Below are positions 1 through 64,000 of a stretch of DNA of 64,000 bases, one piece after another. The translations under genes and the position numbers were made by a program. Within the stretch, counting starts at the first letter, position 1, and each line of letters starts with the position of its first letter. This DNA comes from Zychaea mexicana (lineage: Eukaryota > Mucoromycota > Mucoromycetes > Mucorales > Lichtheimiaceae): assembly GCF_025766255.1 (NCBI RefSeq), contig NW_026516778.1, positions 1 to 64,000 of the forward strand, in the 5' to 3' direction. The notes beneath the pieces are model-generated. The model worked only from the letters and a program-made list of their open reading frames with translations, ran no database searches and was not told the DNA's origin.

Positions 1-434
1 TTATTACGTCTGGAGCCACCAAAGACAATCCTTTTGATAGGAAAGGGAAGAGCTAAAGTTAAGAGAAAGAGAAGCTAAAGAACTGAACTGTTTATTATTC
101 AATACAAAATATTGGTCTATTTATACTAATTCTAATACACTATCTATATCTAATCTAATTGGTGCTTGATCCAATGGATACCGCAGTACTGCGAAATGGT
201 TTTGCACCTAGTGTGAGTTGTTTTTGCACTCGCAGTAAGAGTGGTGTTACGCAGTAAGTGTATTGTTGCGGGTGTGAAATAAATTTGCACTCATAGTTAC
301 ACCAAGTCTGTGATGAAAATGATACAGAGTAAACTGAAAGATAGTGATACAAGTATATTACAAAGCGAATACTAAGGGGAAGAGCCCGTTTATTGATGCG
401 AATGTATTGGGGACAGCAAGGTAGGTTACAATAC
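1..434. other. Unassigned flank before the minisatellite
   Basis: No convincing gene is visible here. The segment is AT-rich and ends directly at the tandem array. The short motif acgtctgg at the start recurs in inverse orientation near 2,812, but I could not define LTR ends from it. Confidence 0.3.
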
Positions 435-1167
435 AAAGTGGTGGGTGGCTATATAAAGTGGTGAGTGGCCATAGAAAAGTGGTGAGTGGCCATACTAAGT
501 GGTGAGTGGCCGTACAAAGTGGTGAGCGGCTATAGAAAAGTGGTGAGTGGCCATTCTAAGTGGTGAGTGGCCGTACAAAGTGGTGAGTGGCTATATAAAG
601 TGGTGAGTGGCCATAGAAAAGTGGTGAGTGGCCATACTAAGTGGTGAGTGGCTATAGAAGAGTGGTGAGTGGCCATAGAAAAGTGGTGAGTGGCTATATA
701 AAGTGGTGAGTGGCCATAGAAAAGTGGTGAGTGGCCGTACTAAGTGGTGAGTGGCCGTACAAAGTGGTGAGTGGCTATATAAAGTGGTGAGTGGCCATAG
801 AAAAGTGGTGAGTGGCCATGCTAAGTGGTGAGTGGCCGTACAAAGTGGTGAGTGGCCATAGAAAAGTGGTGAGTGGCCATACTAAGTGGTGAGTGGCCAT
901 ACAAGTGGTGAGTGGCTATATCGAGTGGTGAGTGGCCATAGTAAAGTGGTGAGTGGCTATAGAAAAGTGGTGAGTGGCCGTACAAAGTGGTGAGTGGCCA
1001 TAGAAGAGTGGTGAGTGGCCATAGAAGAGTGGCGAGTGGCCATACTAAATGGTCAGTGGCCATATAAAGTGGTGAGTGGCCGTACAAAGTGGTGGGTGGC
1101 GATATAGAGTGGTGAGTGGCCATACAAAGTGATGGGTGGCTATATAGAGTGGTGAGTGGCTAAACAA
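435..1167. repeat. Minisatellite, about 40 copies of an 18-19 bp unit
   Basis: A continuous head-to-tail array of the unit AAAGTGGTGAGTGGCCATA and close variants. Units differ mainly at the CCATAG / CTATAT / CCGTAC segment, so several subtypes alternate in an irregular order. The core GTGGTGAGTGGC is almost invariant. Every unit therefore carries a GTGAGT hexamer, which matches a 5' splice donor on the plus strand. The open reading frames that cross the array simply reflect its periodicity and are not genes. Confidence 0.95.
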
Positions 1168-1289
1168 GTAATATGATTTTTGATCTTGGCTTCTTTCCGT
1201 GTTCTTTATCTATTTTATTTGCACTAATGAATATTTTGGTCAAAACATAATAGTACGGCGCCCACACTACGTACATCACCGCCACCATA

Positions 1290-2244
1290 CACAACTACAG
1301 ATGAATATGAAGACAATGCTAGCTCGACAGGGTAAGTACAATATTTTTTTATTGTAGTAGGCGGCTGTACTTCGGGTCGATATTTACCTTGGTACGGATG
1401 ATTCAGGCGATCCAGATCTGTGTCAAGTGGTGCTTCAGGGTAAGATATCTTTGTCCCTGTTGCTTACATTTTTCCTGTCCTAGTATGGATCAACAGTATA
1501 CTCATATTTAAACACTGCGAGTGAAATATAGATCGTCAAGTACAAGATCCGCTGACCAAGCTGCCGTAACATAAGTCATTTACTTTTTCTTTGTACGCAA
1601 TTCTTGCTGTATATGCGCACTCACACAATGCCAAATTCAATTTAGACCATCATCCCTGCAAGCAGCGGCTGATCAGATAGTGGAAAGTGCTGCCAGTATG
1701 TATATTCTCTTTTGGGAAAAAGAGCATGGGAAGCGTATTGTACGAGCGACTGTTTTCTAGGAGCGTTGCAGATGTGCAAGAACCTGCTTCTCCTACGATT
1801 CAGAATGCTCCCAAGTAAGTATATGATTCTTTTGAAAAATAAATCTGGAAAGGAAGCTATTCTAATCAGTGTTTGGTAACAACTATTTGTATATTTATAA
1901 CAGCACTGATGCTCGTAGCACAAGCCAACAACGCCGTCAAACAAGACAAACAAGACAAGCAACGTAAGTTACATATTCACAACAAGATACTAAAGCGTAA
2001 CGTATGTACATTTCAATGACATTGCATTTTTTACAGATCCACACAAGGCGGACATGATGGGCAAAAGGGAGGAGGAGCAACAGCAGCAGACACGTCAAGT
2101 GGTCGTGGAGGAAAAAAATCAGGAAGGTGTCGTGGCGGTAAGAAGTCATCAGAACGCCGCAGTAACAGAAAGAAACCTGTGGATGATGAACAACAGGATA
2201 GTGACGATGATACGCCCTTGGAAAAAAAGTCCCGAACGAAGTAA
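1290..2244 (+). CDS. 3' part of a multi-exon gene, basic low-complexity C-terminus, function unknown
   Basis: The last two exons are clear. Exon 1904-1963 is followed by GTAAGT and an intron ending TTACAG at 2036, and the reading frame continues from 2037 to a TAA at 2242-2244. The phase fits across the junction. The C-terminal stretch is hydrophilic: Gly/Lys/Arg-rich, then acidic (DEQQDSDDD), then KKSRTK at the end, suggesting a nuclear protein. Earlier exons are probable (donors GTAAGTAC near 1332, GTAAGATA near 1441 and GTAAGTAT near 1812), but their exact junctions and the start codon are not secure. One upstream exon could read LRVDIYLGTDDSGDP. I recognise no domain. It may be host-derived or the tail of an old element. 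Confidence 0.45.
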
Positions 2245-2805
2245 AGGTGAAGTAGTGATAAGGTGTGGTCTGGGAATTCACAAAAAAAAAATAAAAAATA
2301 AAAGACGGTTCGTGTGAGGAGGTCTCTATGAGCTATACGTGACGCTGTTGATGTGGGTTGATATGGGTTGTTTTGGGTTACTACTGGTGAATTACTAGCA
2401 ATGAAAACTGGTGGATATTGGTAATTTTTTGTGAAAGTTGTTTCTGGTGAATTTAGGTGAAATTGCCATTTTCACCTTAACAATAATTAACCAGGTTTTA
2501 CAAAGATTAACCGTGGTGAATAGCATTATTCCTAGACTTTCCAATTGATTCCACATCCATAACCATTGGATGCGAGTACTTTCCACAACCTTCGAGCATC
2601 ATCTTTGATGTTCAATTAATATAGATGTATTGAAAGATATAAATACCCCCTCATTTTATTTGAATAAAAACATTGAATTTCTACCTCCCACTTTTGACTT
2701 AACCTTTCAAGTGTTGTTTTCAATCACTCAAGACCTAAACACGGCTTGTTTTATATTACATATTGTTTATTGCTCATAACTGAAGCTAAATAAACCCTTC
2801 TATTA
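2245..2805. other. Intergenic, no gene seen
   Basis: Contains T/G-rich quasi-repeats such as tgggttgatatgggttg near 2,350 and scattered ggtgaa motifs, but no coding structure I can support. Confidence 0.3.
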
Positions 2806-2808
2806 AGA

Positions 2809-2928
2809 CCAGACGTAACATTCCTGCTCTTATTTCTCATTTACTTGGACAGACGTAGCATTCCTGATCCTTATTTCTCATTCATTTTGGACAGACGTAA
2901 CATTCCTGATCCTTATTTGTACTCACTG
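2809..2928. repeat. Three imperfect tandem copies of a ~42-bp unit
   Basis: The unit begins CAGACGTAACATTCCTG and continues with CTTATTTCTCATT. Three consecutive copies start near 2812, 2853 and 2895 and differ by a few substitutions. Confidence 0.8.
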
Positions 2929-4370
2929 AGCTTAATCAAGACATCAGCTCACTACTATTTACGACCTTGGACATAAACCATACACATTTTTACCTTACTT
3001 TACACTCATATCACTTGACAACCCGTCTGTAATAAACGATATTATTACTGGTGCTCACTACAAAACATACACATAAACCGTTACGCAACTACCTTGAATA
3101 CCCCAAATTCACCGTAACAGTGGTACATAATTTGTGCAGCTTGTCCGACCTATGTTTTTGTGGCTGCATTAATAGACAATCAAAAGAGGGTGATGGTGAT
3201 CGTGACTCATATATACTCCCGCTATCACTGCTACCGCGGCCAACGGCATCCATGTTCTTGAGAACATCACCACCAATTACAGAGCATATGACGACGATCG
3301 TCCCTGATAATAATACTGATCACTTTTGTGGCATCATGAACACCAGTCATATAAATAATTCAATGACGACCGAAACAAATCTTGAAGGGTCTACAGCAGT
3401 GACAGCAACGTCTTTTTCAGCAACAGCATCACCCACACGCAGCTACAACATTCAGAGACAAGACGACGCTAATGACAATAGCAACAACAACAACTAAAAA
3501 AATGATGTCCTGGACCAAGAAAACGATGCGAGCACCTTTCAAGCAGCTGATTTGTAAACCTTGCCTACGCGGTCTCTGGGTTTCCGAAGAACGCTCGAAA
3601 TAGTAGCTGTGCAGCCTTAGTCAAATGCTAGCCCGACAGGTCATCGTTACTGCATTTACTCTAGTCCTAGCAATGGCCGACCCCAATTCCTCAATATACA
3701 CCAGTAAAGCATGGCTGCCTATAATTTACTTCATTATGTAGATCAGTTACATAGTATCTGTTCCCCTGGCACATGCAAATCTTCCAAATCTTGCAATAAA
3801 ATCTAGGAAAAAGCTCGGTTGCCAACAACAACCGCGGTGGGTCCGACTGTATCAGCAGAATGGCAGCATCAATAACTTTAACATTAGGTTAGTATTTAGT
3901 TACTTTAGGAGATAAACCATTATTAATTGCAGCATATTAAGTTTATTTGGGGTCATACATATGAGCTATGGTGTGCCACACTTTATGAAAACAACCCATA
4001 CAAATGAATGGAACAGGTCCGTGCAATGGTCGCACAAGAAGCAACAATTATTCTATGAACCCCCTTCCTACTGCTTACTTTATAAGCAAAACCCAGTTTG
4101 AAAGGGTGATCCTTTGCTCTTGCTGTCACAATCAAAGGATCGACATCATGAAATACATGGATGACTTCTTTGTGTTTATTTGTGGGCTGGTAAATGGGGA
4201 AAAGAACAACAGAGCACGGGGTATGTGTAGTGCCACTGTCCACTTCTATTACAGCACTTGATGTATATGAATGTGGTGTTTATATTATGGCTCGAGTACC
4301 TATATCTTCGCGACATGTGAATGTACCTATCTGTACACATACATGTACTGCAGTAGACAGCGGCATAGGC

Positions 4371-4375
4371 ACAGA

Positions 4376-4441
<66 letters not shown>
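4371..4441. repeat. (GA)n microsatellite
   Basis: About 70 bp of GA dinucleotides, with two GAAA interruptions at the left side. The ORFs on both strands here encode only RERERE or SLSLSL and are repeat artefacts. Confidence 0.97.
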
Positions 4442-4444
<3 letters not shown>

Positions 4445-5563
4445 CCTTGAATAAAAACACATCAACTTTTTGTTTACTGCCTCCTTAATATTGCCTCGGA
4501 TCCCACCTCCCTGAAACGTATCATAGCATAAGAGCCACTTTTTCATATTATTAAACGAAGATTTCTAGTAACAAAAAAGCATCACATAAAGATCAAAATA
4601 CGACCACCGATGCTGAATAGTAGTCATTACTATGGTCTGCCGCATCATCGAAGAACCAAATCGATCATTATTCTGACACGTCCTCAACGAATAGTAGCAA
4701 TGACGCGTCAGCGATGAGGTATGCCACAATCCACATTGCCAGAAGCTGGAGCAGCAGTTGATCGACCGTAATCATCCTAATGACAACAACAGCGGGGGAG
4801 AAGAAGAAGATGATGGCAATGTGGTTTTATCTTCTTCTTCTTCTTCTTCTTTTTCGGAACACAATCATAGTAGCACTAATCAACCGCATGAGAAACGTGA
4901 TAGAAACCATATCCATTTCGGAGCACTTGTCTTGTGGTATAGTCAATCTACGTACTCGTCGGAACGTTTAAGAAGGAAACAAAGATGGTGTTAATTGATC
5001 TGTTTTGCTTGCTAATTATTTAGTCTTTGTATAAGTGTCGGTATGTTGGGTCTGAACACAGGGATTGTATTATTGCTACTCAACATCATACTTACAGTGC
5101 TCTAAAGGTATATATAACGTATCAAGGTTAGCCTCACCCCATTTACAGCACGCTTAAATGAAAAGGTTTTAGCGCTCATCTCGCTGTCTGGATGCATCTA
5201 CCCTATCTTTTCGGCTGCTTACTCGTTCAGCCGCTATGTATGTAAAAAGAGCTTTTTTTTTTGTTTTCCTCTCTCTCTCTCTCTGTCTCTTTTGACAAAT
5301 TACTGAATACTCTATACTCTTTGCTACAGGCAGAAATCTCGCAGACGTAATTGGACGCCAAGCCCTCTTGGTCATTTAACAATGCTTATTCCTGATCGGA
5401 TCCTTATCCTGCAGCACAACACAAGACATGTTGCAAATAATCGCAGCTACAGCGGTGGCTGGTCTTGGTGGTGGAACTCTATTTCATTATCGTCTATCGT
5501 TGTCTTGAATCGTGTAGTCCATCAGCATCGTTGTCCTTATCATCGTACTACTACTATGATACT

Positions 5564-5571
5564 ACTACTAT

Positions 5572-5604
<33 letters not shown>
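5564..5604. repeat. (TAG)n trinucleotide microsatellite
   Basis: An ACT run followed by about 13 TAG units. The ACT/TAG boundary makes a short inverted repeat. Confidence 0.95.
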
Positions 5605-6039
5605 CAAAGATCATACAATCAGTGCTACAGCACTTTATGAACGTTATCACGTGTACATTCAAACTACACCAGCCTGTCTCTTGTTTTTTGATGTAGCTGG
5701 GATTGGCGTTAGGACCTTATGTAGAAGGATGTCACGAACCTCGACCTCTGCTGAGTGATCATCCTTAACTTCGGTGATCACATAATAAATCCCCCAATAG
5801 CAATATCGTAAATCATCATAATCCGACTTATCAACCTCAATTCCAATTTTTCCGTATTCACATCATCAAATTCCATGTAAAAGATATATATATTATATAC
5901 CCTAGTCGTTGTATGATGAAACATCAGCAGTTATCTTGGTTCTTCCAGCGAATCTTCGTCAGTATGTCTAATGCGAATAGAAACGCCAAAAGATGAAGGC
6001 ATTTATATGAAGGAGCCCAACATGAAACGTGATAATGTG

Positions 6040-7030
6040 CGTTATACTGTCCAGGTCAACGTTAGATTTTCAACCTGAAAATCGAAAAGAGATCAGTGCA
6101 TCAGCTGCAGCGACGCAGTTGGGTATTCACATTCGAACTACTCAGAGAGGGGTTAGACAATATAGTTTATGCCCTGATAGCATTTTGATAATTGTAAACG
6201 GATTGTTCATTAGTGTATCGTATCTTGTAGTGTCCAAAGATCATAAAACGGCAAATAATAACTTCATTGATGCTTATTCTCTGCTGCTGTTGTTAAAGTG
6301 ACAGAACATTTATTGAAGCAATTCAAGATCTTAGATTTTCAAGCAGCACTGTTTAAGAGTTTATGTGGAGTGAATACAATCTTTTGTTCTGTGGAAAGAA
6401 AAAGTTCAGCAAAGATTGAGGAGCGGTACTGTACAATTGGTTTGTAAGTGGGAAAACACAGACATGAACTTCCTCACAAATTGCGTGTTTCTAAGACGAG
6501 TCTGCTTTGATATTAAAATGAAACGCTCAAGAGCCTGGTCCACAAAAGATCGTGCTATCGTTACTCGACCTACAACGAGAGCAAACACGCCGTCTATATT
6601 GGGCGCTATCTCTGCAGCAATTTGATCACAGTCGACGTAAAAGAACTGAGACCTGCGAAGAATAGAAGGCTAATGGATATATAAGCTCAGGAACTGTGAC
6701 AGGCCATTGGATTAGTTTTTTTAAGAGCGACTCTCGATGAAATGGACAAATGTCCGCATATTAAAGGACACCGTATCGTCATGGGCAATGCACTATTCAC
6801 ATGCATGAAAACATAAAGAGGTATATCAAGTATCGAGGATATAAATGCGTGTATCTTCCTACTTACTGTACTCTCCCGAGCTTATTGCCATAGAGCAGTT
6901 CTGGGCAGTGGCAAAGAGCAAAGTGAAGCATCATTGGCTTTTGCAAGAAGATATTATATCGGAGAGAATCAAGGTCCTGCAACAGCGTAGAAAAGGTTAT
7001 TTCAAAGTATTTTTGCAAATGTTGGGATAA
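6040..7030 (+). pseudogene. Decayed Tc1-like (DDE_3) transposase
   Basis: Fragments in several frames line up in the order of a Tc1-type transposase. A helix-turn-helix piece (AAATQLGIHIRTTQRGVRQY, ~6100-6160) is followed by a catalytic-core piece (KWENTDMNFLTNCVF, then MKRSRAWSTKDRAIVTRP and LGAISA, 6446-6618). A middle piece near 6720-6800 (RATLDEMDKCPHIKGH) precedes the last conserved block, YSPELIAIEQFWAVAKSKVK (6869-6928). This last block matches the family signature around the third catalytic acidic residue (consensus YSPELNPIEQFW). Frameshifts and stops separate all blocks, so the copy is dead. Terminal inverted repeats were not identified. The family identification is confident; the exact limits are not. 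Confidence 0.85.
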
Positions 7031-7177
7031 ATGAAGTATGATATGTAACAAAGAGTCGTGATAATAATAAGGTAAGCAATAAACTTTCTTATCTTACTGT
7101 AGGTCAAGTAATCTTGTAAGTTTTCTGAAGAAAGGCCAGCGATTTAGAAAGAAAATAAATTTTATTTGATATCGTCA

Positions 7178-8332
7178 TTATGTTTGTGATCTGCGAACGA
7201 ATGCTTTCTGACCACTGAACATTCGGATAACTTTGTCGCTGTGCAATATGTCGTGTCTGCTGTAAACGTTTACAGTATGTACAATGTCAACTACGAGTTC
7301 AACTATGTTTTTGTTAACCCGAAGGAAATGGTGCAGATCATCAATATTGGTGGTCAAGCCGCGGTAATCGATCGTCACAAGCCTGACTTTGCGTTGTGAC
7401 TTTGTGATCTCTTCTATCATGGCTTGCGTGCTACCACTATAACCATCGAGCTCTAACCCTGGACGATCATAGTCACGCGAAGCTATAGGATCAAATGCAG
7501 ACGTGCTAATCGATACAAACACATTTTCGCATAGAAGCTTTGTTTTCAGTTTGTAGATCTGAAGGCCGACTGATTTTTTTTTTTGCGGACAACGGTTCCA
7601 GCGTTCGACTTTTTCTTGCGTACCCGATCGTGTAGATGGTTGAATGTGTGGCTTTAACCTTTGCACGGAATTAATGGATGTTGCTGATATCAGTCCAAGT
7701 AAAATCACGGTATTTGAGCTTGACTACGTTGTAATGACGACCGTGCTTTCGAACTCTTTTTGTTTGCTTGCGTTTCGCAGGACCCCAAAATCCATCCTTG
7801 CTCATCCATTCTGCCAAGTCTTCCTTTTTCAAAGTGTCGTTTTGCATATATTGTTGAACAATTTTGTATACTTCTTGTTTGGATAAAAACATGGTATCTG
7901 TCACGCCAGATGTCGGTTGCTTGGGCATGATTTGCTTTGTTAGCTGCAATATGGCCGTACGGGATGGAGGAATAGATGGACCGTATGATTCGCTGCTGAT
8001 GCTTTCAAAATGCTCTTCATTTTCGACAGCACTTTTGGTTGTTGAGACAGTTGGCAATCGTTGAAACCGCCACGGTTCCTTAATAATCTTTGCCGTTGAA
8101 ATAGCGACAGCAACTAGAGGATCGCCGTTGACTAATGTCGCTGGTGCTAGGCCAGTTTTTCGTAACCATGTCAGAGCACGATCTTTATTCTCATCCATGA
8201 CATCGAGATCGAAGATGCTGCAAGCAGCATCACCTGCAGTCAAAAATATTGGTGGAAAACAAAGGAAGGTGTGCAAACTTAAAAAGAAAAGAGATTGTAC
8301 TAGCCACTGTGAAGTAATTTGGAATACCTGGA
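7178..8332 (-). pseudogene. Gene of unknown function with one frameshift
   Basis: Two long minus-strand frames, 8276-7671 and 7708-7178, overlap by about 40 bp and read as one protein if a single frame change is allowed near 7690. The first part contains a probable 3' splice site (TGACTGCAG at about 8240), so the apparent start at 8276 is likely inside an intron. An upstream exon ending in KKNTKKLTP near 8332 would splice to GDAACSIFDLD. Features: a basic stretch (GPAKRKQTKRVRKHGRHYN), then DFTWTDISN, and later RLVTIDYRGLTTNIDDLHHF and VDVYSRHDILHSDKV-like segments (read IVHTVNVYSRHDILHSDKV). The second half has the look of a conserved alpha/beta domain. I do not recognise the family. It sits between transposon remnants and could be an accessory transposon gene or a decayed host gene. 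Confidence 0.55.
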
Positions 8333-8610
8333 GTCAGCTTTTTGGTGTTTTTCTTGGGGGAATTAAGAGCACTTGAGCGGTTGCTGTTGATTGCTGTTAA
8401 ATTTAACAGTTTCTTGAATTAAAAAAAGGGTCATTCTTTGTTTCCATTCAATATGACCAACACTAGGGGTGGTAGTGGTAGTGGTAGTATGATTATTATT
8501 ATATTAATTTCATTTTTATCTTTATTCTTTAATATATACAATATTATAAGAGAATATAAAACATTATTTAAGTTCATATTAACCTTCTAATATAAAAAAT
8601 AAAGATTATA
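8333..8610. other. AT-rich spacer with a short (GGTAGT)n run
   Basis: Contains ggtggtagtggtagtggtag at 8467-8487 followed by ATT repeats. No gene seen. Confidence 0.4.
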
Positions 8611-9384
8611 TGGTGCAAGCACCTTATAATCCGCAAATTTTTAGGTAATCTTTGAATCCCTACTACTTTAATATCACCTTAAAATAAAAAAAGAAGCGGC
8701 TACTTATGTTTTTTAGACCTTTAAAAACAATATTTGTGGATTAGATTTGAGTTCTTGCTTCTTTAAAAAAAGTTATAGGCTTCTGAAGTTAGTCACTTTT
8801 GGCTGAGGGATAGCAAATTGAAACATATAGGATTATACTTCAGCAAGCGGAAATCAAGTTTAGCCTTATGGGTAAAATATTTAAGCGGTCCAAAGCCACT
8901 TGCCAACTGGCTACTAACTTAGGTTCATGTTTGCTTTGCCTTCTCATGCGTATTCCACACAATTTCTCCATTATACCTTGTCCTAAAGATCGAAAGAAAG
9001 CTGCTAAAAAGCCTAATTGAACAGAAATCGGTAACTTCGTCACTATAATGGAGCAATTGCAGCTGCATATAAGGAATGTGCGACAACTCCTCTGCTAGCC
9101 TTCAGAAACACCTTCCTATTGCTTTAGACTAAGCTTTTCCCCCAATAACCCCACAAAGATTTGTAGATATTACAAAAGATGGTTTTATTATATAGAAGCA
9201 TATAAGTAAAGGGAGAGGATGCCTGGGCAGAAGATGAAGAAGTGAGGATATTCATAACCAAAATTGCAAGCTCCCATCGGAAAGTAGGCATTGATGATTA
9301 AAAACTACCATATATAGAAGCGGAATCTGAAAATTCGAAATTGAAACAAATTTCAAAATTGTGGATTATAAGGTATGTGCACCA
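8611..9384. mobile_element. Non-autonomous mariner-type element (MITE) with TGGTGCA termini
   Basis: The left end starts TGGTGCAAGCACCTTATAAT and the right end is its near inverse complement, ending GTGCACCA at 9384. Both ends are flanked by TA (8609-8610 and 9385-9386), the standard Tc1/mariner target duplication. The 774-bp interior has no transposase. The TGGTGCA terminus is shared with the larger elements at 33,688 and 55,922, which carry transposase sequence, so one of those lineages probably mobilised it. Confidence 0.8.
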
Positions 9385-10188
9385 TAGAAATAATGCATTA
9401 TTAGAAATTAATAATTAATAACTTTTTGTTACTTAGTAACAATTTTTTTTTAAAAAAAATCTCTAAAGATTATTATAAACATCATTTTTTTAAAAATAAA
9501 AGATATCAATAATATAATTTACAATTGTAAATTGATTATAGAATCTTTATTCTTATTCTTTATATAGTAAAAATCCTTGTTGGTATGAAGAAAATGGAAA
9601 TATTTTTATTGCTAAGACATTGATGTCATATTTTTACCTAATTTTTTTAAAAATAGCATTTTAATTAGTTGCTATAGTAACAATCTAATCAATAATAGTT
9701 GTAGATGTATATAAAATCAAATAATAGTAGCTATTAAAAAATCAATGTAATCTAAATAGGTCCCCTCTGCAAAATGTGGATATGTTACACAAGTAGTATC
9801 GATAAGCTGGCAAAGTGTAATTAGTAAACACCAATTAAAAGAGTACAGTCTATTATTGATGGCTAAGTGATAAAATCTATGTATGGCCCAGCTTCTTTTT
9901 GCAATCATTACTTTGTTCTCTTCTATTCAACTCCTTTTTTGTCATAGGCAAAGCTAAATATGAGAAGCTCACAGATGAGCAAAATGACATTATCTACAAC
10001 TACTACATCCAGAAGGAGAAAGCTAAAGTCAAGACATTTTAAGGATCTAGTTGCTTAGGCTAAAATTGAGTTGAACCTCAAGAATATCACTGTAGGAAAA
10101 TTCTTGTGGATTTTAAATTCTTATAAACACTAAGTAAAGTAACAAAAATTCTTTAAGGAATCTTGTGAATCAAAGTAGCGATAAAGCA
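9385..10188. other. AT-rich region, possible tiny pogo-like fragment
   Basis: Very AT-rich to 9900. Around 9945-10035 one frame reads AKYEKLTDEQNDIIYNYYIQ, which vaguely resembles the N-terminal DNA-binding start of pogo/Tigger transposases, but it is too short to call. Confidence 0.25.
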
Positions 10189-10330
10189 GTCACACGTTCA
10201 CAAGAAATCACAAAACGTTTTGTGGAATACCAAAGCGGTCACATGCTCACAAGAAAATCACAGAACACTATGTGGACTACCAAAGTGCTCACACATTCAC
10301 AAGAAATCACAAAACATTTTTGTGGAATAT
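10189..10330. repeat. Three tandem copies of a ~50-bp unit
   Basis: Each copy has the form GTCACAyGTTCACAAGAAATCACA followed by a TTTTGTGGAATACC-like tail. Copies start near 10190, 10239 and 10289. The CACAAGAAATC motif also recurs around 16,360-16,430. Confidence 0.8.
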
Positions 10331-10619
10331 TCATTATATAGACTTTAAAAAATAGCTTTATTCAATTACATGATACTAGCTAAGGTTTGTTGATTGCTGG
10401 AATACTGGTCGAGCGTATACAAATGAAAACCATCCCTTTCTCTCTATATATATATCACATATACTCTCACTATATATATATATGTATATGCATGTATTTA
10501 TATAATAATTAAACTTTCTGATACTTTAACTTACCTTTCAATTAAATTTATTTTTTTGGGGGGAGCAGCTCCGAGCCGCTTTGTTGTACGGCGTCGTTTG
10601 GTAGACTGCGTGGACTGGG

Positions 10620-10745
10620 CAAGGGAAGGGGCAGGAAGAAAAGCAGAAGCAGCAACAGGAAGAGAAGAAGAGAAGCAGGAAGAGAAGCAGAAGCAGGAAG
10701 ATCAGCAGAAGCAGAAACAGGAGGAGTAGTAGAAGCAGAAGCCAG
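10620..10745. repeat. Purine-rich GAAGCAG-type low-complexity repeat
   Basis: Irregular GAAGCAG / GGAAGAG / AGCAGAAGC units over about 125 bp on the plus strand. No coding call is made from it. Confidence 0.8.
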
Positions 10746-11118
10746 TTCTTGTTGTCTACATAATAGTTAATATATATTTGATTGTGGTTGCTCTAGTGTA
10801 GTAGTTTTCATACCTAGAAACCGCTCTCGACTTGCTGGATCTGCCATAGTTATTCCAGCATTCCTAGCAGGCTTTTCAATACTTTATTAATTTTTTTATT
10901 TTTGATTTATTTTATATATTTAGTTGTTAAGTTTTATTTTTAAATGATAAATAATGATCAATATAATTAGGGGTGGTCAGAGAAAATCTTTGATTTTCGA
11001 TGACGTGGTTAGCTGGTCATTATGACAGTAGTCATAACCCTAGAATGATGGTAATCATTCTAAACATTTGCCTACAAATGCCTCATAAACAGTGCTCCTA
11101 AAGGATATAGCGAGCTGC

Positions 11119-11568
11119 CTACTGCCCCTGGCAGACAGCAAAATCAATGCCCTGCTTTTTTGCCAGGTTCATGAAAAGGCTAATAGCCCAGTTGCTATCT
11201 TTGCTTTGTAGCTTAACGAAGTAGTGGGTCATGCTGTTGTCAGCACCATTCTGCAATCTTTTCATCAGATCGATCACAACACGTTCGCGGATGTGCTTGA
11301 TGTCAGTCTGGGCTTTGATCAAAGCACCACCTTCAAACTGGTGGTAGCCTTGAAGGAGAAGGCGCTCGACATCATCCTTGTTAGCTTTCTTCACCATCTT
11401 CCCCTTAGTATTTAGGGCCACTGGGTGGGGAATGAGGGCAACCGTCTCAGCAAGTTCTGCTTCATCGACAACTGGCACCTCGACTAGGGATTGCGCCGTT
11501 AGGATCTGGTCGAGCTTCTCTAGAATGATTGCTTGATTCGTCTCTACATTGATAAGACGATGCTCCAT
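11119..11568 (-). CDS. Small helical protein of unknown function
   Basis: A clean 149-codon frame. The N-terminal 35 residues look like an amphipathic helix or coiled coil (MEHRLINVETNQAIILEKL). The middle is acidic, then lysine-rich (NTKGKMVKKANKDDVERL), and the C-terminal half is helical and ends AKKQGIDFAVCQGQ. The frame stays open upstream of the Met for about 20 codons, so the true N-terminus may be longer or lie in another exon. I recognise no domain. It lies between repeat-rich DNA and the tRNA-like repeat unit at 11,884, so it may belong to a mobile element, though nothing in the sequence proves that. Confidence 0.5.
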   Translation of the reverse strand: MEHRLINVETNQAIILEKLDQILTAQSLVEVPVVDEAELAETVALIPHPVALNTKGKMVKKANKDDVERLLLQGYHQFEGGALIKAQTDIKHIRERVVIDLMKRLQNGADNSMTHYFVKLQSKDSNWAISLFMNLAKKQGIDFAVCQGQ

Positions 11569-11829
11569 ACGAGTGAAGACTTGGAGGAAATTGAGGTTAG
11601 CGTTGGAAGGTGTTTGGTTAGTATTTATTTTTTTAAAAAAATGTTTTTGGGAAGAAGAGAAGAAAGAAATGTTTTTTTGGGAAACTTTCGCGGTAATTTA
11701 AAAGTATTTGTCACCTTTATTAACTAAGTGGCTATAACATATCGTTCAATTGAGACTTACCTATCATTTCATACTCATCGTCCACTATCCAACCATGCCC
11801 ATATATTGTTGCGATAACTGCGATAGAGA

Positions 11830-11965
11830 GTAATCAATAACAATTAATTTTACTGTAAATAGTAAATTAATTACGTCATTGTTTTTACTCTGTCAAGCTA
11901 ACCATCGATCCAGTAGGTCTAGGTTAGAGGCGGGATATGCTCATTACCATTCTGCTACTATAAGC
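11830..11965 (-). repeat. tRNA-like dispersed repeat unit (family R), minus orientation
   Basis: The reverse complement reads tagcagaatggtaatgagca, then gcttgacagag, then a near-palindromic AATTAATTTACTATTTACAG segment, then a GATTACTC end. This matches the units at 16,668 and 17,271 and, less closely, the arms of the foldback element at 28,840. See the findings for the A-box/B-box resemblance. Confidence 0.75.
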
Positions 11966-12279
11966 TTTGGATTAATCATTATAAAGTATAATATATTTTA
12001 AGAATTAATATTAATAATAAGAATCAAAAAATTAATATAGATTAAAAACTTTTTTGAAAAAATAAATGAAAAAATAAAACCTAATAAAAATTTAAAGAAA
12101 TATATTTCAATATATAAATTTTTCTTAAACTATAATATCTGTTTTATTAATGGAACCTTTTTTATTTTATATTACAAGGATTAGTTCCTAATGAGACCTT
12201 TAGGTCTACAAGAAAGTATAAAAACTACGTCAAAGAGCACAAGCGGGAACAGTGCTGTAGCAGCAGCAGTTCGCCTCCA

Positions 12280-15200
12280 CGTTCTACTGTGTTGGTGTTA
12301 GCACCCGACCTAATGAATGCCAATCTTGGTACCTTGACAAGAAACACTAATCTCAGGGTCCCTTCCGAGATCATTGCAGCTGATCGCGAAAGTGACAGCG
12401 TAGACCACGAGACCAGTGACAATGAAAGCTGTGGCGAAAATAACGACGAAGGTAGCGACGTCGAATCTATGCTGCCACTTGAGGACATGCCAAGTCGCAT
12501 TAATGAAGGGGATGTCGACGAAATCGATGTTTTAAATATCGAGCAGCAAGCCCAAGATAACAGATGGGATCTCGAACTATTAGCGATTGTTCTTAACTCC
12601 AATCTTCCGAGGGACTGTCATGACAATCTGATCAGCTTTTGCAATCGCTTTACGAAGCACTCTATCGACAGCTTCAGTAAGTAAATGAGTGGTGATCAAT
12701 GTATATATATGTTAAACATTTTTCGTAGGGGAAAATCGCAGCTTTGAAAACTTGTGTAGTTCATACTTGGCCAGCAAAAGGGCTGGAGATATTTGTCCTA
12801 TCAAGCCGAGGAATCTGGATACGTGCGCGGACGGATGTGTTCTTTTCACTGGCAGTCAAGACAAGAGCCCAAAGTGCGAGAAGCCTTGTTATTTGGACAG
12901 TAGGAAGCCTGCATAGGTCATGAGATATATCCCTATCTCACACCTTCTTGCAAGTTTGTTTGCAACCACTACGAGTTGCGATCCTATAAGATTTGGCAAC
13001 AAGAGTAGATGAGAAGAAGGCGTCACGACTGATATTGTTGATGGGCGTGCCTTCGAGATCTGCCGCTATTTTTCGATGGAGAGTAGGACATTACGCTTGG
13101 CTTATTTGTGGACGGTTCGTTCCATTCCGTCAAGGCCGTAATAATACAATATCAATGACGATTGTCCACCTTGTACTCTTCACGCTTCCTTAATCCGAAA
13201 GGTATTCTAGCAACGTATAAAGGTTTGATTTGGTACTGATATAAACTGGATACCACTTAGATACAAACTGAAGAATATGCTCCAAGTCGCCATCATCCCT
13301 GGACCATACAAGCCCAAAGACATTCATAGCTTTTTAAAGCCTTTGATGGATGATCTTCAGGTTTTAGGAACAATTGGAATGCGTGTGCATTGTCCTGGCA
13401 TTCCTGCGCCGATACCAGTAAAAGCACATCTCATGCTTGCATCTGGAGACATACCTGCTGTCACGGATCTTGCAAGTCACTCGGGACACATTTCTTACTA
13501 CGGCTGAAGAGTATGTGTTGTCCATGCTACAAGTTGCGACAGTCCCAGTGGCAATGGCTGAACCAGATATTTCGTTGGTAGAGCTCAGCTGGACCAAAGC
13601 AGAAGCAACAGCGAGTATCTTAACGGAGATACAGTAAATATCTGAACATATTGACTATGATATAGAGGAGTACATGCGTTACTCAACAAAAAAATATACT
13701 AGCGACGCGGTTTGTATCGGACACCATTAGCAGCCTTACCGACATTCCATGGTGCATCATTTTTTCAACTTGATGAGATGTATTTAATTGGCCTAAACAT
13801 CACACACCAAGTGTACAGATGGATTGCGCAAACCTATGCCAATGCACAATTACCGTTTGCCCTCAGTGATACTGCTATCAGACAGATGGGTATAGCTATG
13901 TCGGAATCTGTAGCTAGTCTTCTTATAGGATTGGATGGTGCATTAACAGGTAACAGACATACGAATGTGTGCGTGTTTCTCTTTTGCATAACATATCGAT
14001 ATATATACTCCTTTTAGATATCTTTACCTATCCTGCAAGTGCACGTGCGGTTGACCGGATTGATTTCATGTCACTCGCTAGTGTTTGAGCACTGTTGGAT
14101 GTCAGCACATCGAGCAACTTAATAATCTGGTTATTGCATATGCCTCGGCTCATTCTTGGGATATAACCGACGAGCAGCTTATTGACATTGATAAGTAAGT
14201 TACACTCATTTGATTAACTACTTAACCAACATTTCGTTTTAGCTGCATCAATTCTTGGCATACGTTTCTCTTTGGTTCCCATATTCCCAACATATACACC
14301 ATCTGCCACCACCTTCTGCAACATGTGCCAGATATCATTCACATGCTCAGACCTCTTAGATCGATTAGTGCATGTCCCATAGAAAGAGCTGTTGGTAAGT
14401 GATGTTTATGTGTAGCTGTCTACTTCATTTTTAATGGAAACTTGCAAGTGAAGCCCAAAGATGTATACAGTCAAGGAAGCTTCCAGGAGTTAATGCCCAG
14501 AATGCAAATGTCAAGATTGTCATTATCAGGCTATTGGGTAGAGTCCATGATTTTGAGCACTCGATGACTAGCAACGACAATAAGTCGAATGACGTGTTTT
14601 ATGTTGGTTGCGATGAAAATGCGGTGAATGACTGCGATGATGAGGATGCGCCAGAATTGAGAGGGCCTCGACTGAAAAGGGGCGCCAGGTTGACAGACTA
14701 AAGTTATCTGAGACTTAAGGCTCATCTTAAACAGTATTACAAGAGACTGCGAGCTGGCATGGAGCGGAATGAGGCAGATAGGATGATGCTAAATGGCGAA
14801 GATGATGTGATGGGGCTCGACGAAGTTGGAAACGCTCTTGAAGAAAGCATAGTTGTTGCACCAAACCCTTTTGTAGACGGCTCTGTCTATGAGAGTCTAG
14901 GTGATGGAAATGTGTGCAGTAGGATGGCACACTTTATCCAGCTCGAACTTCCAATAGACAAATACTACCGTTTCGCAAACAGGGAGCAAGAGACCATTTG
15001 GGGTGATTTCTTCAGCGACCTTCATCTTTCATTTGCGCACACATATCGAGGTTAGGAACTTACACTGAAAGGATACTAATCACTTTTGGAGTGTTACAGG
15101 GTAGGCGTTTTTTTAACGAAGATTGTGGTGTTTCAGGAATAACCTGCATTCTTTGCTTGGTGGAACTGAAGCGCGACGTGAAGCTTTCTCAATGGGGTTA

Positions 15201-15369
15201 CCCTATAGGCTCATCACGATCAAATACAAAATGGTATGTCACAGAAGCCCAAAAGATTCGAAGTTTTGCAGGTACGATCAAATCATCCATTTCAGAAAAC
15301 GGTCTACATTATGTATATTCTGGATTAGTCTCTGGCTGTGTGAACCTCAGAGACATTAGAGAACTCTGA
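12280..15369 (+). pseudogene. Decayed Tnp2-like DDE transposase
   Basis: Blocks appear in family order across several frames. An acidic N-terminus runs 12,289-12,680. Then come ISFCNRF, NLCSSYLASKRAGDICPIKP and a RYIPISHLLASLFA block (~12,920). The key motif IPGPYKPKDIHSFLKPLMDD (13,301-13,360) corresponds to IPGP(R/K)..DI..YLRPL in the fuller copy at 18.2 kb. LASGDIPAVTDLASH follows. The C-terminal part includes FHGASFFQLDEMYLIGLN, SWDITDEQLIDIDN, a histidine-rich block (NIYTICHHLLQHVPDIIH, ~14,290) and an end block to 15,369 (YVYSGLVSGCVNLRDIREL). Short introns with GTAAGT donors seem to separate the blocks, and stops and frameshifts are frequent. It belongs to the Tnp2/CACTA-like RNase-H-fold transposases common in early fungi. 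It diverges strongly from the copy at 18.2 kb. Confidence 0.75.
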
Positions 15370-16429
15370 AATCCACAACTGACTATACTTCTACTATATC
15401 TATCCATTTGCCCACAAAAGCATAACGAAGGTTTGCTCAATTCCCGTTATTCATATGTATTACTCTCCTTATTATTACCTTTAACTACACCCCTTTCCTT
15501 TTTCAACTTTCACGCCTTCCCACCACAAAACGTATTATCTGACTCGTGCCTCTAATATAGTTTAAAATTTTCATTATCAAAGACCTAGCTCGTCGAACAG
15601 TTCATCTGTGGTCTGGAGTTTTCGTATTGTTTCCTCAGCAGTGATGCTATATTTTTCGAAATCGTTAGTACTAGTCGAAGGTATTGTTTCTGGCGCTGAG
15701 GAATCGTTGACAGGAGAGTTTGCGCCATACAATTATGGGAAGGAGGGTGAGTATACATGAGTGGAGCCCGATCCATTGCTGCAGGTATTTAATGGTGGTT
15801 CTCTATGTATACAGTTACAAAACTTATTTACTACAGTGGCAACGAATGACAGCGTGGGATCGCTATTTACTTACCTTTGATCGCATATAAAACGCGAAAG
15901 ATCCAAATCAGAATCATAATCACCTCTCTCATGTTCTTTGTTTATAGCGTCCAAAACGTCATTGCAGTGTTCTGCCACGTTTTTGTGCGGAACGCCACGC
16001 GTTGCTTCGAGCAATGCTTTTATTCTATTTAGATCGTGAAAGTTAAATAAATAAGGGACTATGATAACGTTCTTCTTTGCACATACAATAAGTGCTCCCT
16101 GTTGTAATGTTGACGCAAAATCCTATTCATGTCCAAAACTTGTTCACGGCAAACGCAAGATTGGCTGTTCGTTTCCTCAGTAGTTGTGTGCAAAGAGAAC
16201 ATGACAGCAGTCAAATGAATAATAAATGTAGCCAGAGCATTTCAACACAACCACTGGTTATTTAACTTAAGCTCACATCAAGAGAGTACTGTTCAATTAC
16301 AAAGATCCATAAGAACCACCAAAAATAATTGGCGACCCAGAGCAGGCAGTAACAGACGTCACAAATTTACAAGAAATCCACAGAACCACAAGAATGAGGC
16401 CGGCGGGGGTCCAAATTCACAAGAATCCA
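15370..16429. other. No gene recognised
   Basis: Pyrimidine-rich to 15,570, then mixed sequence with short frames only. Around 16,330-16,430 there are several copies of a cacaagaa(t/a)cca motif related to the tandem unit at 10.2 kb. Confidence 0.3.
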
Positions 16430-16667
16430 CAAGGGGGTTTAATCCTTAACAGTTGTTTTTTAAAAGGTTTTATTAACTAAAGGTAAATCATTGTTTAAAC
16501 ATATATAGGAAAAAATAAAAAATTAGATTATAATTTTTTTATTTTTGAAACACTTAAGGTATTTCTTTTTTATTTTTTTTAATTTCCTAAACAGTTTAGG
16601 TTTTGTATAAATCTGTTTAAACCCTATAGGTTGTAATATCCTTTTATGTTTAATTTAACACTTATAG

Positions 16668-16735
16668 TGGCAGAACGGTAGTGAGCAAGTCCCCTCTCTA
16701 GCTGAGGAATACTTGGACGAAGGCTAGCTTGACAG
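16668..16735 (+). repeat. tRNA-like repeat unit (family R), plus orientation
   Basis: Begins TGGCAGAACGGTAGTGAGCA, close to a tRNA A-box consensus, and ends GCTAGCTTGACAG. The downstream B-box position is poorly conserved in this copy. Confidence 0.65.
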
Positions 16736-17270
16736 TGAAATCCTTAACTTAAATTAATTTACTGTTTACAGTAAAATTAATTGTTATGGATTGATACTCT
16801 AGTAGTGGTGGATAATGAGAAAAGCCTTGTGCTTTTCCATTATGTTGGTACACCAACAACACCACACACCTTTTTGTTTTTAGAAAAGATGATTTTAGAA
16901 AAAATAATTTTAGCCAAAATAATTTTAGAAAAGATAATTTTAGAAAAGATAATTTTAGATAGAAAATAATAATAAATATTATTGAGGAAACTTTTAAGTT
17001 CCCGCAAATAAATATTTATATTAATTTTCTCTAACAGGGGTTTAATCCTTAACAGTTGTTTTTTAAAAGGTTTTATTAACTAAAGGTAAATCATTGTTTA
17101 AACATATATAGGAAAAAATAAAAAATTAGATTATAATTTTTTTATTTTTGAAACACTTAAGGTATTTCTTTTTTATTTTTTTTAATTTCCTAAACAGTTT
17201 AGGTTTTGTATAAATCTATTTAAACCCTATAGGTTGTAATATCCTTTTATGTTTAATTTAACACTTATAG

Positions 17271-17339
17271 TGGCGGAACAGTAGTGAGCAAGTCCCCTCT
17301 CTAGCCGAGGAATACTTGGACGAAGGCTAGCTTGACAGT
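17271..17339 (+). repeat. tRNA-like repeat unit (family R), second copy in the right terminal repeat
   Basis: Begins TGGCGGAACAGTAGTGAGCA. It differs from the copy at 16,668 by three substitutions. Confidence 0.65.
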
Positions 17340-17411
17340 GAAATCCTTAACTTAAATTAATTTACTGTTTACAGTAAAATTAATTATTATGGATTGATAC
17401 TCAAGAATCCA

Positions 17412-17605
17412 TAAAAACCATGAAAAAAATTGCAAAGGATATAGGCATTTCTGAGGAGCAATTTTGCTTTTCCAATGGATGGGAGAACAGATTCCAGCGT
17501 CGTTACCAGCTGAAGGTGCATAAGGTATATGGTGAAGCTTCATCTGTAGATATTAGCTTACACTGCACAAAAAAGTACATATCACAGGCTTTAAAAACAG
17601 GGTGA
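17412..17605 (+). pseudogene. Fragment of a pogo/Tigger transposase DNA-binding domain
   Basis: The frame from 17,420 reads MKKIAKDIGISEEQFCFSNG, WENRFQRRY, then LKVHKVYGEASSVD. This is the second helix-turn-helix (CENP-B / HTH_Tnp_Tc5 type) of pogo-family transposases, whose consensus has FxFSxGWLxxFKxR followed by GEA(A/G)S. The catalytic core is absent, so it is only a remnant. It begins directly at the target duplication of the adjacent direct-repeat element, which probably landed in a pogo-type copy. Confidence 0.7.
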
Positions 17606-18228
17606 TATATGCCTATAACCTGGTTTTGGTATGATAAAAAGAAGTATGTAGCCTGCAGCAAATACAGCTACTATATTCGGTAGCAATGCATCTTGGTTTC
17701 TTATTTTATTTGTAGGAAGCCTTCATATACAAGTGAGAAAGGAGCTAATGCACACAAAGTAGTAGTGATAAATATGTATTTGTCCTTTTTTGAGATGCTC
17801 AATTTTCCAAACACTGTTCCTTTATTACACAGCCTTTCCCTGCTCCCCCAATTGTTTTTTTTCAGGTAGTTCATGTTGCCGCTTCTTATGCAGCACCATC
17901 ATAGAATATGCAACGACTAGTAAAAGGACATCTGCTTTTTTGGTTCACACAATCCCCTTTTTTATTTTGCATATTACAACGTTAATAAAGGCATGGTCCC
18001 CCATATTATTTACACCCTGTTATGCAAAAACCATGTCCCCGACTCTTTATGTAAATGTGTATCATTACAGAGAGTGCTACATGTGATAAAAAAACACAAA
18101 GTAGGAAGTGCATAATGTGTTATAGTAAAAGATATAGAAGCGTACAGATGCGTTTATATATAAGAGAGGCTCTGTGCTACTGCTGGATACTTCGACTTGC
18201 TCTGAATCTCTACTTTTTTTTTGGCACA
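17606..18228. other. 5' flank of the Tnp2-like element
   Basis: AT-rich, with acagggtgatat motifs (17,596) that recur near 24,343. Terminal repeats of the Tnp2 element could not be located. Confidence 0.3.
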
Positions 18229-21200
18229 ATGGAGCTCAATCGCAACGAATTGTTAGTTGCGTGCTTCTGTCCATTGTGCTCGAGGGCAAACAGCAATACC
18301 GGCTTCCAAATGGTGCCAAGAAGAACGCACGAATATCATCAGTGGTGCGTCTTAAATGGTGCTTCACAGAGCCTCTCACACAATGGTACTTGCTCTACAC
18401 ACATCCCGAAGATTGAGTTAATAATGTTGTATCTTGTATATCTACTAGTGGGCGCCATTGTAGCTAATATCGAAGCCAATTTGCGCCAAAGCTCGTCACC
18501 GTCACCGTTGCCGCTAGGCGACGATATTGATATGGACATGGATGATGATGTGATGGTCGATTATCCCTCCCCTGGTATGAGACTATATTGTTAGTGAAAT
18601 AGATGTGCGAATAAGTCATTTATCGTTATTATGTATTGTAGACGTCGTTTCAAGTCTTCATGTCCCTTTTTCTGCCGAGGATAATGTGTTCGCAGTTGAG
18701 GATGAAGTTGCCGATGGAGAGCAAAATGACAATGATCTTGTCATAAGTGCTGCTGATGTTGAGTTCGGTAATGATGGGAGCGAAATGCAAAGTGAGGCAG
18801 CCGCCATTGGCGCAGGTTGGTTTATAAAAAGCAGTTTTATTGAATCAAATAGAAGAGCTCTGAACCACACGGTACTCACAACCATTTTTTCCAAAAATTA
18901 ACCAAAGACACTCACCTTGGTCCTCCCCCTCCTCCTGTTACCAGGATTCATAATTATCCGCATCCCTTTGTCCTTGTCGTTCTCTTCCTCGTGCTTTTCC
19001 AATTACATTTCGTTTCAGAGCACTTATCCTGCATCATAATCGACTTTTGTGTTCTACTTCTTGGTGATATCCAGCCAAACTTTTCCATCCCTACCTCGAT
19101 TGCTACTCTCCGCCGTATCACTGGATTCTCTGCACTGACCGATCACTTGCGCAAATATGTGTGCTGTTCTCGTTGCCACAGCCTGTATCTTGCATCTGAT
19201 CCTCATTGCCCAAGGACATGCACCAACAACGATATCCGCTACAACAGTTTATGTGGCAATGTATTGTTCAAGACTGTCGGTAATCCTTGGTTGCCTATAA
19301 AAGAGTATGCCTATCAGCCCTTGTCTGCGACTATTGAGAGGCTTTTTTTGCGGCCTGGATTCGAGGCAAAGATTGAGGAATGGCGGAGCCGTAGACGAAT
19401 TGTTGATAACTCGTTTGACATTTACGACGGTGACATGTGGCGGGAGTTTCGTGATCGTGAAGGCAGGCCGTTTCTTGAGCAGCACCGTTCACTGTTGTTC
19501 ACACTCAACGTAGATTGGTTTGGCCCGTTTTTAAACTCCACGTATTCAAACGGTGCCATATACTTGTCCATAAACAATCTACCACGATCTGAGCGCTACA
19601 AGTCAGAAAACCTCATTCTTCTTGGTGTAATGCCTGGCCCACGGGAAGCGAGTATATCTGACATCAACCATTACCTTCGACCCTTGGTTGATGAATTGTT
19701 GGAATGGTACGGCGGTAAAACCATCAAAACGTGCCAGTATCCACAGGGAACACTTGTCCGCTTGGCGTTGTTCGTCAATGCTTGTGATATTCCTGCCGCA
19801 AGGAAAACAAGCGGTTTCACCTCTCATGCGAGCCTTTGTGCCTGTCACAAATGCGTCCGTCAATTCAACGTTTTCCCTGGCACCACCAACATCGACTACT
19901 CTGGGTTTGACGTTGCTAATTGGGTGCTGCGAACGCGGGAGGACAACCGGGCTTATGCTGAGCAATGGCGGAATGCTGAGACGATGATGGCTCGACGAGA
20001 ACTGAAAAGGGCAAATGGGACAAGATGGTCAGAGCTGCATCGCCTCGGCTACTTTGATCCTGTTCGTTGCACGATCATCGACCCGATGCATAATTTGTTT
20101 CTCGGCACAACAAAGCGTATGGCAAAGGTCTGGATTGACCGAGAACTCCTCAACAGAACCGACCTTCAACAGATGCAAGTGCTCGCGGATGGTATTGTTC
20201 TCCCTCCCGATTATGTTGCTTTGCACCGCAAAATTGAAAGTGGCTTCTCATTCATGACTGCAGATGATTGGAAGTCGTGGTGCATCGTATATTCACCTTT
20301 TGTGCTTGACGGCCACCTTCCTAGAAGATACCTCCAAAATTGGTTGAAGTTTGTCGATGCTTGTCGTTTGCTGGTTAAGCCATCAATCACCGTAGACGAA
20401 ACTGCAGAAGCAAATACTCTTCTCACAGAGTTTTGTACTGGTGTCGAGCAAATATATGGCCCAGAGGAGATCACACCGAACATGCACCTTCATATGCACT
20501 TGGCCGCAACGATCGATGATTTTGGGCCGTTATACGCTTACTGGCTCTTCTCGTTTGAGCGATATAACGGGTACCTCAAGGAGATCGACACCAACCAAAA
20601 GGACTCCTTCGAAATGACGTTCATGAAAAGATTCCTGCAGAAGACTGGTGCTCGCGATTTCGTTCGATCGTTTGAAGCCCTCTTCCAACACCGTCAACAT
20701 CATTTCGCCTTCCTGAACAGCTTTCTCGATCTTGTACAGCCAATCCCACATGCAGCTGATGTTGTCTAATGTCAATTCGATGTTCATGCGTTTTTGGCGT
20801 TGTCGACGGATGTTGGTGCCATCCACTACGTCACAGGAAGTGAGCCGCTGCCGCCGGATGTATACCCTTTGCAATATGGACGGATAGCGTTTATGCCTGA
20901 GCAACTGTACGATTTCTTGTTGGCATTTTACCGTGCTGTGTATGGCGATTATCTCGTTCACTATACCCAAGCTGGTGATGGGCAAGTTTTCGTCAGTAAC
21001 CAGTACTGGAAAATGAAGACGATAACGATGATGGGGCAGACTTACCGCAGTGCTGAAGCAAGATCGCGGCGTGGTGCGCACGCTCAAGTTCTGTTCCACA
21101 TAGACGATCGCGGAGAAGCAATGGCCTGGCCATGCGAAATCCAGTTTTTCTTTCGGCATGTGCAGTTCGTTCGTGGGCAGCCAACAGAGCATGTATTTGC

Positions 21201-21420
21201 ATATGTTCGATGGTACAGCATCCACAGTGACAACGATGGTCGCCGATTTACGGATCCTTATCTTGAAACGTGGTGTAGCCGTTTTCGAAGTGAAGCGATG
21301 GACTGCATTGTACCTGTTCATCGTTTATATGGACAAGTTGCCGTAGTAAAACTGGGTGCACAAAGAAATGCAAATGCCAGAACAGTAGTGCTTCTGTTAG
21401 CAAAAAAGATGCTAGTATAA
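18229..21420 (+). pseudogene. Nearly complete Tnp2-like DDE transposase with one internal stop
   Basis: The N-terminus starts at ATG 18,229 with a CFCPLCSR zinc-type motif and MVPRRTHEYH. Short exons follow: acidic, 18,464-18,574 and about 18,642-18,813. The main exon begins about 19,065 (GDIQPNFSI). It has a second Cys cluster (CCSRCHSLYLASDPHCPRTC), the VDWFGPF block, GVMPGPREASISDINHYLRP, ACDIPAARKTSGF with a CACHKC zinc pair, IDPMHNLFLGT and HMHLAATIDDFGPLYAYWLF leading into FSFERYNGYLKEI. The likely catalytic acids are in DIPA, DPMHNL and FERYNG. A TAA at 20,767-20,769 interrupts the frame, which then continues in phase to 21,420 with a conserved C-terminal domain (TMMGQTYRSAEARSRRGAHA, VFAYVRWY). 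Apart from that stop it looks intact and younger than the 12.3-kb relative. Confidence 0.85.
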
Positions 21421-22160
21421 ACAACTATAACTTTTTCTTTTTATTTGTCCACCAAAAATCTTTAGTATTCCATGTTTCTGCTGTTACCATAGCGTTTATA
21501 ATAGTACCATGTTGTGTTGTATGCACGCATCGATAATATCTTGGTGAGAGCATTTTGTTACCTAAGTGCGAAAAAAAAGGAAGATTTAGGGTTGAATTCG
21601 CAAACCAACACGTAAGCAGCAAAACAAAAGCACTATCTATAAGTACATACACACCTTATAGGCTTACAGGACTTTCGAAGTTGCCAGTAACTTTTGAGAT
21701 TGGTAGTCGGATGCTGTTAACAAATTTCAAGCACAAAATCTAATAGTAATTAAAGAAGCAGTAAGCTAATGGAAAGCTTCTTATCACTTGGAGTTTTTGA
21801 TGAATAAAGTGAGTGATATTCCTGTTTGTGCCATGGTGAGGATTGATAAAGACGTGAGTGGAAAAAGATGAGTCGTTCTCCCCAACCACTGAAAAAATCC
21901 CCCCCCCAACAGCAGCTGCATGCATAACTTTTGTTTTGCCCACCCCATACCCACACGACACAGTCGTGCAACCATTTTTTTTTATTTTCTTGTTTTTTCA
22001 ACTAAACTTCGACTACCCAACCTTCCAATTGCTCTCGCGCACTATTGGGCAGAGTAGTAGTGCTAACACCATCCACTCTTATCAATCTGTTCGCGTCAAC
22101 GTCGGGTTTCAATCCATCGAGATGGCGCAAAAACGCGTTTGCCTACAACAGTTTATTTAA
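21421..22160. other. Intergenic, no gene seen
   Basis: A poly-C tract of nine bases lies at 21,899. No supported coding feature. Confidence 0.35.
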
Positions 22161-23064
22161 TCAACGTCGAAGCATGTCGAACCAGCTCAAAATAATTACC
22201 CTCTCGTTTCGCCATTGCGGCTTACGCACAACCACACGCTTTCCAGCTTCACCGGAGTACTCGTCGTCGGTCTCCTCTTCAGACATGTACTCCAATCGGA
22301 GCAATGCCCCCCCTCGTGGGTAAGTCGCCTCCAGCTGGGCCTGGTGCTGGTGGTACAAATCCACTCGTCGCTTATGTTTCTATTCTCTGTGTCAGATTAC
22401 ATGTATGTACATATTCTACTAGAAATAGATCGTTTTCTTTCTTACAGTGTGGCGACGACTATTACGCCGAGTCGCCACTCTTCTTTGTGCTGCAAGCACA
22501 GCCGACTGCCGACGCGAACGACGCGTATTGCCGAAAAAGTAATAGACCTTTTCGGCCAGCTGCTTGTGCGTAAGGTCGTACTGACCAAGACCCTGGATGT
22601 ACGATATCGTACGGCCACGAACAGTGCGATTGTAGGTGGAACGATAATCGTCATCCCACGGAAGCCATGCTCTCCCAAAGACTGATGATAATGGCGGATC
22701 GCGCTCTATTATCAAACGATATTAATAATCAGCTACTTGACCTATATTTCAGAAATGGTACATCTTGGCTTCTTACAGAAACGCCCGGCAAGCGACCCAC
22801 TTGAGCTCCCTGCGCTGGAGCTTCGTCAGCAACTGGATTACCGGCGAGAGGAGGTGCTACTTGCTGCTGTGCCAGTGTCTGTCTGGCAACGACGTCCCCT
22901 ATTGCTCGCACCTGATCCTCCAGCACCATGTTTCGCGCCTCCACTGCTCGGAGACGATCCTCCATCCGCAACGCGACGTTCCGGGCATTCTCCTCCTCAA
23001 CAGCAGCCCGACGTTCTACATTACGCTGCTCTCTGGCAGCATTGCGATCTCCTAAGGTAGACAT
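22161..23064 (-). CDS. Intact three-exon gene, coiled-coil/basic protein of unknown function
   Basis: Exons 23,064-22,777, 22,703-22,446 and 22,379-22,161 join in phase 0 at every junction. Donors are GTAAGA and GTAAGA, acceptors TAGAG and ATAG, and the introns are 73 and 66 nt. The result is a 254-residue protein with no stops. Residues 1-70 form a charged coiled coil (REQRNVERRAAVEEENARN, MEDRLRAVEARNMVLEDQVR). A Gln/Pro/Ala linker follows. Residues ~97-185 are basic (WLPWDDDYRSTYNRTVRGRT, QLAEKVYYFFGNTRRSRRQS). The C-terminus is acidic (EEETDDEYSGE), then RKPQWRNERV. I recall broadly similar multi-copy hypothetical proteins in Mucoromycota but no function. It is one of very few undamaged coding regions in the window. 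The plus-strand ORFs over it are shadows. Confidence 0.7.
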
Positions 23065-24450
23065 CTATACAATATCTCAATGTGCGGCACTCAAACAATA
23101 TTTACTAACTGCTGTTCATTTACTTTTTTCGAAGTACTTCAAAGTGATAGTAAGTGAAAGAAAGATGGATTGTTTTAAAATCAGGTTTTTTTTGGGGGGA
23201 GCATTATATCATAGGATGGGTCCTCGCGCAAGCACTCTTCTTTCTATGCATGGTAAGGATGGATGGAGCAAAGTCTGCATATTCGGTTTCTCTATTATGC
23301 TTCGCGTTTTACTCAAAACCTCTTTTTTGTTTCTTTCTTCCCCTTTTTCCACTTTACTCTCTCCTCCTACTTTCAACACCTTTTTCGATTGGCAAGTATC
23401 GTATCCATCTTCTATAAGGTAATTACTATGTATTCTATTCTATTCTGTGTCCTATGTGTTATACCACTGTTAATAAGTGTAATCTTGCCGTGCACTCACA
23501 ACTCTTCTTGATGGTGTTTTTGGATAGTAACTGCCTTTTTATCTTTGCAAGCGGGACAGGAGCATCGTAAGTTTTCTCTCCGTTACTATTCTTCTATGGT
23601 CCTTTCAAACATTTACTAGGCTTAAATACTAACGTTTTTCAACGCCGTTTGTTCTTCTACATGTTGCCCATGTCTCCTTTTCAATACAAAGCCTGTATCT
23701 ACTTGACCGGTCACTACAAAATGTATATGACTCTAGTTGCAGTACTTATAGGTAAATATTGAATGGCATCTTTATTCTGTTTCATCTCCTTTCTCTACTA
23801 CTACTGTTCTTCAAACTAATTATTGCTTTAAATCTTTATGTTGTGTCCCATTTGGTCTCCATCTGCAGATTACGATCCGCCCATCCTGCTTTCATGTCTC
23901 ATTTCGTTGTTGCATCTTGCTCTCTTTCTTTACAGCTAACCAATATAGCATATTTCAAAACCTTCCCCTTTCTGATTATCTTGATTGCTTATGTAAATTT
24001 TGTCAATGATCATACAATAATAAAATCGGTTCTTCCAACCATACCGTAAATAATTATATACCATCCAAATCTATTAGACAGACCATTCAGTCATCGTCAT
24101 TTTATCATAGCTACAACACCTACTCACACACTAAAATATGCATATGCAGACCTCTGTAAAGGAATTGCTTCACATAGTACCCGGTCCATATGTAATGCAA
24201 TAGAGAACCTAACCATGACTACATACATATTATGAGCGACGCCAATTCCCGCTTGCATGCATGAGCTATATATCACACGGTTTTAACAGTGTGATATCTG
24301 CAACTTACTCGGTTTTTTCGTAAATATCACCTTGCTCAAAAACAGGGTGATATGGACCTGTTACCCTTGTTATCACCTGGATATTACCCTGTTTATTAGC
24401 TTGTGATATGTTCCTCCACACGCAGTGTGGGCATGCATTTTGACAAGAGA
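23065..24450. other. Pyrimidine-rich and AT-rich region without a recognised gene
   Basis: Short frames only. From 24,270 to 24,410 there are several interleaved inverted copies of tatcacc / ggtgata and cctgttaccc-type motifs (e.g. acagggtgatatggacctg), suggesting hairpins or a decayed inverted-repeat element. Confidence 0.35.
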
Positions 24451-24451
24451 A

Positions 24452-24690
24452 AATCAAGCCAAAGACGGGATTCTCCGAATCCTCGATTCGACACAAGGGT
24501 GCTTTTGTACTCGGCTAGTCTGAAATTTGGCGCCACCCTACCATGACGGCATGTGAGGCACATGCATACTAACCACACACAACGACGACGTAATCAAGTC
24601 AAAGACGGGATTCTGCTAATCCGCGATCAGCGCCAAGTTTTTTTACTCGGCTAGCCTGGAAAGCTGGCGCTCTCCTAACATGGCAGCGTA
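24452..24690 (-). repeat. Tandem duplicate (140-bp period) with tRNA-like promoter motifs
   Basis: Segments starting at 24,452 and 24,592 share AATCAAG(C/T)CAAAGACGGG, an ACTCGGCTAG(T/C)CTG block and a GCGC(C/T) end, at about 75-80% identity by eye. On the minus strand each carries CTAGCCGAGTA, close to an A-box, followed ~40 bp later by GGATTnGnAGAATCC, an approximate B-box. No complete tRNA cloverleaf could be drawn. Confidence 0.55.
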
Positions 24691-25547
24691 CTACCACCGC
24701 ACCGCTCTCGCCAGGACACCCCAGCTTCAGGCACCCGAAGCAGAGGGCAAGGGTTATGAGACAGAAGGATACTCACTTCTATAGCAGAGGGACAGCTAAC
24801 TGCTACCCAGGCCCCCTGAGGGATCAGACGCGGTTTAGGCGTAAACACATTCCAGAGGAAGACTGAGAACCGTGCTGTGGGGTCGGTGAGGTGGTAATGC
24901 TTGTGGTATTGTCGACGCAGGAGTACCACGGGGTGTCTTTTGAGCCAGTGTGAACCAATGGAGCAACCACGACTAAATAAATGGCACAATGCAAAGACGG
25001 CTTTAGGTCCTACATGGAGCTGCTCCCCTCCCTTGTATTAGCAATCATCAAAACGATTGACTGCTACAAGGAAGGGGGATGGACGACTAGCAAAAATACT
25101 TTAAACTAGTTAGTACATCATGCTCACTTTGTTTTCCTTTATTACGTGAAAGTAAAGATGATCAATATGTGCCTGCAAACAGAGCCATAGTCTACCAGGC
25201 CGCTCCATTGTACATTCCTGCTATGCAAGGTGTCACCCACGTCCTCTAAAACCGACAAACGACAGTGCAATGTTCCTAGCATCACCATACAGCACACCGG
25301 TGGTGCCATAGCCATCTAGTCCAAAGTCATCGTGAAACATGTGCAGAGGCCCCCTATATCTCCCTATACAGGCGATAGCACAGTGCCTTGCCACAGCCTT
25401 CCATCTCAGCCCTTACCTTACTCCGGGTACCCTCCACTGCACCCCATCGCCTGACGAAGGCGGAAGCTGCCAGACCAAACACCAGAAGCATCGCAGCCAA
25501 ACCGACCACGCAAAGACCTAAAGAACATGGATCCAATCAGTAAATAT
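24691..25547. other. No gene recognised, flank of the hAT insertion
   Basis: Less AT-rich than its surroundings. Frames at 25,339-25,521 (plus) and 24,989-24,675 (minus) have no recognisable domain. The sequence resumes after the nested elements at 31,225. Confidence 0.3.
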
Positions 25548-26094
25548 CAGCGTTGATTTTTCGCTAGGGCGAAAATAGGCGAAAAAAAGGCGAAAAAAGG
25601 CAAAAATTAGAGGCGAAAAATCAATTACTTTATTTGGAAATACATATGAAAATCTAAATCTGTTGAAGGGAGGGGGTGAAAACTTATTTCGCTGTCGCAC
25701 AGAAACTACTTAGCAGCTGCGCAACAGCTGCGCAGCAGATTTGTCATAAACATCAATCTGCAGCATGCTTTTGGCACGAGTCAATGAAGACCTGACCAAT
25801 AAGAACCTCGCATTGACCGTTTAATATATTTATCTTGTAATCTTTTCTTTTCTTTATTATCGAAGGAGTAACCATTTTACTTTTAATAGGGGTATTCAAT
25901 TACAAAAATGAAAATTTCGTATGAAATGAAAATCCGAACGGTTTCTAAAAATGGTACTCGAAAATTTTCATTTTCATTTTCAGTTTTCATTCGGATAAGA
26001 ACGTATAGGAAATCAAAAAATGAAAATGAGAATGAACCCATTCCCTTTTCTGGTATTTCGTGACACCTTTACCGCAGCCATTTTCTTTTGTGTT

Positions 26095-26205
26095 GCGCAG
26101 TCGACCATTACATCATAGCTTAGCAAAGTATGCGCAGTCGACCATTACATCATAGCTTAGCAAAGTATGCGCAGTCGACAATTACATCATACCTTAGCAA
26201 AATAT
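26095..26205. repeat. Three tandem 37-bp repeats near the left Harbinger end
   Basis: Copies begin GCGCAGTCGACCATTACATC at 26,095, 26,132 and 26,169. The first two are identical and the third has a few changes. Their subterminal position suggests binding sites for the Myb-like protein or transposase; that role is inferred. Confidence 0.85.
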
Positions 26206-26360
26206 TGCATCTTTTCTTTAACATTTTGCATTAATCATCGGATCCGCAGCAGGGTTAGCAAACATATAAATACTTTGTTTGTCGCGTAAATAAACGATAT
26301 CTTTTTAATATCTTGCAAAAACATACTCTTCTGATTTTTCTGGCCTTATACATCAACATC

Positions 26361-27857
26361 ATGCAACGCGAAAACTCCATCACTGAACCATCCTCGGCGA
26401 CTGTCATCCCAGAATCGCAATTATTTACATTTAACAGTAACAGTAGTTCAATGTCGAGCGATGGAAACAAGAACAAGCGGCGCAAGGGAAATCCATCTAA
26501 TGCGGACGAGTCTTCAGGTAACATGATTTTTTCTGTCATATTGCTGTCATGCTGTGTATAGTTCTAATATTTACAAACATTGCATTTAATATAACAGAGA
26601 AGAAGAAGACTAAATCATGGAGTAAAGATAACGTTACCCCTAACAGCAAGTCATCCGAGACAATACTGTTGGAATGGTTGCTTGAACCTGGTAACTATCA
26701 ACGCTACCGAGGTACTGGCGGCAATACGGCCAAGAATTCGAAGACGCAAGGAAGCAAGGGCAATTCGAAGGACACTAGAAAGGTGATACTTACCGAGATC
26801 GTCCGAGAGCTGCACAGTCATGGTTTAACCCATCGAACAGCACACCATGTTTCGTGCAAGTTAAACGAATGGATCACCAACTTTAACAAAGCCAATGACT
26901 TGATTGGAGAGACCGGTGGCGGCGGACCTTATGGTGATGGGGCTATTGACAATGACGAGAATGGAGCCGATGAAGACAAGACGGGTATGTAGTAATCAAA
27001 ATGATAAGAACAAACTATCGACCAGTGTATACTTGTTTGAAGCTAACACATTATATGCAAAATATATAGACAAAAACGTTAAAGCCGCCTTCAAGTACTA
27101 TTACGAGTTGGAACAGATAATGAGCGATAACCACGCCAGTCGCCCCCTCTATCTTTCAGAAACTCTGCACATGCCAACAAACCGCTCAGGTGAAGCCATA
27201 ACAACATCTTCACCGCCATCTTCATCATCACCATTACCCTCTTTACCAACTCAACACCGTCCAAGCTTCGACAATGACCTTGACAACATATACGACGACG
27301 ATGACGGAGAAGACATTGATGAGGGTAACCCACAGCAGCACCAGCACCAACAAGCCACATCGTCACAACCGACTCGTGCCCAATCCAAGAAATCCAAAAA
27401 AATAAGAAAAAACCCCTTAGCAGCAATACTCTGGGATATAAATAATGACAACAAGCGGTTCATGGAAGAAAGTTTGAAACTCAAGCGAGAACTCGCAAAG
27501 CATAAGATGGATGTTTTTGAGCATCAACGCAAGCTAGATCTTCATCAACAAGTACAACAAGAGCGAATGGATCGTCAACAGCAGCAATTAGAGGCGAAGA
27601 AGTTACGGATCCAGGATCGTGAATCCAAAACAGCAATGATGAAGATAATGTTAGAAGCTGGTTTCACCAACAATGCGATACAAAAAGCCGTATTTGACGA
27701 TGATGATGACAAGTTCAACTCGGGTGACGATGACGATGACGAGTCATTGGCAAGCGAGCTGCAGGAGATTGTAGATAAGGATCAGGGCGGCAATGATGAC
27801 AGCGAGAATGACAGCGACGAGGAGGAGATGGAAGAAGTAGTAGTAGTAGAAGATTGA
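26361..27857 (+). CDS. Harbinger Myb/SANT-like accessory protein
   Basis: Three exons, 26,361-26,517, 26,598-26,984 and 27,070-27,857, join in frame (donors GTAACA and GTATGT, acceptors ACAG and ATAG) into 443 residues with no stop. A basic leader (KNKRRKG) precedes a Myb/SANT-like trihelix domain (about residues 55-150) with KSWSKDN, LLEWLLEPGNYQRYRG, then TEIVRELHSHG and VSCKLNEWITNFNKANDLI. An acidic linker, a KKSKKIRKN nuclear-localisation-type motif, a long charged helix (RELAKHKMDVFEHQRKLDLH) and a very acidic tail follow. In Harbinger elements this protein binds the termini and brings the transposase into the nucleus. The copy appears intact, unlike its partner transposase. Confidence 0.88.
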
Positions 27858-29030
27858 TGTTGATCCGATAAAGAGAATAATGATAGTAATAATAGAATAA
27901 ATATACGATACATGATGACAGATATAATGACTAATTGTGATCGTTAATAACATGATGGAAGAGCTCTTCCCTTCTGGCCTTTCCTGGTGTCAGTCTATCA
28001 CTATTCGGGATTGTCCAATTCACATTGTTTTCAGGCTGTTGTTCTTGCTGATCATTAACGACAGTTCGAAGTTCTTCGTCGTCGTACATGTCTTCGAAAT
28101 TGTGTTTAGTTATGATGTTGTGTAGAACAAAACAAGCCTTAATCCAATGGACTATTGGCTTCGCATCATCTTCATCTATTAAGCGCAGCAGTAGTTCCCG
28201 AAGGCTTTGGAAGCGCATCTTCAGCATTCCAATTGTATGTTCAATCCGAATTCGTACCTTTGATTTTGAACAATGTTAAGTGAATACAATTCTATCCTTA
28301 CAGCACACCATACTGTATATTTTCTTACCGAGCTAAGTTTGTAATTGAACATTTCTTGTTCATCTGTCATGCTGCCGTTGCGTGGCTTTTTGAATGGCAC
28401 AATAAAGTTTGGCAAACACTCAAAACCTGAGTCACCCAGAAGGTACTCTTCAGGCTTGAAGTATTACTCAGGATGATGGCGGAGAGTGCTGTTGCTGAAG
28501 ATGCGGCTGTCGTGAGTAGAGCCTGGCCAGCCGATGTATGAATAGATGATTTGTCTCTGGCTATTGCATACCAAAATGCCAGAAATACCATACTTCTTTT
28601 TATACAAGAAGTAGCTTTGCGGCTGAATGCAAGGCTCGCTTGCAAATGGAAAAAGAGTGCTGTCAATGATACCGATGCAATCCTCAAAAGCAGATCTACG
28701 ACTTATATCACTTTTGGACAAGGACTTTTCTGCATCGTTAGGCCATTAGATATAGGTACTTTCAAGAGCCAAGATCGCCTCAATACACCTATTTGTGTAG
28801 CTGATCATAGAGCCCTCTAAAATGTATTACATTACATAAGAAATATAACTCATAGTTAAAGAAAAACAAAAAACTTATAGATTATTAATAAATTATAATA
28901 TTCTTTAATGTAATAAATTTAAAAAGTTTTGATTTTAATAAAGATATTTTTTTCAAATTTGTAATCCTTAATGAAATTTGTAATCACCAAATATTTTTGT
29001 AACCTTTATAAATATAAAAATTTCATAAAC

Positions 29031-29107
29031 TGGCGGAATGGTAATGAGCATATCCCTCCTAGGCTAGAACTTTAGTTCGACGCCCGGAAGAATCTTTGAT
29101 TCTGGAG
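29031..29107 (+). repeat. tRNA-like unit in the left foldback arm, A- and B-box visible
   Basis: TGGCGGAATGG (29,031-29,041) matches the A-box consensus TRGYnnAnnnG. AGTTCGACGCC (29,074-29,084) matches a B-box (GGTTCGANNCC) with two changes. The 43-bp spacing is what an intact tRNA gene has. No cloverleaf with a proper acceptor stem was found. Confidence 0.6.
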
Positions 29108-30008
29108 CTTGACTAGAATAGAAAAATATTATAAAATTTGTTATTTATAACAAAATTTATAAATATTGTTCATTCGCCTAGTGTGGTGTGTCACACACAC
29201 ACACTTGTTTTCTTAAGAATAATATATAATGTTAGCTCGCTACCGCAAGCTTTTAACCCTGAAAGGGTAACATTATATATGGTAGCGAATGTAATGAGCT
29301 ATTAATATACAGAATAGAACAATATCATAAAGTTACAGTTTACTATTATTAAATGTGATTTTGAAGGAATAAAAACAAAAATATTTACAAAAAATAAATA
29401 TAAAAAGATATAATTGTTGACATTACATAAAATTCTAAAATTATCGTTACACAAAATTACGATTTTGGACACTTTTTTTGTCCAAATTCGTATTTTGTCA
29501 ATCAAACTATTTAATATTTAACAATAATTATATTTTGTAAAAAGTTTATATTTACATTATATTTATAATTTGTAAAAAAATATATTTCGGGGCACTTTTT
29601 TAAAAATGTTAATCAAAAATATTATAAATGATAATAAAAATATTTATTAATATTAAATTAAGTTTAAGAATAAATTCTTATCTTGATTTTTTTATTTCAT
29701 TTTCCGTCTGGATATATTTAGAAAGATTGAAAATCTTTCAAATATATAAATAAATAGTAAAATGACATTTTTAAAAAAAAATGTTTTGGCATTTTACTGT
29801 TTATATTTATTATATATATATTAATAGCTCATTCCATTCGCTATCATATATAAAGTTACCCTTCGGGTTAAAAGCCTCCGGTAGGGGGCAGACTTTATAT
29901 ATTATTATTGAGAAAACAAGTAGTGTGTGTGTTGTGTTACAACCAACACTACTAGGAGAATGAATCATATTAATAATATTTGTTATAAATAACAAAATTA
30001 TATATAAT

Positions 30009-30085
30009 TCTATTCTGTCAAGCTAAGCCGCGTCCAGGTGTTCCTTGCTTAGAGGAGGGACTTGCTCATTACCATTCTGCTAATT
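30009..30085 (-). repeat. tRNA-like unit in the right foldback arm, minus orientation
   Basis: The reverse complement starts tagcagaatggtaatgagca and ends gcttgacagaat, matching the other family-R units. The B-box is weaker here than in the left arm. Confidence 0.55.
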
Positions 30086-31224
30086 TATGAAATTTTTATA
30101 TTCATAAAGATTGTAAATGTTTTTAGAGTTTACAATTTCATTAAAGATTACAAATTAAAAAAAATATATCTTTATTTAAATAAATCTTTTTTAAAGTTAT
30201 TAAATTAAAGAATATTATAATTTATAAATAATTTATAGCTTTTTTATTTTCTTTTAACTATGAATTATATTTCTAAGTCTCAAGTGTAAAGACGTATGTA
30301 TATAACTAAGTTTATTACGCGTAGTACCTCCAATCCCAAAGTATCTGGCAACATTCCCGATGCTTGCACCATTTCCGTAGAAACCAAGACGGCGCAAAGC
30401 GACAAGCAGTTGCACAAATACAGGTTTTTGTGGTTTCTGGCCACTTGAAACAAAGATCGCATTCTCTTTAATCAAATCGAGAATTAAGAAGAATGCATCT
30501 TTAGACATCCTAACTTCCTGGATAAATCGTTGTTCGTCCAACTCATTGAAATGCCAGTGAATCCTACTAGGAGCATGAGCGACTTTTTGTGCTCTATCAA
30601 GGTATCGTCGACTGCAACTTGCGTTATACACTTCCACCCAAGGTATAGACAACAGCAAATTATGCGATAGCAAGACATCATCATTATCGCTATCAGAGTC
30701 GCCTGACATATCTTCATCATCGTCGATCATGGCCATCGTACTCTCGATTTGCTGTAAGCATGCCAAAGCTTCCAGGACACGTTCGTTTTGCTATTTTTCA
30801 CTGTATCTGGGCATACTTGGGAACAAAGGTGAATGTTTTGATGAAAAGAATTGAAAGAGGGGAAGTTGAATGAAAATGAAAAAAAAATTGAGTAATTGAG
30901 TACCCCAATTATTAGGTTTGAAATGAAAACTGTATTTAGTAATGGCGAGGTTTTTCATTTCATACGAAATTTTCATTTTTGTAATTGAATACCCCTAATA
31001 ATGAAATTTATTTAACTGCTTATTGGGGTGGTACACAATACTCATTCCTCGTTAAAGGATTTAAATTGTACTCATTCCAATTGCAAGACTATAAAAGCCC
31101 TGCATTGTTAAAAAATGTAGCGGGGAATTACCCGCAATTTTCGCCAATTTTCGCTAGGCGAAAATTATGAAGCACTATTTTTCGCTAAGGCGAAAATTGC
31201 GGTTGGCGAAATTCGTCAACGCTG

Positions 31225-31867
31225 GTAAATATATGCCTTGAATCTGAGACAGCCTTCTTTGAACTACATACCAAAACAGCCCACGCAAAAGAGCTGACCA
31301 AAGACGGCCCAAACGAACCACCCCAGAAGCCATGTGGAGAAGGCAGCACCGAGGAACCGATACATCACCACGACGCCGACGCGCCAACAAACCAACGCCA
31401 ACAAGCGGGAAGAAGAGGATAAAGCAGGAGCCGGTAAAAAAGAACGGAAGCAGGAAAAGGAGGGCCTATTAAATCGACCAGCCAGCAATGTTAGTTTTCA
31501 TCTTTATCAGGCAGCAATGTGTTTGAAGCAGGCTTAGTAAAACGAGAGTTGGCTTTGTTACTAATAGCTATACAGAATATTGAATACTGAATACTGAATA
31601 CTGAATACTGAATGCTGAATGTTTTTTGAGGGTTTTGACTTTTGAATTGTTTTTTGGGTGCTATTAGAATTTGTACGAAAAAGAAGAAGCCAGTATCAAT
31701 GAGCGCGTTTATGATAGGAAAGAAGCAGAAGCACAAGACAGCAGAAACATTATACTTACCTTTTGTGGTGTTTGGGATCTATTATAACAGAAAGAATAGA
31801 CGTGTCCAAGTCAGTGAACACGCTCAATAAAAAGGTCAATGTGGAGTAGCTTACTTTATGGATGTTT
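31225..31867. other. Right flank of the hAT insertion, no gene assigned
   Basis: The sequence continues from 25,547. A plus-strand frame (AHAKELTKDGPNEPPQKPCG, ~31,280) looks hydrophilic but is short and its identity is unknown. An ACTGAATACTGAAT pentamer-type repeat lies at 31,579-31,618. Confidence 0.3.
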
Positions 31868-32470
31868 TTAGTACCACCACAGGTACGAAGGAGGAACCCA
31901 GTCTACGTGCATCAGATTGCTCTGATCGTCGTCGATCTCTATGTCGTTGCTGTCAATGTCCATAAGATCACCAGCATATGGGATCTCTTCGTCCTCTTCT
32001 GGCACAGGCGCCTCTTCAGTCTCTTCGTCTTTGGCAACCTCAACCATCGGAGGAGCGAGAGCGGGGAAGAGGACAGGAGAAGCGGGAGGAGAATGGTGAG
32101 GAAGAAGAGGAGACGGCGGCAAGACGGGAGAATGCAAAGGACTGAACTGCAGTGATGGCGGTGGGGACGAACCTGCACGCGACAGAGCACTGGATGTATC
32201 ATCATTGTTGCCGAGGTCAATGATGAGGGAGGAGTCGGAAGAGAAGACGGTGGCGAAGGAGTGATGTGAGGCCATGCTGGTGTTGTCGAAGCTGAAGGTG
32301 GGTGTAAGGACGGGCGAGAACTGGGGTAGCAAGGAGGAGATGGTCGAACAGGAATGGTATGAAAGCTGTGATGCCGCGTCAGGGTTGTAGGGGATGGTGG
32401 ATGCATCGTCGTGGTCAATGTTGTAGTAGCCTGTGGCTTGGTCGTAGGTGTTCTCAGCGTGAGTACTCAT
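31868..32470 (-). CDS. Ser/Pro-rich acidic protein of a small local family, function unknown
   Basis: The start is ATG at 32,470, chosen because the paralogue at 49,840 has the same CCGTACTTTT..ACGATG leader. The frame extends upstream, but only through poly-Phe-coding T-rich promoter sequence. About 200 residues. The N-terminus is TGYYNIDHDDAST followed by PDAASQLSYHS. A Ser-rich stretch leads to SSLIIDLG, the signature ALSRAGSSPPPS, a Pro/Ser-rich linker and an acidic C-terminus (DLMDIDSNDIEIDDD) ending HVDWVPPSYLWWY. No catalytic motif, signal peptide or membrane span is seen. It is probably an intrinsically disordered host protein. The broken paralogue shares the PDAASQLSYHS, SSLIIDLG, ALSRAGSSPPPS and VDWV..WW blocks, so the reading frame is real. 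Confidence 0.7.
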   Translation of the reverse strand: MSTHAENTYDQATGYYNIDHDDASTIPYNPDAASQLSYHSCSTISSLLPQFSPVLTPTFSFDNTSMASHHSFATVFSSDSSLIIDLGNNDDTSSALSRAGSSPPPSLQFSPLHSPVLPPSPLLPHHSPPASPVLFPALAPPMVEVAKDEETEEAPVPEEDEEIPYAGDLMDIDSNDIEIDDDQSNLMHVDWVPPSYLWWY

Positions 32471-33061
32471 CGTAAAAGTACGGAAGAATGGACAAACTGG
32501 TAAAGAAGAAAAGAAAAAGAAAAACGTGTTTTTTGGTATCCTGCTTCCTTTTCTATACTTGCTCTGATCTGATTTGATTTGATGCGCACAAAGAATTTCC
32601 TTTTTTGGGTCGCCTTGCCCCCATGATCTCTTACCACTCACATTTAAAAGATCCTTCTTTATGACTTATGGGACCTTTGAAGCAGACAACTGGAAGCTTG
32701 TTTTCGAAGAGCTATACAGCAGAAAAAGACCTTTTTGTTGCTATGGCATTCACGGGTTGTGACATTTCCTGTTCCTGAAAGCTGCTTGTTGCTATGTCAA
32801 GCACGTCAAAAATTTATTTTATTGTATTCGTCACGTCAATGCATTTTGGCCAATTCCGAGCGGAATGGCGGCTGTTCTCGCGAAGAGATTCACAAAGATT
32901 TTTTCACACAATTGCAACCAGCACAATGTACAGGCTCATGGCAACACGTACATACCAGGACCTTGTCTTTCTGTGGCTCTGTGATCAAGTTACGATGCTT
33001 TTCGTACAGGGTCTCCATTGTACTTTGCTATCATACTCGGCCTCTATGGAGGCTAACCGGA
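32471..33061. other. Promoter side of the Ser/Pro-rich gene, no further gene recognised
   Basis: The first ~60 bp upstream of the start are pyrimidine-rich on the coding strand, typical of fungal promoters and 5' UTRs. Beyond about 32,640 the plus strand is mixed sequence without a recognised domain, up to an abrupt change to AT-rich DNA near 33,060. Confidence 0.4.
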
Positions 33062-33687
33062 AAGTCTCTATATTTATTTTATTTTATAAATCTTTATATT
33101 TTCATATTAATCATTATAACCGAATTAATTCATTTTGTCCGAAAAATAAATTTAAACTCAATTACTTTAATATTTAAAAAAAACAAAAATTGAATTTAAT
33201 TTATATATATGTGTAATTCCTCAAATATACATTACATTATTTTATATTTTTTATTTTTGGCATTTGTCTAAGGTTATTAAGTTTCCCTAATTGCTTTATA
33301 AAGTTAAAAGACTGAACCAAAAAAATGAATTACACATCAATAAATATAGAAGATGAACTACAACAAGAAGTTTATAAATTAATTAAAAATAAATGAAAAT
33401 TTCTTAATACTGAGTAGCCATATATATATAACAAATATAATCATAGAACAGAAATAAAAGATACTGAAAACAATTCAATTAAATTTATAAAAGATACATT
33501 ATTAAATCAACTTGGTTATTTACCAGTATTCTATTTTTTAGTAATTTTATATAGAAATAAAGAGTATCTAGGTCCTTATCGTGAAGTAGATAAAGGATTA
33601 CTTTTATTATATTATATTGTTTTAGGATATACAGGTAAAGATATGCATCAATTTATACCATATGGCTTATATAAACAATTTTAGATA

Positions 33688-36587
33688 TGGTGCACGCCAC
33701 CTTAAACCGTACTACTTTAGTGGGTAACTTTAAAGTACTGTGAAACCATCTCACTACCCCATATCAAAATTTTAAACTGATAAAAATGTTCCTTTTGACT
33801 AGGAGAACAAAGTTATCAGTTTGGATTTTTCATTTTTCTAATAAAGTTTTGAGTTACCGTCGCTCAAAGTCGGAACAAGTTTATAAGTGATGGGGGAAAA
33901 TTGACAGTAGTTCGAATCCAGCTTAAACCAATCAGGAGCTTTCGTTTGCTCGGCAAATATATATGCCGAATTTGTACTACATGAGATCTTCACCGATTAT
34001 CGACTATACTGTTACATATTGCTGCGTATAGAAATTTCGTCAGTAGATTGTAGTCTTATGCACCTCTTTCTTTTACAAAGAATCTAATATTCATTATGGG
34101 AAGCGTCAACAGACGAAGTCGCCTTGTCAAAAACAACTAGCAACGTGTGCAAAGTGGCCCATTCGGCAAAAAACTACCTGAACCTACAGATAGCTCACGT
34201 GCTAGCTATAGCAGCGATGATTCTTCCGATGATTCTTGTAAATACGACGATACTTATGGGTTGGAACATGAAAGGGATGATACTGTACTGGAACGTTCAG
34301 GAACTCGTTTGCTTGAATGGTTTCAAGGTGCCGACAATAAGCTAAGAAGCTCGTATACTGGTATATATTCTTTATAATTATGATAGCAGCACAATGAAAC
34401 ACATACAAATGGTCTATTGCATCCTGAGAAAAATATTGACAATGTTGGGTGAATGTAGGCAAATCAGAAAGTACCTATTATCGACGAAAATGGGATGCTA
34501 AGGAACTCGCTGCCCATGTAGAAAAAATGAGACGGCTCACTGATATGGGATTTACTAAGATTCAAGATCCTGTGGAAACGAGCAACAGCAGCAGTGATGA
34601 TGAAGATGCCGACGTTGAAATCGATGAAGAGCTGGAGGTGTTAAAGATCGTGCGGCCTGCTTTGATCCAATTACGCAAGGATATCAAAAATAAGAAAACC
34701 GAAATGAGCATGATGTCAACTATTGAGGCCAACAAATACCTTAGCATCGAAAAATATGCCAAGCTCCGGATCGACGATAACATGCGTATTATGGAGGCAA
34801 CACGATTGGTTGCAGATGCCATTTGGGAGAAACACACTAAACATTTGCTGACAAGAATCCGTTGGTGGACCAAAGAGTATCTTGAAACCGGTAAGATTTG
34901 CGTTAATCGCCAAGGTGCTCATATTAAGTCTGCGTCACTTTTGGCTGATGAAAATGTCAAGGAGGCTGCTTGCACTTGGATCCGTAGTCGAAAGCCAGCA
35001 GAAAGGAGTATCCCAGAGCTCAAGGTGGAACTAGAAACGAATATATTTCCGAAAGTATCCAATATCAGCAACGCAACAGTATCTGAGCGCACCATCACAC
35101 GATATATGGCTCACTGGGGACCTGAGTATAGAGAAAGTGGAAAAGTCATAAGTAGATGGAAAATATCAACTATATATTAGCACATTAGATAGATGGCTAA
35201 ACGTACTCCTTTTATAATTGTCGACAGATCTATTTTGATGGTCACGAAAGAGATGATGTAAAGGAGTACTATGTTCGCTGGGCCAGGGCAATGATGGGAT
35301 ACTGCAAGAAGATGAAAACGTACACTGAAGATGGCGAGTTGGTCGAGCCAGTGTTAGAGGACGAAAACGACGTTGAGCTGGTGATGGTGACACACGACGA
35401 ATGCATATTTTATGCAAACGATGACAAGAAAACCAATTGGCTTGCACAAGGCGAAACTCCCTTAAAGAAGAAAGGACCAGGAGCATCATTGATGGTAAGC
35501 GATTTCTTGTGCTCATGTCATGGCCAGCTCATGCTATCAGAAGAGCTTCTTAGTCTCCCTGAGCATGCAGACATTCCATATGAAGCACGAGAAATCATTT
35601 TACCTGGTGCAAACCGTGAAGGCTATTGGAAAAGTGAAGATATGGTCAAACAATGAAAGGAAAAAGCAATTCCTATATTCCAGGCAATGCATCCTAATTG
35701 TAAAGGTATGTCTTTCTAATCATTATATCATATATACTGCATATTATTTAATACAGCGTAATTAATCTCTTACCTGAACAGCTGTCTTTTGCTTTGACTA
35801 GAGTTCCAACCACAATGCCTACAGGGAGAACGCCTTATGGGCCCAAAAGTTCAATCTTAATCTAAAAAAAATCAGTCAAAAGCAATACTTTCGCGAACCA
35901 TCAACTCATATCCGGGATAGGTGGTTTTTTGATGAAAAGAATGAAATGATGTTTCAATTCATGTACAGAAGAATTGATGGCAAAATTCATCTGCGAGGCA
36001 TGCGTGAAGTTAGTATTTTTGTACCATTAGTCACGAGACATAGCACTCACTGTTGTTTCATTCTTTTGTAGATTTTAGAAGAAAGAGGCCTTTGGAAACA
36101 AGGGATGCAGAAAAAGGAAGCAACAGAGGTTTTAAGTGCCCAGCTTGACTTCACCTCAGAGAAAAGTGCTATAGCATATGCTGTTCAAGGCGCTGGTCAC
36201 GTTTTTCAGCTTTACCCAAAGTTTCATTGTGAGTGCAATTTCATTGAACGCTATTGGGGTGCTGTTAAGCGAGAAGTGCGTAAGCGATGCAACTACACTT
36301 TTGCAAGCCTCAAGAAAACTGTCCCCGAAGTTCTCGATAGTATTCTGCTGCCAATGATCCGTAATTTCGAGTGTAGAGCATAGAGATACATTAAGGCATA
36401 CCATGATGGTTTAGAAGGTCGTGATGCTATTGATGCTGTAAAAATCTACACATCTCACAGAAGAGTTCGAAAGAACATGTAAATATATCTATCCATTTCA
36501 TATGCGGCATTTGAAAATAGCGGGGATTTAAATTAAAAAATTGACAGTAATTTTTGCTGGAGGAATGGTTTAAGGTGGCATGCACCA
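33688..36587 (+). mobile_element. Mariner-like element with TGGTGCA TIRs, nested in copy a
   Basis: The TIRs begin TGGTGCACGCCACCTTAAAC on the left and are matched on the right (21 bp with one mismatch). TA flanks both ends (33,686-33,687 and 36,588-36,589). It contains a multi-exon DDE transposase on the plus strand. Length is 2,900 bp. Confidence 0.9.
34096..36480 (+). pseudogene. IS630/Tc1/mariner-superfamily DDE transposase ('HCE.NFIE' type)
   Basis: Exons, with short GT..AG introns between: 34,096-34,362 (acidic Ser-rich leader, one TAG); about 34,455-35,150 (STYYRRKWDAKELAAHVEKM, a long helical DNA-binding region, ERTITRYMAHWG); 35,229-35,706; about 35,780-36,009; about 36,072-36,480. 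Catalytic positions are VMVTHDECIFYA, then KGPGASLMVSDFL, VFCFD*SSNHNAY with a TAG just after the second Asp, and KFHCECNFIERYWGAVKRE carrying the Glu. Internal stops: TAG near 34,138; TGA at VKQ*KEK; TAG at FD*SS, where Gln is usual; TAG at CRA*RYI, where Trp is likely. The fold and motif order fit a large fungal group of mariner-like transposases. This copy is inactive. Confidence 0.85.
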
Positions 36588-37613
36588 TATCAAATTATTC
36601 TGATTTAAATAAAATTGTAAAAAATTACTTAAATAGTATGTTTTCAAATATTAAAATTAGGATACTTGCTGCAAAGAAAAATAATCCTAGTGGTTTAAAA
36701 AATGTAACTTTATTTCTTGATGGTCATAATAGTAAAATTTAATATTGTAATCCAACAGAATCAAAACGTACATTATATTCTTATAAATTAAAAGGTACAG
36801 GAATACGTACACAGATAATATCTGATATGAATAATATGATAACATATATATCTGACAGTGAAAAATGTGCTATTGGGAATGATGGTACTATGTTTCTTAA
36901 TATGAAACTATATAAAAATAAAATTTATGAATACGATTGTATTGGTTTTGATAGTGGTTATGACCTATTCATAGAAAAATTTCTTAATAATGCAGATGAA
37001 TATAATAGTGATAATAAATTTAATACACGAAATTTTGTATATCCTATAAGAAAAGAACAAAATGTTTTAAGAAAAGTAACTGAATTAGATTATAATAAAA
37101 AATTTGGTTCATTTAGGTCATCAATTGAAAATCATTTTTCTGTTTTAGCATCTAAATTTGATAGATTTAATAACAGTAAATCTACTGTTCAAACATCTGA
37201 TATTAAATATTATAATATTCAATTTAGGGTTTCTTGTATTATAAAAAATATATGGAAAATGGTACAAGATTATAATATAGAAACACAACCTCACCATATG
37301 TTATGGTATAATAATAATTTTGAATTTCCTACTAAAGAAACTAAACTAAATTATATATTTAAAAATGAGCAATCTATTAATAAAGATTATAATAAAATGT
37401 TAGAAATGCAAGAACAAGTTTTAAATTTAAATTTAAATGATATAGAAATGATAGAAGATATAAATGAAATATTTCAAGAAATAAAGTAATTGAATCAGTA
37501 AAAAGAAGGAAAAGAAATTATAGAAAAGAAAATAAAAATAATGATTCATATGAAGTTGAAAAGATTTTAGATCATATGATAGATAGTGATAATAAATTGA
37601 TATTTTAACAATA

Positions 37614-37798
37614 TCATTTTGTGTTTAGTGCGGGTCCGGACTCAGGTCCACAGCATAGCGGGGACCCAATCTTGATATCCAGGAAAAAAAAAGAATTTTC
37701 GAAGCTTCGCCACTTTTCTTTTGTCAGGCACATCTGTCAGATTCCGTTTCCTTCATCTCATTTCCATTCCTCATTAAATCGTTCACTATCTTAACAAC
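37614..37798. promoter_or_regulatory. Probable 5' region of the Crypton
   Basis: The sequence becomes GC-richer at 37,630 (GCGGGTCCGGACTCAGGTCC) and then pyrimidine-rich before the ATG at 37,799. No terminal repeats are expected for a Crypton, so the exact left edge cannot be set. Confidence 0.35.
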
Positions 37799-39890
37799 AT
37801 GAGCAGAGGTCGTGGTAGCACTGTTACTCCCGCTAGGAGAAGCACCGCCCGTTTGGCTTATCGCCCGGGCTGTGTAGTGGTGAGTAATGGTGCCTCACTA
37901 CATCCTCTTTCTCTCCCTGTCCCTCCCCCTCTACCACAGTATACTTCTTTCATGAGCTCGCAAATGGAGTATCAAGCTGCTGCTGAATCTGCTGCCCGAG
38001 CTACATACGAACAAGCACGAGGAAGCCGTCCACAGAATACAGTTAGATCGTATTCTCCTAGGCAGGAAGAATTTCTCGAGTGGTGCTGAAGACGCGGTCC
38101 AAATGATCACACTAACCAGTTGATCGATGACAGAAAGCTTTGTCTTTTTCTTGTGGAAGAGGTTAGCCACATATCTGTTCGCAATCTATATATGTACGCA
38201 TGTCTTACAATTGTGTTCTTTTTAGGTCGTCTTCAGAGAGAAGCGTAAACCTGGAAGAAAGAGAAAAGAGCCAGAGAATTCTGTGCTGTCGCCTGCCTCG
38301 TCACCTGCTCCTGCCATGCATACCATCACTACCACCATGCCATCATCCTCGCCTGCTGCTGTTGTTCTCTCGCCCGCTACCGCCATCATGCCATCATCCT
38401 TGTCTGCTGCTGTTCTCTCGCCCGCCACCGCCGTCATACCATCATCCTCGTCTGCTGCTATTCTCTCGCCCGTCACCACCATCTTGCCATCATCGTCGTC
38501 GTCATCATCTGCTGCTCTACCTGTACGCGATGCTCCGGGTTATACCGTTGTGTAACCTGTTGCGCCTGATGCCCCTGCCCCCAAAGTCAAGCTTGCTACC
38601 GTTAAACAATGCATTACTTCCATTGTCGATCTCCATTTTGAACAAGCCAAAACAGACCCTTGCTTCAATCGTCCGCATGCGCATGGCCCGCTTGTTTATG
38701 CACTGGTTGATCATTTGAAACGTGTGGAAAACGAGCTTAGTCAACAAAACTACGAAGACAGAGGCATGCATACGACAGCAGATGGATATTCGACATCAGC
38801 TGAGATGGAGCGTATTGTAGATCATTTTCTGGCCACCAACAAGCAACAAGGACTGCGAAACTGCACTGCCTTTCTTCTGCAAAACTACAGACTTCTATGG
38901 TGCGAAAGCGTTCGTATAATAGAACTTGCCGATCTACAAAAGTTACTTCTTAAGTGCGAGGGTGTCACTGAATGTCATGTATTTGTGATGGTGCTCAAGC
39001 AGGGAAAAATAAACCAAGAGGGCCGTGTGGAGTTTGCTGCTGCGATGCGTAACGCCAATGTTGTTATCTGTCCTTTGATGATGCTTTCCTTTTATCTCTT
39101 TCATCGGTTGCATATTGCTGGTGAGGCATTCCCTTGTTTCCAAAGCAATGGAGATTGGTTCGACATCAAGCTCATCAGAGGCAGAGATCGCAACACATAG
39201 TCTATTACGTATGATCGTCATCGTGAGTGTATTCTAGAAGCATTCAAGTCAGTCGGCATTCACAGTAAAGTGGTCACTCACGCTATGAGGGGTTCGTCAG
39301 CACGCATGACAGAGATATTAGGAATGAGTGAAGAGTCTATCTGGTGATTAGGTCATTGGAATAATTCTGCTTTATCGACCAGTTATCTAACCAATTTGCT
39401 TCGTGATATCTTGTAGACCATGGCAGGATTCACTAGAGAGGCTGGCCAATTCTACTTACCTCGTGCTGCTGTTACACCACCCATTGAGCTTTGCACAAAG
39501 GTTTTTCCTGAAGTCGATCAGTAGTGGGCGTTGCTGGATGCCAAACAAGTGGAGGACTCGTGTACGGCTGAATCGTTTTTCCGTCTTCTTATGCAGTTGC
39601 GTGTTGTATTTTTGCAAGATCCGGTTTTGATGAAAAAGTGCTATCCAGGTCATCATTTGTGGCAAGATCCTTTGTTCCATGATCCTTTGTATTATGAATG
39701 AACGGTATGTGCTGGTGGACTACAGTCTTTCGTTTATATACTAATTATCCTTTAAAATAGTAACTTGAATCATGTACTTGAAAACAACGAAGAGCCCACT
39801 GATCTGTTACTTCAACGTGCCGTGCCGATCATTGAAAAAAGACTTGCCATCTTGCAACAACAAATACAACAACAAATCGCTGCTCAGTAA
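37799..39890 (+). pseudogene. Crypton tyrosine recombinase (decayed)
   Basis: The N-terminus starts SRGRGSTVTPARR and contains YSPRQEEFLEWC*RRG with an in-frame TGA. An intron (~38,163-38,225) leads to VVFREKRKPGRKRKEPE and a Ser/Pro linker. The catalytic part begins near 38,590 and includes LRNCTAFLLQNYRLLWCESV (first Arg region) and VTHAMRGSSARMTEILG, the HxxR motif. Next come SIW*LGHWNNSALSTSYLTN, where GHW and the nucleophile Tyr are visible and the TGA replaces an expected Arg, and a GCR1_C-like tail (AGFTREAGQFYLPR, PVLMKKCYPGHHLWQDPLF). This motif order is that of fungal Cryptons, which integrate by tyrosine-recombinase chemistry without terminal repeats. At least four in-frame stops (TGA, TAA, TAG types) show it is dead. 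Confidence 0.85.
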
Positions 39891-40199
39891 TAAGACACCA
39901 ATCGCATCGTACAACCTTTCTCTAACACTATACCCACTCTAGAAGCACTTGCGCAGCTTGCACCAAATATGGGTCGTATAGGAGATATTGTAACGTCTTA
40001 GTTTGTGTAAGAGTTACGAATCCCGTTTAATAGGATGGATAGTATAAGAAAAGCTGATAATTCTGGATGAAATGCTAAGTATTAAGCAAAAGGAGACATA
40101 GTCGAGGATCGCGCGCGGCAAACCACACTTCTTTATATACATTTTTTTACCTTCTACACTTGTCAATCTCGCGCATTGTCACACCAAACGAAAACAGAG

Positions 40200-41584
40200 A
40201 CCAACAACGTGCATCCACAAGGAGAATCACACAACACAGTCATCGTCTGTACCACAGCTCCGTCGAACAAACGACGTTCCAGTGACTCATCCCTGCGTAT
40301 CCACGTGTCAAGAAATCCCGCAATCAAGCGACCTAACACACGTACAGCAACACCACCAATGAGCAACATCCGCTCAGTGCAAGCCAGCGGTCGAAAAGGA
40401 CGATCACGCTCGCGTTCACATCGATTCCATCACCGTCGCCACCAGCAAATGCGCTAGCCGAAGTTCTCGGTCGTGTATCCGAACTCGAGAAACGAGCAAC
40501 GGGTCATGAAAAAGAGTTATTCCAAGCAAAAGAAGAACTACAACACATGCGTGACCTCATCAACGAGAACCAACAACTGCGCTCTGACCTCGCGGTTGCA
40601 CAGGCTCGTATAATTGAGCTTGAGAATAGCCAAGCCGGTGTACCACCCACGGATCGACCAACGAACCCAATGGATATAGACGGCATTGCCCGACATGAAG
40701 AGATCCTCACGACCACCAGCGACTCAGTACATGCTATACCTGCAGACTAATGGGAAAAAGGCCGAGCTGCACGAGAGGCAACGAAGGCACAGCAGCAACA
40801 CCATCGTGAGGAACGTTTACAACGACAACTAGCTGCTCTCGACAAACAGCAGCAACGAAAGCATAAGCTAACTCGACAGCAATCATCAGTACAACAGCAG
40901 ACAACACCGACCTCGTATGCAACAATCGCGCGTAGAAACGCCGCCACGAAGAAGAATGCAGTTGCGGGGCCACCAACAGAGACGCAGAAGAAGTGGGCTC
41001 ATCATATCTTTGAAGAGGCATCTGACAACACGGCATACACGGTTATTTACATGCCCTCACCACGCCGTACTCTCCATAGCGAAATCCGTCGCGCTTTACG
41101 CCTACTTGGAGCTGCACAAGAGAGACTTATAGACATTCACTTCCCTGCCCACGGCGTCGTGGGCCTGCTGATTCACTCCTCGTATGAGCGAGAGTTGCGC
41201 GAGCTACTCACACAGGCGAAACTTACACCAAAGGACAATTTCAATCCGATCGCGGCATCGACGATCGGTGATCCAACATTACTCCGTGATATGACCGAAA
41301 CGGAACGTGAAAAAGAAGCCAAAACACTGTATCAGGAACGGATGCTTACCATGTGCATACAGATGCCGAAGAAACATCTGGCCGTCGCAATCATGCGGCA
41401 TTTCACATCACTACCAGAAGATCATGATCACCGTATAGGATTGGAATATTTGGCAAAATTCCAAGAAACACACCCTAAGCCTACCCGCCAACGTCGCCAG
41501 CCCCTAGTGACAGAGGCTGAAGCCCGCCATCTGCTAGGTGGTAGCGACAACGATGACGAAGAGCCGGAACTCATGCAAGAATAA
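40200..41584 (+). pseudogene. LINE ORF1 protein
   Basis: The main frame runs from about 40,380 to 41,584 and is interrupted by one TAA at 40,748-40,750 (HAIPAD*WEKGRAARE). A basic Ser/Arg N-terminal region in another frame (40,176-40,457) suggests a frameshift near 40,440. A coiled coil follows (EVLGRVSELEKRATGHEKEL, DLAVAQARIIELEN), then a Gln-rich helix (RLQRQLAALDKQQQRKHK) and a globular C-terminal domain (YTVIYMPSPRRTLHSEIRR, VGLLIHSSYERELRELL). The layout fits a trimeric nucleic-acid-binding ORF1 protein. The terminal TAA overlaps the ORF2 ATG in the string TAATG. Confidence 0.8.
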
Positions 41585-43281
41585 TGATAAACTGCATCAA
41601 AATTGGCCAATTTAACGCCACTGGTGTCAACCATCAGGCACCAGATGAAATCATTGATTCTTGTAATCAAGAAAACATAGACATAATTCTTCTCACTGAA
41701 ACATATCTTACCTGCAGGCGGCTCCTTACTGACTGGCATCAGTACCACACCTACGCCACCCCGAACAAAACAACTAATAGAGGACGAGCCCTGGGTGGTA
41801 TTTCATTGCTTGTACGACCAGATCTCAACGTCCATATTCACCACTACCCTATGAATAATCTACACATTTTATCATTCCGGGTTGGTACATACTCCTTCCA
41901 CGGCCTATATCTACCACCTTCTCTCAATATCGACACCTGCGCACAGCTGCTGGATCAGCTAAACATCGACGATCATACCATCATCATCGGTGACCTCAAC
42001 GCACGTTCACCAACGATAACCGGCGACCATTCGGACAACAAAAGAGGACGAGACATACTAGAGCCCTGGCTATTTGCAAACAGGCTACACGTATGGAACG
42101 GATCACTCGCAAGAGGGCAGCCTACATATCGCGTCGCCAATGGCAGTAGTATCATTGACCTATTTATATCATGCGTTGGGGCCCTAGAAGAACCAGAAAT
42201 TCAGATATTTGACAGCATCGCAATCAACAACTCTAAGCACCATGTATGCATGCTGTCCTTTACACCGACTACACCCTGGCTTCCACTACCAGCTCCGAAC
42301 TCTCCACGCTACCATTGGAAACTGCAACGCCTCACGGATCCAGATGTTCATAAACTCTACGTTAATCAATTCAATTGCAACATTGCCAGTCCAGTGAAGT
42401 CTCTCAACCACATAGTCGTCAACAGCACCAAAGCCATACCAGACAAACCAACAATTGAACAGCTAGGGAAAGATGTAGTTGCAGCAATCCACAACGCATT
42501 GGACACGAGCGTTACCCGCAGCAAACCGCGATCAACACAACGGAAATGGTTTTGGAACAGCGAGCTGCAAGATAAAGCCGATTATCGAGATATAGCGTAT
42601 AAGCAATGGCGACGAGCCCCCAACAACATTGTAATACGAGCTCGGCTCTGGTGTAAATATATATCCTGTTGTGAAGTTTTTACTCGCGAAGTACACCTAG
42701 CAAAAAGACGCAGCTGGAACCAGTTCTGCATCGAATTGGCTACTGCACCAGTAAACGAGGCTAATACCATGATCAAACGGATGCGACGCAACCGGCAACC
42801 GAGTCATACCTTCTCTCATCCAGAAGGCCCTCAACAAGCAGTAGAAACCATGGTAACTCATCTGAGCAAAACGTTTAGTGGTGAACGGGCCCAAGGATGC
42901 GGTAATACATACTTTGGCATAAAAAACTATGTCGTTGATGAAGACCCGTTCCCAGCACCAGCAATCGGAACCGTTTTACGCAAACTGGCACCGCGCAAGG
43001 CACCTAGAGACGATCACATCAATGGCGCCATGCTTAAGCCGATCGCTACTACATTGGCACAGGTATTAAGCAAATTGTTTAGACTATGCTGGGACTGGTC
43101 ATGGGTCCCCATCTCCTGGCGCACCGCACAAGTCGTGCCCATACACAAGAAAGGTGATGCCGCAGAAGCTAGCAACTACCGGCCAATTAGTTTGACTAGT
43201 GTACTCTGCAAAGTCCTTAAGCGCTGCCTACTTCCCAAACTAATGGAGTCAAATACAACGACTGTGAGACAAACACAGTGA
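41584..43281 (+). CDS. LINE ORF2, endonuclease and N-terminal reverse transcriptase (truncated)
   Basis: 565 open codons. Residues 1-215 form an APE-type endonuclease: KIGQFNATGVN, ILLTETYLT (catalytic Glu), HGLYLPPS, IIIGDLNARSP (Asp/Asn pair), SIIDLFIS and a final SKHHVCMLS. The last motif normally reads SDH, so SKHH lacks the Asp. A linker with a YKQWRRAPNN-type helix leads to the reverse transcriptase fingers, KLAPRKAPRDDHINGAMLKP, SWRTAQVVPIHKKGD and NYRPISLTSVLCKVLKRCL. The frame then ends at TVRQTQ and a stop in foreign AT-rich sequence. The catalytic palm (FADD/YADD) is absent. The frame itself is uninterrupted, suggesting a fairly recent loss. Confidence 0.88.
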   Translation: MINCIKIGQFNATGVNHQAPDEIIDSCNQENIDIILLTETYLTCRRLLTDWHQYHTYATPNKTTNRGRALGGISLLVRPDLNVHIHHYPMNNLHILSFRVGTYSFHGLYLPPSLNIDTCAQLLDQLNIDDHTIIIGDLNARSPTITGDHSDNKRGRDILEPWLFANRLHVWNGSLARGQPTYRVANGSSIIDLFISCVGALEEPEIQIFDSIAINNSKHHVCMLSFTPTTPWLPLPAPNSPRYHWKLQRLTDPDVHKLYVNQFNCNIASPVKSLNHIVVNSTKAIPDKPTIEQLGKDVVAAIHNALDTSVTRSKPRSTQRKWFWNSELQDKADYRDIAYKQWRRAPNNIVIRARLWCKYISCCEVFTREVHLAKRRSWNQFCIELATAPVNEANTMIKRMRRNRQPSHTFSHPEGPQQAVETMVTHLSKTFSGERAQGCGNTYFGIKNYVVDEDPFPAPAIGTVLRKLAPRKAPRDDHINGAMLKPIATTLAQVLSKLFRLCWDWSWVPISWRTAQVVPIHKKGDAAEASNYRPISLTSVLCKVLKRCLLPKLMESNTTTVRQTQ

Positions 43282-43575
43282 GTATCGTTAATAAATGAAA
43301 ATCTTCAAAGTTAATTTCTTAAAAAGATATATCATTTCAAAATTAAAATTAATTAATTAATTTTTAATTTCTTTGAAAAAAATAATTATTTTTTTCTGAT
43401 AATAGTTTTTGCTAAGACAAAAAATTAAAAGAAATTTTATGGAAAAACAATTATCTGTGAATTCTGCAATACCCAAAATTAAAATTTTAGTTGAGAATTC
43501 AGAACCTTTTTCTTCTTTGAAAAAGAACCATAAAAAGAAGCACTTCGTAAGTTAAGAACTTACGAGTTTTTTTAA
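43282..43575. other. AT-rich insertion-like segment with a hairpin
   Basis: Very AT-rich DNA between the LINE truncation point and a host gene fragment. It contains the perfect inverted repeat TCGTAAGTT AAG AACTTACGA followed by a T run near 43,546-43,573. No gene. It may be a small non-autonomous element or the scar that removed the LINE 3' half. Confidence 0.45.
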
Positions 43576-43592
43576 GGTTCAACAATGCTCAG

Positions 43593-43870
43593 TGGAGGTA
43601 TGGCGCCTAGCATTCCAACGGTGCGTCGCCATCCTTATCGGCGTCGTCTTTGGTCTCTTTGCAACCAACTATGTTTGGCCCTTTGAAGCGCGATCCGAAT
43701 TACGCAAACAGCTCTCAGACTTTCTGTTACGCATGGCATGGCTGTATCAAAAACTAGTGTCCATGTATTCCGAACGGTCCGATGAAGAACGCCGTGTGAT
43801 GTCATATGCTGCTGCTGATGGTACCACCACCCTCAAGGATAGCCAGCGGTTCAACCATTTCTCCAGCTAA
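43593..43870 (+). CDS. C-terminal exon of a FUSC/BRE4-like membrane protein (host gene fragment)
   Basis: An open frame from a probable 3' splice site (ATGCTCAG) to TAA at 43,868-43,870. It reads WRLAFQRCVAILIGVVFGLF, then ATNYVWPFEARSELRKQLSD and FLLRMAWLYQKLVSMYS. The pattern of a last hydrophobic helix, a Pro-Trp/Phe-Glu-Ala-Arg motif and a helical segment containing WLY(Q/K)(K/R)LV is typical of fungal proteins related to BRE4 and the fusaric-acid-resistance/aromatic-acid-exporter (FUSC, DUF2421) group, predicted membrane transporters. The upstream exons are not in the expected place, because the LINE and an AT-rich segment sit there. Either the gene was split by insertion or only this fragment was duplicated. 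No in-frame stop damages the fragment. Confidence 0.6.
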
Positions 43871-44033
43871 ACTGATTCTCCTATAGATGTGTACTCTCCC
43901 GCACTTACGCATATACACACGCACTAACGCTACTAGTACCATCACTACTACCACTACCAAAACATATTGACAACATGAAGAAATACATCGCCCACGTATA
44001 ATAAGAAGAAAAAAAAAACTTACAATGGCTCGA

Positions 44034-44345
44034 GGAAATGCACTAGGATGGTCAGCAGGGTTGGCCCACAAGAGATAATAATCAAATGCCCAATCAGACC
44101 AATATGTCTACAAATGTTGAGAAGAAATTTGGGGTTTAATTTTGCACTTCGTGTGGATTTTTAATTGCAAATACAGTTGAAAAAGCAAAAGAGTGAATCA
44201 CCTGGCCGAGAAATGCAACGTATATAAAAAAAACCACAAGCAAAACTGCTTGGCTAAAGAAAAAAAACTTACTCTGTATGCAAAGAAGCATGAGCACAAG
44301 ATCAGTGCTACTTTGACCGTTTGCATTTGTTCTGCTGCTAACATT
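44034..44345 (-). CDS. Possible small multi-exon membrane-protein gene (tentative)
   Basis: On the minus strand, MQTVKVALILCSCFFAYR runs into GTAAGT. A possible middle exon follows, then TTTGTAG and TYWSDWAFDYYLLWANPADH, PSAFPRAI into another GTAAGT near 44,030. Good splice signals and the hydrophobic start suggest a small secreted or membrane protein, but the middle exon and the end are not defined and no family is recognised. Confidence 0.3.
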
Positions 44346-45299
44346 ATTTTGTAATTCTCGAACCGAAAAAGCGTGGGGAGGAGGGTTGGTGAAAATGAGA
44401 AAACTCGTGGGGGGAGATCACGCTCATTGAAATAGACTCTTTTTTGGCTTTCATCCCCCGCTGCTTAACAACCTAAACCCCACGCTAAACGAAATGCGCA
44501 TAAAACGCAACAGATATGAAAAAGTCCAATCGAATATGTTTTTCTCCATCATCTCTTGTTGGATATTCTTCTTAAAAAAGACGACTGCCGGTGAGGCTAT
44601 GCAAGCTGGTCATATAATAGCTCACTAGCACCCATGTTATTTTACTTTAAAGATTGTGAGTGTATTTACCTAAAAGACCAAAAGCAGAGAGGGAACTAAA
44701 CTTTAAGGTTTCTCGGAGATCGCACACAGATATCGTCTTGTTCCCACTTTTATTATCCACCTAAACCTTATCTTGGGGAGATATCATCATTATCGGAAGA
44801 AAATGAACTTTTTTGTGTCTCTGTGTCATATACACAACGACAAGAAATTAAGAAAGGATAAGCTATCATGACTGTTCTCCCTCAATCATTCAAAACAATG
44901 GTTAAGGCGCGATTGAGTATTAACCTAGTAGCAAAATAGTATTGATGCGATAGGCTCTAATGCACGCGTTACTCCAACTATCGGCGAGCCAACAACGGTA
45001 ACCTCGTCCTAGGAATATGATTCCGCATTAAAAAGTTATACTGAGCTAAAATTTGCGGTGCCCAGTATTCTGATACGGCCGCAAACCGCAAATCTGCACC
45101 GCAAATTATGTGTTTACGGCTAATCGGTTTTCCGCTTATGCAGAAAGTGGCTGAGTGTGCCTGAATAACTTTTCACATTTCTAATTACTGAATTCTTCAC
45201 ACACGTCAAAAGCGCAAGCAAACAACAACAATGCATAGAGTCTCGGACAAGGGGATCTAAGCTCATCAGGGTCTCGGGAACTCTAGCTACAGTAACTAC
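44346..45299. other. Intergenic, no gene recognised
   Basis: Mixed sequence. At 45,060-45,115 the string accgcaaat recurs in both orientations. No supported feature. Confidence 0.3.
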
Positions 45300-47169
45300 C
45301 AATGATAGCACAACTCCATTTGCATCCCGTCAGTCTCAATCGGCGAACGTTGATGTTCCTCCTTCGGAATGGGAAACTGATGATGAAAGAGGACGATGCC
45401 GGTAATCTGCCAAGTCGTCAGACGGCGGCTTCCAAATGTGCAGCTCGCTGGGCCAGCCTTTTTCCTGAATTACTCAAGGCCTACAAAGAAGGCTATAAGC
45501 AAGCACCGGTTCCAGAGGCCGCTCGACCCTATCGACGGAAGGATCTGTGGTTGCGGCGCTGAGAAGAAGGGCAACAAAAATGTTGCTTGTATTTTTAAGT
45601 GTGGTAGGCATTAGTTTTGCTTTTTCTTCTCTTAGAAACAAACAATCAAATAAGTATGATCGTCTGTTTAGGCATTCGGCAGTACAACATCTCGAGTACT
45701 GCAAAGTATGCGCTGGCTATTCTTTGTCCCTTGTTTTGATGCGCCGTCATATGTTTCCTTTGACACCAAAAGAGCCCGGCCACGTAGTGCACGTGAACTT
45801 GATGCAAATAATCCACAACTTGCATTACATTTGCCGCGTGTCGGTTCATAGCATTGCTAAATGGGCCGAAGCAGATCTTGAGCAAGAGGTACTACTTCTT
45901 ATTAGACAAATTTTGCGTCTATCATTTTAAACCTGCTCTGTTCTATATTTAGGTTCCTGCTTCGTTCAAGCCTCGCATAAACGATGCACTTTCTGTTTTT
46001 GGCAGAATACTTCTCAGCTTGAAAAAGCAGTTGAGAGAGCAACACGGCATTCAGAACAATGATTGTCCCGGTTGCAAATACGTGGTACTGGTTCAAATAC
46101 ATTTGTTGTTTCGGGTTTAGATATAAAACATTTAAACATGTCTATTCCAGTTCTTCCTATTGCTTACAGAATCATATACTTCTCCTTCCTCTTCTTTTTG
46201 ATCTTGTACCCATATATTTATGTGCTCTATAATATTTGGTAGAGCCATGCCAAGACCGTAGCATTGGACGGTAACTTCCAGCTGCGACACTTTGCACATA
46301 TCAAAGATGTAGACGGCATGGAATTTGAAGGAGAAGATGAGGTCAACACCATCTGGGTCAACGAAACTGACCTCATCCCTTATAATGAGTCGGTAAGGTG
46401 TTTATTCCTACCATTATTCAACAGTGTCTAGAGCGCTCATACCTTTACATATATGATAAGGCCAAGGATGGGTGCGCATCCTTCAGCGCGCTTGAAAAAC
46501 AGGGCGGCTCAACGAAGGGTCTCGATCAAACCGGTGCCTTTGCGTGCACCTGTGGACACCATGGCTACCCTATTGCTATAGTCGATATGCGTAGCAAAGG
46601 CGAACGGTCAGTTTACTGTTGAGTTGTATTTGAACTGCTATATATGTTTACTCATCCATGTACATGTAGTTACACGTATATTCTTAGCCTTTTGAAGAAA
46701 GTTACAGAAACTGAACTATATGGAAACGACATACGCATAATGTACGATGTGGGCTGCAAGCTTCGCACTGCCCTAAAGGTACTATTCATTTACTTCAATA
46801 TATACAGTGTTTTATGGATATTAATATGTTCCTTATAAAACACCATGTCTGAAAGACATCCAAGATGTGCCTATCGCAGTCGGCATTTTTCATATCACTG
46901 GGCATAATCCTACTTGCCAAGTTCACTTCCATCCTCGTCTGGTTAAAGGCTTTGGCATGATCGATGGGGAGTGGTTAGAACGAATGTGGTCTTACCTCAA
47001 CGGTTCTGTATCCATGACACGCACTATGACCCCTCTCAACAGGCGGCTCACATTGTCAAATCGCGCTAGAATACTTGGTTGGTTTAAGGTGTCAATAGAC
47101 GACCTGACCTATTTCGTCAAAAATGGGATTTCCGGGTTTGCCGATAAAGTATGTACATTGCATAAATAA
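45300..47169 (+). pseudogene. Decayed KDZ (Kyakuja-Dileera-Zisupton) transposase
   Basis: Ordered blocks in shifting frames: an acidic leader (SEWETDDERG); AVQHLEYCKVCAGYSLSLVL; MFPLTPKEPGHVVHVNLMQI; PASFKPRINDALSVFGRILL ending NNDCPGC (zinc motif); TVALDGNFQLRHFAH (catalytic Asp region); LDQTGAFACTCGHHGYPIAI; NDIRIMYDVGCKLRTALK (second Asp region); and AVGIFHITGHNPTCQVHFHP, RLVKGFGMIDGEWLERMWSY (Glu region). The H..C...P+L..GFG..DGE..ER.WS pattern is diagnostic of KDZ. Introns with GTAAGG/GTACTA-type donors and several frame breaks separate the blocks. Terminal repeats were not found. It is an inactive remnant of about 1.9 kb. Confidence 0.85.
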
Positions 47170-47794
47170 CAGTATCTTTTAGGAAGGCCCGACTGAAGGA
47201 GCCCTAGTGCCGTGCTCACTGACTATGGCTATTGCTACAGTATAATCCTACAGAAGCTAAGAGTATGAAACTCCAAACGTTTGTCTGGATATGTACTTGA
47301 TGATGTATGTAAGACTGAGATGTCCTGGGAGAAAGAGGGCCTACAATGCAGTAATGACGGTGTTGCCTGCTTACTTTGAGGTTGTAGTGGTATCTATGTA
47401 TGGTCCTTTCTGTTCGGATAACCACTGTTTTTATTGTTCGCCATGGCGCCATGTAAACTTTCAAAGTGTGTGTGGCCAAACGGGTATTTCATGTATTAAT
47501 GTGAGCTCTGTGACTCCAAAAAGAATCTATTCAAGGAGACATAAAAGCAGTCGGCTGTAACCAAACGCACTTTCATCCTTCTTCTCTTACTTCCACTTCA
47601 AACACAGCTCTTCCACTCTACCTTCCTTCTCACTGTACTCATGGAATCTGCCTCTAAAGTAAAGGAAAGCAAGAACACCACAGAGTAGAAGACTAGCGGG
47701 ACAAAGGTGGCATCTTGAACCACGAAGCACCCACACCACCAGAACAATAGCCGCAAGGGCAACAACAACTTCAACAAGAAAATAGTAGTGGTAT
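47170..47794. other. No gene assigned; short Lys/Ser-rich frame with stops
   Basis: A pyrimidine-rich stretch (47,560-47,640) is followed by ATG at 47,641 and MESASKVKESKNTTE, then a TAG and a further Asn/Lys-rich frame to about 47,815. It looks like a promoter plus a broken small gene, but no family is recognised. Confidence 0.3.
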
Positions 47795-48330
47795 TAAAAT
47801 CTGCCATACTTTAGACGCATGTGTAGAAGGACGACGTGCTCGACAATATTTGAGAGAGGCTCGCTAAACTTAATTTGGATGCCGAGATGGCCGATTTGTA
47901 CGCTTGTCCTCGGCTTGATTGCCTCAAACCTAAATTCTATAAAACAAGAGACGGTGTTTCGAGCTGTGAAGATAATAAACTGCTTAGATAGAAGTGTTCT
48001 GTACAGCAATTTAAGATGAACAAGCCAAAGAGAGCACCAACACAACCTTACAGACAGTTGCATAAAGCAAGCAATGCATCCAGACGAGCAGTGATCTAAA
48101 CGTCAGTCATCTAGGTACTGAAGCCATTGCATTACGTCAGGTGAATGCCATTGCTTTGGGCGTTGCATGGCGTGCCCAGTGTGCTCGGTAAAGACCTGGC
48201 GGGCAGGTGACGCTGTCAACTTTTTTTTGGGGGTCAGGGTGTCCCTGCACAGGCTGTTTGTACCCTGCCACCCCAATGATAATAGGTACGAACAGGGGAA
48301 GCAATAATAGCTCATATCCTAGATACAAAT
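47795..48330 (-). repeat. Left copy of a diverged inverted duplication
   Basis: Read on the minus strand, the segment shares blocks with 49,130-49,420: AAGTTGACAGC(A/G)TCACCTGCC, then CCCAAAGCAATGGCATTCA, and a later GCCATCT(C/T)GGCAT(C/T)CAA. Both copies keep the same order. The left copy has a minus-strand frame (GYKQPVQGHPDPQKKVDSVT) that is partly matched in the right copy, so an old protein-coding element is possible. Confidence 0.55.
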
Positions 48331-49129
48331 AAGCACGGAGAGGTACTACTGTACGCTTCTTAAATGGATGCCAACGTCATTGTCTATCGAGCAGATTTTA
48401 GACTTTTGCTGCTTGCTAGTCAGTACGCTCTTTACTCATGGTCTTTTTCGATGCAAACATGCAGTGACATGTATCCCTCATATGGTACGTAGGCCCTGAC
48501 TGGATCAGCTTACGTAATATCGCATATCGTCATAGACTTTTCAAGGGGACACAGACACGACGTTTACAAACGAGCATGACTTCCATTGTGTATAACGACA
48601 TCTAGAGTGCGACATTGCATGGAACAACAACAACAACAACATGATTTACTGATACGTGCACACACGACAGAAGCTTGCATTGGAAACTCTGCTCTTTTTT
48701 CTTCAAAGGATGAACATCACACACACACACCCGAAACCTTCTTTCTTACTTTTCCGTTATCTACACAGTTTCTTTTCATCTGATGGACACACACCCAAGT
48801 ACGACTCGTCATCAAGACGGGAGAAGAAAAGTCTATGTAGAAAAGCTGTCTTTCTGGGGTTACACAGAAATGCACATGTCCAAAGTTACACACGCACTCT
48901 CAGGAAACGGCCAATCTATTGTTATTGTTCGACTTGTTCACCGCGTCTCTGTCTGTCACTTTGCTTGTCGTTCGTTGTCACTTTTGTTACAGGGCCAACA
49001 CGTATCTTCGTTAGTTTGTGCGCTCGAGGTAGTAGTAGCTTCTTTTATATTCCCAAGATTGGAAAGTGAGCAGAGAGTAAATAATGGGAGAGGAGCGTTT
49101 ATTTCTTATCAGTGATTCTATAGTGGATC
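48331..49129. other. Centre of the inverted duplication, no gene recognised
   Basis: Contains a (CAA)6-type run at 48,622-48,640 and an (AC)n run at 48,718-48,731. No supported gene. Confidence 0.35.
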
Positions 49130-49500
49130 AGCTGACCCCCCCCCCCCCAAAAAAAAAGGAAGGGACAAAAAGAAGTTGACAGCATCACCTGCCAACCCAG
49201 GTCTTGCCAGGTTACACAAGCACACTGGACACACAGAGCAACGCGTCGCTCATCTCCCAAAGCAATGGCATTCAGCCTGACATGTCCCTTTGGAATGTAC
49301 ACCTTCCAGGCTACATGTACATACTAGTCTCGTCTTTGTACACAGCTATATCAAAGTGTTATGGTTCAGCCATCTTGGCATTCAAGTTGAGGGTGGAGAG
49401 GAGCAATCAAGTCGTGATTTGCCAAGCTCGGAGACCCTCCGGTACGACAGATACCCAACGTGTATATGACGCTACGAGACTGACTGACTGCATAATACGG
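49130..49500 (+). repeat. Right copy of the diverged inverted duplication
   Basis: Begins with a C14-A9 homopolymer pair (49,137-49,159), where the left copy has only a short G/T tract, then follows the shared blocks listed for the left copy. Confidence 0.55.
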
Positions 49501-50123
49501 TGAGAAGCAGCTTCTCTATCGACACTGATGACGCGAATAAAAGAATAGATTTTTATTTGTTTCACATGAGGCACGCACCTGAGATAGCAGTAAGGTCGAT
49601 GCCAGTGTTTTCATGGCAACGATGAGCAAGCTTATGTATTCTGGCCACTTTATCTCCTAGTTACGATATCTAACGCGTTGCTTGGAGCGTCATCCACCAT
49701 CATTGGCTCCAAAAAGAAAGGTCAAATGGTTGATAAGCCGGAAAAGGAAATTCATCCAGATATATAAAAAGAGCCTATTTTTTACTTTCCCCTCCTTTTC
49801 CTTCTTCTTTACCTGCTTTCTATCCCGTACTTTTCTACGATGACTTCTCTAAGCAACAGCTACAACCACATCACCGGCTATTACGACTTTGACGACGACG
49901 CCACCACTGCCCCTTGGCGTCCTACTATTAGTTGTCTAACCAATTATAATCTACTAGCTGTAATATAGATAATAAAATTGCTATGATCGGTATAACCATC
50001 AGTGGCCGAATTAATTATTGATTTACAATAAAAATAATAAAAATTGAATTTTTTTATTTATATTGGTAGCCTCCTATGAGAAAAAAAAGAGCGATTGTTT
50101 AAAGTACATAACAACAAATAAAA

Positions 50124-51607
50124 ATGAACGCAACACAACACACTGAACAACTCGATATTGAAATTAAAAATTTTATTGATAATAAATGGACTTTTCTTGA
50201 TAAATCTTGGCCTGAAATGCAACATAGATTTTATCATAGAACAGCTATTAAAGATATGAAGAATAATACAATAAATGATATAAAGGATGTATTACTTAAT
50301 AGATTTGGATTTATACCTGTATTTTATTTTCTTACAGTTTTATATGGAAATATTGAATATCCAGGGCCATACCGCGAGATTGAAAAAGGACTTGCATTAT
50401 TATATCATATGGTATCAGGTGTATCAGGAAAGGATATGCATACTGTTATGCCATATGCAACATTTTATGATTTATATAAGCGGTTCTGGATTACTAACTA
50501 TAATGAATTGAATAAAAAGGTAAAACAAGATCTAGATAGTATGTTCTCATCACCACGTATTCGCATTCTATCAGCAATAATAAATAATCTAGATGGTTTT
50601 AAGAATGTTACACTATTTATTGATGGACATGATAGTAAAATAAAGTATTATAAACCAAATGAGTCACATTCACAATTATATGAATATAAATTAAAAGGGC
50701 CAGCTGTACGTACACAAGTTATACAGGATATGAATGAAATAATTACACATGTTTCAGTATCTGAAAAATGTGCTATCGGGAATGATGGTACTATGTTTAT
50801 TAATATGAAACTATATAAAAAGATAAGTGAGGCAGATTGTTTAGGAATGGATGGTGGATATAACTTATTTATACAAAAGTTTAAAGATAATGCGACAGAT
50901 GCTGATATAGTTTTTATGATCGTAATTATTTACATCCCATAAGAAAAGAACCAGGACAAAAGTTAACAATGATTGAGACATACTTTAATAACAAGTTTGG
51001 ATCATTTCGTTCAGCAATAGAAGCACAGTTTTCTATGTTAGGCTCTAAATTTGAACGATTTAATAATAATCGTGCAGCATTGCAAATAACCGATATAAGA
51101 TATTATAATATTCAGTTTCGTGTTGCTTGTATTCTTACTAATATATGGCGATTTGTAAATAAGTATAATATAGAGGTACAACCACATCATAAATTATGGT
51201 ATGGAAAAGAATTTGAATTCCCAAGTAAGAAAAACAAACTTGGCTTAGTATTTTCAAATGAGCAAAAAGTAAATACTGAATATAACGAAATGGTTGACAT
51301 GCAGCAGAAATTTCCACAGCTTAACATTAATCAATCAATAGATATGGCTATAGATAGTGAGGACGAAACTGAAAATAATACATCTAAACGCAAGAGAAAA
51401 AATCAAAGAGAACAGAGAAATATAGAACATAGTAATTCATATGAAATTGAGAAGATTATAGGACATGTGTATACTGATAATAAGTACATATTTGAGGTTA
51501 AGTGGGTTGGATATAGTGTAAAGGATAATAGTTGGTTAACAGTTGATAAGTTCAATTCCCAGGAAATGCTACATGAATATATGGCCACACATGGTATTCA
51601 GCTCTAA
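50124..51607 (+). pseudogene. DDE transposase with C-terminal chromodomain, copy b (one frameshift)
   Basis: About 495 codons with a single frame change near 50,915, which is otherwise open. Residues 1-110 are helical (FLDKSWPEMQHRFYHRT, FGFIPVFYFLTVLYGN, GPYREIEKGLALLYHMV). The RNase-H-like core has FIDGHDSKI (Asp ~167, with a second Asp at 170), GNDGTMFINMKLYKK, LGMDGGYNLFIQKF (Asp ~243) and FGSFRSAIEAQFSMLGSKFE with the probable catalytic Glu. A basic linker (SKRKRKNQREQRN) leads to a chromodomain over the last ~55 residues (SYEIEKIIGHVYTDNKYIFE, VKWVGYSVKDNSWLTVDKF). The core resembles the DDE_Tnp_4/PIF-like group loosely; I do not recognise the exact family. The chromodomain suggests targeting to modified histones. 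Confidence 0.8.
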
Positions 51608-52237
51608 ATTAATTTCTTACTTATTTGCTTATTAGAAAATTTCATATTGAAACTGACCGCATCAACTTTTCGTTTACTTGCCCAATTATATTTATGTTTT
51701 ATGCATTCATTAGTTATACTTGTACTTATCTTAGTATCTGTTGATTTATTTTTGACGTCAGTTTCTTTTGTTATATATATATCATCTATTATAGCCTGTT
51801 TTATATCCTTATGCTTTTTAAAATATTCTTTTGGCTATATTTCTTCTACTATTTGCTTGTTTCTCCGTTTATTTTTAATGTGTCTTTTTTTCTTTTTACG
51901 TTTTGGTATATTAATTGGTATGTTGCAGTCACTGCTTTTCTCTGATTCAGATGTACTTACATCTATGTATTTATGTTTCTCTATATCTTCTGGTGGGTTC
52001 CCAATCAGTAGTATCATTTACAACATCATCACATTTTATATCATTAAACACATCTTCCCAATGCCTACAATTTGCTGATGGTGGTACCTTTACAGTTGAC
52101 CATCCTCTATTATTTTGTTGAGGCGGTTTATGTTGTTTATTGTTCTGTGTATTATTACTATTATGTTTTTCTTCTAGTTCCTTCATATATTCTTCTGTAT
52201 CAGCTAATTCTTGTAGTTCCTCTACTGTTTTATCCAT
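51604..52237 (-). pseudogene. Third ORF of the composite element, acidic/basic protein of unknown function
   Basis: The frame starts at ATG 52,237 just downstream of the Rep stop. It shifts once near 52,000, has one TAG at about 51,837, and ends at a stop whose bases overlap the transposase stop (51,604-51,607). The N-terminus is acidic and helical (DKTVEELQELADTEEYMKEL), then Asn/Gln-rich, then RGWSTVKVPPSANCRHWEDV. The second half has a strong nuclear-localisation-type cluster (PKRKKKKRHIKNKRRNK) and ends with a charged tail. It is not recognisably a capsid protein. Its tight packing between Rep and transposase suggests that it belongs to the element. Confidence 0.6.
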
Positions 52238-52302
52238 CGGTGTATATTTTTAATATCATCCTGACCACTATTATGTGTATAACGGATAAATGTATGCTGA
52301 TC

Positions 52303-53715
52303 TTAGTATTCGTTTTCGAATTCACCTTTGTATAAGTCCTCATACAGATCCATGTTTTCATAATACATGAATTTATTTTCATAATCCTTCACCTTCATTG
52401 TGTATGGATTCCATATTATATGACCTTTACGGTTCTTATCAACATAAATAATATATAAACGATTGAGCGTTGGCTCTAACTCATATACTGATTTATTTTG
52501 GTATAAGATGTGCGGCATATAGTTACTATTCAGTATTATTGGCATATTTTTCTTTTTAGTTATTGACTTTGTGAATTTGTCATTAAGTTTTAACTGTGTT
52601 CCTTCTAGCATTTGGTTTAAAAATGTTAATTTGAAATCAGAACCTGTTTCTTCATTATACATAAAATCATAATCATCATCCTTATAATCTGACTAATCAT
52701 TTTCTTTATTCATGAGATATGCTCGATGGCCACCTTGTTCTAATACATCAATGTTATATGTCTTACCTACATTTGATGGACCTACAATCCAGTATTGTGG
52801 TATCTTATTTTTACCACGAAACATTGTTTCAATACCAAACATAGACCACATATGTAATTTATTTCCAGGGTTATTTTCCATATCGGCATTATGAAAGTAA
52901 GAATTTAAATTTGATTTTACAGTATCATATTTCCATAGCATTTCTGGATATATTTCGGTAGCCTTCCACATATTAAGCTGCTTAGTAATTAATTGATATC
53001 CAAGTAACTGTTGGTGCATTTTTCTGGTTCTAATTTCATAATTTGGATCCATATTATAACAAATATAACCTTTTCCTTTCATACAATAGCTAATAGACTT
53101 TTGTGGATTACCACCTGGTTTAATATTTGGAGTAACACCATCAATAGTAAAGAATTTACGTGCTGTTTTTGTGTCAAACCGCTCATCCATTTGTATCCAT
53201 ATGTGTACATGTTTCTCATTGGTTTCTGGTGCAATTTCATCACATGCAATTGCCTTTTCAATTCGATAACCAATACGTTCATGTTTTATAAACCATTCCA
53301 TGATTTGTTCTTTTGTTAAATAAAAGTCCTTACAAATATATGTGAACAGCCCTTTAGTGTTTTGGAATCGGAATTCTTTACCGCCCTGCGAGGAATCTGC
53401 ACCAGAGGTGTTACCCTCTAACATTGCATCGGAAAATTGAGGATTTGAGGATTTGAGGAATCTCACATATGCCCTAATTCTACCAATTATCTTTGAACGG
53501 CTTTGGTCCTTTGTTTTTTTGTCAATTTTTGTATTTTTCAAGTCTTTTTCTAGGTCATCCTTTAGTTGGTCAACGATAATGTTAACATCATTAATATGTT
53601 GGTGATGTTCAGCAAGATATTTAGCTCTTTTAACCAGGAGCGTCAAGGTTACTCCTAAAATAGGAACGAATTCAGCCATTATAGCAAGAAATGTTAGTAA
53701 GTTAATCTGATCCAT
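52303..53715 (-). pseudogene. CRESS-DNA-virus-type Rep (HUH endonuclease + SF3 helicase), one internal TAG
   Basis: 470 codons in a single frame, interrupted only by a TAG at about 52,693-52,695. The N-terminal ~115 residues are an extension that begins with a hydrophobic helix (LLTFLAIMAEFVPILGVTL), unusual for a Rep. Rolling-circle motif I is LFTYICKDF (from ~123), motif II is KHVHIWIQ with the metal-binding His pair (169 and 171), and motif III is ISYCMKGK with the nucleophile Tyr ~210 and Lys ~213. The SF3 helicase follows: Walker A GPSNVGKT (312-319), an acidic Walker-B-like stretch just after the TAG, and a motif-C-like ILNSNYMP. Reps nick origin DNA and drive rolling-circle replication. 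The break before Walker B should destroy helicase activity. Confidence 0.85.
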
Positions 53716-54525
53716 GTTGTATTGAATGTTGTGAAAGTGTTGTATATATAACAGATAAATTTCACTTGGTATTTTGAGGTGTTATTTTATATAATAAATA
53801 AAAATTCAATTTTTATTTATTTTAAAAATTTAAATGTATGCATGCCAAGACATACGTACATGAATTATTTCAATAAAAATTAATTTGGCTATCCTGATAT
53901 ATCTTAGCTAATAAACCAGTTAGGGTTACTAGATTGCATTAAAATCATCATAACTATGGCCAGTCCCCCTTACGACCCTGATGCAGCTTCTCAACTGTCT
54001 TACCACTCACACTCGACCTTCAACACCATCAACTCGCCTCTGCACATCTCGCCCGTCCTATCCACCAACAGCAACCTCAACAACCCCACCACCACTTCCT
54101 ACCGCTCCTTTGAGCCCATCTTCTCGACTGAGTCCTCTCTCATCATTGACCTCGGTCATGATGATGATGCGTTCGGTGCTCTGTCGCGTGCGGGTTCGTC
54201 CCCACCGCCATCACCCCGGCCAAACCCTTTCCTGTCGCCCGTTCCTCTGTCGCCGATTCCACCATAGCATCACCACTCACCGCAACAGCAACATCAATCA
54301 CCACTGCCACAACACCAAGCTGCCCCCACCACTCCTCTTTTCGCCCCAGCACCTCTCTTTCCACCCCTCGGTGTCCCTAGCAATGAAGAAGAAGAAGACG
54401 ACGATGATTCCATAGATACTGATGAGCTAATAGACATCGACGAGTGGTGCGAAGAAGAAGATTCCAACGAGATGTATGTTGACTGGGTAGGGCCAGCGCC
54501 AGTGTTCCGCTGGTGGTGCCAGTGA

Positions 54526-54638
54526 AAAAAAAACCAGAAAGGTAAGTACCACTGCCAGCTCACGCTTGACACGCTCTCTCATAGAACCAATAGAAGCTAA
54601 CTTTACTTCTTTAACTTTTATTGTAGACCCAAAAAAAG
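54526..54638. other. 3' flank of the Ser/Pro-rich pseudogene
   Basis: Short spacer with a GTAAGTAC donor-like string at 54,542. Nothing further is seen. Confidence 0.3.
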
Positions 54639-55262
54639 TTAAAAATCTCTTAGAAAAGTAAGTATCTCATATGCGCCACTTGTTTTTTTTGCATTTACTA
54701 CAAGAGATATACCTTCAATCGATGAAACTCGTCGATTTGTGTAAAGGCAGCTAGGGAATTGCCACCCGAGGACATTATCGCCTTTTTTATTGTTGGTATG
54801 CATCCCTTCGACTCTGTTGGTGCTTTCATTTCCAAAATGAGTTACATACATGAGTGAGGTAATTGTCTAACCACTTGTCTTTGGAAGCAAGCTTTCTGTA
54901 CAAGTAGCATGTGGTCAAAAAATCCCCATGCTTATTCAATATTACACACCTGTGAAAATAATCCTTGACAACGTCGGGTCTTTTTACCATTTGAGCAGCC
55001 TCCTTATGCATCTTCATTGCCTTTATCTCGAGCTAATCGTTCGATATTTTGGATCGCATATCATTGAACTTGTCTTGATATTCACTAGTCATTAAAAATT
55101 TAATAGCTTTTCCAAGTTCCTTGTAACTGTGACATCAAAAAGCTTACGTAGGTTGACCCTGAAGTTGTGTCGTACATTGATTTTCCATTTTGACGTTGGA
55201 AAGACGCGATCAAGAGCACCGGTTATTGCAGATTCACTGTCTGAGGGTATACTCATAGCAAT
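54639..55262 (-). pseudogene. MULE transposase fragment, interrupted by copy c
   Basis: Minus-strand blocks from 55,262 downward: SDSESAITGALDRVFPTSKW followed by VRHNFRVNLRKLF (the region around the second Asp of MULE transposases), KDKWLDNYLTHVC, and THFGNESTNRVEGMHTNN. The HFGN..TNRVE..H motif is diagnostic of Mutator-like transposases. Several frames and stops are involved. The 5' half is missing: reading upstream, the sequence enters the AT-rich end of copy c at about 55,260, so copy c probably inserted into this MULE. Confidence 0.8.
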
Positions 55263-55921
55263 ATAGTAAGAAAAATATTATAATTTTGTATACTATTTAT
55301 AATTTATACAAATTTTATTAATTAATATTATTTATTTTATTATTCAACAATAAATTTTAAAACAAATAAAACAAATAATTCCTAGGATACAATTATTATA
55401 TATATTTATTTATAATGAACCAAGATTATTCTCATGTAAATATTTAGAAAGTAAAGATTTTTGATTGAATTTATCAATTGTTAGCCAACTATTATCACTT
55501 TCAGGATAATCTTTCCATTTTACATTAAATTTTATAATGTTATTATCTATTTTATGTCCTTGAATTGATTCTACTTCATAAGTATTATATGTTTTAGTAG
55601 CTTTTTTTCCTATTTTTCGTTTTTTTCCTTGATCATTTTTTTTATGGTTTATATTTGAATCAAGTTCATTAGCTTCTTCTTCATCTGCTGAATAATCATC
55701 AATAATCATTTCATTATTTTGCTCAATATTTAAATTAAGGACATCATTTTGTAATTCAATCATTTCATTTCATTTTTTTTTATTTTCTACCTCATTACTA
55801 ACTACTATATCAATCAATTTTCTTTCAATAGGAAATTCAAAATTATCACTTGCCCATAGTTTATGATGTGGATATATAGGTATATTAAATAATTCAACAA
55901 AATGATGTATATTTTTTAATA

Positions 55922-57613
55922 TGGTGCATACTGTCTTAAACCAGGAATAAATTCGATCACTGACATGAAAAAAAAGGAATCCTATCAGGGCTGTCTGAAA
56001 TGAAGTTATCGATATTCTGCGACGTAGAACATGTTTATAAAGGTATTCTTAACACATTGTACGTTTTTGTTTTTTGATTAAAGCATATCTCATCACTCTG
56101 ATAGCCTTTGAAGTTTTGTCGGGATATGAAAAGTTACTAAATAGGTAGAGGATTTCGACAGTTGTTTAGGGAAGGAGAAGAAATTTTTTTTGGCAGTGGG
56201 TAACCATAGATGTCCCAAGGTTACACACATATAGCTGGCTTATCCAGTAATATGAGTGCGTTACTGCTCTTCTTACTCATCCATTTTCCCAATAACATGC
56301 CTGTAGTGAACCACATTAATACACTGCTTAAGATATCAACAATAAGATATTCAGTTAAACATTATACTATACAAGAAAACCTCTCACTCAGATGATTTAC
56401 CTTACATGAGCAGGACAATGAACCTATCAACAGGTACCTCGGCCATTACAGCAGCCAGCTAATGCCGGTTTCAAAGATGTGCCCGATTAACATAGCGACT
56501 TCAAGAGAAGTTCTGATACATCCTTGATCCATCCTCTATCACATAGTTTATCCACTAAATGGATAAATTAATATCGCCGTCTTAATAGCTAGAATATAAA
56601 AAAGCTTTGAATAAAACATCATCTCAAAGATACTTGATCTTGTTCCTTATTATTTAAGCTCTAGCATTACAACGCCTAACAATGGCTCCTAGATCCAACA
56701 AACAAAAACGCGCCTTAGAACAGCTTCAAAGCTCAAAAAACGGACGATTTCAAAAAGTTGCAAGACTAGAAGAATCGCCAATTGTTGAGAACCAGACTTC
56801 ATCTGATATGAGTGAACAAGAATCAAACGTCTTTGAGATTCTCACTGCGCTCGAAGAAGCAACAGAAACCACAACGACAACGACGACAGCCACCACAACA
56901 AGCCAAAAGTTTCCTATTATTTGGGACAATAAAGCAGATGCGAAGTCCCGTGGCAAATATTGGGGACACGGCAGAACCACTAAATACTACCAGCTAGAGA
57001 AAGCATCAGAAAAGAAGAAAGGGAATTATGAAATCACTTCCTTCTTTCATAAGGATGATGAAGTAGAGGTTGTGTTGGAGGACTTTGTGCCAGTGCTGAC
57101 TGTTGAAGAAGCATTTTTGAAACTTACCCCAATTATCCAACCTGAAATGAACTCAAAAAAGGACAAGGAGCGAAACATGAGCGACTATGAGCTACGATTG
57201 AAAGGTATTGCGGTGCAGGGAAATGAAGTGCGAAAAAGGAGTGTGATTACTCGTTTACAGCTCTTGAAAAAAGGCTCGAGGATTACTTGGATCAGGTATC
57301 TCCACCTGATGAACCACCTACAGAAATTCGCTGTTACTACAACCGTTCCTGGCGCTATATTCATGCATATAATGAAATGAAAACTGGAAGCGAAGCTCTT
57401 AAGCTATTTGAAAAGTTTACGACACGCAGATATCGCTCTTATAGAAGAAGCGGAACAGAAGATTAAATCTACACGTTGCTATCAATATGCAAAGAAATGT
57501 CTACTATTGGATTGACTGACAATGCCTACACATGTAGCGGCTATTCTATTATCCAGAGGCACTTTAAAAAATCTCAATTTTCGACAATTCATGGTTCAAG
57601 ACAGTATGCACCA
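55922..57613 (+). mobile_element. Internally deleted mariner-like element with TGGTGCA TIRs, nested in copy c
   Basis: The TIRs begin TGGTGCATACTGTCTTAAAC on the left and are matched on the right (about 20 of 23), flanked by TA at 55,920-55,921 and 57,614-57,615. At 1,692 bp it is a shorter relative of the 2.9-kb element at 33,688 and lacks the catalytic core. Confidence 0.88.
56682..57466 (+). pseudogene. Transposase remnant with N- and C-terminal regions fused, DDE core deleted
   Basis: ATG at 56,682 opens a basic leader (APRSNKQKRALEQL), a Glu/Thr-rich stretch and RGKYWGHGRTTKYYQLEKAS, which matches STYYRRKWDAKEL in the 33.7-kb transposase. Helical sequence follows to about 57,260, then a frame change. 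The next frame reads RLEDYLDQVSPPDEPPTEIR, then YYNRSWRYIHAYNEMKTGSE and TTRRYRSYRR, matching the extreme C-terminus of the full-length relative (RYIKAYHDGLEGRDA). Everything between, including all catalytic acids, is gone. It could at most bind DNA. Confidence 0.75.
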
Positions 57614-58785
57614 TAAACAAGCAACTTTAAACTGTAAATTATAATGTTCTGTTTTGTTATTTTTGTAATTGTTTTACTATTATTAAATCTTTCAAATTTA
57701 CTACCAATAGTTGAAAATTGTGTTTCGATTATAGATCTAAAACTACCAAATGTTTTATTAAAATGATCTTCAGTAATAGTTAAATTATCATTAATATTTT
57801 TTCTAATTGGGTATACAAAATTATTATTATTAAAGTTAAATCCTTTTTTATTAGCATCTTCTATAAATTGATTAATAAATAATGTATATCCACCATCAAT
57901 TGCTACTATATCACTTGGAGTTATTTTTCTATATAATTTCATTTCTAAAAACATAGAACCGTCATTACAATCTACACAAAATCTACTTTTGGATACATTA
58001 ATTATAATATTATTAATATCAGATACAATTAATGTTCGTAATCCACTTTTCTTTAATTTATATGAATATAATCTATTATGATATATCTCTATATCTGTAT
58101 AATTTATACGAGAATCATGACCATCTAATACTAAAGTAATATGTTTAAATAAATCTGGATTATTTTTTCTTGCTGATAATATTCTTAATTTGATATTTGA
58201 ACATATAGTTTTTAAAGCATTATCTACAATTTTTTCAACTCTTTCATAATTTTTATCATCTGCCCAAAATTTTTTATAAAAGATATGAAATGTACTTTGT
58301 GGTAAGTATTTATCTATTTCTTCTTTTCCACATATATTACTAACTAAATGAAATAATAAAAATAAACCTTTTTCAATTTCAAAATAAGGACCAGGATATT
58401 CCTTATTAGTATATAATATTATTAAAAAATAAAATACAGAAATATATCCTAATTTATCTATTAGTATTTTTTTAATTTTATTAATAAATTTAATATGTTT
58501 TAATTCAGTTCTATGTTTATATTTGTAGTGAATTATTGGCCAATTTTCATTTAAAAAAGACCAATGATTAATAATAATATTGTTTACTTCAAGATTAATC
58601 GATTCTGTTATGTCAGTCATGTTTGTAGTTGTGAAAATATATATACCAGTCTTTTAACTTAAATAAGCAATCAGGGATAATAATTATGTTTATATTTTGA
58701 GCACAACTCAATATAATAAATAAAAATTCAATTTTTATGTATTTTAAATGTAAATTGTTTTCTATTAATAAAAAAAATTCTACTA

Positions 58786-59201
58786 TGTAATATCCAATAA
58801 ACTAAAAGAGACAGAATAAGTCAACGAGACCCGAAAGGAATTGAAACTGGTTTATTATGATAACAAAAGTTCTCACTATTTATAAGAAATGGCTTATCCT
58901 TGGCAACTACCACAGCGTGTGCATTGAACGGATGAATTGATGTTACAAATCAATTATATAGGATTAAGTAATGTATGATGCGTGAGTAAAAGGTACATCC
59001 GGGTAAATGCCTCAGATAGTAGCTAATGTGAATTACGTGATCCGAATAATGACAACTTCTTCCTGAGCATAGCTGATCGGTGTTTCACCAAGATGTGTAT
59101 GAATAAGGAAATGTCCGCACAAGTGAGGTTATGAGGGAAATAACAGCAATCGTTAATGACAGATTAAAGAATAAGTGTTATTGAACATGTTGGATACAAC
59201 A
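58786..59201 (-). repeat. 3' LTR of the Ty3/Gypsy chromovirus
   Basis: In element orientation it starts TGTTGTATCC and ends GGATATTACA, with 5'-TG/CA-3' type ends, 416 bp. It directly follows a purine tract (GGCAGGGGGCAA on the minus strand). Outside its end lies TACTA (58,781-58,785), a candidate 5-bp duplication whose partner is beyond the window. Confidence 0.85.
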
Positions 59202-59218
59202 TTGCCCCCTGCCAGGTT
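59202..59218 (-). promoter_or_regulatory. Polypurine tract of the chromovirus
   Basis: The minus strand reads CTGGCAGGGGGCAA immediately before the LTR. This is the expected primer site for plus-strand DNA synthesis. Confidence 0.7.
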
Positions 59219-59352
59219 GGAACAACCGTAAGATAAGTTGTTGCATTGCACTAGCCTTCATTATTGATAGAAGTGACGTGTCAGAAAACTCCAGTTATGT
59301 AAAAACCCAAGGGAACTTTGATGGGAAAAAGATATGGAGAAAGACGATGTCT

Positions 59353-62300
59353 TTAAGTGCGTCTGCGTTTGACGTTACGTTCAGAACGACGTAGTGGTGC
59401 AGTCTGTTTGCGTTTGCTTTGCGTTTGGCGAGGCTGAGGTGGCTGTGCCTGTTTTGCCTGCTTTGCTTGGTTGTGAGTGTTACGAAGCCGAGGAGGCAAT
59501 CGCTTACCCTGATTTGAATTGCTATCGTCTCGACGTTGCCAATATTTTTCAATCAGCGTCAAGTCATTGAAATGCTCGATGGGTTCCCAGGTATCGTCTT
59601 CAGGCCCATATCCTTTCCAACGAACAAGATACTTATAATTGCCAGGAGAACCTTAGTGATCCACAATAGACTGAACTTCAAAGAAATCTTCACCAGAAGC
59701 GATGGTGTCCTGAGAAATCAGTTTGATATAATGAGGAGGAACATCACGACCCAGAAGGGCGCCTGTAGAGTCTGTAAGAACGTATTGACCATTCCCTTTG
59801 TTTTTGCCATGGACAGTGTAAGGGCCTTCATAACGAGCATCGGTCTTGGATCGACGATTCATGCTGACGACCATAACCTTACTGCCGATAGGGAATTCCT
59901 TCAAAATACGGAACTTCTTTGCGAATTTCCCTTCTTGTGCTTGGTGTAGAGCTTTGATCCGGTCACGAAGAGCAGGAATGACAACCTCAGCCATCTGTTC
60001 CTCTCTTTTGTCAGTGTAACGAATCTGATCCTCAATGCCTTCCTGTATCAAATTGCTGTAGTCTTGCCAGAGATTAGGTTGACGAGCGAACATGACCGAA
60101 AACGGACGGGAACGATGCAAGGCAGCATGCTTGTTATTGATAGCAAGTTGTGCACTTGGAAGGAACAGATCCCAATCATCCTTTTTTCTGTGTAAACGTT
60201 TAACGATCACGCTCTTCGTCGTATGAACCCATTTTTCTGCGCAGCCATTTGCTCTAGGATTGTATTGCGTAATGAGGCGTCTGTCTACGGCACAGTTTTC
60301 CAATAGATGACGAACGACTTCATTGCTGAATTCAGAACCACGATCCATTTGTAGGATTTTTGGGTAACCAAAGTCTCCAAAGATTTGAACGAGATTCATA
60401 GCAATGGTAAGTGCGGTCTTGTCAGGAAGAGCACGTAAAATAACGTAGCGAGAAAATAAATCAACCATGACCAAAATATAGTTGTTACCACGAGGTGTAG
60501 TGCAGTTTAAATCGCCTAGGTCAATAGCCTAGTGATCGCCAGGTTTATCTGCAGCGATGCTACGAAGTGGGTGATAACTGTGTTTGCCAATATTGAAACG
60601 TTGACAGTCTGGACAATTAGCAACGGTGTTTAAAGCGTCTTTCTTTATAGTTGACCAGTGTAGGCCTTGGCTATGCATTTCATTGATGATTGAATCAGTA
60701 CCGAAATGGCCATTGAGATGCGCTTGTACTAGGAGATTAGCACGTTCATTCTCGGGTGGTGTCATGTATTCGACGAGTGTTGCAGCACGTTGAGGGAGGG
60801 ATTGAGAAGAAGAAAAGCCGTTTTTGTTTTGGTGTGACTTTTTGAGTTCACCCAAATATGGTGAAGGAGCGATTCTTTTTCCTGTAGTATCATCCCCCGC
60901 CAGCTTCTTTGGCATAAAAAGACGGCTGAGCGTGTCTGGTAAGATGTTTTGCATACCAGGTAGATGAACCACTTCAAAGTCATAGTCAAAGATAGTGTCA
61001 TACCAGGTAACCATCATCGGATTTGCTACAACTTGTGTGTGCAGATAAGTTAAAGCTTTATGATCAGTAAAGAGTGTGAATCTGTTACCCCATAGATACT
61101 TGTGGAATTTGCGAAAACTGAAGACAACTGCTAAAAGTTCACGCTTTGTGACACTATATGACGTTTCAGCTTTGTTTAAAGCACGTGCCATGAAACCAAT
61201 GTATTGATATCGGTTGTTTTTGATTTGGTAAAGACAGCAACCAATACCAGTGTCAGAAGCATCCGTTGCCACATAATAAGGCAAAGATTCATCAGGTTGG
61301 CTTAAGACAGGAGCAGATTCCAAAGCAGCTTTGATATTGTTAAAAGCGATGGTGTGTTCTTCTGTCCAGTGCCCGGATAAATCCTTTATGTTGCGGAGCT
61401 TGTCAAGGGGAGCTGTGAGCATAGCCACCTTGGGAATGGATTGTCGGAAGAAGTTCACTAATCCAAGAAATTGTTGTATGTTATGGCCAGTTTGAGGTAA
61501 ATTCCAGTCATGGACGTTAGTAACTTTGCGTTTATCCAGAGAAATACCACCAGCATGAAGACAGTAACCAAGGAGGTAGACTGACTTTTGAGCCCAGGAG
61601 CATTTGTCACTGTTGAGCACGAGATTGACCTTGGAGAGACGACTAATAGCGTCTTGTACGTGATGTACGTGTTCTTCCATAGTGTCAGAGAAGACAATGA
61701 TGTCATCAATATAAGAATCCACGTGCTTCACACCATTAAAGATGATATGAACACATTTCATAAATAAACTGCTCAAAAAACGGATACCAAACGGACATCC
61801 CACAAAGGAATATTGTCGATCGTTAAAGGTAAATGAGAGTTTTGCTTGATCTTCTTCGTGTACTTTGAAGCGTGTGAAAGCGGATTTCAAATCAAGACAA
61901 GTGAAGACAGTCGCGTTTTTCATCCGTCTTGCAATATCGGAGCAAAGAGGGATTGGATAGGACTCTTCAGTTGTACATGAGGCGTTCAGTGCCCTAGTAT
62001 CAATACAAGGTCGATAGGATGTAGGCAATCCTGTTTTCGGATCCTTTTTGGGTGCAAATGTCATAGGATTGTTCCATGCATTACCAGGAGGAGCGTGTTT
62101 GATAATACCATCGGCTAACCATTGATCTATCTGTGTTTGAAGAATAGGAATCAATTTGTCCACTAAAGGATATTGACGCCGATTTACAACTTTTCCTTCA
62201 GGTGTGTGAATACGAACAACAGATTCGGGAAGAGTGCAAAAAGCAGAAGGAGGAATGTTTATATTTTCCTGTATGTAAGGTTGAATAGATTCAAGAAATT

Positions 62301-62673
62301 GTTTGTGTTGCTCTGGTGTACCAGCAGGAGAAGAATTGTTTGGTTCAGGTAAATCTTCTGGTTCAGGCAAGCTAGGACGAGAAGAGCGGTGCCAGCAAGA
62401 GGCGAGCCCTTTCAAGTAAATACCAATAAGAGGCATGAGATCTGAGCCAATAGATACTTCGGCATCAGCATTGAATTCAAAGACTTCAAAAGAATGTGAG
62501 GCAGTGATTCCGTTGTGTAAAATCTTTATTTCGTTTGTATGACCAATTCTACTAATGCTCGGGCCAGGAGCAGCCAAGTTGACCTTTCCTTTCATGGGAG
62601 TGACAGACAGACCCAGAAACGACCACAGCGAAGGAGTGATTGCCGAAAATGTGGCACCCAGATCAACAAACGC
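59353..62673 (-). pseudogene. Chromovirus pol (protease-RT-RNase H-integrase-chromodomain), two stops
   Basis: In frame with gag. Protease: AFVDLGATFSAI, where the expected D-(S/T)-G has Leu. RT: SYRPCIDTRALN, TCLDLKSAFTRF, SFVGCPFGIRFLSSLF (usual PFGL.NAP altered) and SYIDDIIVF with the catalytic Asp pair. RNase H: VATDASDTGIGCCLYQ and FTDHKALTYL. Integrase: HHCC zinc motif (LNGHFGTDSI, CPDC), then VMVDLFSRYV, QMDRGSEFSNEV and PRANGCAEKWVH for the D,D,E triad. A TAG lies at GDH*AIDLG near 60,530, where Trp is usual, and a TAA at VDH*GSPG near 59,652. The chromodomain ([20 protein letters not shown]) and a basic tail end at 59,353. Otherwise it is intact, so inactivation is recent. Confidence 0.9.
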
Positions 62674-63990
62674 CTAGGTTTCATACTCCTGTATAGTAAC
62701 CAGTACATATAAAGCTTTAGTATTCTTGTAAAGATGACGTGAGAAATCATGTGAAGACTTATAGTCATAACAAGCTTTGTGAAGTGAAGCATCGACCTCG
62801 TCCATACCCGCGTCTTCCAGAGAAAGAGACGAGAATGGGGCAGAAGATGGTGATGATGCCGTGTGAGCCACGGAGGCAACAGCAGCAGGGATCGGCACGG
62901 GAGCCGAAGAAGGAAGAGAAGGGATTGGCTCGGAAGCCGGGGTGACTGGTGCGGAGCCAGAAGCAGACGATGACTCGGAAGCCAAAGTTGCTGAACGAAT
63001 AGCCAAATGGTTGACTTGACATCTGTGCGTTTTGTCCCAAGGGGCACCACAGCAGAAACACTTCTTACCACCTGACGATGGCGACGACAAGCCTCCCAAA
63101 CCAGCAGAACCAGCACTCGGAACCACACCAGACGAAGACGACGACGCACTCGAGTGCTTCGAAACCTTGCCAGACGAACCATTGTTGCGAACACCTGTCA
63201 GCATGCGGCATTCTTCTGTCGAATGGCGGCCAGCACCGTGCAAACGGCAGACCTTGCCAGCAGAGACCTTCTTCTTTCCCTTGTTGTTTTTAGCAGCGAC
63301 AGGCGAGGACCAAGGGGAACTTGAACCTACTACGGAAGTAGTATCCAGAGAAGCAGCTTCTTTGCTGTGTTTTGACACAACTACCTTGCCGTACAGCGTG
63401 CGCGCCAAGTTTGCAGCTTGGTCAGTGGAAGCCTGTTGGCTGGCCGGCAGATGAGCTTGGCTCAGAGCAACATGCTGTGTGAGCTCCGGAAGCAACGAAT
63501 TGATGTAAAGAGCGGCGATGACCTTGCTGTCCTCGCAGCCAGCTTCTCTGCGGATCTTGTGAAAACGGTCGGTATACCGTTCCACCGATTCATTACGGCT
63601 CATGCGCAAGTTAAACAACTCTTGCATGCATTGGGCTTGACGTTCGGCATCCTGGATTCCGTACTTGGCGATGATGGCCTTGCGGGCGAACGACCAAGGG
63701 AACTCACCATGGGGCTTGAGGTAGTTGGTGAACCAGGAGCGTTGATCTGGAGACAACATGCATGGGAGCAAGCGGCACCAGTTGGAATCCATGTCTTGGC
63801 TATACGAGCCAACGATGTCCTCAAAGCGGTCGAGGCACTCTTGCACCGAGGCAAAGACTGGCTTGGCTTGATCGAAAATATTCCCTGACCATTGGAGCAG
63901 AGGTAAGTCGGACGGGACAACAATTCTGGAAGCGGTGTTGGTGGCATCAGTCTTGAACAACCTCTTTTGCACCGAGAGCAAGATATCCAA
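62674..63990 (-). CDS. Chromovirus gag portion
   Basis: 438 codons from ATG 63,990 to a TAG at 62,674-62,676. The retrotransposon-gag domain covers about residues 45-190 (WCRLLPCMLSPDQRSWFTNY, ERYTDRFHKIRREAGCEDSK). Two zinc-knuckle-like motifs follow, CRLHGAGRHSTEEC and CFCCGAPWDKTHRC, with long Ser-rich linkers and a Pro/Ser/Ala region before the protease. The protein would package the RNA in virus-like particles. The terminal TAG (EYET*AFVD) is followed in the same frame by the protease active site, so it is either a mutation of a Gln codon or a readthrough point. I favour mutation because two further stops of the same kind occur downstream. Confidence 0.85.
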   Translation of the reverse strand: MDILLSVQKRLFKTDATNTASRIVVPSDLPLLQWSGNIFDQAKPVFASVQECLDRFEDIVGSYSQDMDSNWCRLLPCMLSPDQRSWFTNYLKPHGEFPWSFARKAIIAKYGIQDAERQAQCMQELFNLRMSRNESVERYTDRFHKIRREAGCEDSKVIAALYINSLLPELTQHVALSQAHLPASQQASTDQAANLARTLYGKVVVSKHSKEAASLDTTSVVGSSSPWSSPVAAKNNKGKKKVSAGKVCRLHGAGRHSTEECRMLTGVRNNGSSGKVSKHSSASSSSSGVVPSAGSAGLGGLSSPSSGGKKCFCCGAPWDKTHRCQVNHLAIRSATLASESSSASGSAPVTPASEPIPSLPSSAPVPIPAAVASVAHTASSPSSAPFSSLSLEDAGMDEVDASLHKACYDYKSSHDFSRHLYKNTKALYVLVTIQEYET

Positions 63991-64000
63991 ATCCTTGGAA

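What the first reader, a model, noticed from the sequence alone, without database searches (positions are those of the whole stretch)
49916..53965. One insertion unit carrying both a DDE-chromodomain transposase and a CRESS-virus-type Rep
Seen: a single 4,050-bp unit splits one recognisable gene, with CCCCTT on both sides. Inside are a DDE transposase ending in a chromodomain and a Rep with HUH motifs (LFTYICKDF, HVH, YCMK) and an SF3 Walker A. A third ORF ends within 1-3 bp of the transposase stop. Known: DDE transposons move by cut-and-paste and normally do not encode rolling-circle initiators; Rep/HUH transposons (Helitrons, replitrons) do not normally encode DDE enzymes. Inferred: the element may combine DDE integration with Rep-driven replication of an episomal circle, perhaps a virus-transposon hybrid. 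I do not know of a described family with this gene set. The alternative is a CRESS sequence that inserted into, or was captured by, a transposase-only element such as copy c.
Basis: partly seen in the sequence, partly recalled or inferred. Interest (0 to 1): 0.95.

Follow-up and report, generated by a model that had tools for sequence, protein, structure and literature searches.

The report
Transposon carrying a viral replication gene
A family of jumping genes in what is likely a Mucorales fungus carries, in one mobile unit with many copies, both a cut-and-paste transposase gene and a virus-type replication gene, and the replication protein is predicted to copy circular forms of the element that the transposase would then insert.

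Summary
The unit spans 49916-53968 (4,053 bp), splits a host gene and is flanked by a 3-bp duplication (CTT). Twenty-four near-full-length copies, window included, turned up in this 50-Mb genome. It has two convergent genes whose stops overlap: a DDE_Tnp_4 (Harbinger-type) transposase ending in a chromodomain, and a CRESS-type Rep (HUH plus SF3) of about 703 aa. Rep's HUH and helicase parts are under purifying selection. Three Rep-only elements are internal deletions of the two-gene unit that keep the transposase tail, so the union is old. Left (transposase) and right (Rep) halves recombine. Seven head-to-tail junctions carry nearly the same 15-bp AT-rich spacer, as expected if circular forms exist. 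I infer, unproven, that Rep replicates circles which the DDE transposase integrates. Against: none of 38 loci has both genes intact, no standard CRESS origin was found, and reshuffling of one old dimer could explain the junctions. Rep relatives occur in Circinella minor, Rhizopus stolonifer and metagenomes; linkage to a transposase there is unproven. My ten literature searches found no description of this pairing.

The parts
49913..49915 (.). left copy of the 3-bp target-site duplication (CTT)
49916..53968 (+). the whole unit, 4,053 bp
   Evidence: ends from comparison with the 24 other loci that show both ends (first looks)
49916..49922 (+). left terminus GGCGTCC (imperfect 7-bp terminal inverted repeat, GGNGNCC)
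50124..50942 (+). transposase, N-terminal part with the first two catalytic Asp (broken frame)
50969..51607 (+). transposase, C-terminal part with the catalytic Glu and the chromodomain
51440..51580 (+). chromodomain (PF00385, E=1.5e-7)
   Evidence: residues 158-204 of the ORF at 50969
51604..52692 (-). C-terminal half of the Rep frame (rest of SF3, charged tail), broken by stops and shifts in this copy; its stop overlaps the transposase stop by 2 bp
52693..53715 (-). Rep ORF, 340 aa: N-terminal helical domain, HUH endonuclease, start of SF3 with Walker A
53041..53385 (-). HUH endonuclease domain, approximate limits (LFTY, HVH, YCMK)
53962..53968 (+). right terminus AGTCCCC (GGTCCCC in most of the copies with both ends)
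53969..53971 (.). right copy of the target-site duplication (CTT)
49840..49915 (+). 5' part of the host gene split by the unit
53972..54267 (+). 3' part of the split host gene
33304..37605 (+). copy a: related transposase without Rep, interrupted by another element
55437..58755 (-). copy c: related transposase without Rep, interrupted by another element

Best explanation
This is a family of Harbinger-like DNA transposons, likely of a Mucorales fungus, in which the gene facing the transposase encodes a CRESS-virus-type Rep, and the Rep likely copies a circular form of the element that the DDE transposase would then insert. Shown: the two genes share one mobile unit with constant ends and, at 11 of 20 independent sites, 3-bp duplications; the HUH and SF3 parts of Rep are under purifying selection; left and right halves recombine; head-to-tail junctions with nearly the same 15-bp spacer exist at seven places. 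Inferred: the spacer is the joint of a circular form; Rep nicks and replicates that circle; the transposase cuts the element out of the circle (or out of the chromosome) without the spacer and pastes it in; a circle that recombines with a resident copy leaves a tandem with the spacer. Rep sits where two of four Rep-less cousins examined have a small accessory gene, so it may also have taken over that protein's job.
For: Copies and ends: 24 near-full-length places of 61 matches listed; fixed-rule 3-bp TSD at 11 of 20 independent left sites, P=2e-15 against 1/64; the rule was read off the same copies, so this P is too small, but the match stays far above chance even if five offsets had been tried. 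Five loci with an already counted left flank were dropped. Linkage: 34 of 55 transposase places at 70% identity or more have a convergent Rep within 4 kb, against 1 of 28 below 70%, and that one (C291) is a 93% identical copy full of stops whose low score is an artefact. Near-full frames exist: Rep 688-703 aa in 4 of 38 loci, transposase 463-494 aa in 6 of 38, plus a Rep-only copy with 693 aa. Selection: pooled dN/dS 0.17 (HUH) and 0.16 (SF3) among copies other than Rep-only, 0.09 and 0.08 between those and Rep-only ones; shifted-frame controls, run on the whole Rep frame, 0.80-1.09. Age: Rep-only elements keep element nt 1479-1692, the transposase tail, and differ from the rest at dS about 0.5. 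Fold: Vientovirus FB Rep, geminivirus, WDV and circovirus Reps. Circle-like joints: seven right-end/15-bp spacer/left-end junctions; the tandem in L043 has one TSD (TGA) outside the whole pair; two tandems share the left flank of a single copy elsewhere, L012 with L010 and L050 with L049, as if formed after insertion; the five right ends at junctions do not form one group in a tree shown without support values.
Against: No circle was seen, only chromosomal junctions. No locus of 38 has both frames full length. No stem-loop with a CRESS nonanucleotide (NANTATTAC, recalled) was found; TACTATTAG, 8 bp from the left end, is one base off and varies among copies. Transposase dN/dS (0.50) equals its shifted-frame controls (0.47, 0.52), so no selection on it is visible among these copies, except perhaps in the 32 most distant pairs (0.31 against 0.57 and 0.86). 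The closest Rep pairs show none either (0.57 against 0.61 and 0.57), and Rep's N- and C-terminal parts are less constrained (0.26-0.42). Transposase and Rep distances are uncorrelated over 34 loci (Mantel r=0.05, 234 of 999 shuffles), so the pair is not inherited as one block. Nine of 20 sites lack the fixed-rule TSD. The outer 3-bp flanks of the C303 tandem do not match. In the tree of right ends L047 sits with L010 and L050 with L049, their own duplicates, and L057 with L058, so independent origins are fewer than seven. L056 has a spacer-like left flank without a right end before it. Transposase-Rep linkage in another species was not seen.
Confidence: 0.45

Rival explanations
1. Rep serves as the second protein of a Harbinger-type transposon: it binds or unwinds the ends, or helps repair and re-replicate the excision site, in place of the small accessory protein of Rep-less cousins. 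No episomal circle is involved, and the tandems come from ordinary recombination.
For: Two of four Rep-less cousins examined (L052, L053; not L054, L055) have a convergent ORF of 173-176 aa in the same place; Rep and the accessory frame of the Rep-less derivative in L043 share the linker and the C-terminal tail; known Harbinger relatives carry a second DNA-binding protein and sometimes cargo genes (passages of PMC12730594).
Against: The most conserved parts are the nickase and the SF3 motor, which an end-binding role would not need; the near-constant 15-bp spacer is not explained.
Confidence: 0.3
2. The head-to-tail junctions come from one ancestral tandem dimer that was copied and reshuffled by recombination among copies; they say nothing about circles.
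For: Only seven junctions were found, against 98 left ends with up to two mismatches; C51 and C194 share an outer flank; four of five junction right ends sit beside their own duplicates or each other; copies are highly mosaic.
Against: Partners differ (two-gene to satellite, satellite to two-gene, two-gene to two-gene or chimera, Rep-only to two-gene), and the junction right ends do not form one group.
Confidence: 0.35
3. Rep is a captured selfish gene that rides on a transposon and is kept for its own sake, for instance because it lets Rep-only derivatives amplify when helped in trans.
For: Rep-only elements with both ends exist at C68, C140 and C174; C68 has a fixed-rule TSD and C140 a 693-aa open Rep.
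Against: Only three Rep-only elements with both ends were fetched, against 34 linked places, and they derive from the composite.
Confidence: 0.15
4. Chance nesting or an assembly chimera: a CRESS-derived sequence inserted into one transposon.
For: None beyond the oddity of the pair.
Against: Same order and ends in two dozen places on many contigs, and the same overlap of stops at the 11 places where both alignments reach the shared end.
Confidence: 0.01

Closest known systems
PIF/Harbinger (PHIS) DNA transposons
   Same: DDE_Tnp_4 transposase, 3-bp target duplication, a second gene in the element; cargo genes (TET/JBP, SET) are known in relatives (PMC12730594, passages seen)
   Different: only a 7-bp imperfect terminal repeat; no Myb/SANT protein found; a viral-type Rep as the second gene; chromodomain on the transposase
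CRESS-DNA virus Reps (Redondoviridae: Vientovirus; Geminiviridae; Circoviridae)
   Same: HUH fold with LFTY, HVH and YxxK motifs, SF3 helicase with Walker A; nearest solved structures 9pqf/9pqq, 7vg8, 1l2m
   Different: long N-terminal helical domain and charged C-terminal tail (703 aa against 326 aa of 9pqq); no capsid gene recognised; no standard origin seen; lies in a chromosomal transposon
Helitrons and replitrons (recalled, no call)
   Same: eukaryotic mobile elements with an HUH enzyme
   Different: they do not encode a DDE transposase; Helitrons make no target duplication and use a different helicase (recalled)
TET+ Harbinger and other fungal transposons with cargo enzymes (PMC12730594, passages seen)
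   Same: a DDE transposon that has taken on an extra enzyme gene
   Different: there the cargo is a TET/JBP dioxygenase acting on methylcytosine; here it is a replication initiator that could act on the element itself

Membership tests
PIF/Harbinger (PHIS) | DDE_Tnp_4 type transposase with D-D-E | tested here: met
   PF13359 E=1.8e-9 on P0002; D167, D243, E300 assigned by motif
PIF/Harbinger (PHIS) | 3-bp target-site duplication | tested here: met
   11 of 20 independent left sites, rule read off the same copies
PIF/Harbinger (PHIS) | terminal inverted repeats | tested here: inconclusive
   GGCGTCC against GGGGACC, 5 of 7 bases
PIF/Harbinger (PHIS) | second protein with Myb/SANT domain | tested here: not met
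   no such Pfam hit on Rep, on accessory ORF pieces of L043 and L018, or on the small gene of cousins L052 and L053
PIF/Harbinger (PHIS) | place in the transposase tree | not tested
   no reference set of PHIS transposases was built
CRESS-DNA virus Rep | HUH endonuclease motifs and fold | tested here: met
CRESS-DNA virus Rep | SF3 helicase | tested here: met
   Walker A and downstream motifs invariant over the 11 aligned sequences; model of the homolog P0003 aligns to whole Vientovirus Rep; no Pfam helicase family was hit
CRESS-DNA virus | capsid gene | tested here: not met
   no third gene recognised: ORFs on the unit, including three plus-strand ORFs opposite Rep, have no Pfam match to a capsid family
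CRESS-DNA virus | origin stem-loop with nonanucleotide | tested here: inconclusive
   no clear stem-loop; near-match TACTATTAG at the left end
CRESS-DNA virus | circular ssDNA form | not testable with these tools
   needs reads or wet DNA
Helitron | no target duplication, single HUH-helicase gene as the transposase (recalled) | tested here: not met
   3-bp duplications and a DDE gene

The most novel reading that the evidence does not exclude
A new kind of mobile element: a chromosomal DDE transposon that also lives as a Rep-replicated circle. The circle carries a 15-bp AT-rich joint that insertion discards. It has satellite partners (1.2-kb XY elements, Rep-only and transposase-only forms) that share its ends, join it in head-to-tail multimers and swap right halves with it, like a multipartite replicon that integrates by cut-and-paste.
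Probability: 0.3. Interest if true: 0.95.

Novelty: new variant of a known kind. Interest (0 to 1): 0.82.

Why it matters
Cut-and-paste transposons do not by themselves raise copy number, and CRESS replicons do not by themselves integrate. An element that joins the two enzymes would solve both problems, would show a path between transposons and small DNA viruses that can be followed in living fungi, and makes a direct test possible: look for the circle joint.

Tried and rejected
Viral contigs (IMG/VR) were scanned with P0001, with the Rep alignment and with P0002: no relative. GTDB prokaryote contigs with the Rep alignment: none. A CRESS origin: none convincing. C291 as an ancient co-diverged pair: rejected, it is 93% identical DNA. 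Homology of the small accessory protein of cousins with Rep: none found by BLAST. Co-inheritance of the two genes as one block: not borne out by the Mantel test, and identity to L009 falls in four copies from 96-100% in the left part to 77-92% beyond element nt 1800-2100. Outer flanks of the tandem at C303: no match; C194 and C51 could not be judged because the left end of the first copy is unclear. One search was a first look at the ends, read by hand; one search ran with a faulty left-end pattern (3 independent sites, none with a TSD) and was replaced; one search printed its divergence table and then stopped with an error. Literature: ten searches (one search returned no paper); beyond the listings I saw passages only of PMC8647823, PMC9603141, PMC6668415, PMC12730594 and PMC8780604; none of what I saw describes the pair. 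The library holds open papers only.
Full report
What is there. The unit at 49916-53968 is 4,053 bp long, lies inside a host gene and carries CTT on both sides. Taking it out with one CTT leaves an open frame that matches a paralogous gene about 20 kb away in the same window. The transposase frame is broken by a shift in this copy and the Rep frame by several stops, so the window copy cannot make either full protein. The genome holds many others: of 61 DNA matches listed, 24 including the window cover at least 3,800 of the 4,050 query bases in one piece, at 89-95% identity apart from the window itself. The tool scored only 38 of 395 candidates, so this is a lower bound; C291 is one more.

Ends and insertion. 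Comparing the copies puts the ends at GGCGTCC on the left and GTCC plus two bases, mostly GGTCCCC, on the right. With that rule the three bases on either side agree at 11 of 20 loci with independent left flanks (chance 1/64 each; P=2e-15). The rule was read off the same copies, so the P value overstates the case, but even with five offsets free the expected number would be under two. Forty-one sequences were examined: 16 did not show both ends, and five with an already counted left flank (L012, L014, L019, L024, L050) were dropped before the count. Two of the nine misses (L022, L049) have a match at another offset. Nine misses are many; copies with swapped halves would give such misses, but I did not show this case by case.

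Two genes. Open versions exist elsewhere. The transposase is 494 aa in L023, L030 and L043, and P0002 from L023 scores DDE_Tnp_4 and Chromo above Pfam's cut-offs. Rep is 703 aa in L027 and L028. The two frames face each other; in the window the two stop codons overlap by 2 bp, and the same spacing is seen at the 11 places where both alignments reach the shared end. No locus of 38 has both frames full length. Rep has LFTY, HVH and YCMK motifs; a Walker A and later SF3 motifs are invariant over the 11 aligned sequences, while the HUH histidines are not wholly so (P0004 has HYY). By sequence profile its nearest solved relatives are Vientovirus FB Rep and geminivirus Rep. By predicted fold the window Rep matches the HUH domains of Vientovirus, TYLCV, WDV and circoviruses (mean pLDDT 60.5, mostly 70-87 in the HUH part). 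The model of the metagenome homolog P0003 aligns with the whole Vientovirus Rep (mean pLDDT 56.4). No other ORF of the unit that I scanned has a convincing Pfam match.

One family or two things side by side. I merged the matches (66 of 69 and 88 of 92 rows typed in) into 59 Rep and 83 transposase places. Of 55 transposase places at 70% identity or more, 34 have a convergent Rep within 4 kb; of 28 more distant ones, 1 does, and that one is C291, which is in fact 93% identical at the DNA level. The 70% line was drawn in the gap seen in the list, and both lists are capped (63 of 161 and 87 of 825 candidates scored). Twenty-four Rep places have no transposase match within 4 kb; several of those fetched are truncated or interrupted copies. 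Three fetched Rep-only elements (C68, C140, C174) have both ends and lack roughly nt 172-1478 of the unit; they keep the transposase tail, so they arose from the two-gene form. Rep-less forms with a 96% identical transposase also exist (L043 copy B, L056).

Selection. Over the Rep frame, pooled dN/dS is 0.25 among copies other than Rep-only (703 pairs) and 0.19 between those and Rep-only copies (114 pairs); in the HUH part 0.17 and 0.09, in SF3 0.16 and 0.08, in the N-terminal part 0.34 and 0.26, in the C-terminal part 0.42 and 0.41; the whole frame read in shifted frames gives 0.80-1.09. Counted by distance, the closest pairs show no signal (0.57 against 0.61 and 0.57) and the most distant the strongest (0.15 against 1.0 and 1.32). 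This is what a gene under selection in active lineages and free decay after insertion would give. For the transposase the frame gives 0.50 and the shifted frames 0.47 and 0.52; only the 32 most distant pairs hint at constraint (0.31 against 0.57 and 0.86). Long open frames in some cousins at 46-62% identity speak for older constraint.

Mosaic copies. Over 20 full copies, divergence is 2-4% over the transposase and rises to 11-14% near the start of Rep. Copies L030, L031, L033 and L035 are 97-99% identical to four others in the transposase but only 85-91% in Rep. The Mantel correlation of the two distance tables is 0.05 over 34 loci. Left and right halves therefore exchange.

Head-to-tail junctions. 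At seven places a right end is followed by 15 bp (TGA, TGT or TGG, then ATTTTTAAAATT or a close variant) and then a left end. The search listed ten matches; the other three were not examined further. The partners are of several kinds: two-gene units, Rep-only units, and a 1.2-kb satellite family here called XY, which has the same kind of ends and encodes a small protein with a Rep-like linker. The tandem in L043 has one 3-bp duplication outside the pair. Two tandems, L012 and L050, have the same left flank as single copies elsewhere, L010 and L049. Among the 25 loci with both ends, only L012 and L050 run on into the spacer after the right end scored there; L056 has a spacer-like left flank without a right end before it. 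The reading I prefer is that a circular form has this spacer as its joint, that the transposase discards it, and that homologous recombination of a circle with a resident copy leaves it in a tandem. The rival is one old dimer reshuffled by recombination. C51 and C194 share an outer flank and sit together in the tree of right ends, so the seven are not seven independent events; at C303 the outer flanks do not match.

Relatives. The protein database gives ten Rep relatives with P0001 and six more with the alignment: Rhizopus stolonifer, Circinella minor (five pieces, up to 84% identical) and metagenomes. It gives 93 transposase relatives, the nearest in Circinella minor at 78%. Both genes thus occur in Circinella minor, but the listed contig lengths differ, so linkage there is open. 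Of four Rep-less cousins fetched from this genome, L052 and L053 share about 2.3 kb with a transposase and, in the place of Rep, a 173-176-aa gene on the other strand with a Cys/His-rich stretch; L054 and L055 show no such gene there. Rep thus stands where a second transposon protein would be expected.

Mechanism and status. I hold the two-gene transposon as shown, and Rep-driven replication of a circular form followed by DDE insertion as the most likely use of it, at 0.45. In what it works like, it lies between a Harbinger transposon and a CRESS replicon. In membership, it meets the DDE and TSD features of Harbinger but not the Myb/SANT one, and the Rep features of CRESS viruses but not the capsid one. 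It should be filed as a Harbinger-like transposon with a CRESS-type Rep, not as a virus. My ten literature searches found no such pairing; that is limited to the open papers held and to what the listings and five papers' passages showed.

Noticed in passing
L018 (reverse strand, about 80-1264) and L057-L061, L063: XY: a 1.18-kb satellite family with the same kind of ends as the unit, encoding on the reverse strand a small protein (broken in L018) that shares a linker with Rep; it stands head-to-tail with two-gene units.
   Followed up: partly
L052 297-827 (+), L053 2365-2886 (-): Two Rep-less cousins carry a convergent small gene (173-176 aa) with a Cys/His-rich stretch at the place of Rep; no convincing Pfam match; possibly a zinc-binding accessory protein.
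   Followed up: partly
L051 (C291): Full-length copy full of stops; half of its private changes are C>T or G>A (58 of 116), with 16 of 32 C>T at CpA and 17 of 26 G>A at TpG, a RIP-like pattern that I did not expect in this group (recalled).
   Followed up: partly
L010 and L012 (C79): Two copies about 12 kb apart in opposite orientation share the same left flank; one is a single insertion with TSD TGT, the other runs on into the spacer and an XY element.
   Followed up: partly
window 18991-21321, 34449-36500, 41584-43281, 59653-63990: Long frames that look, by eye only, like other transposable elements: a large transposase, a mariner-type element inside copy a, a LINE-type endonuclease/RT, and a gypsy-type polyprotein (ORFs).
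   Followed up: no
window 431-1169: Tandem repeat array, seen in the self-comparison of the window.
   Followed up: no
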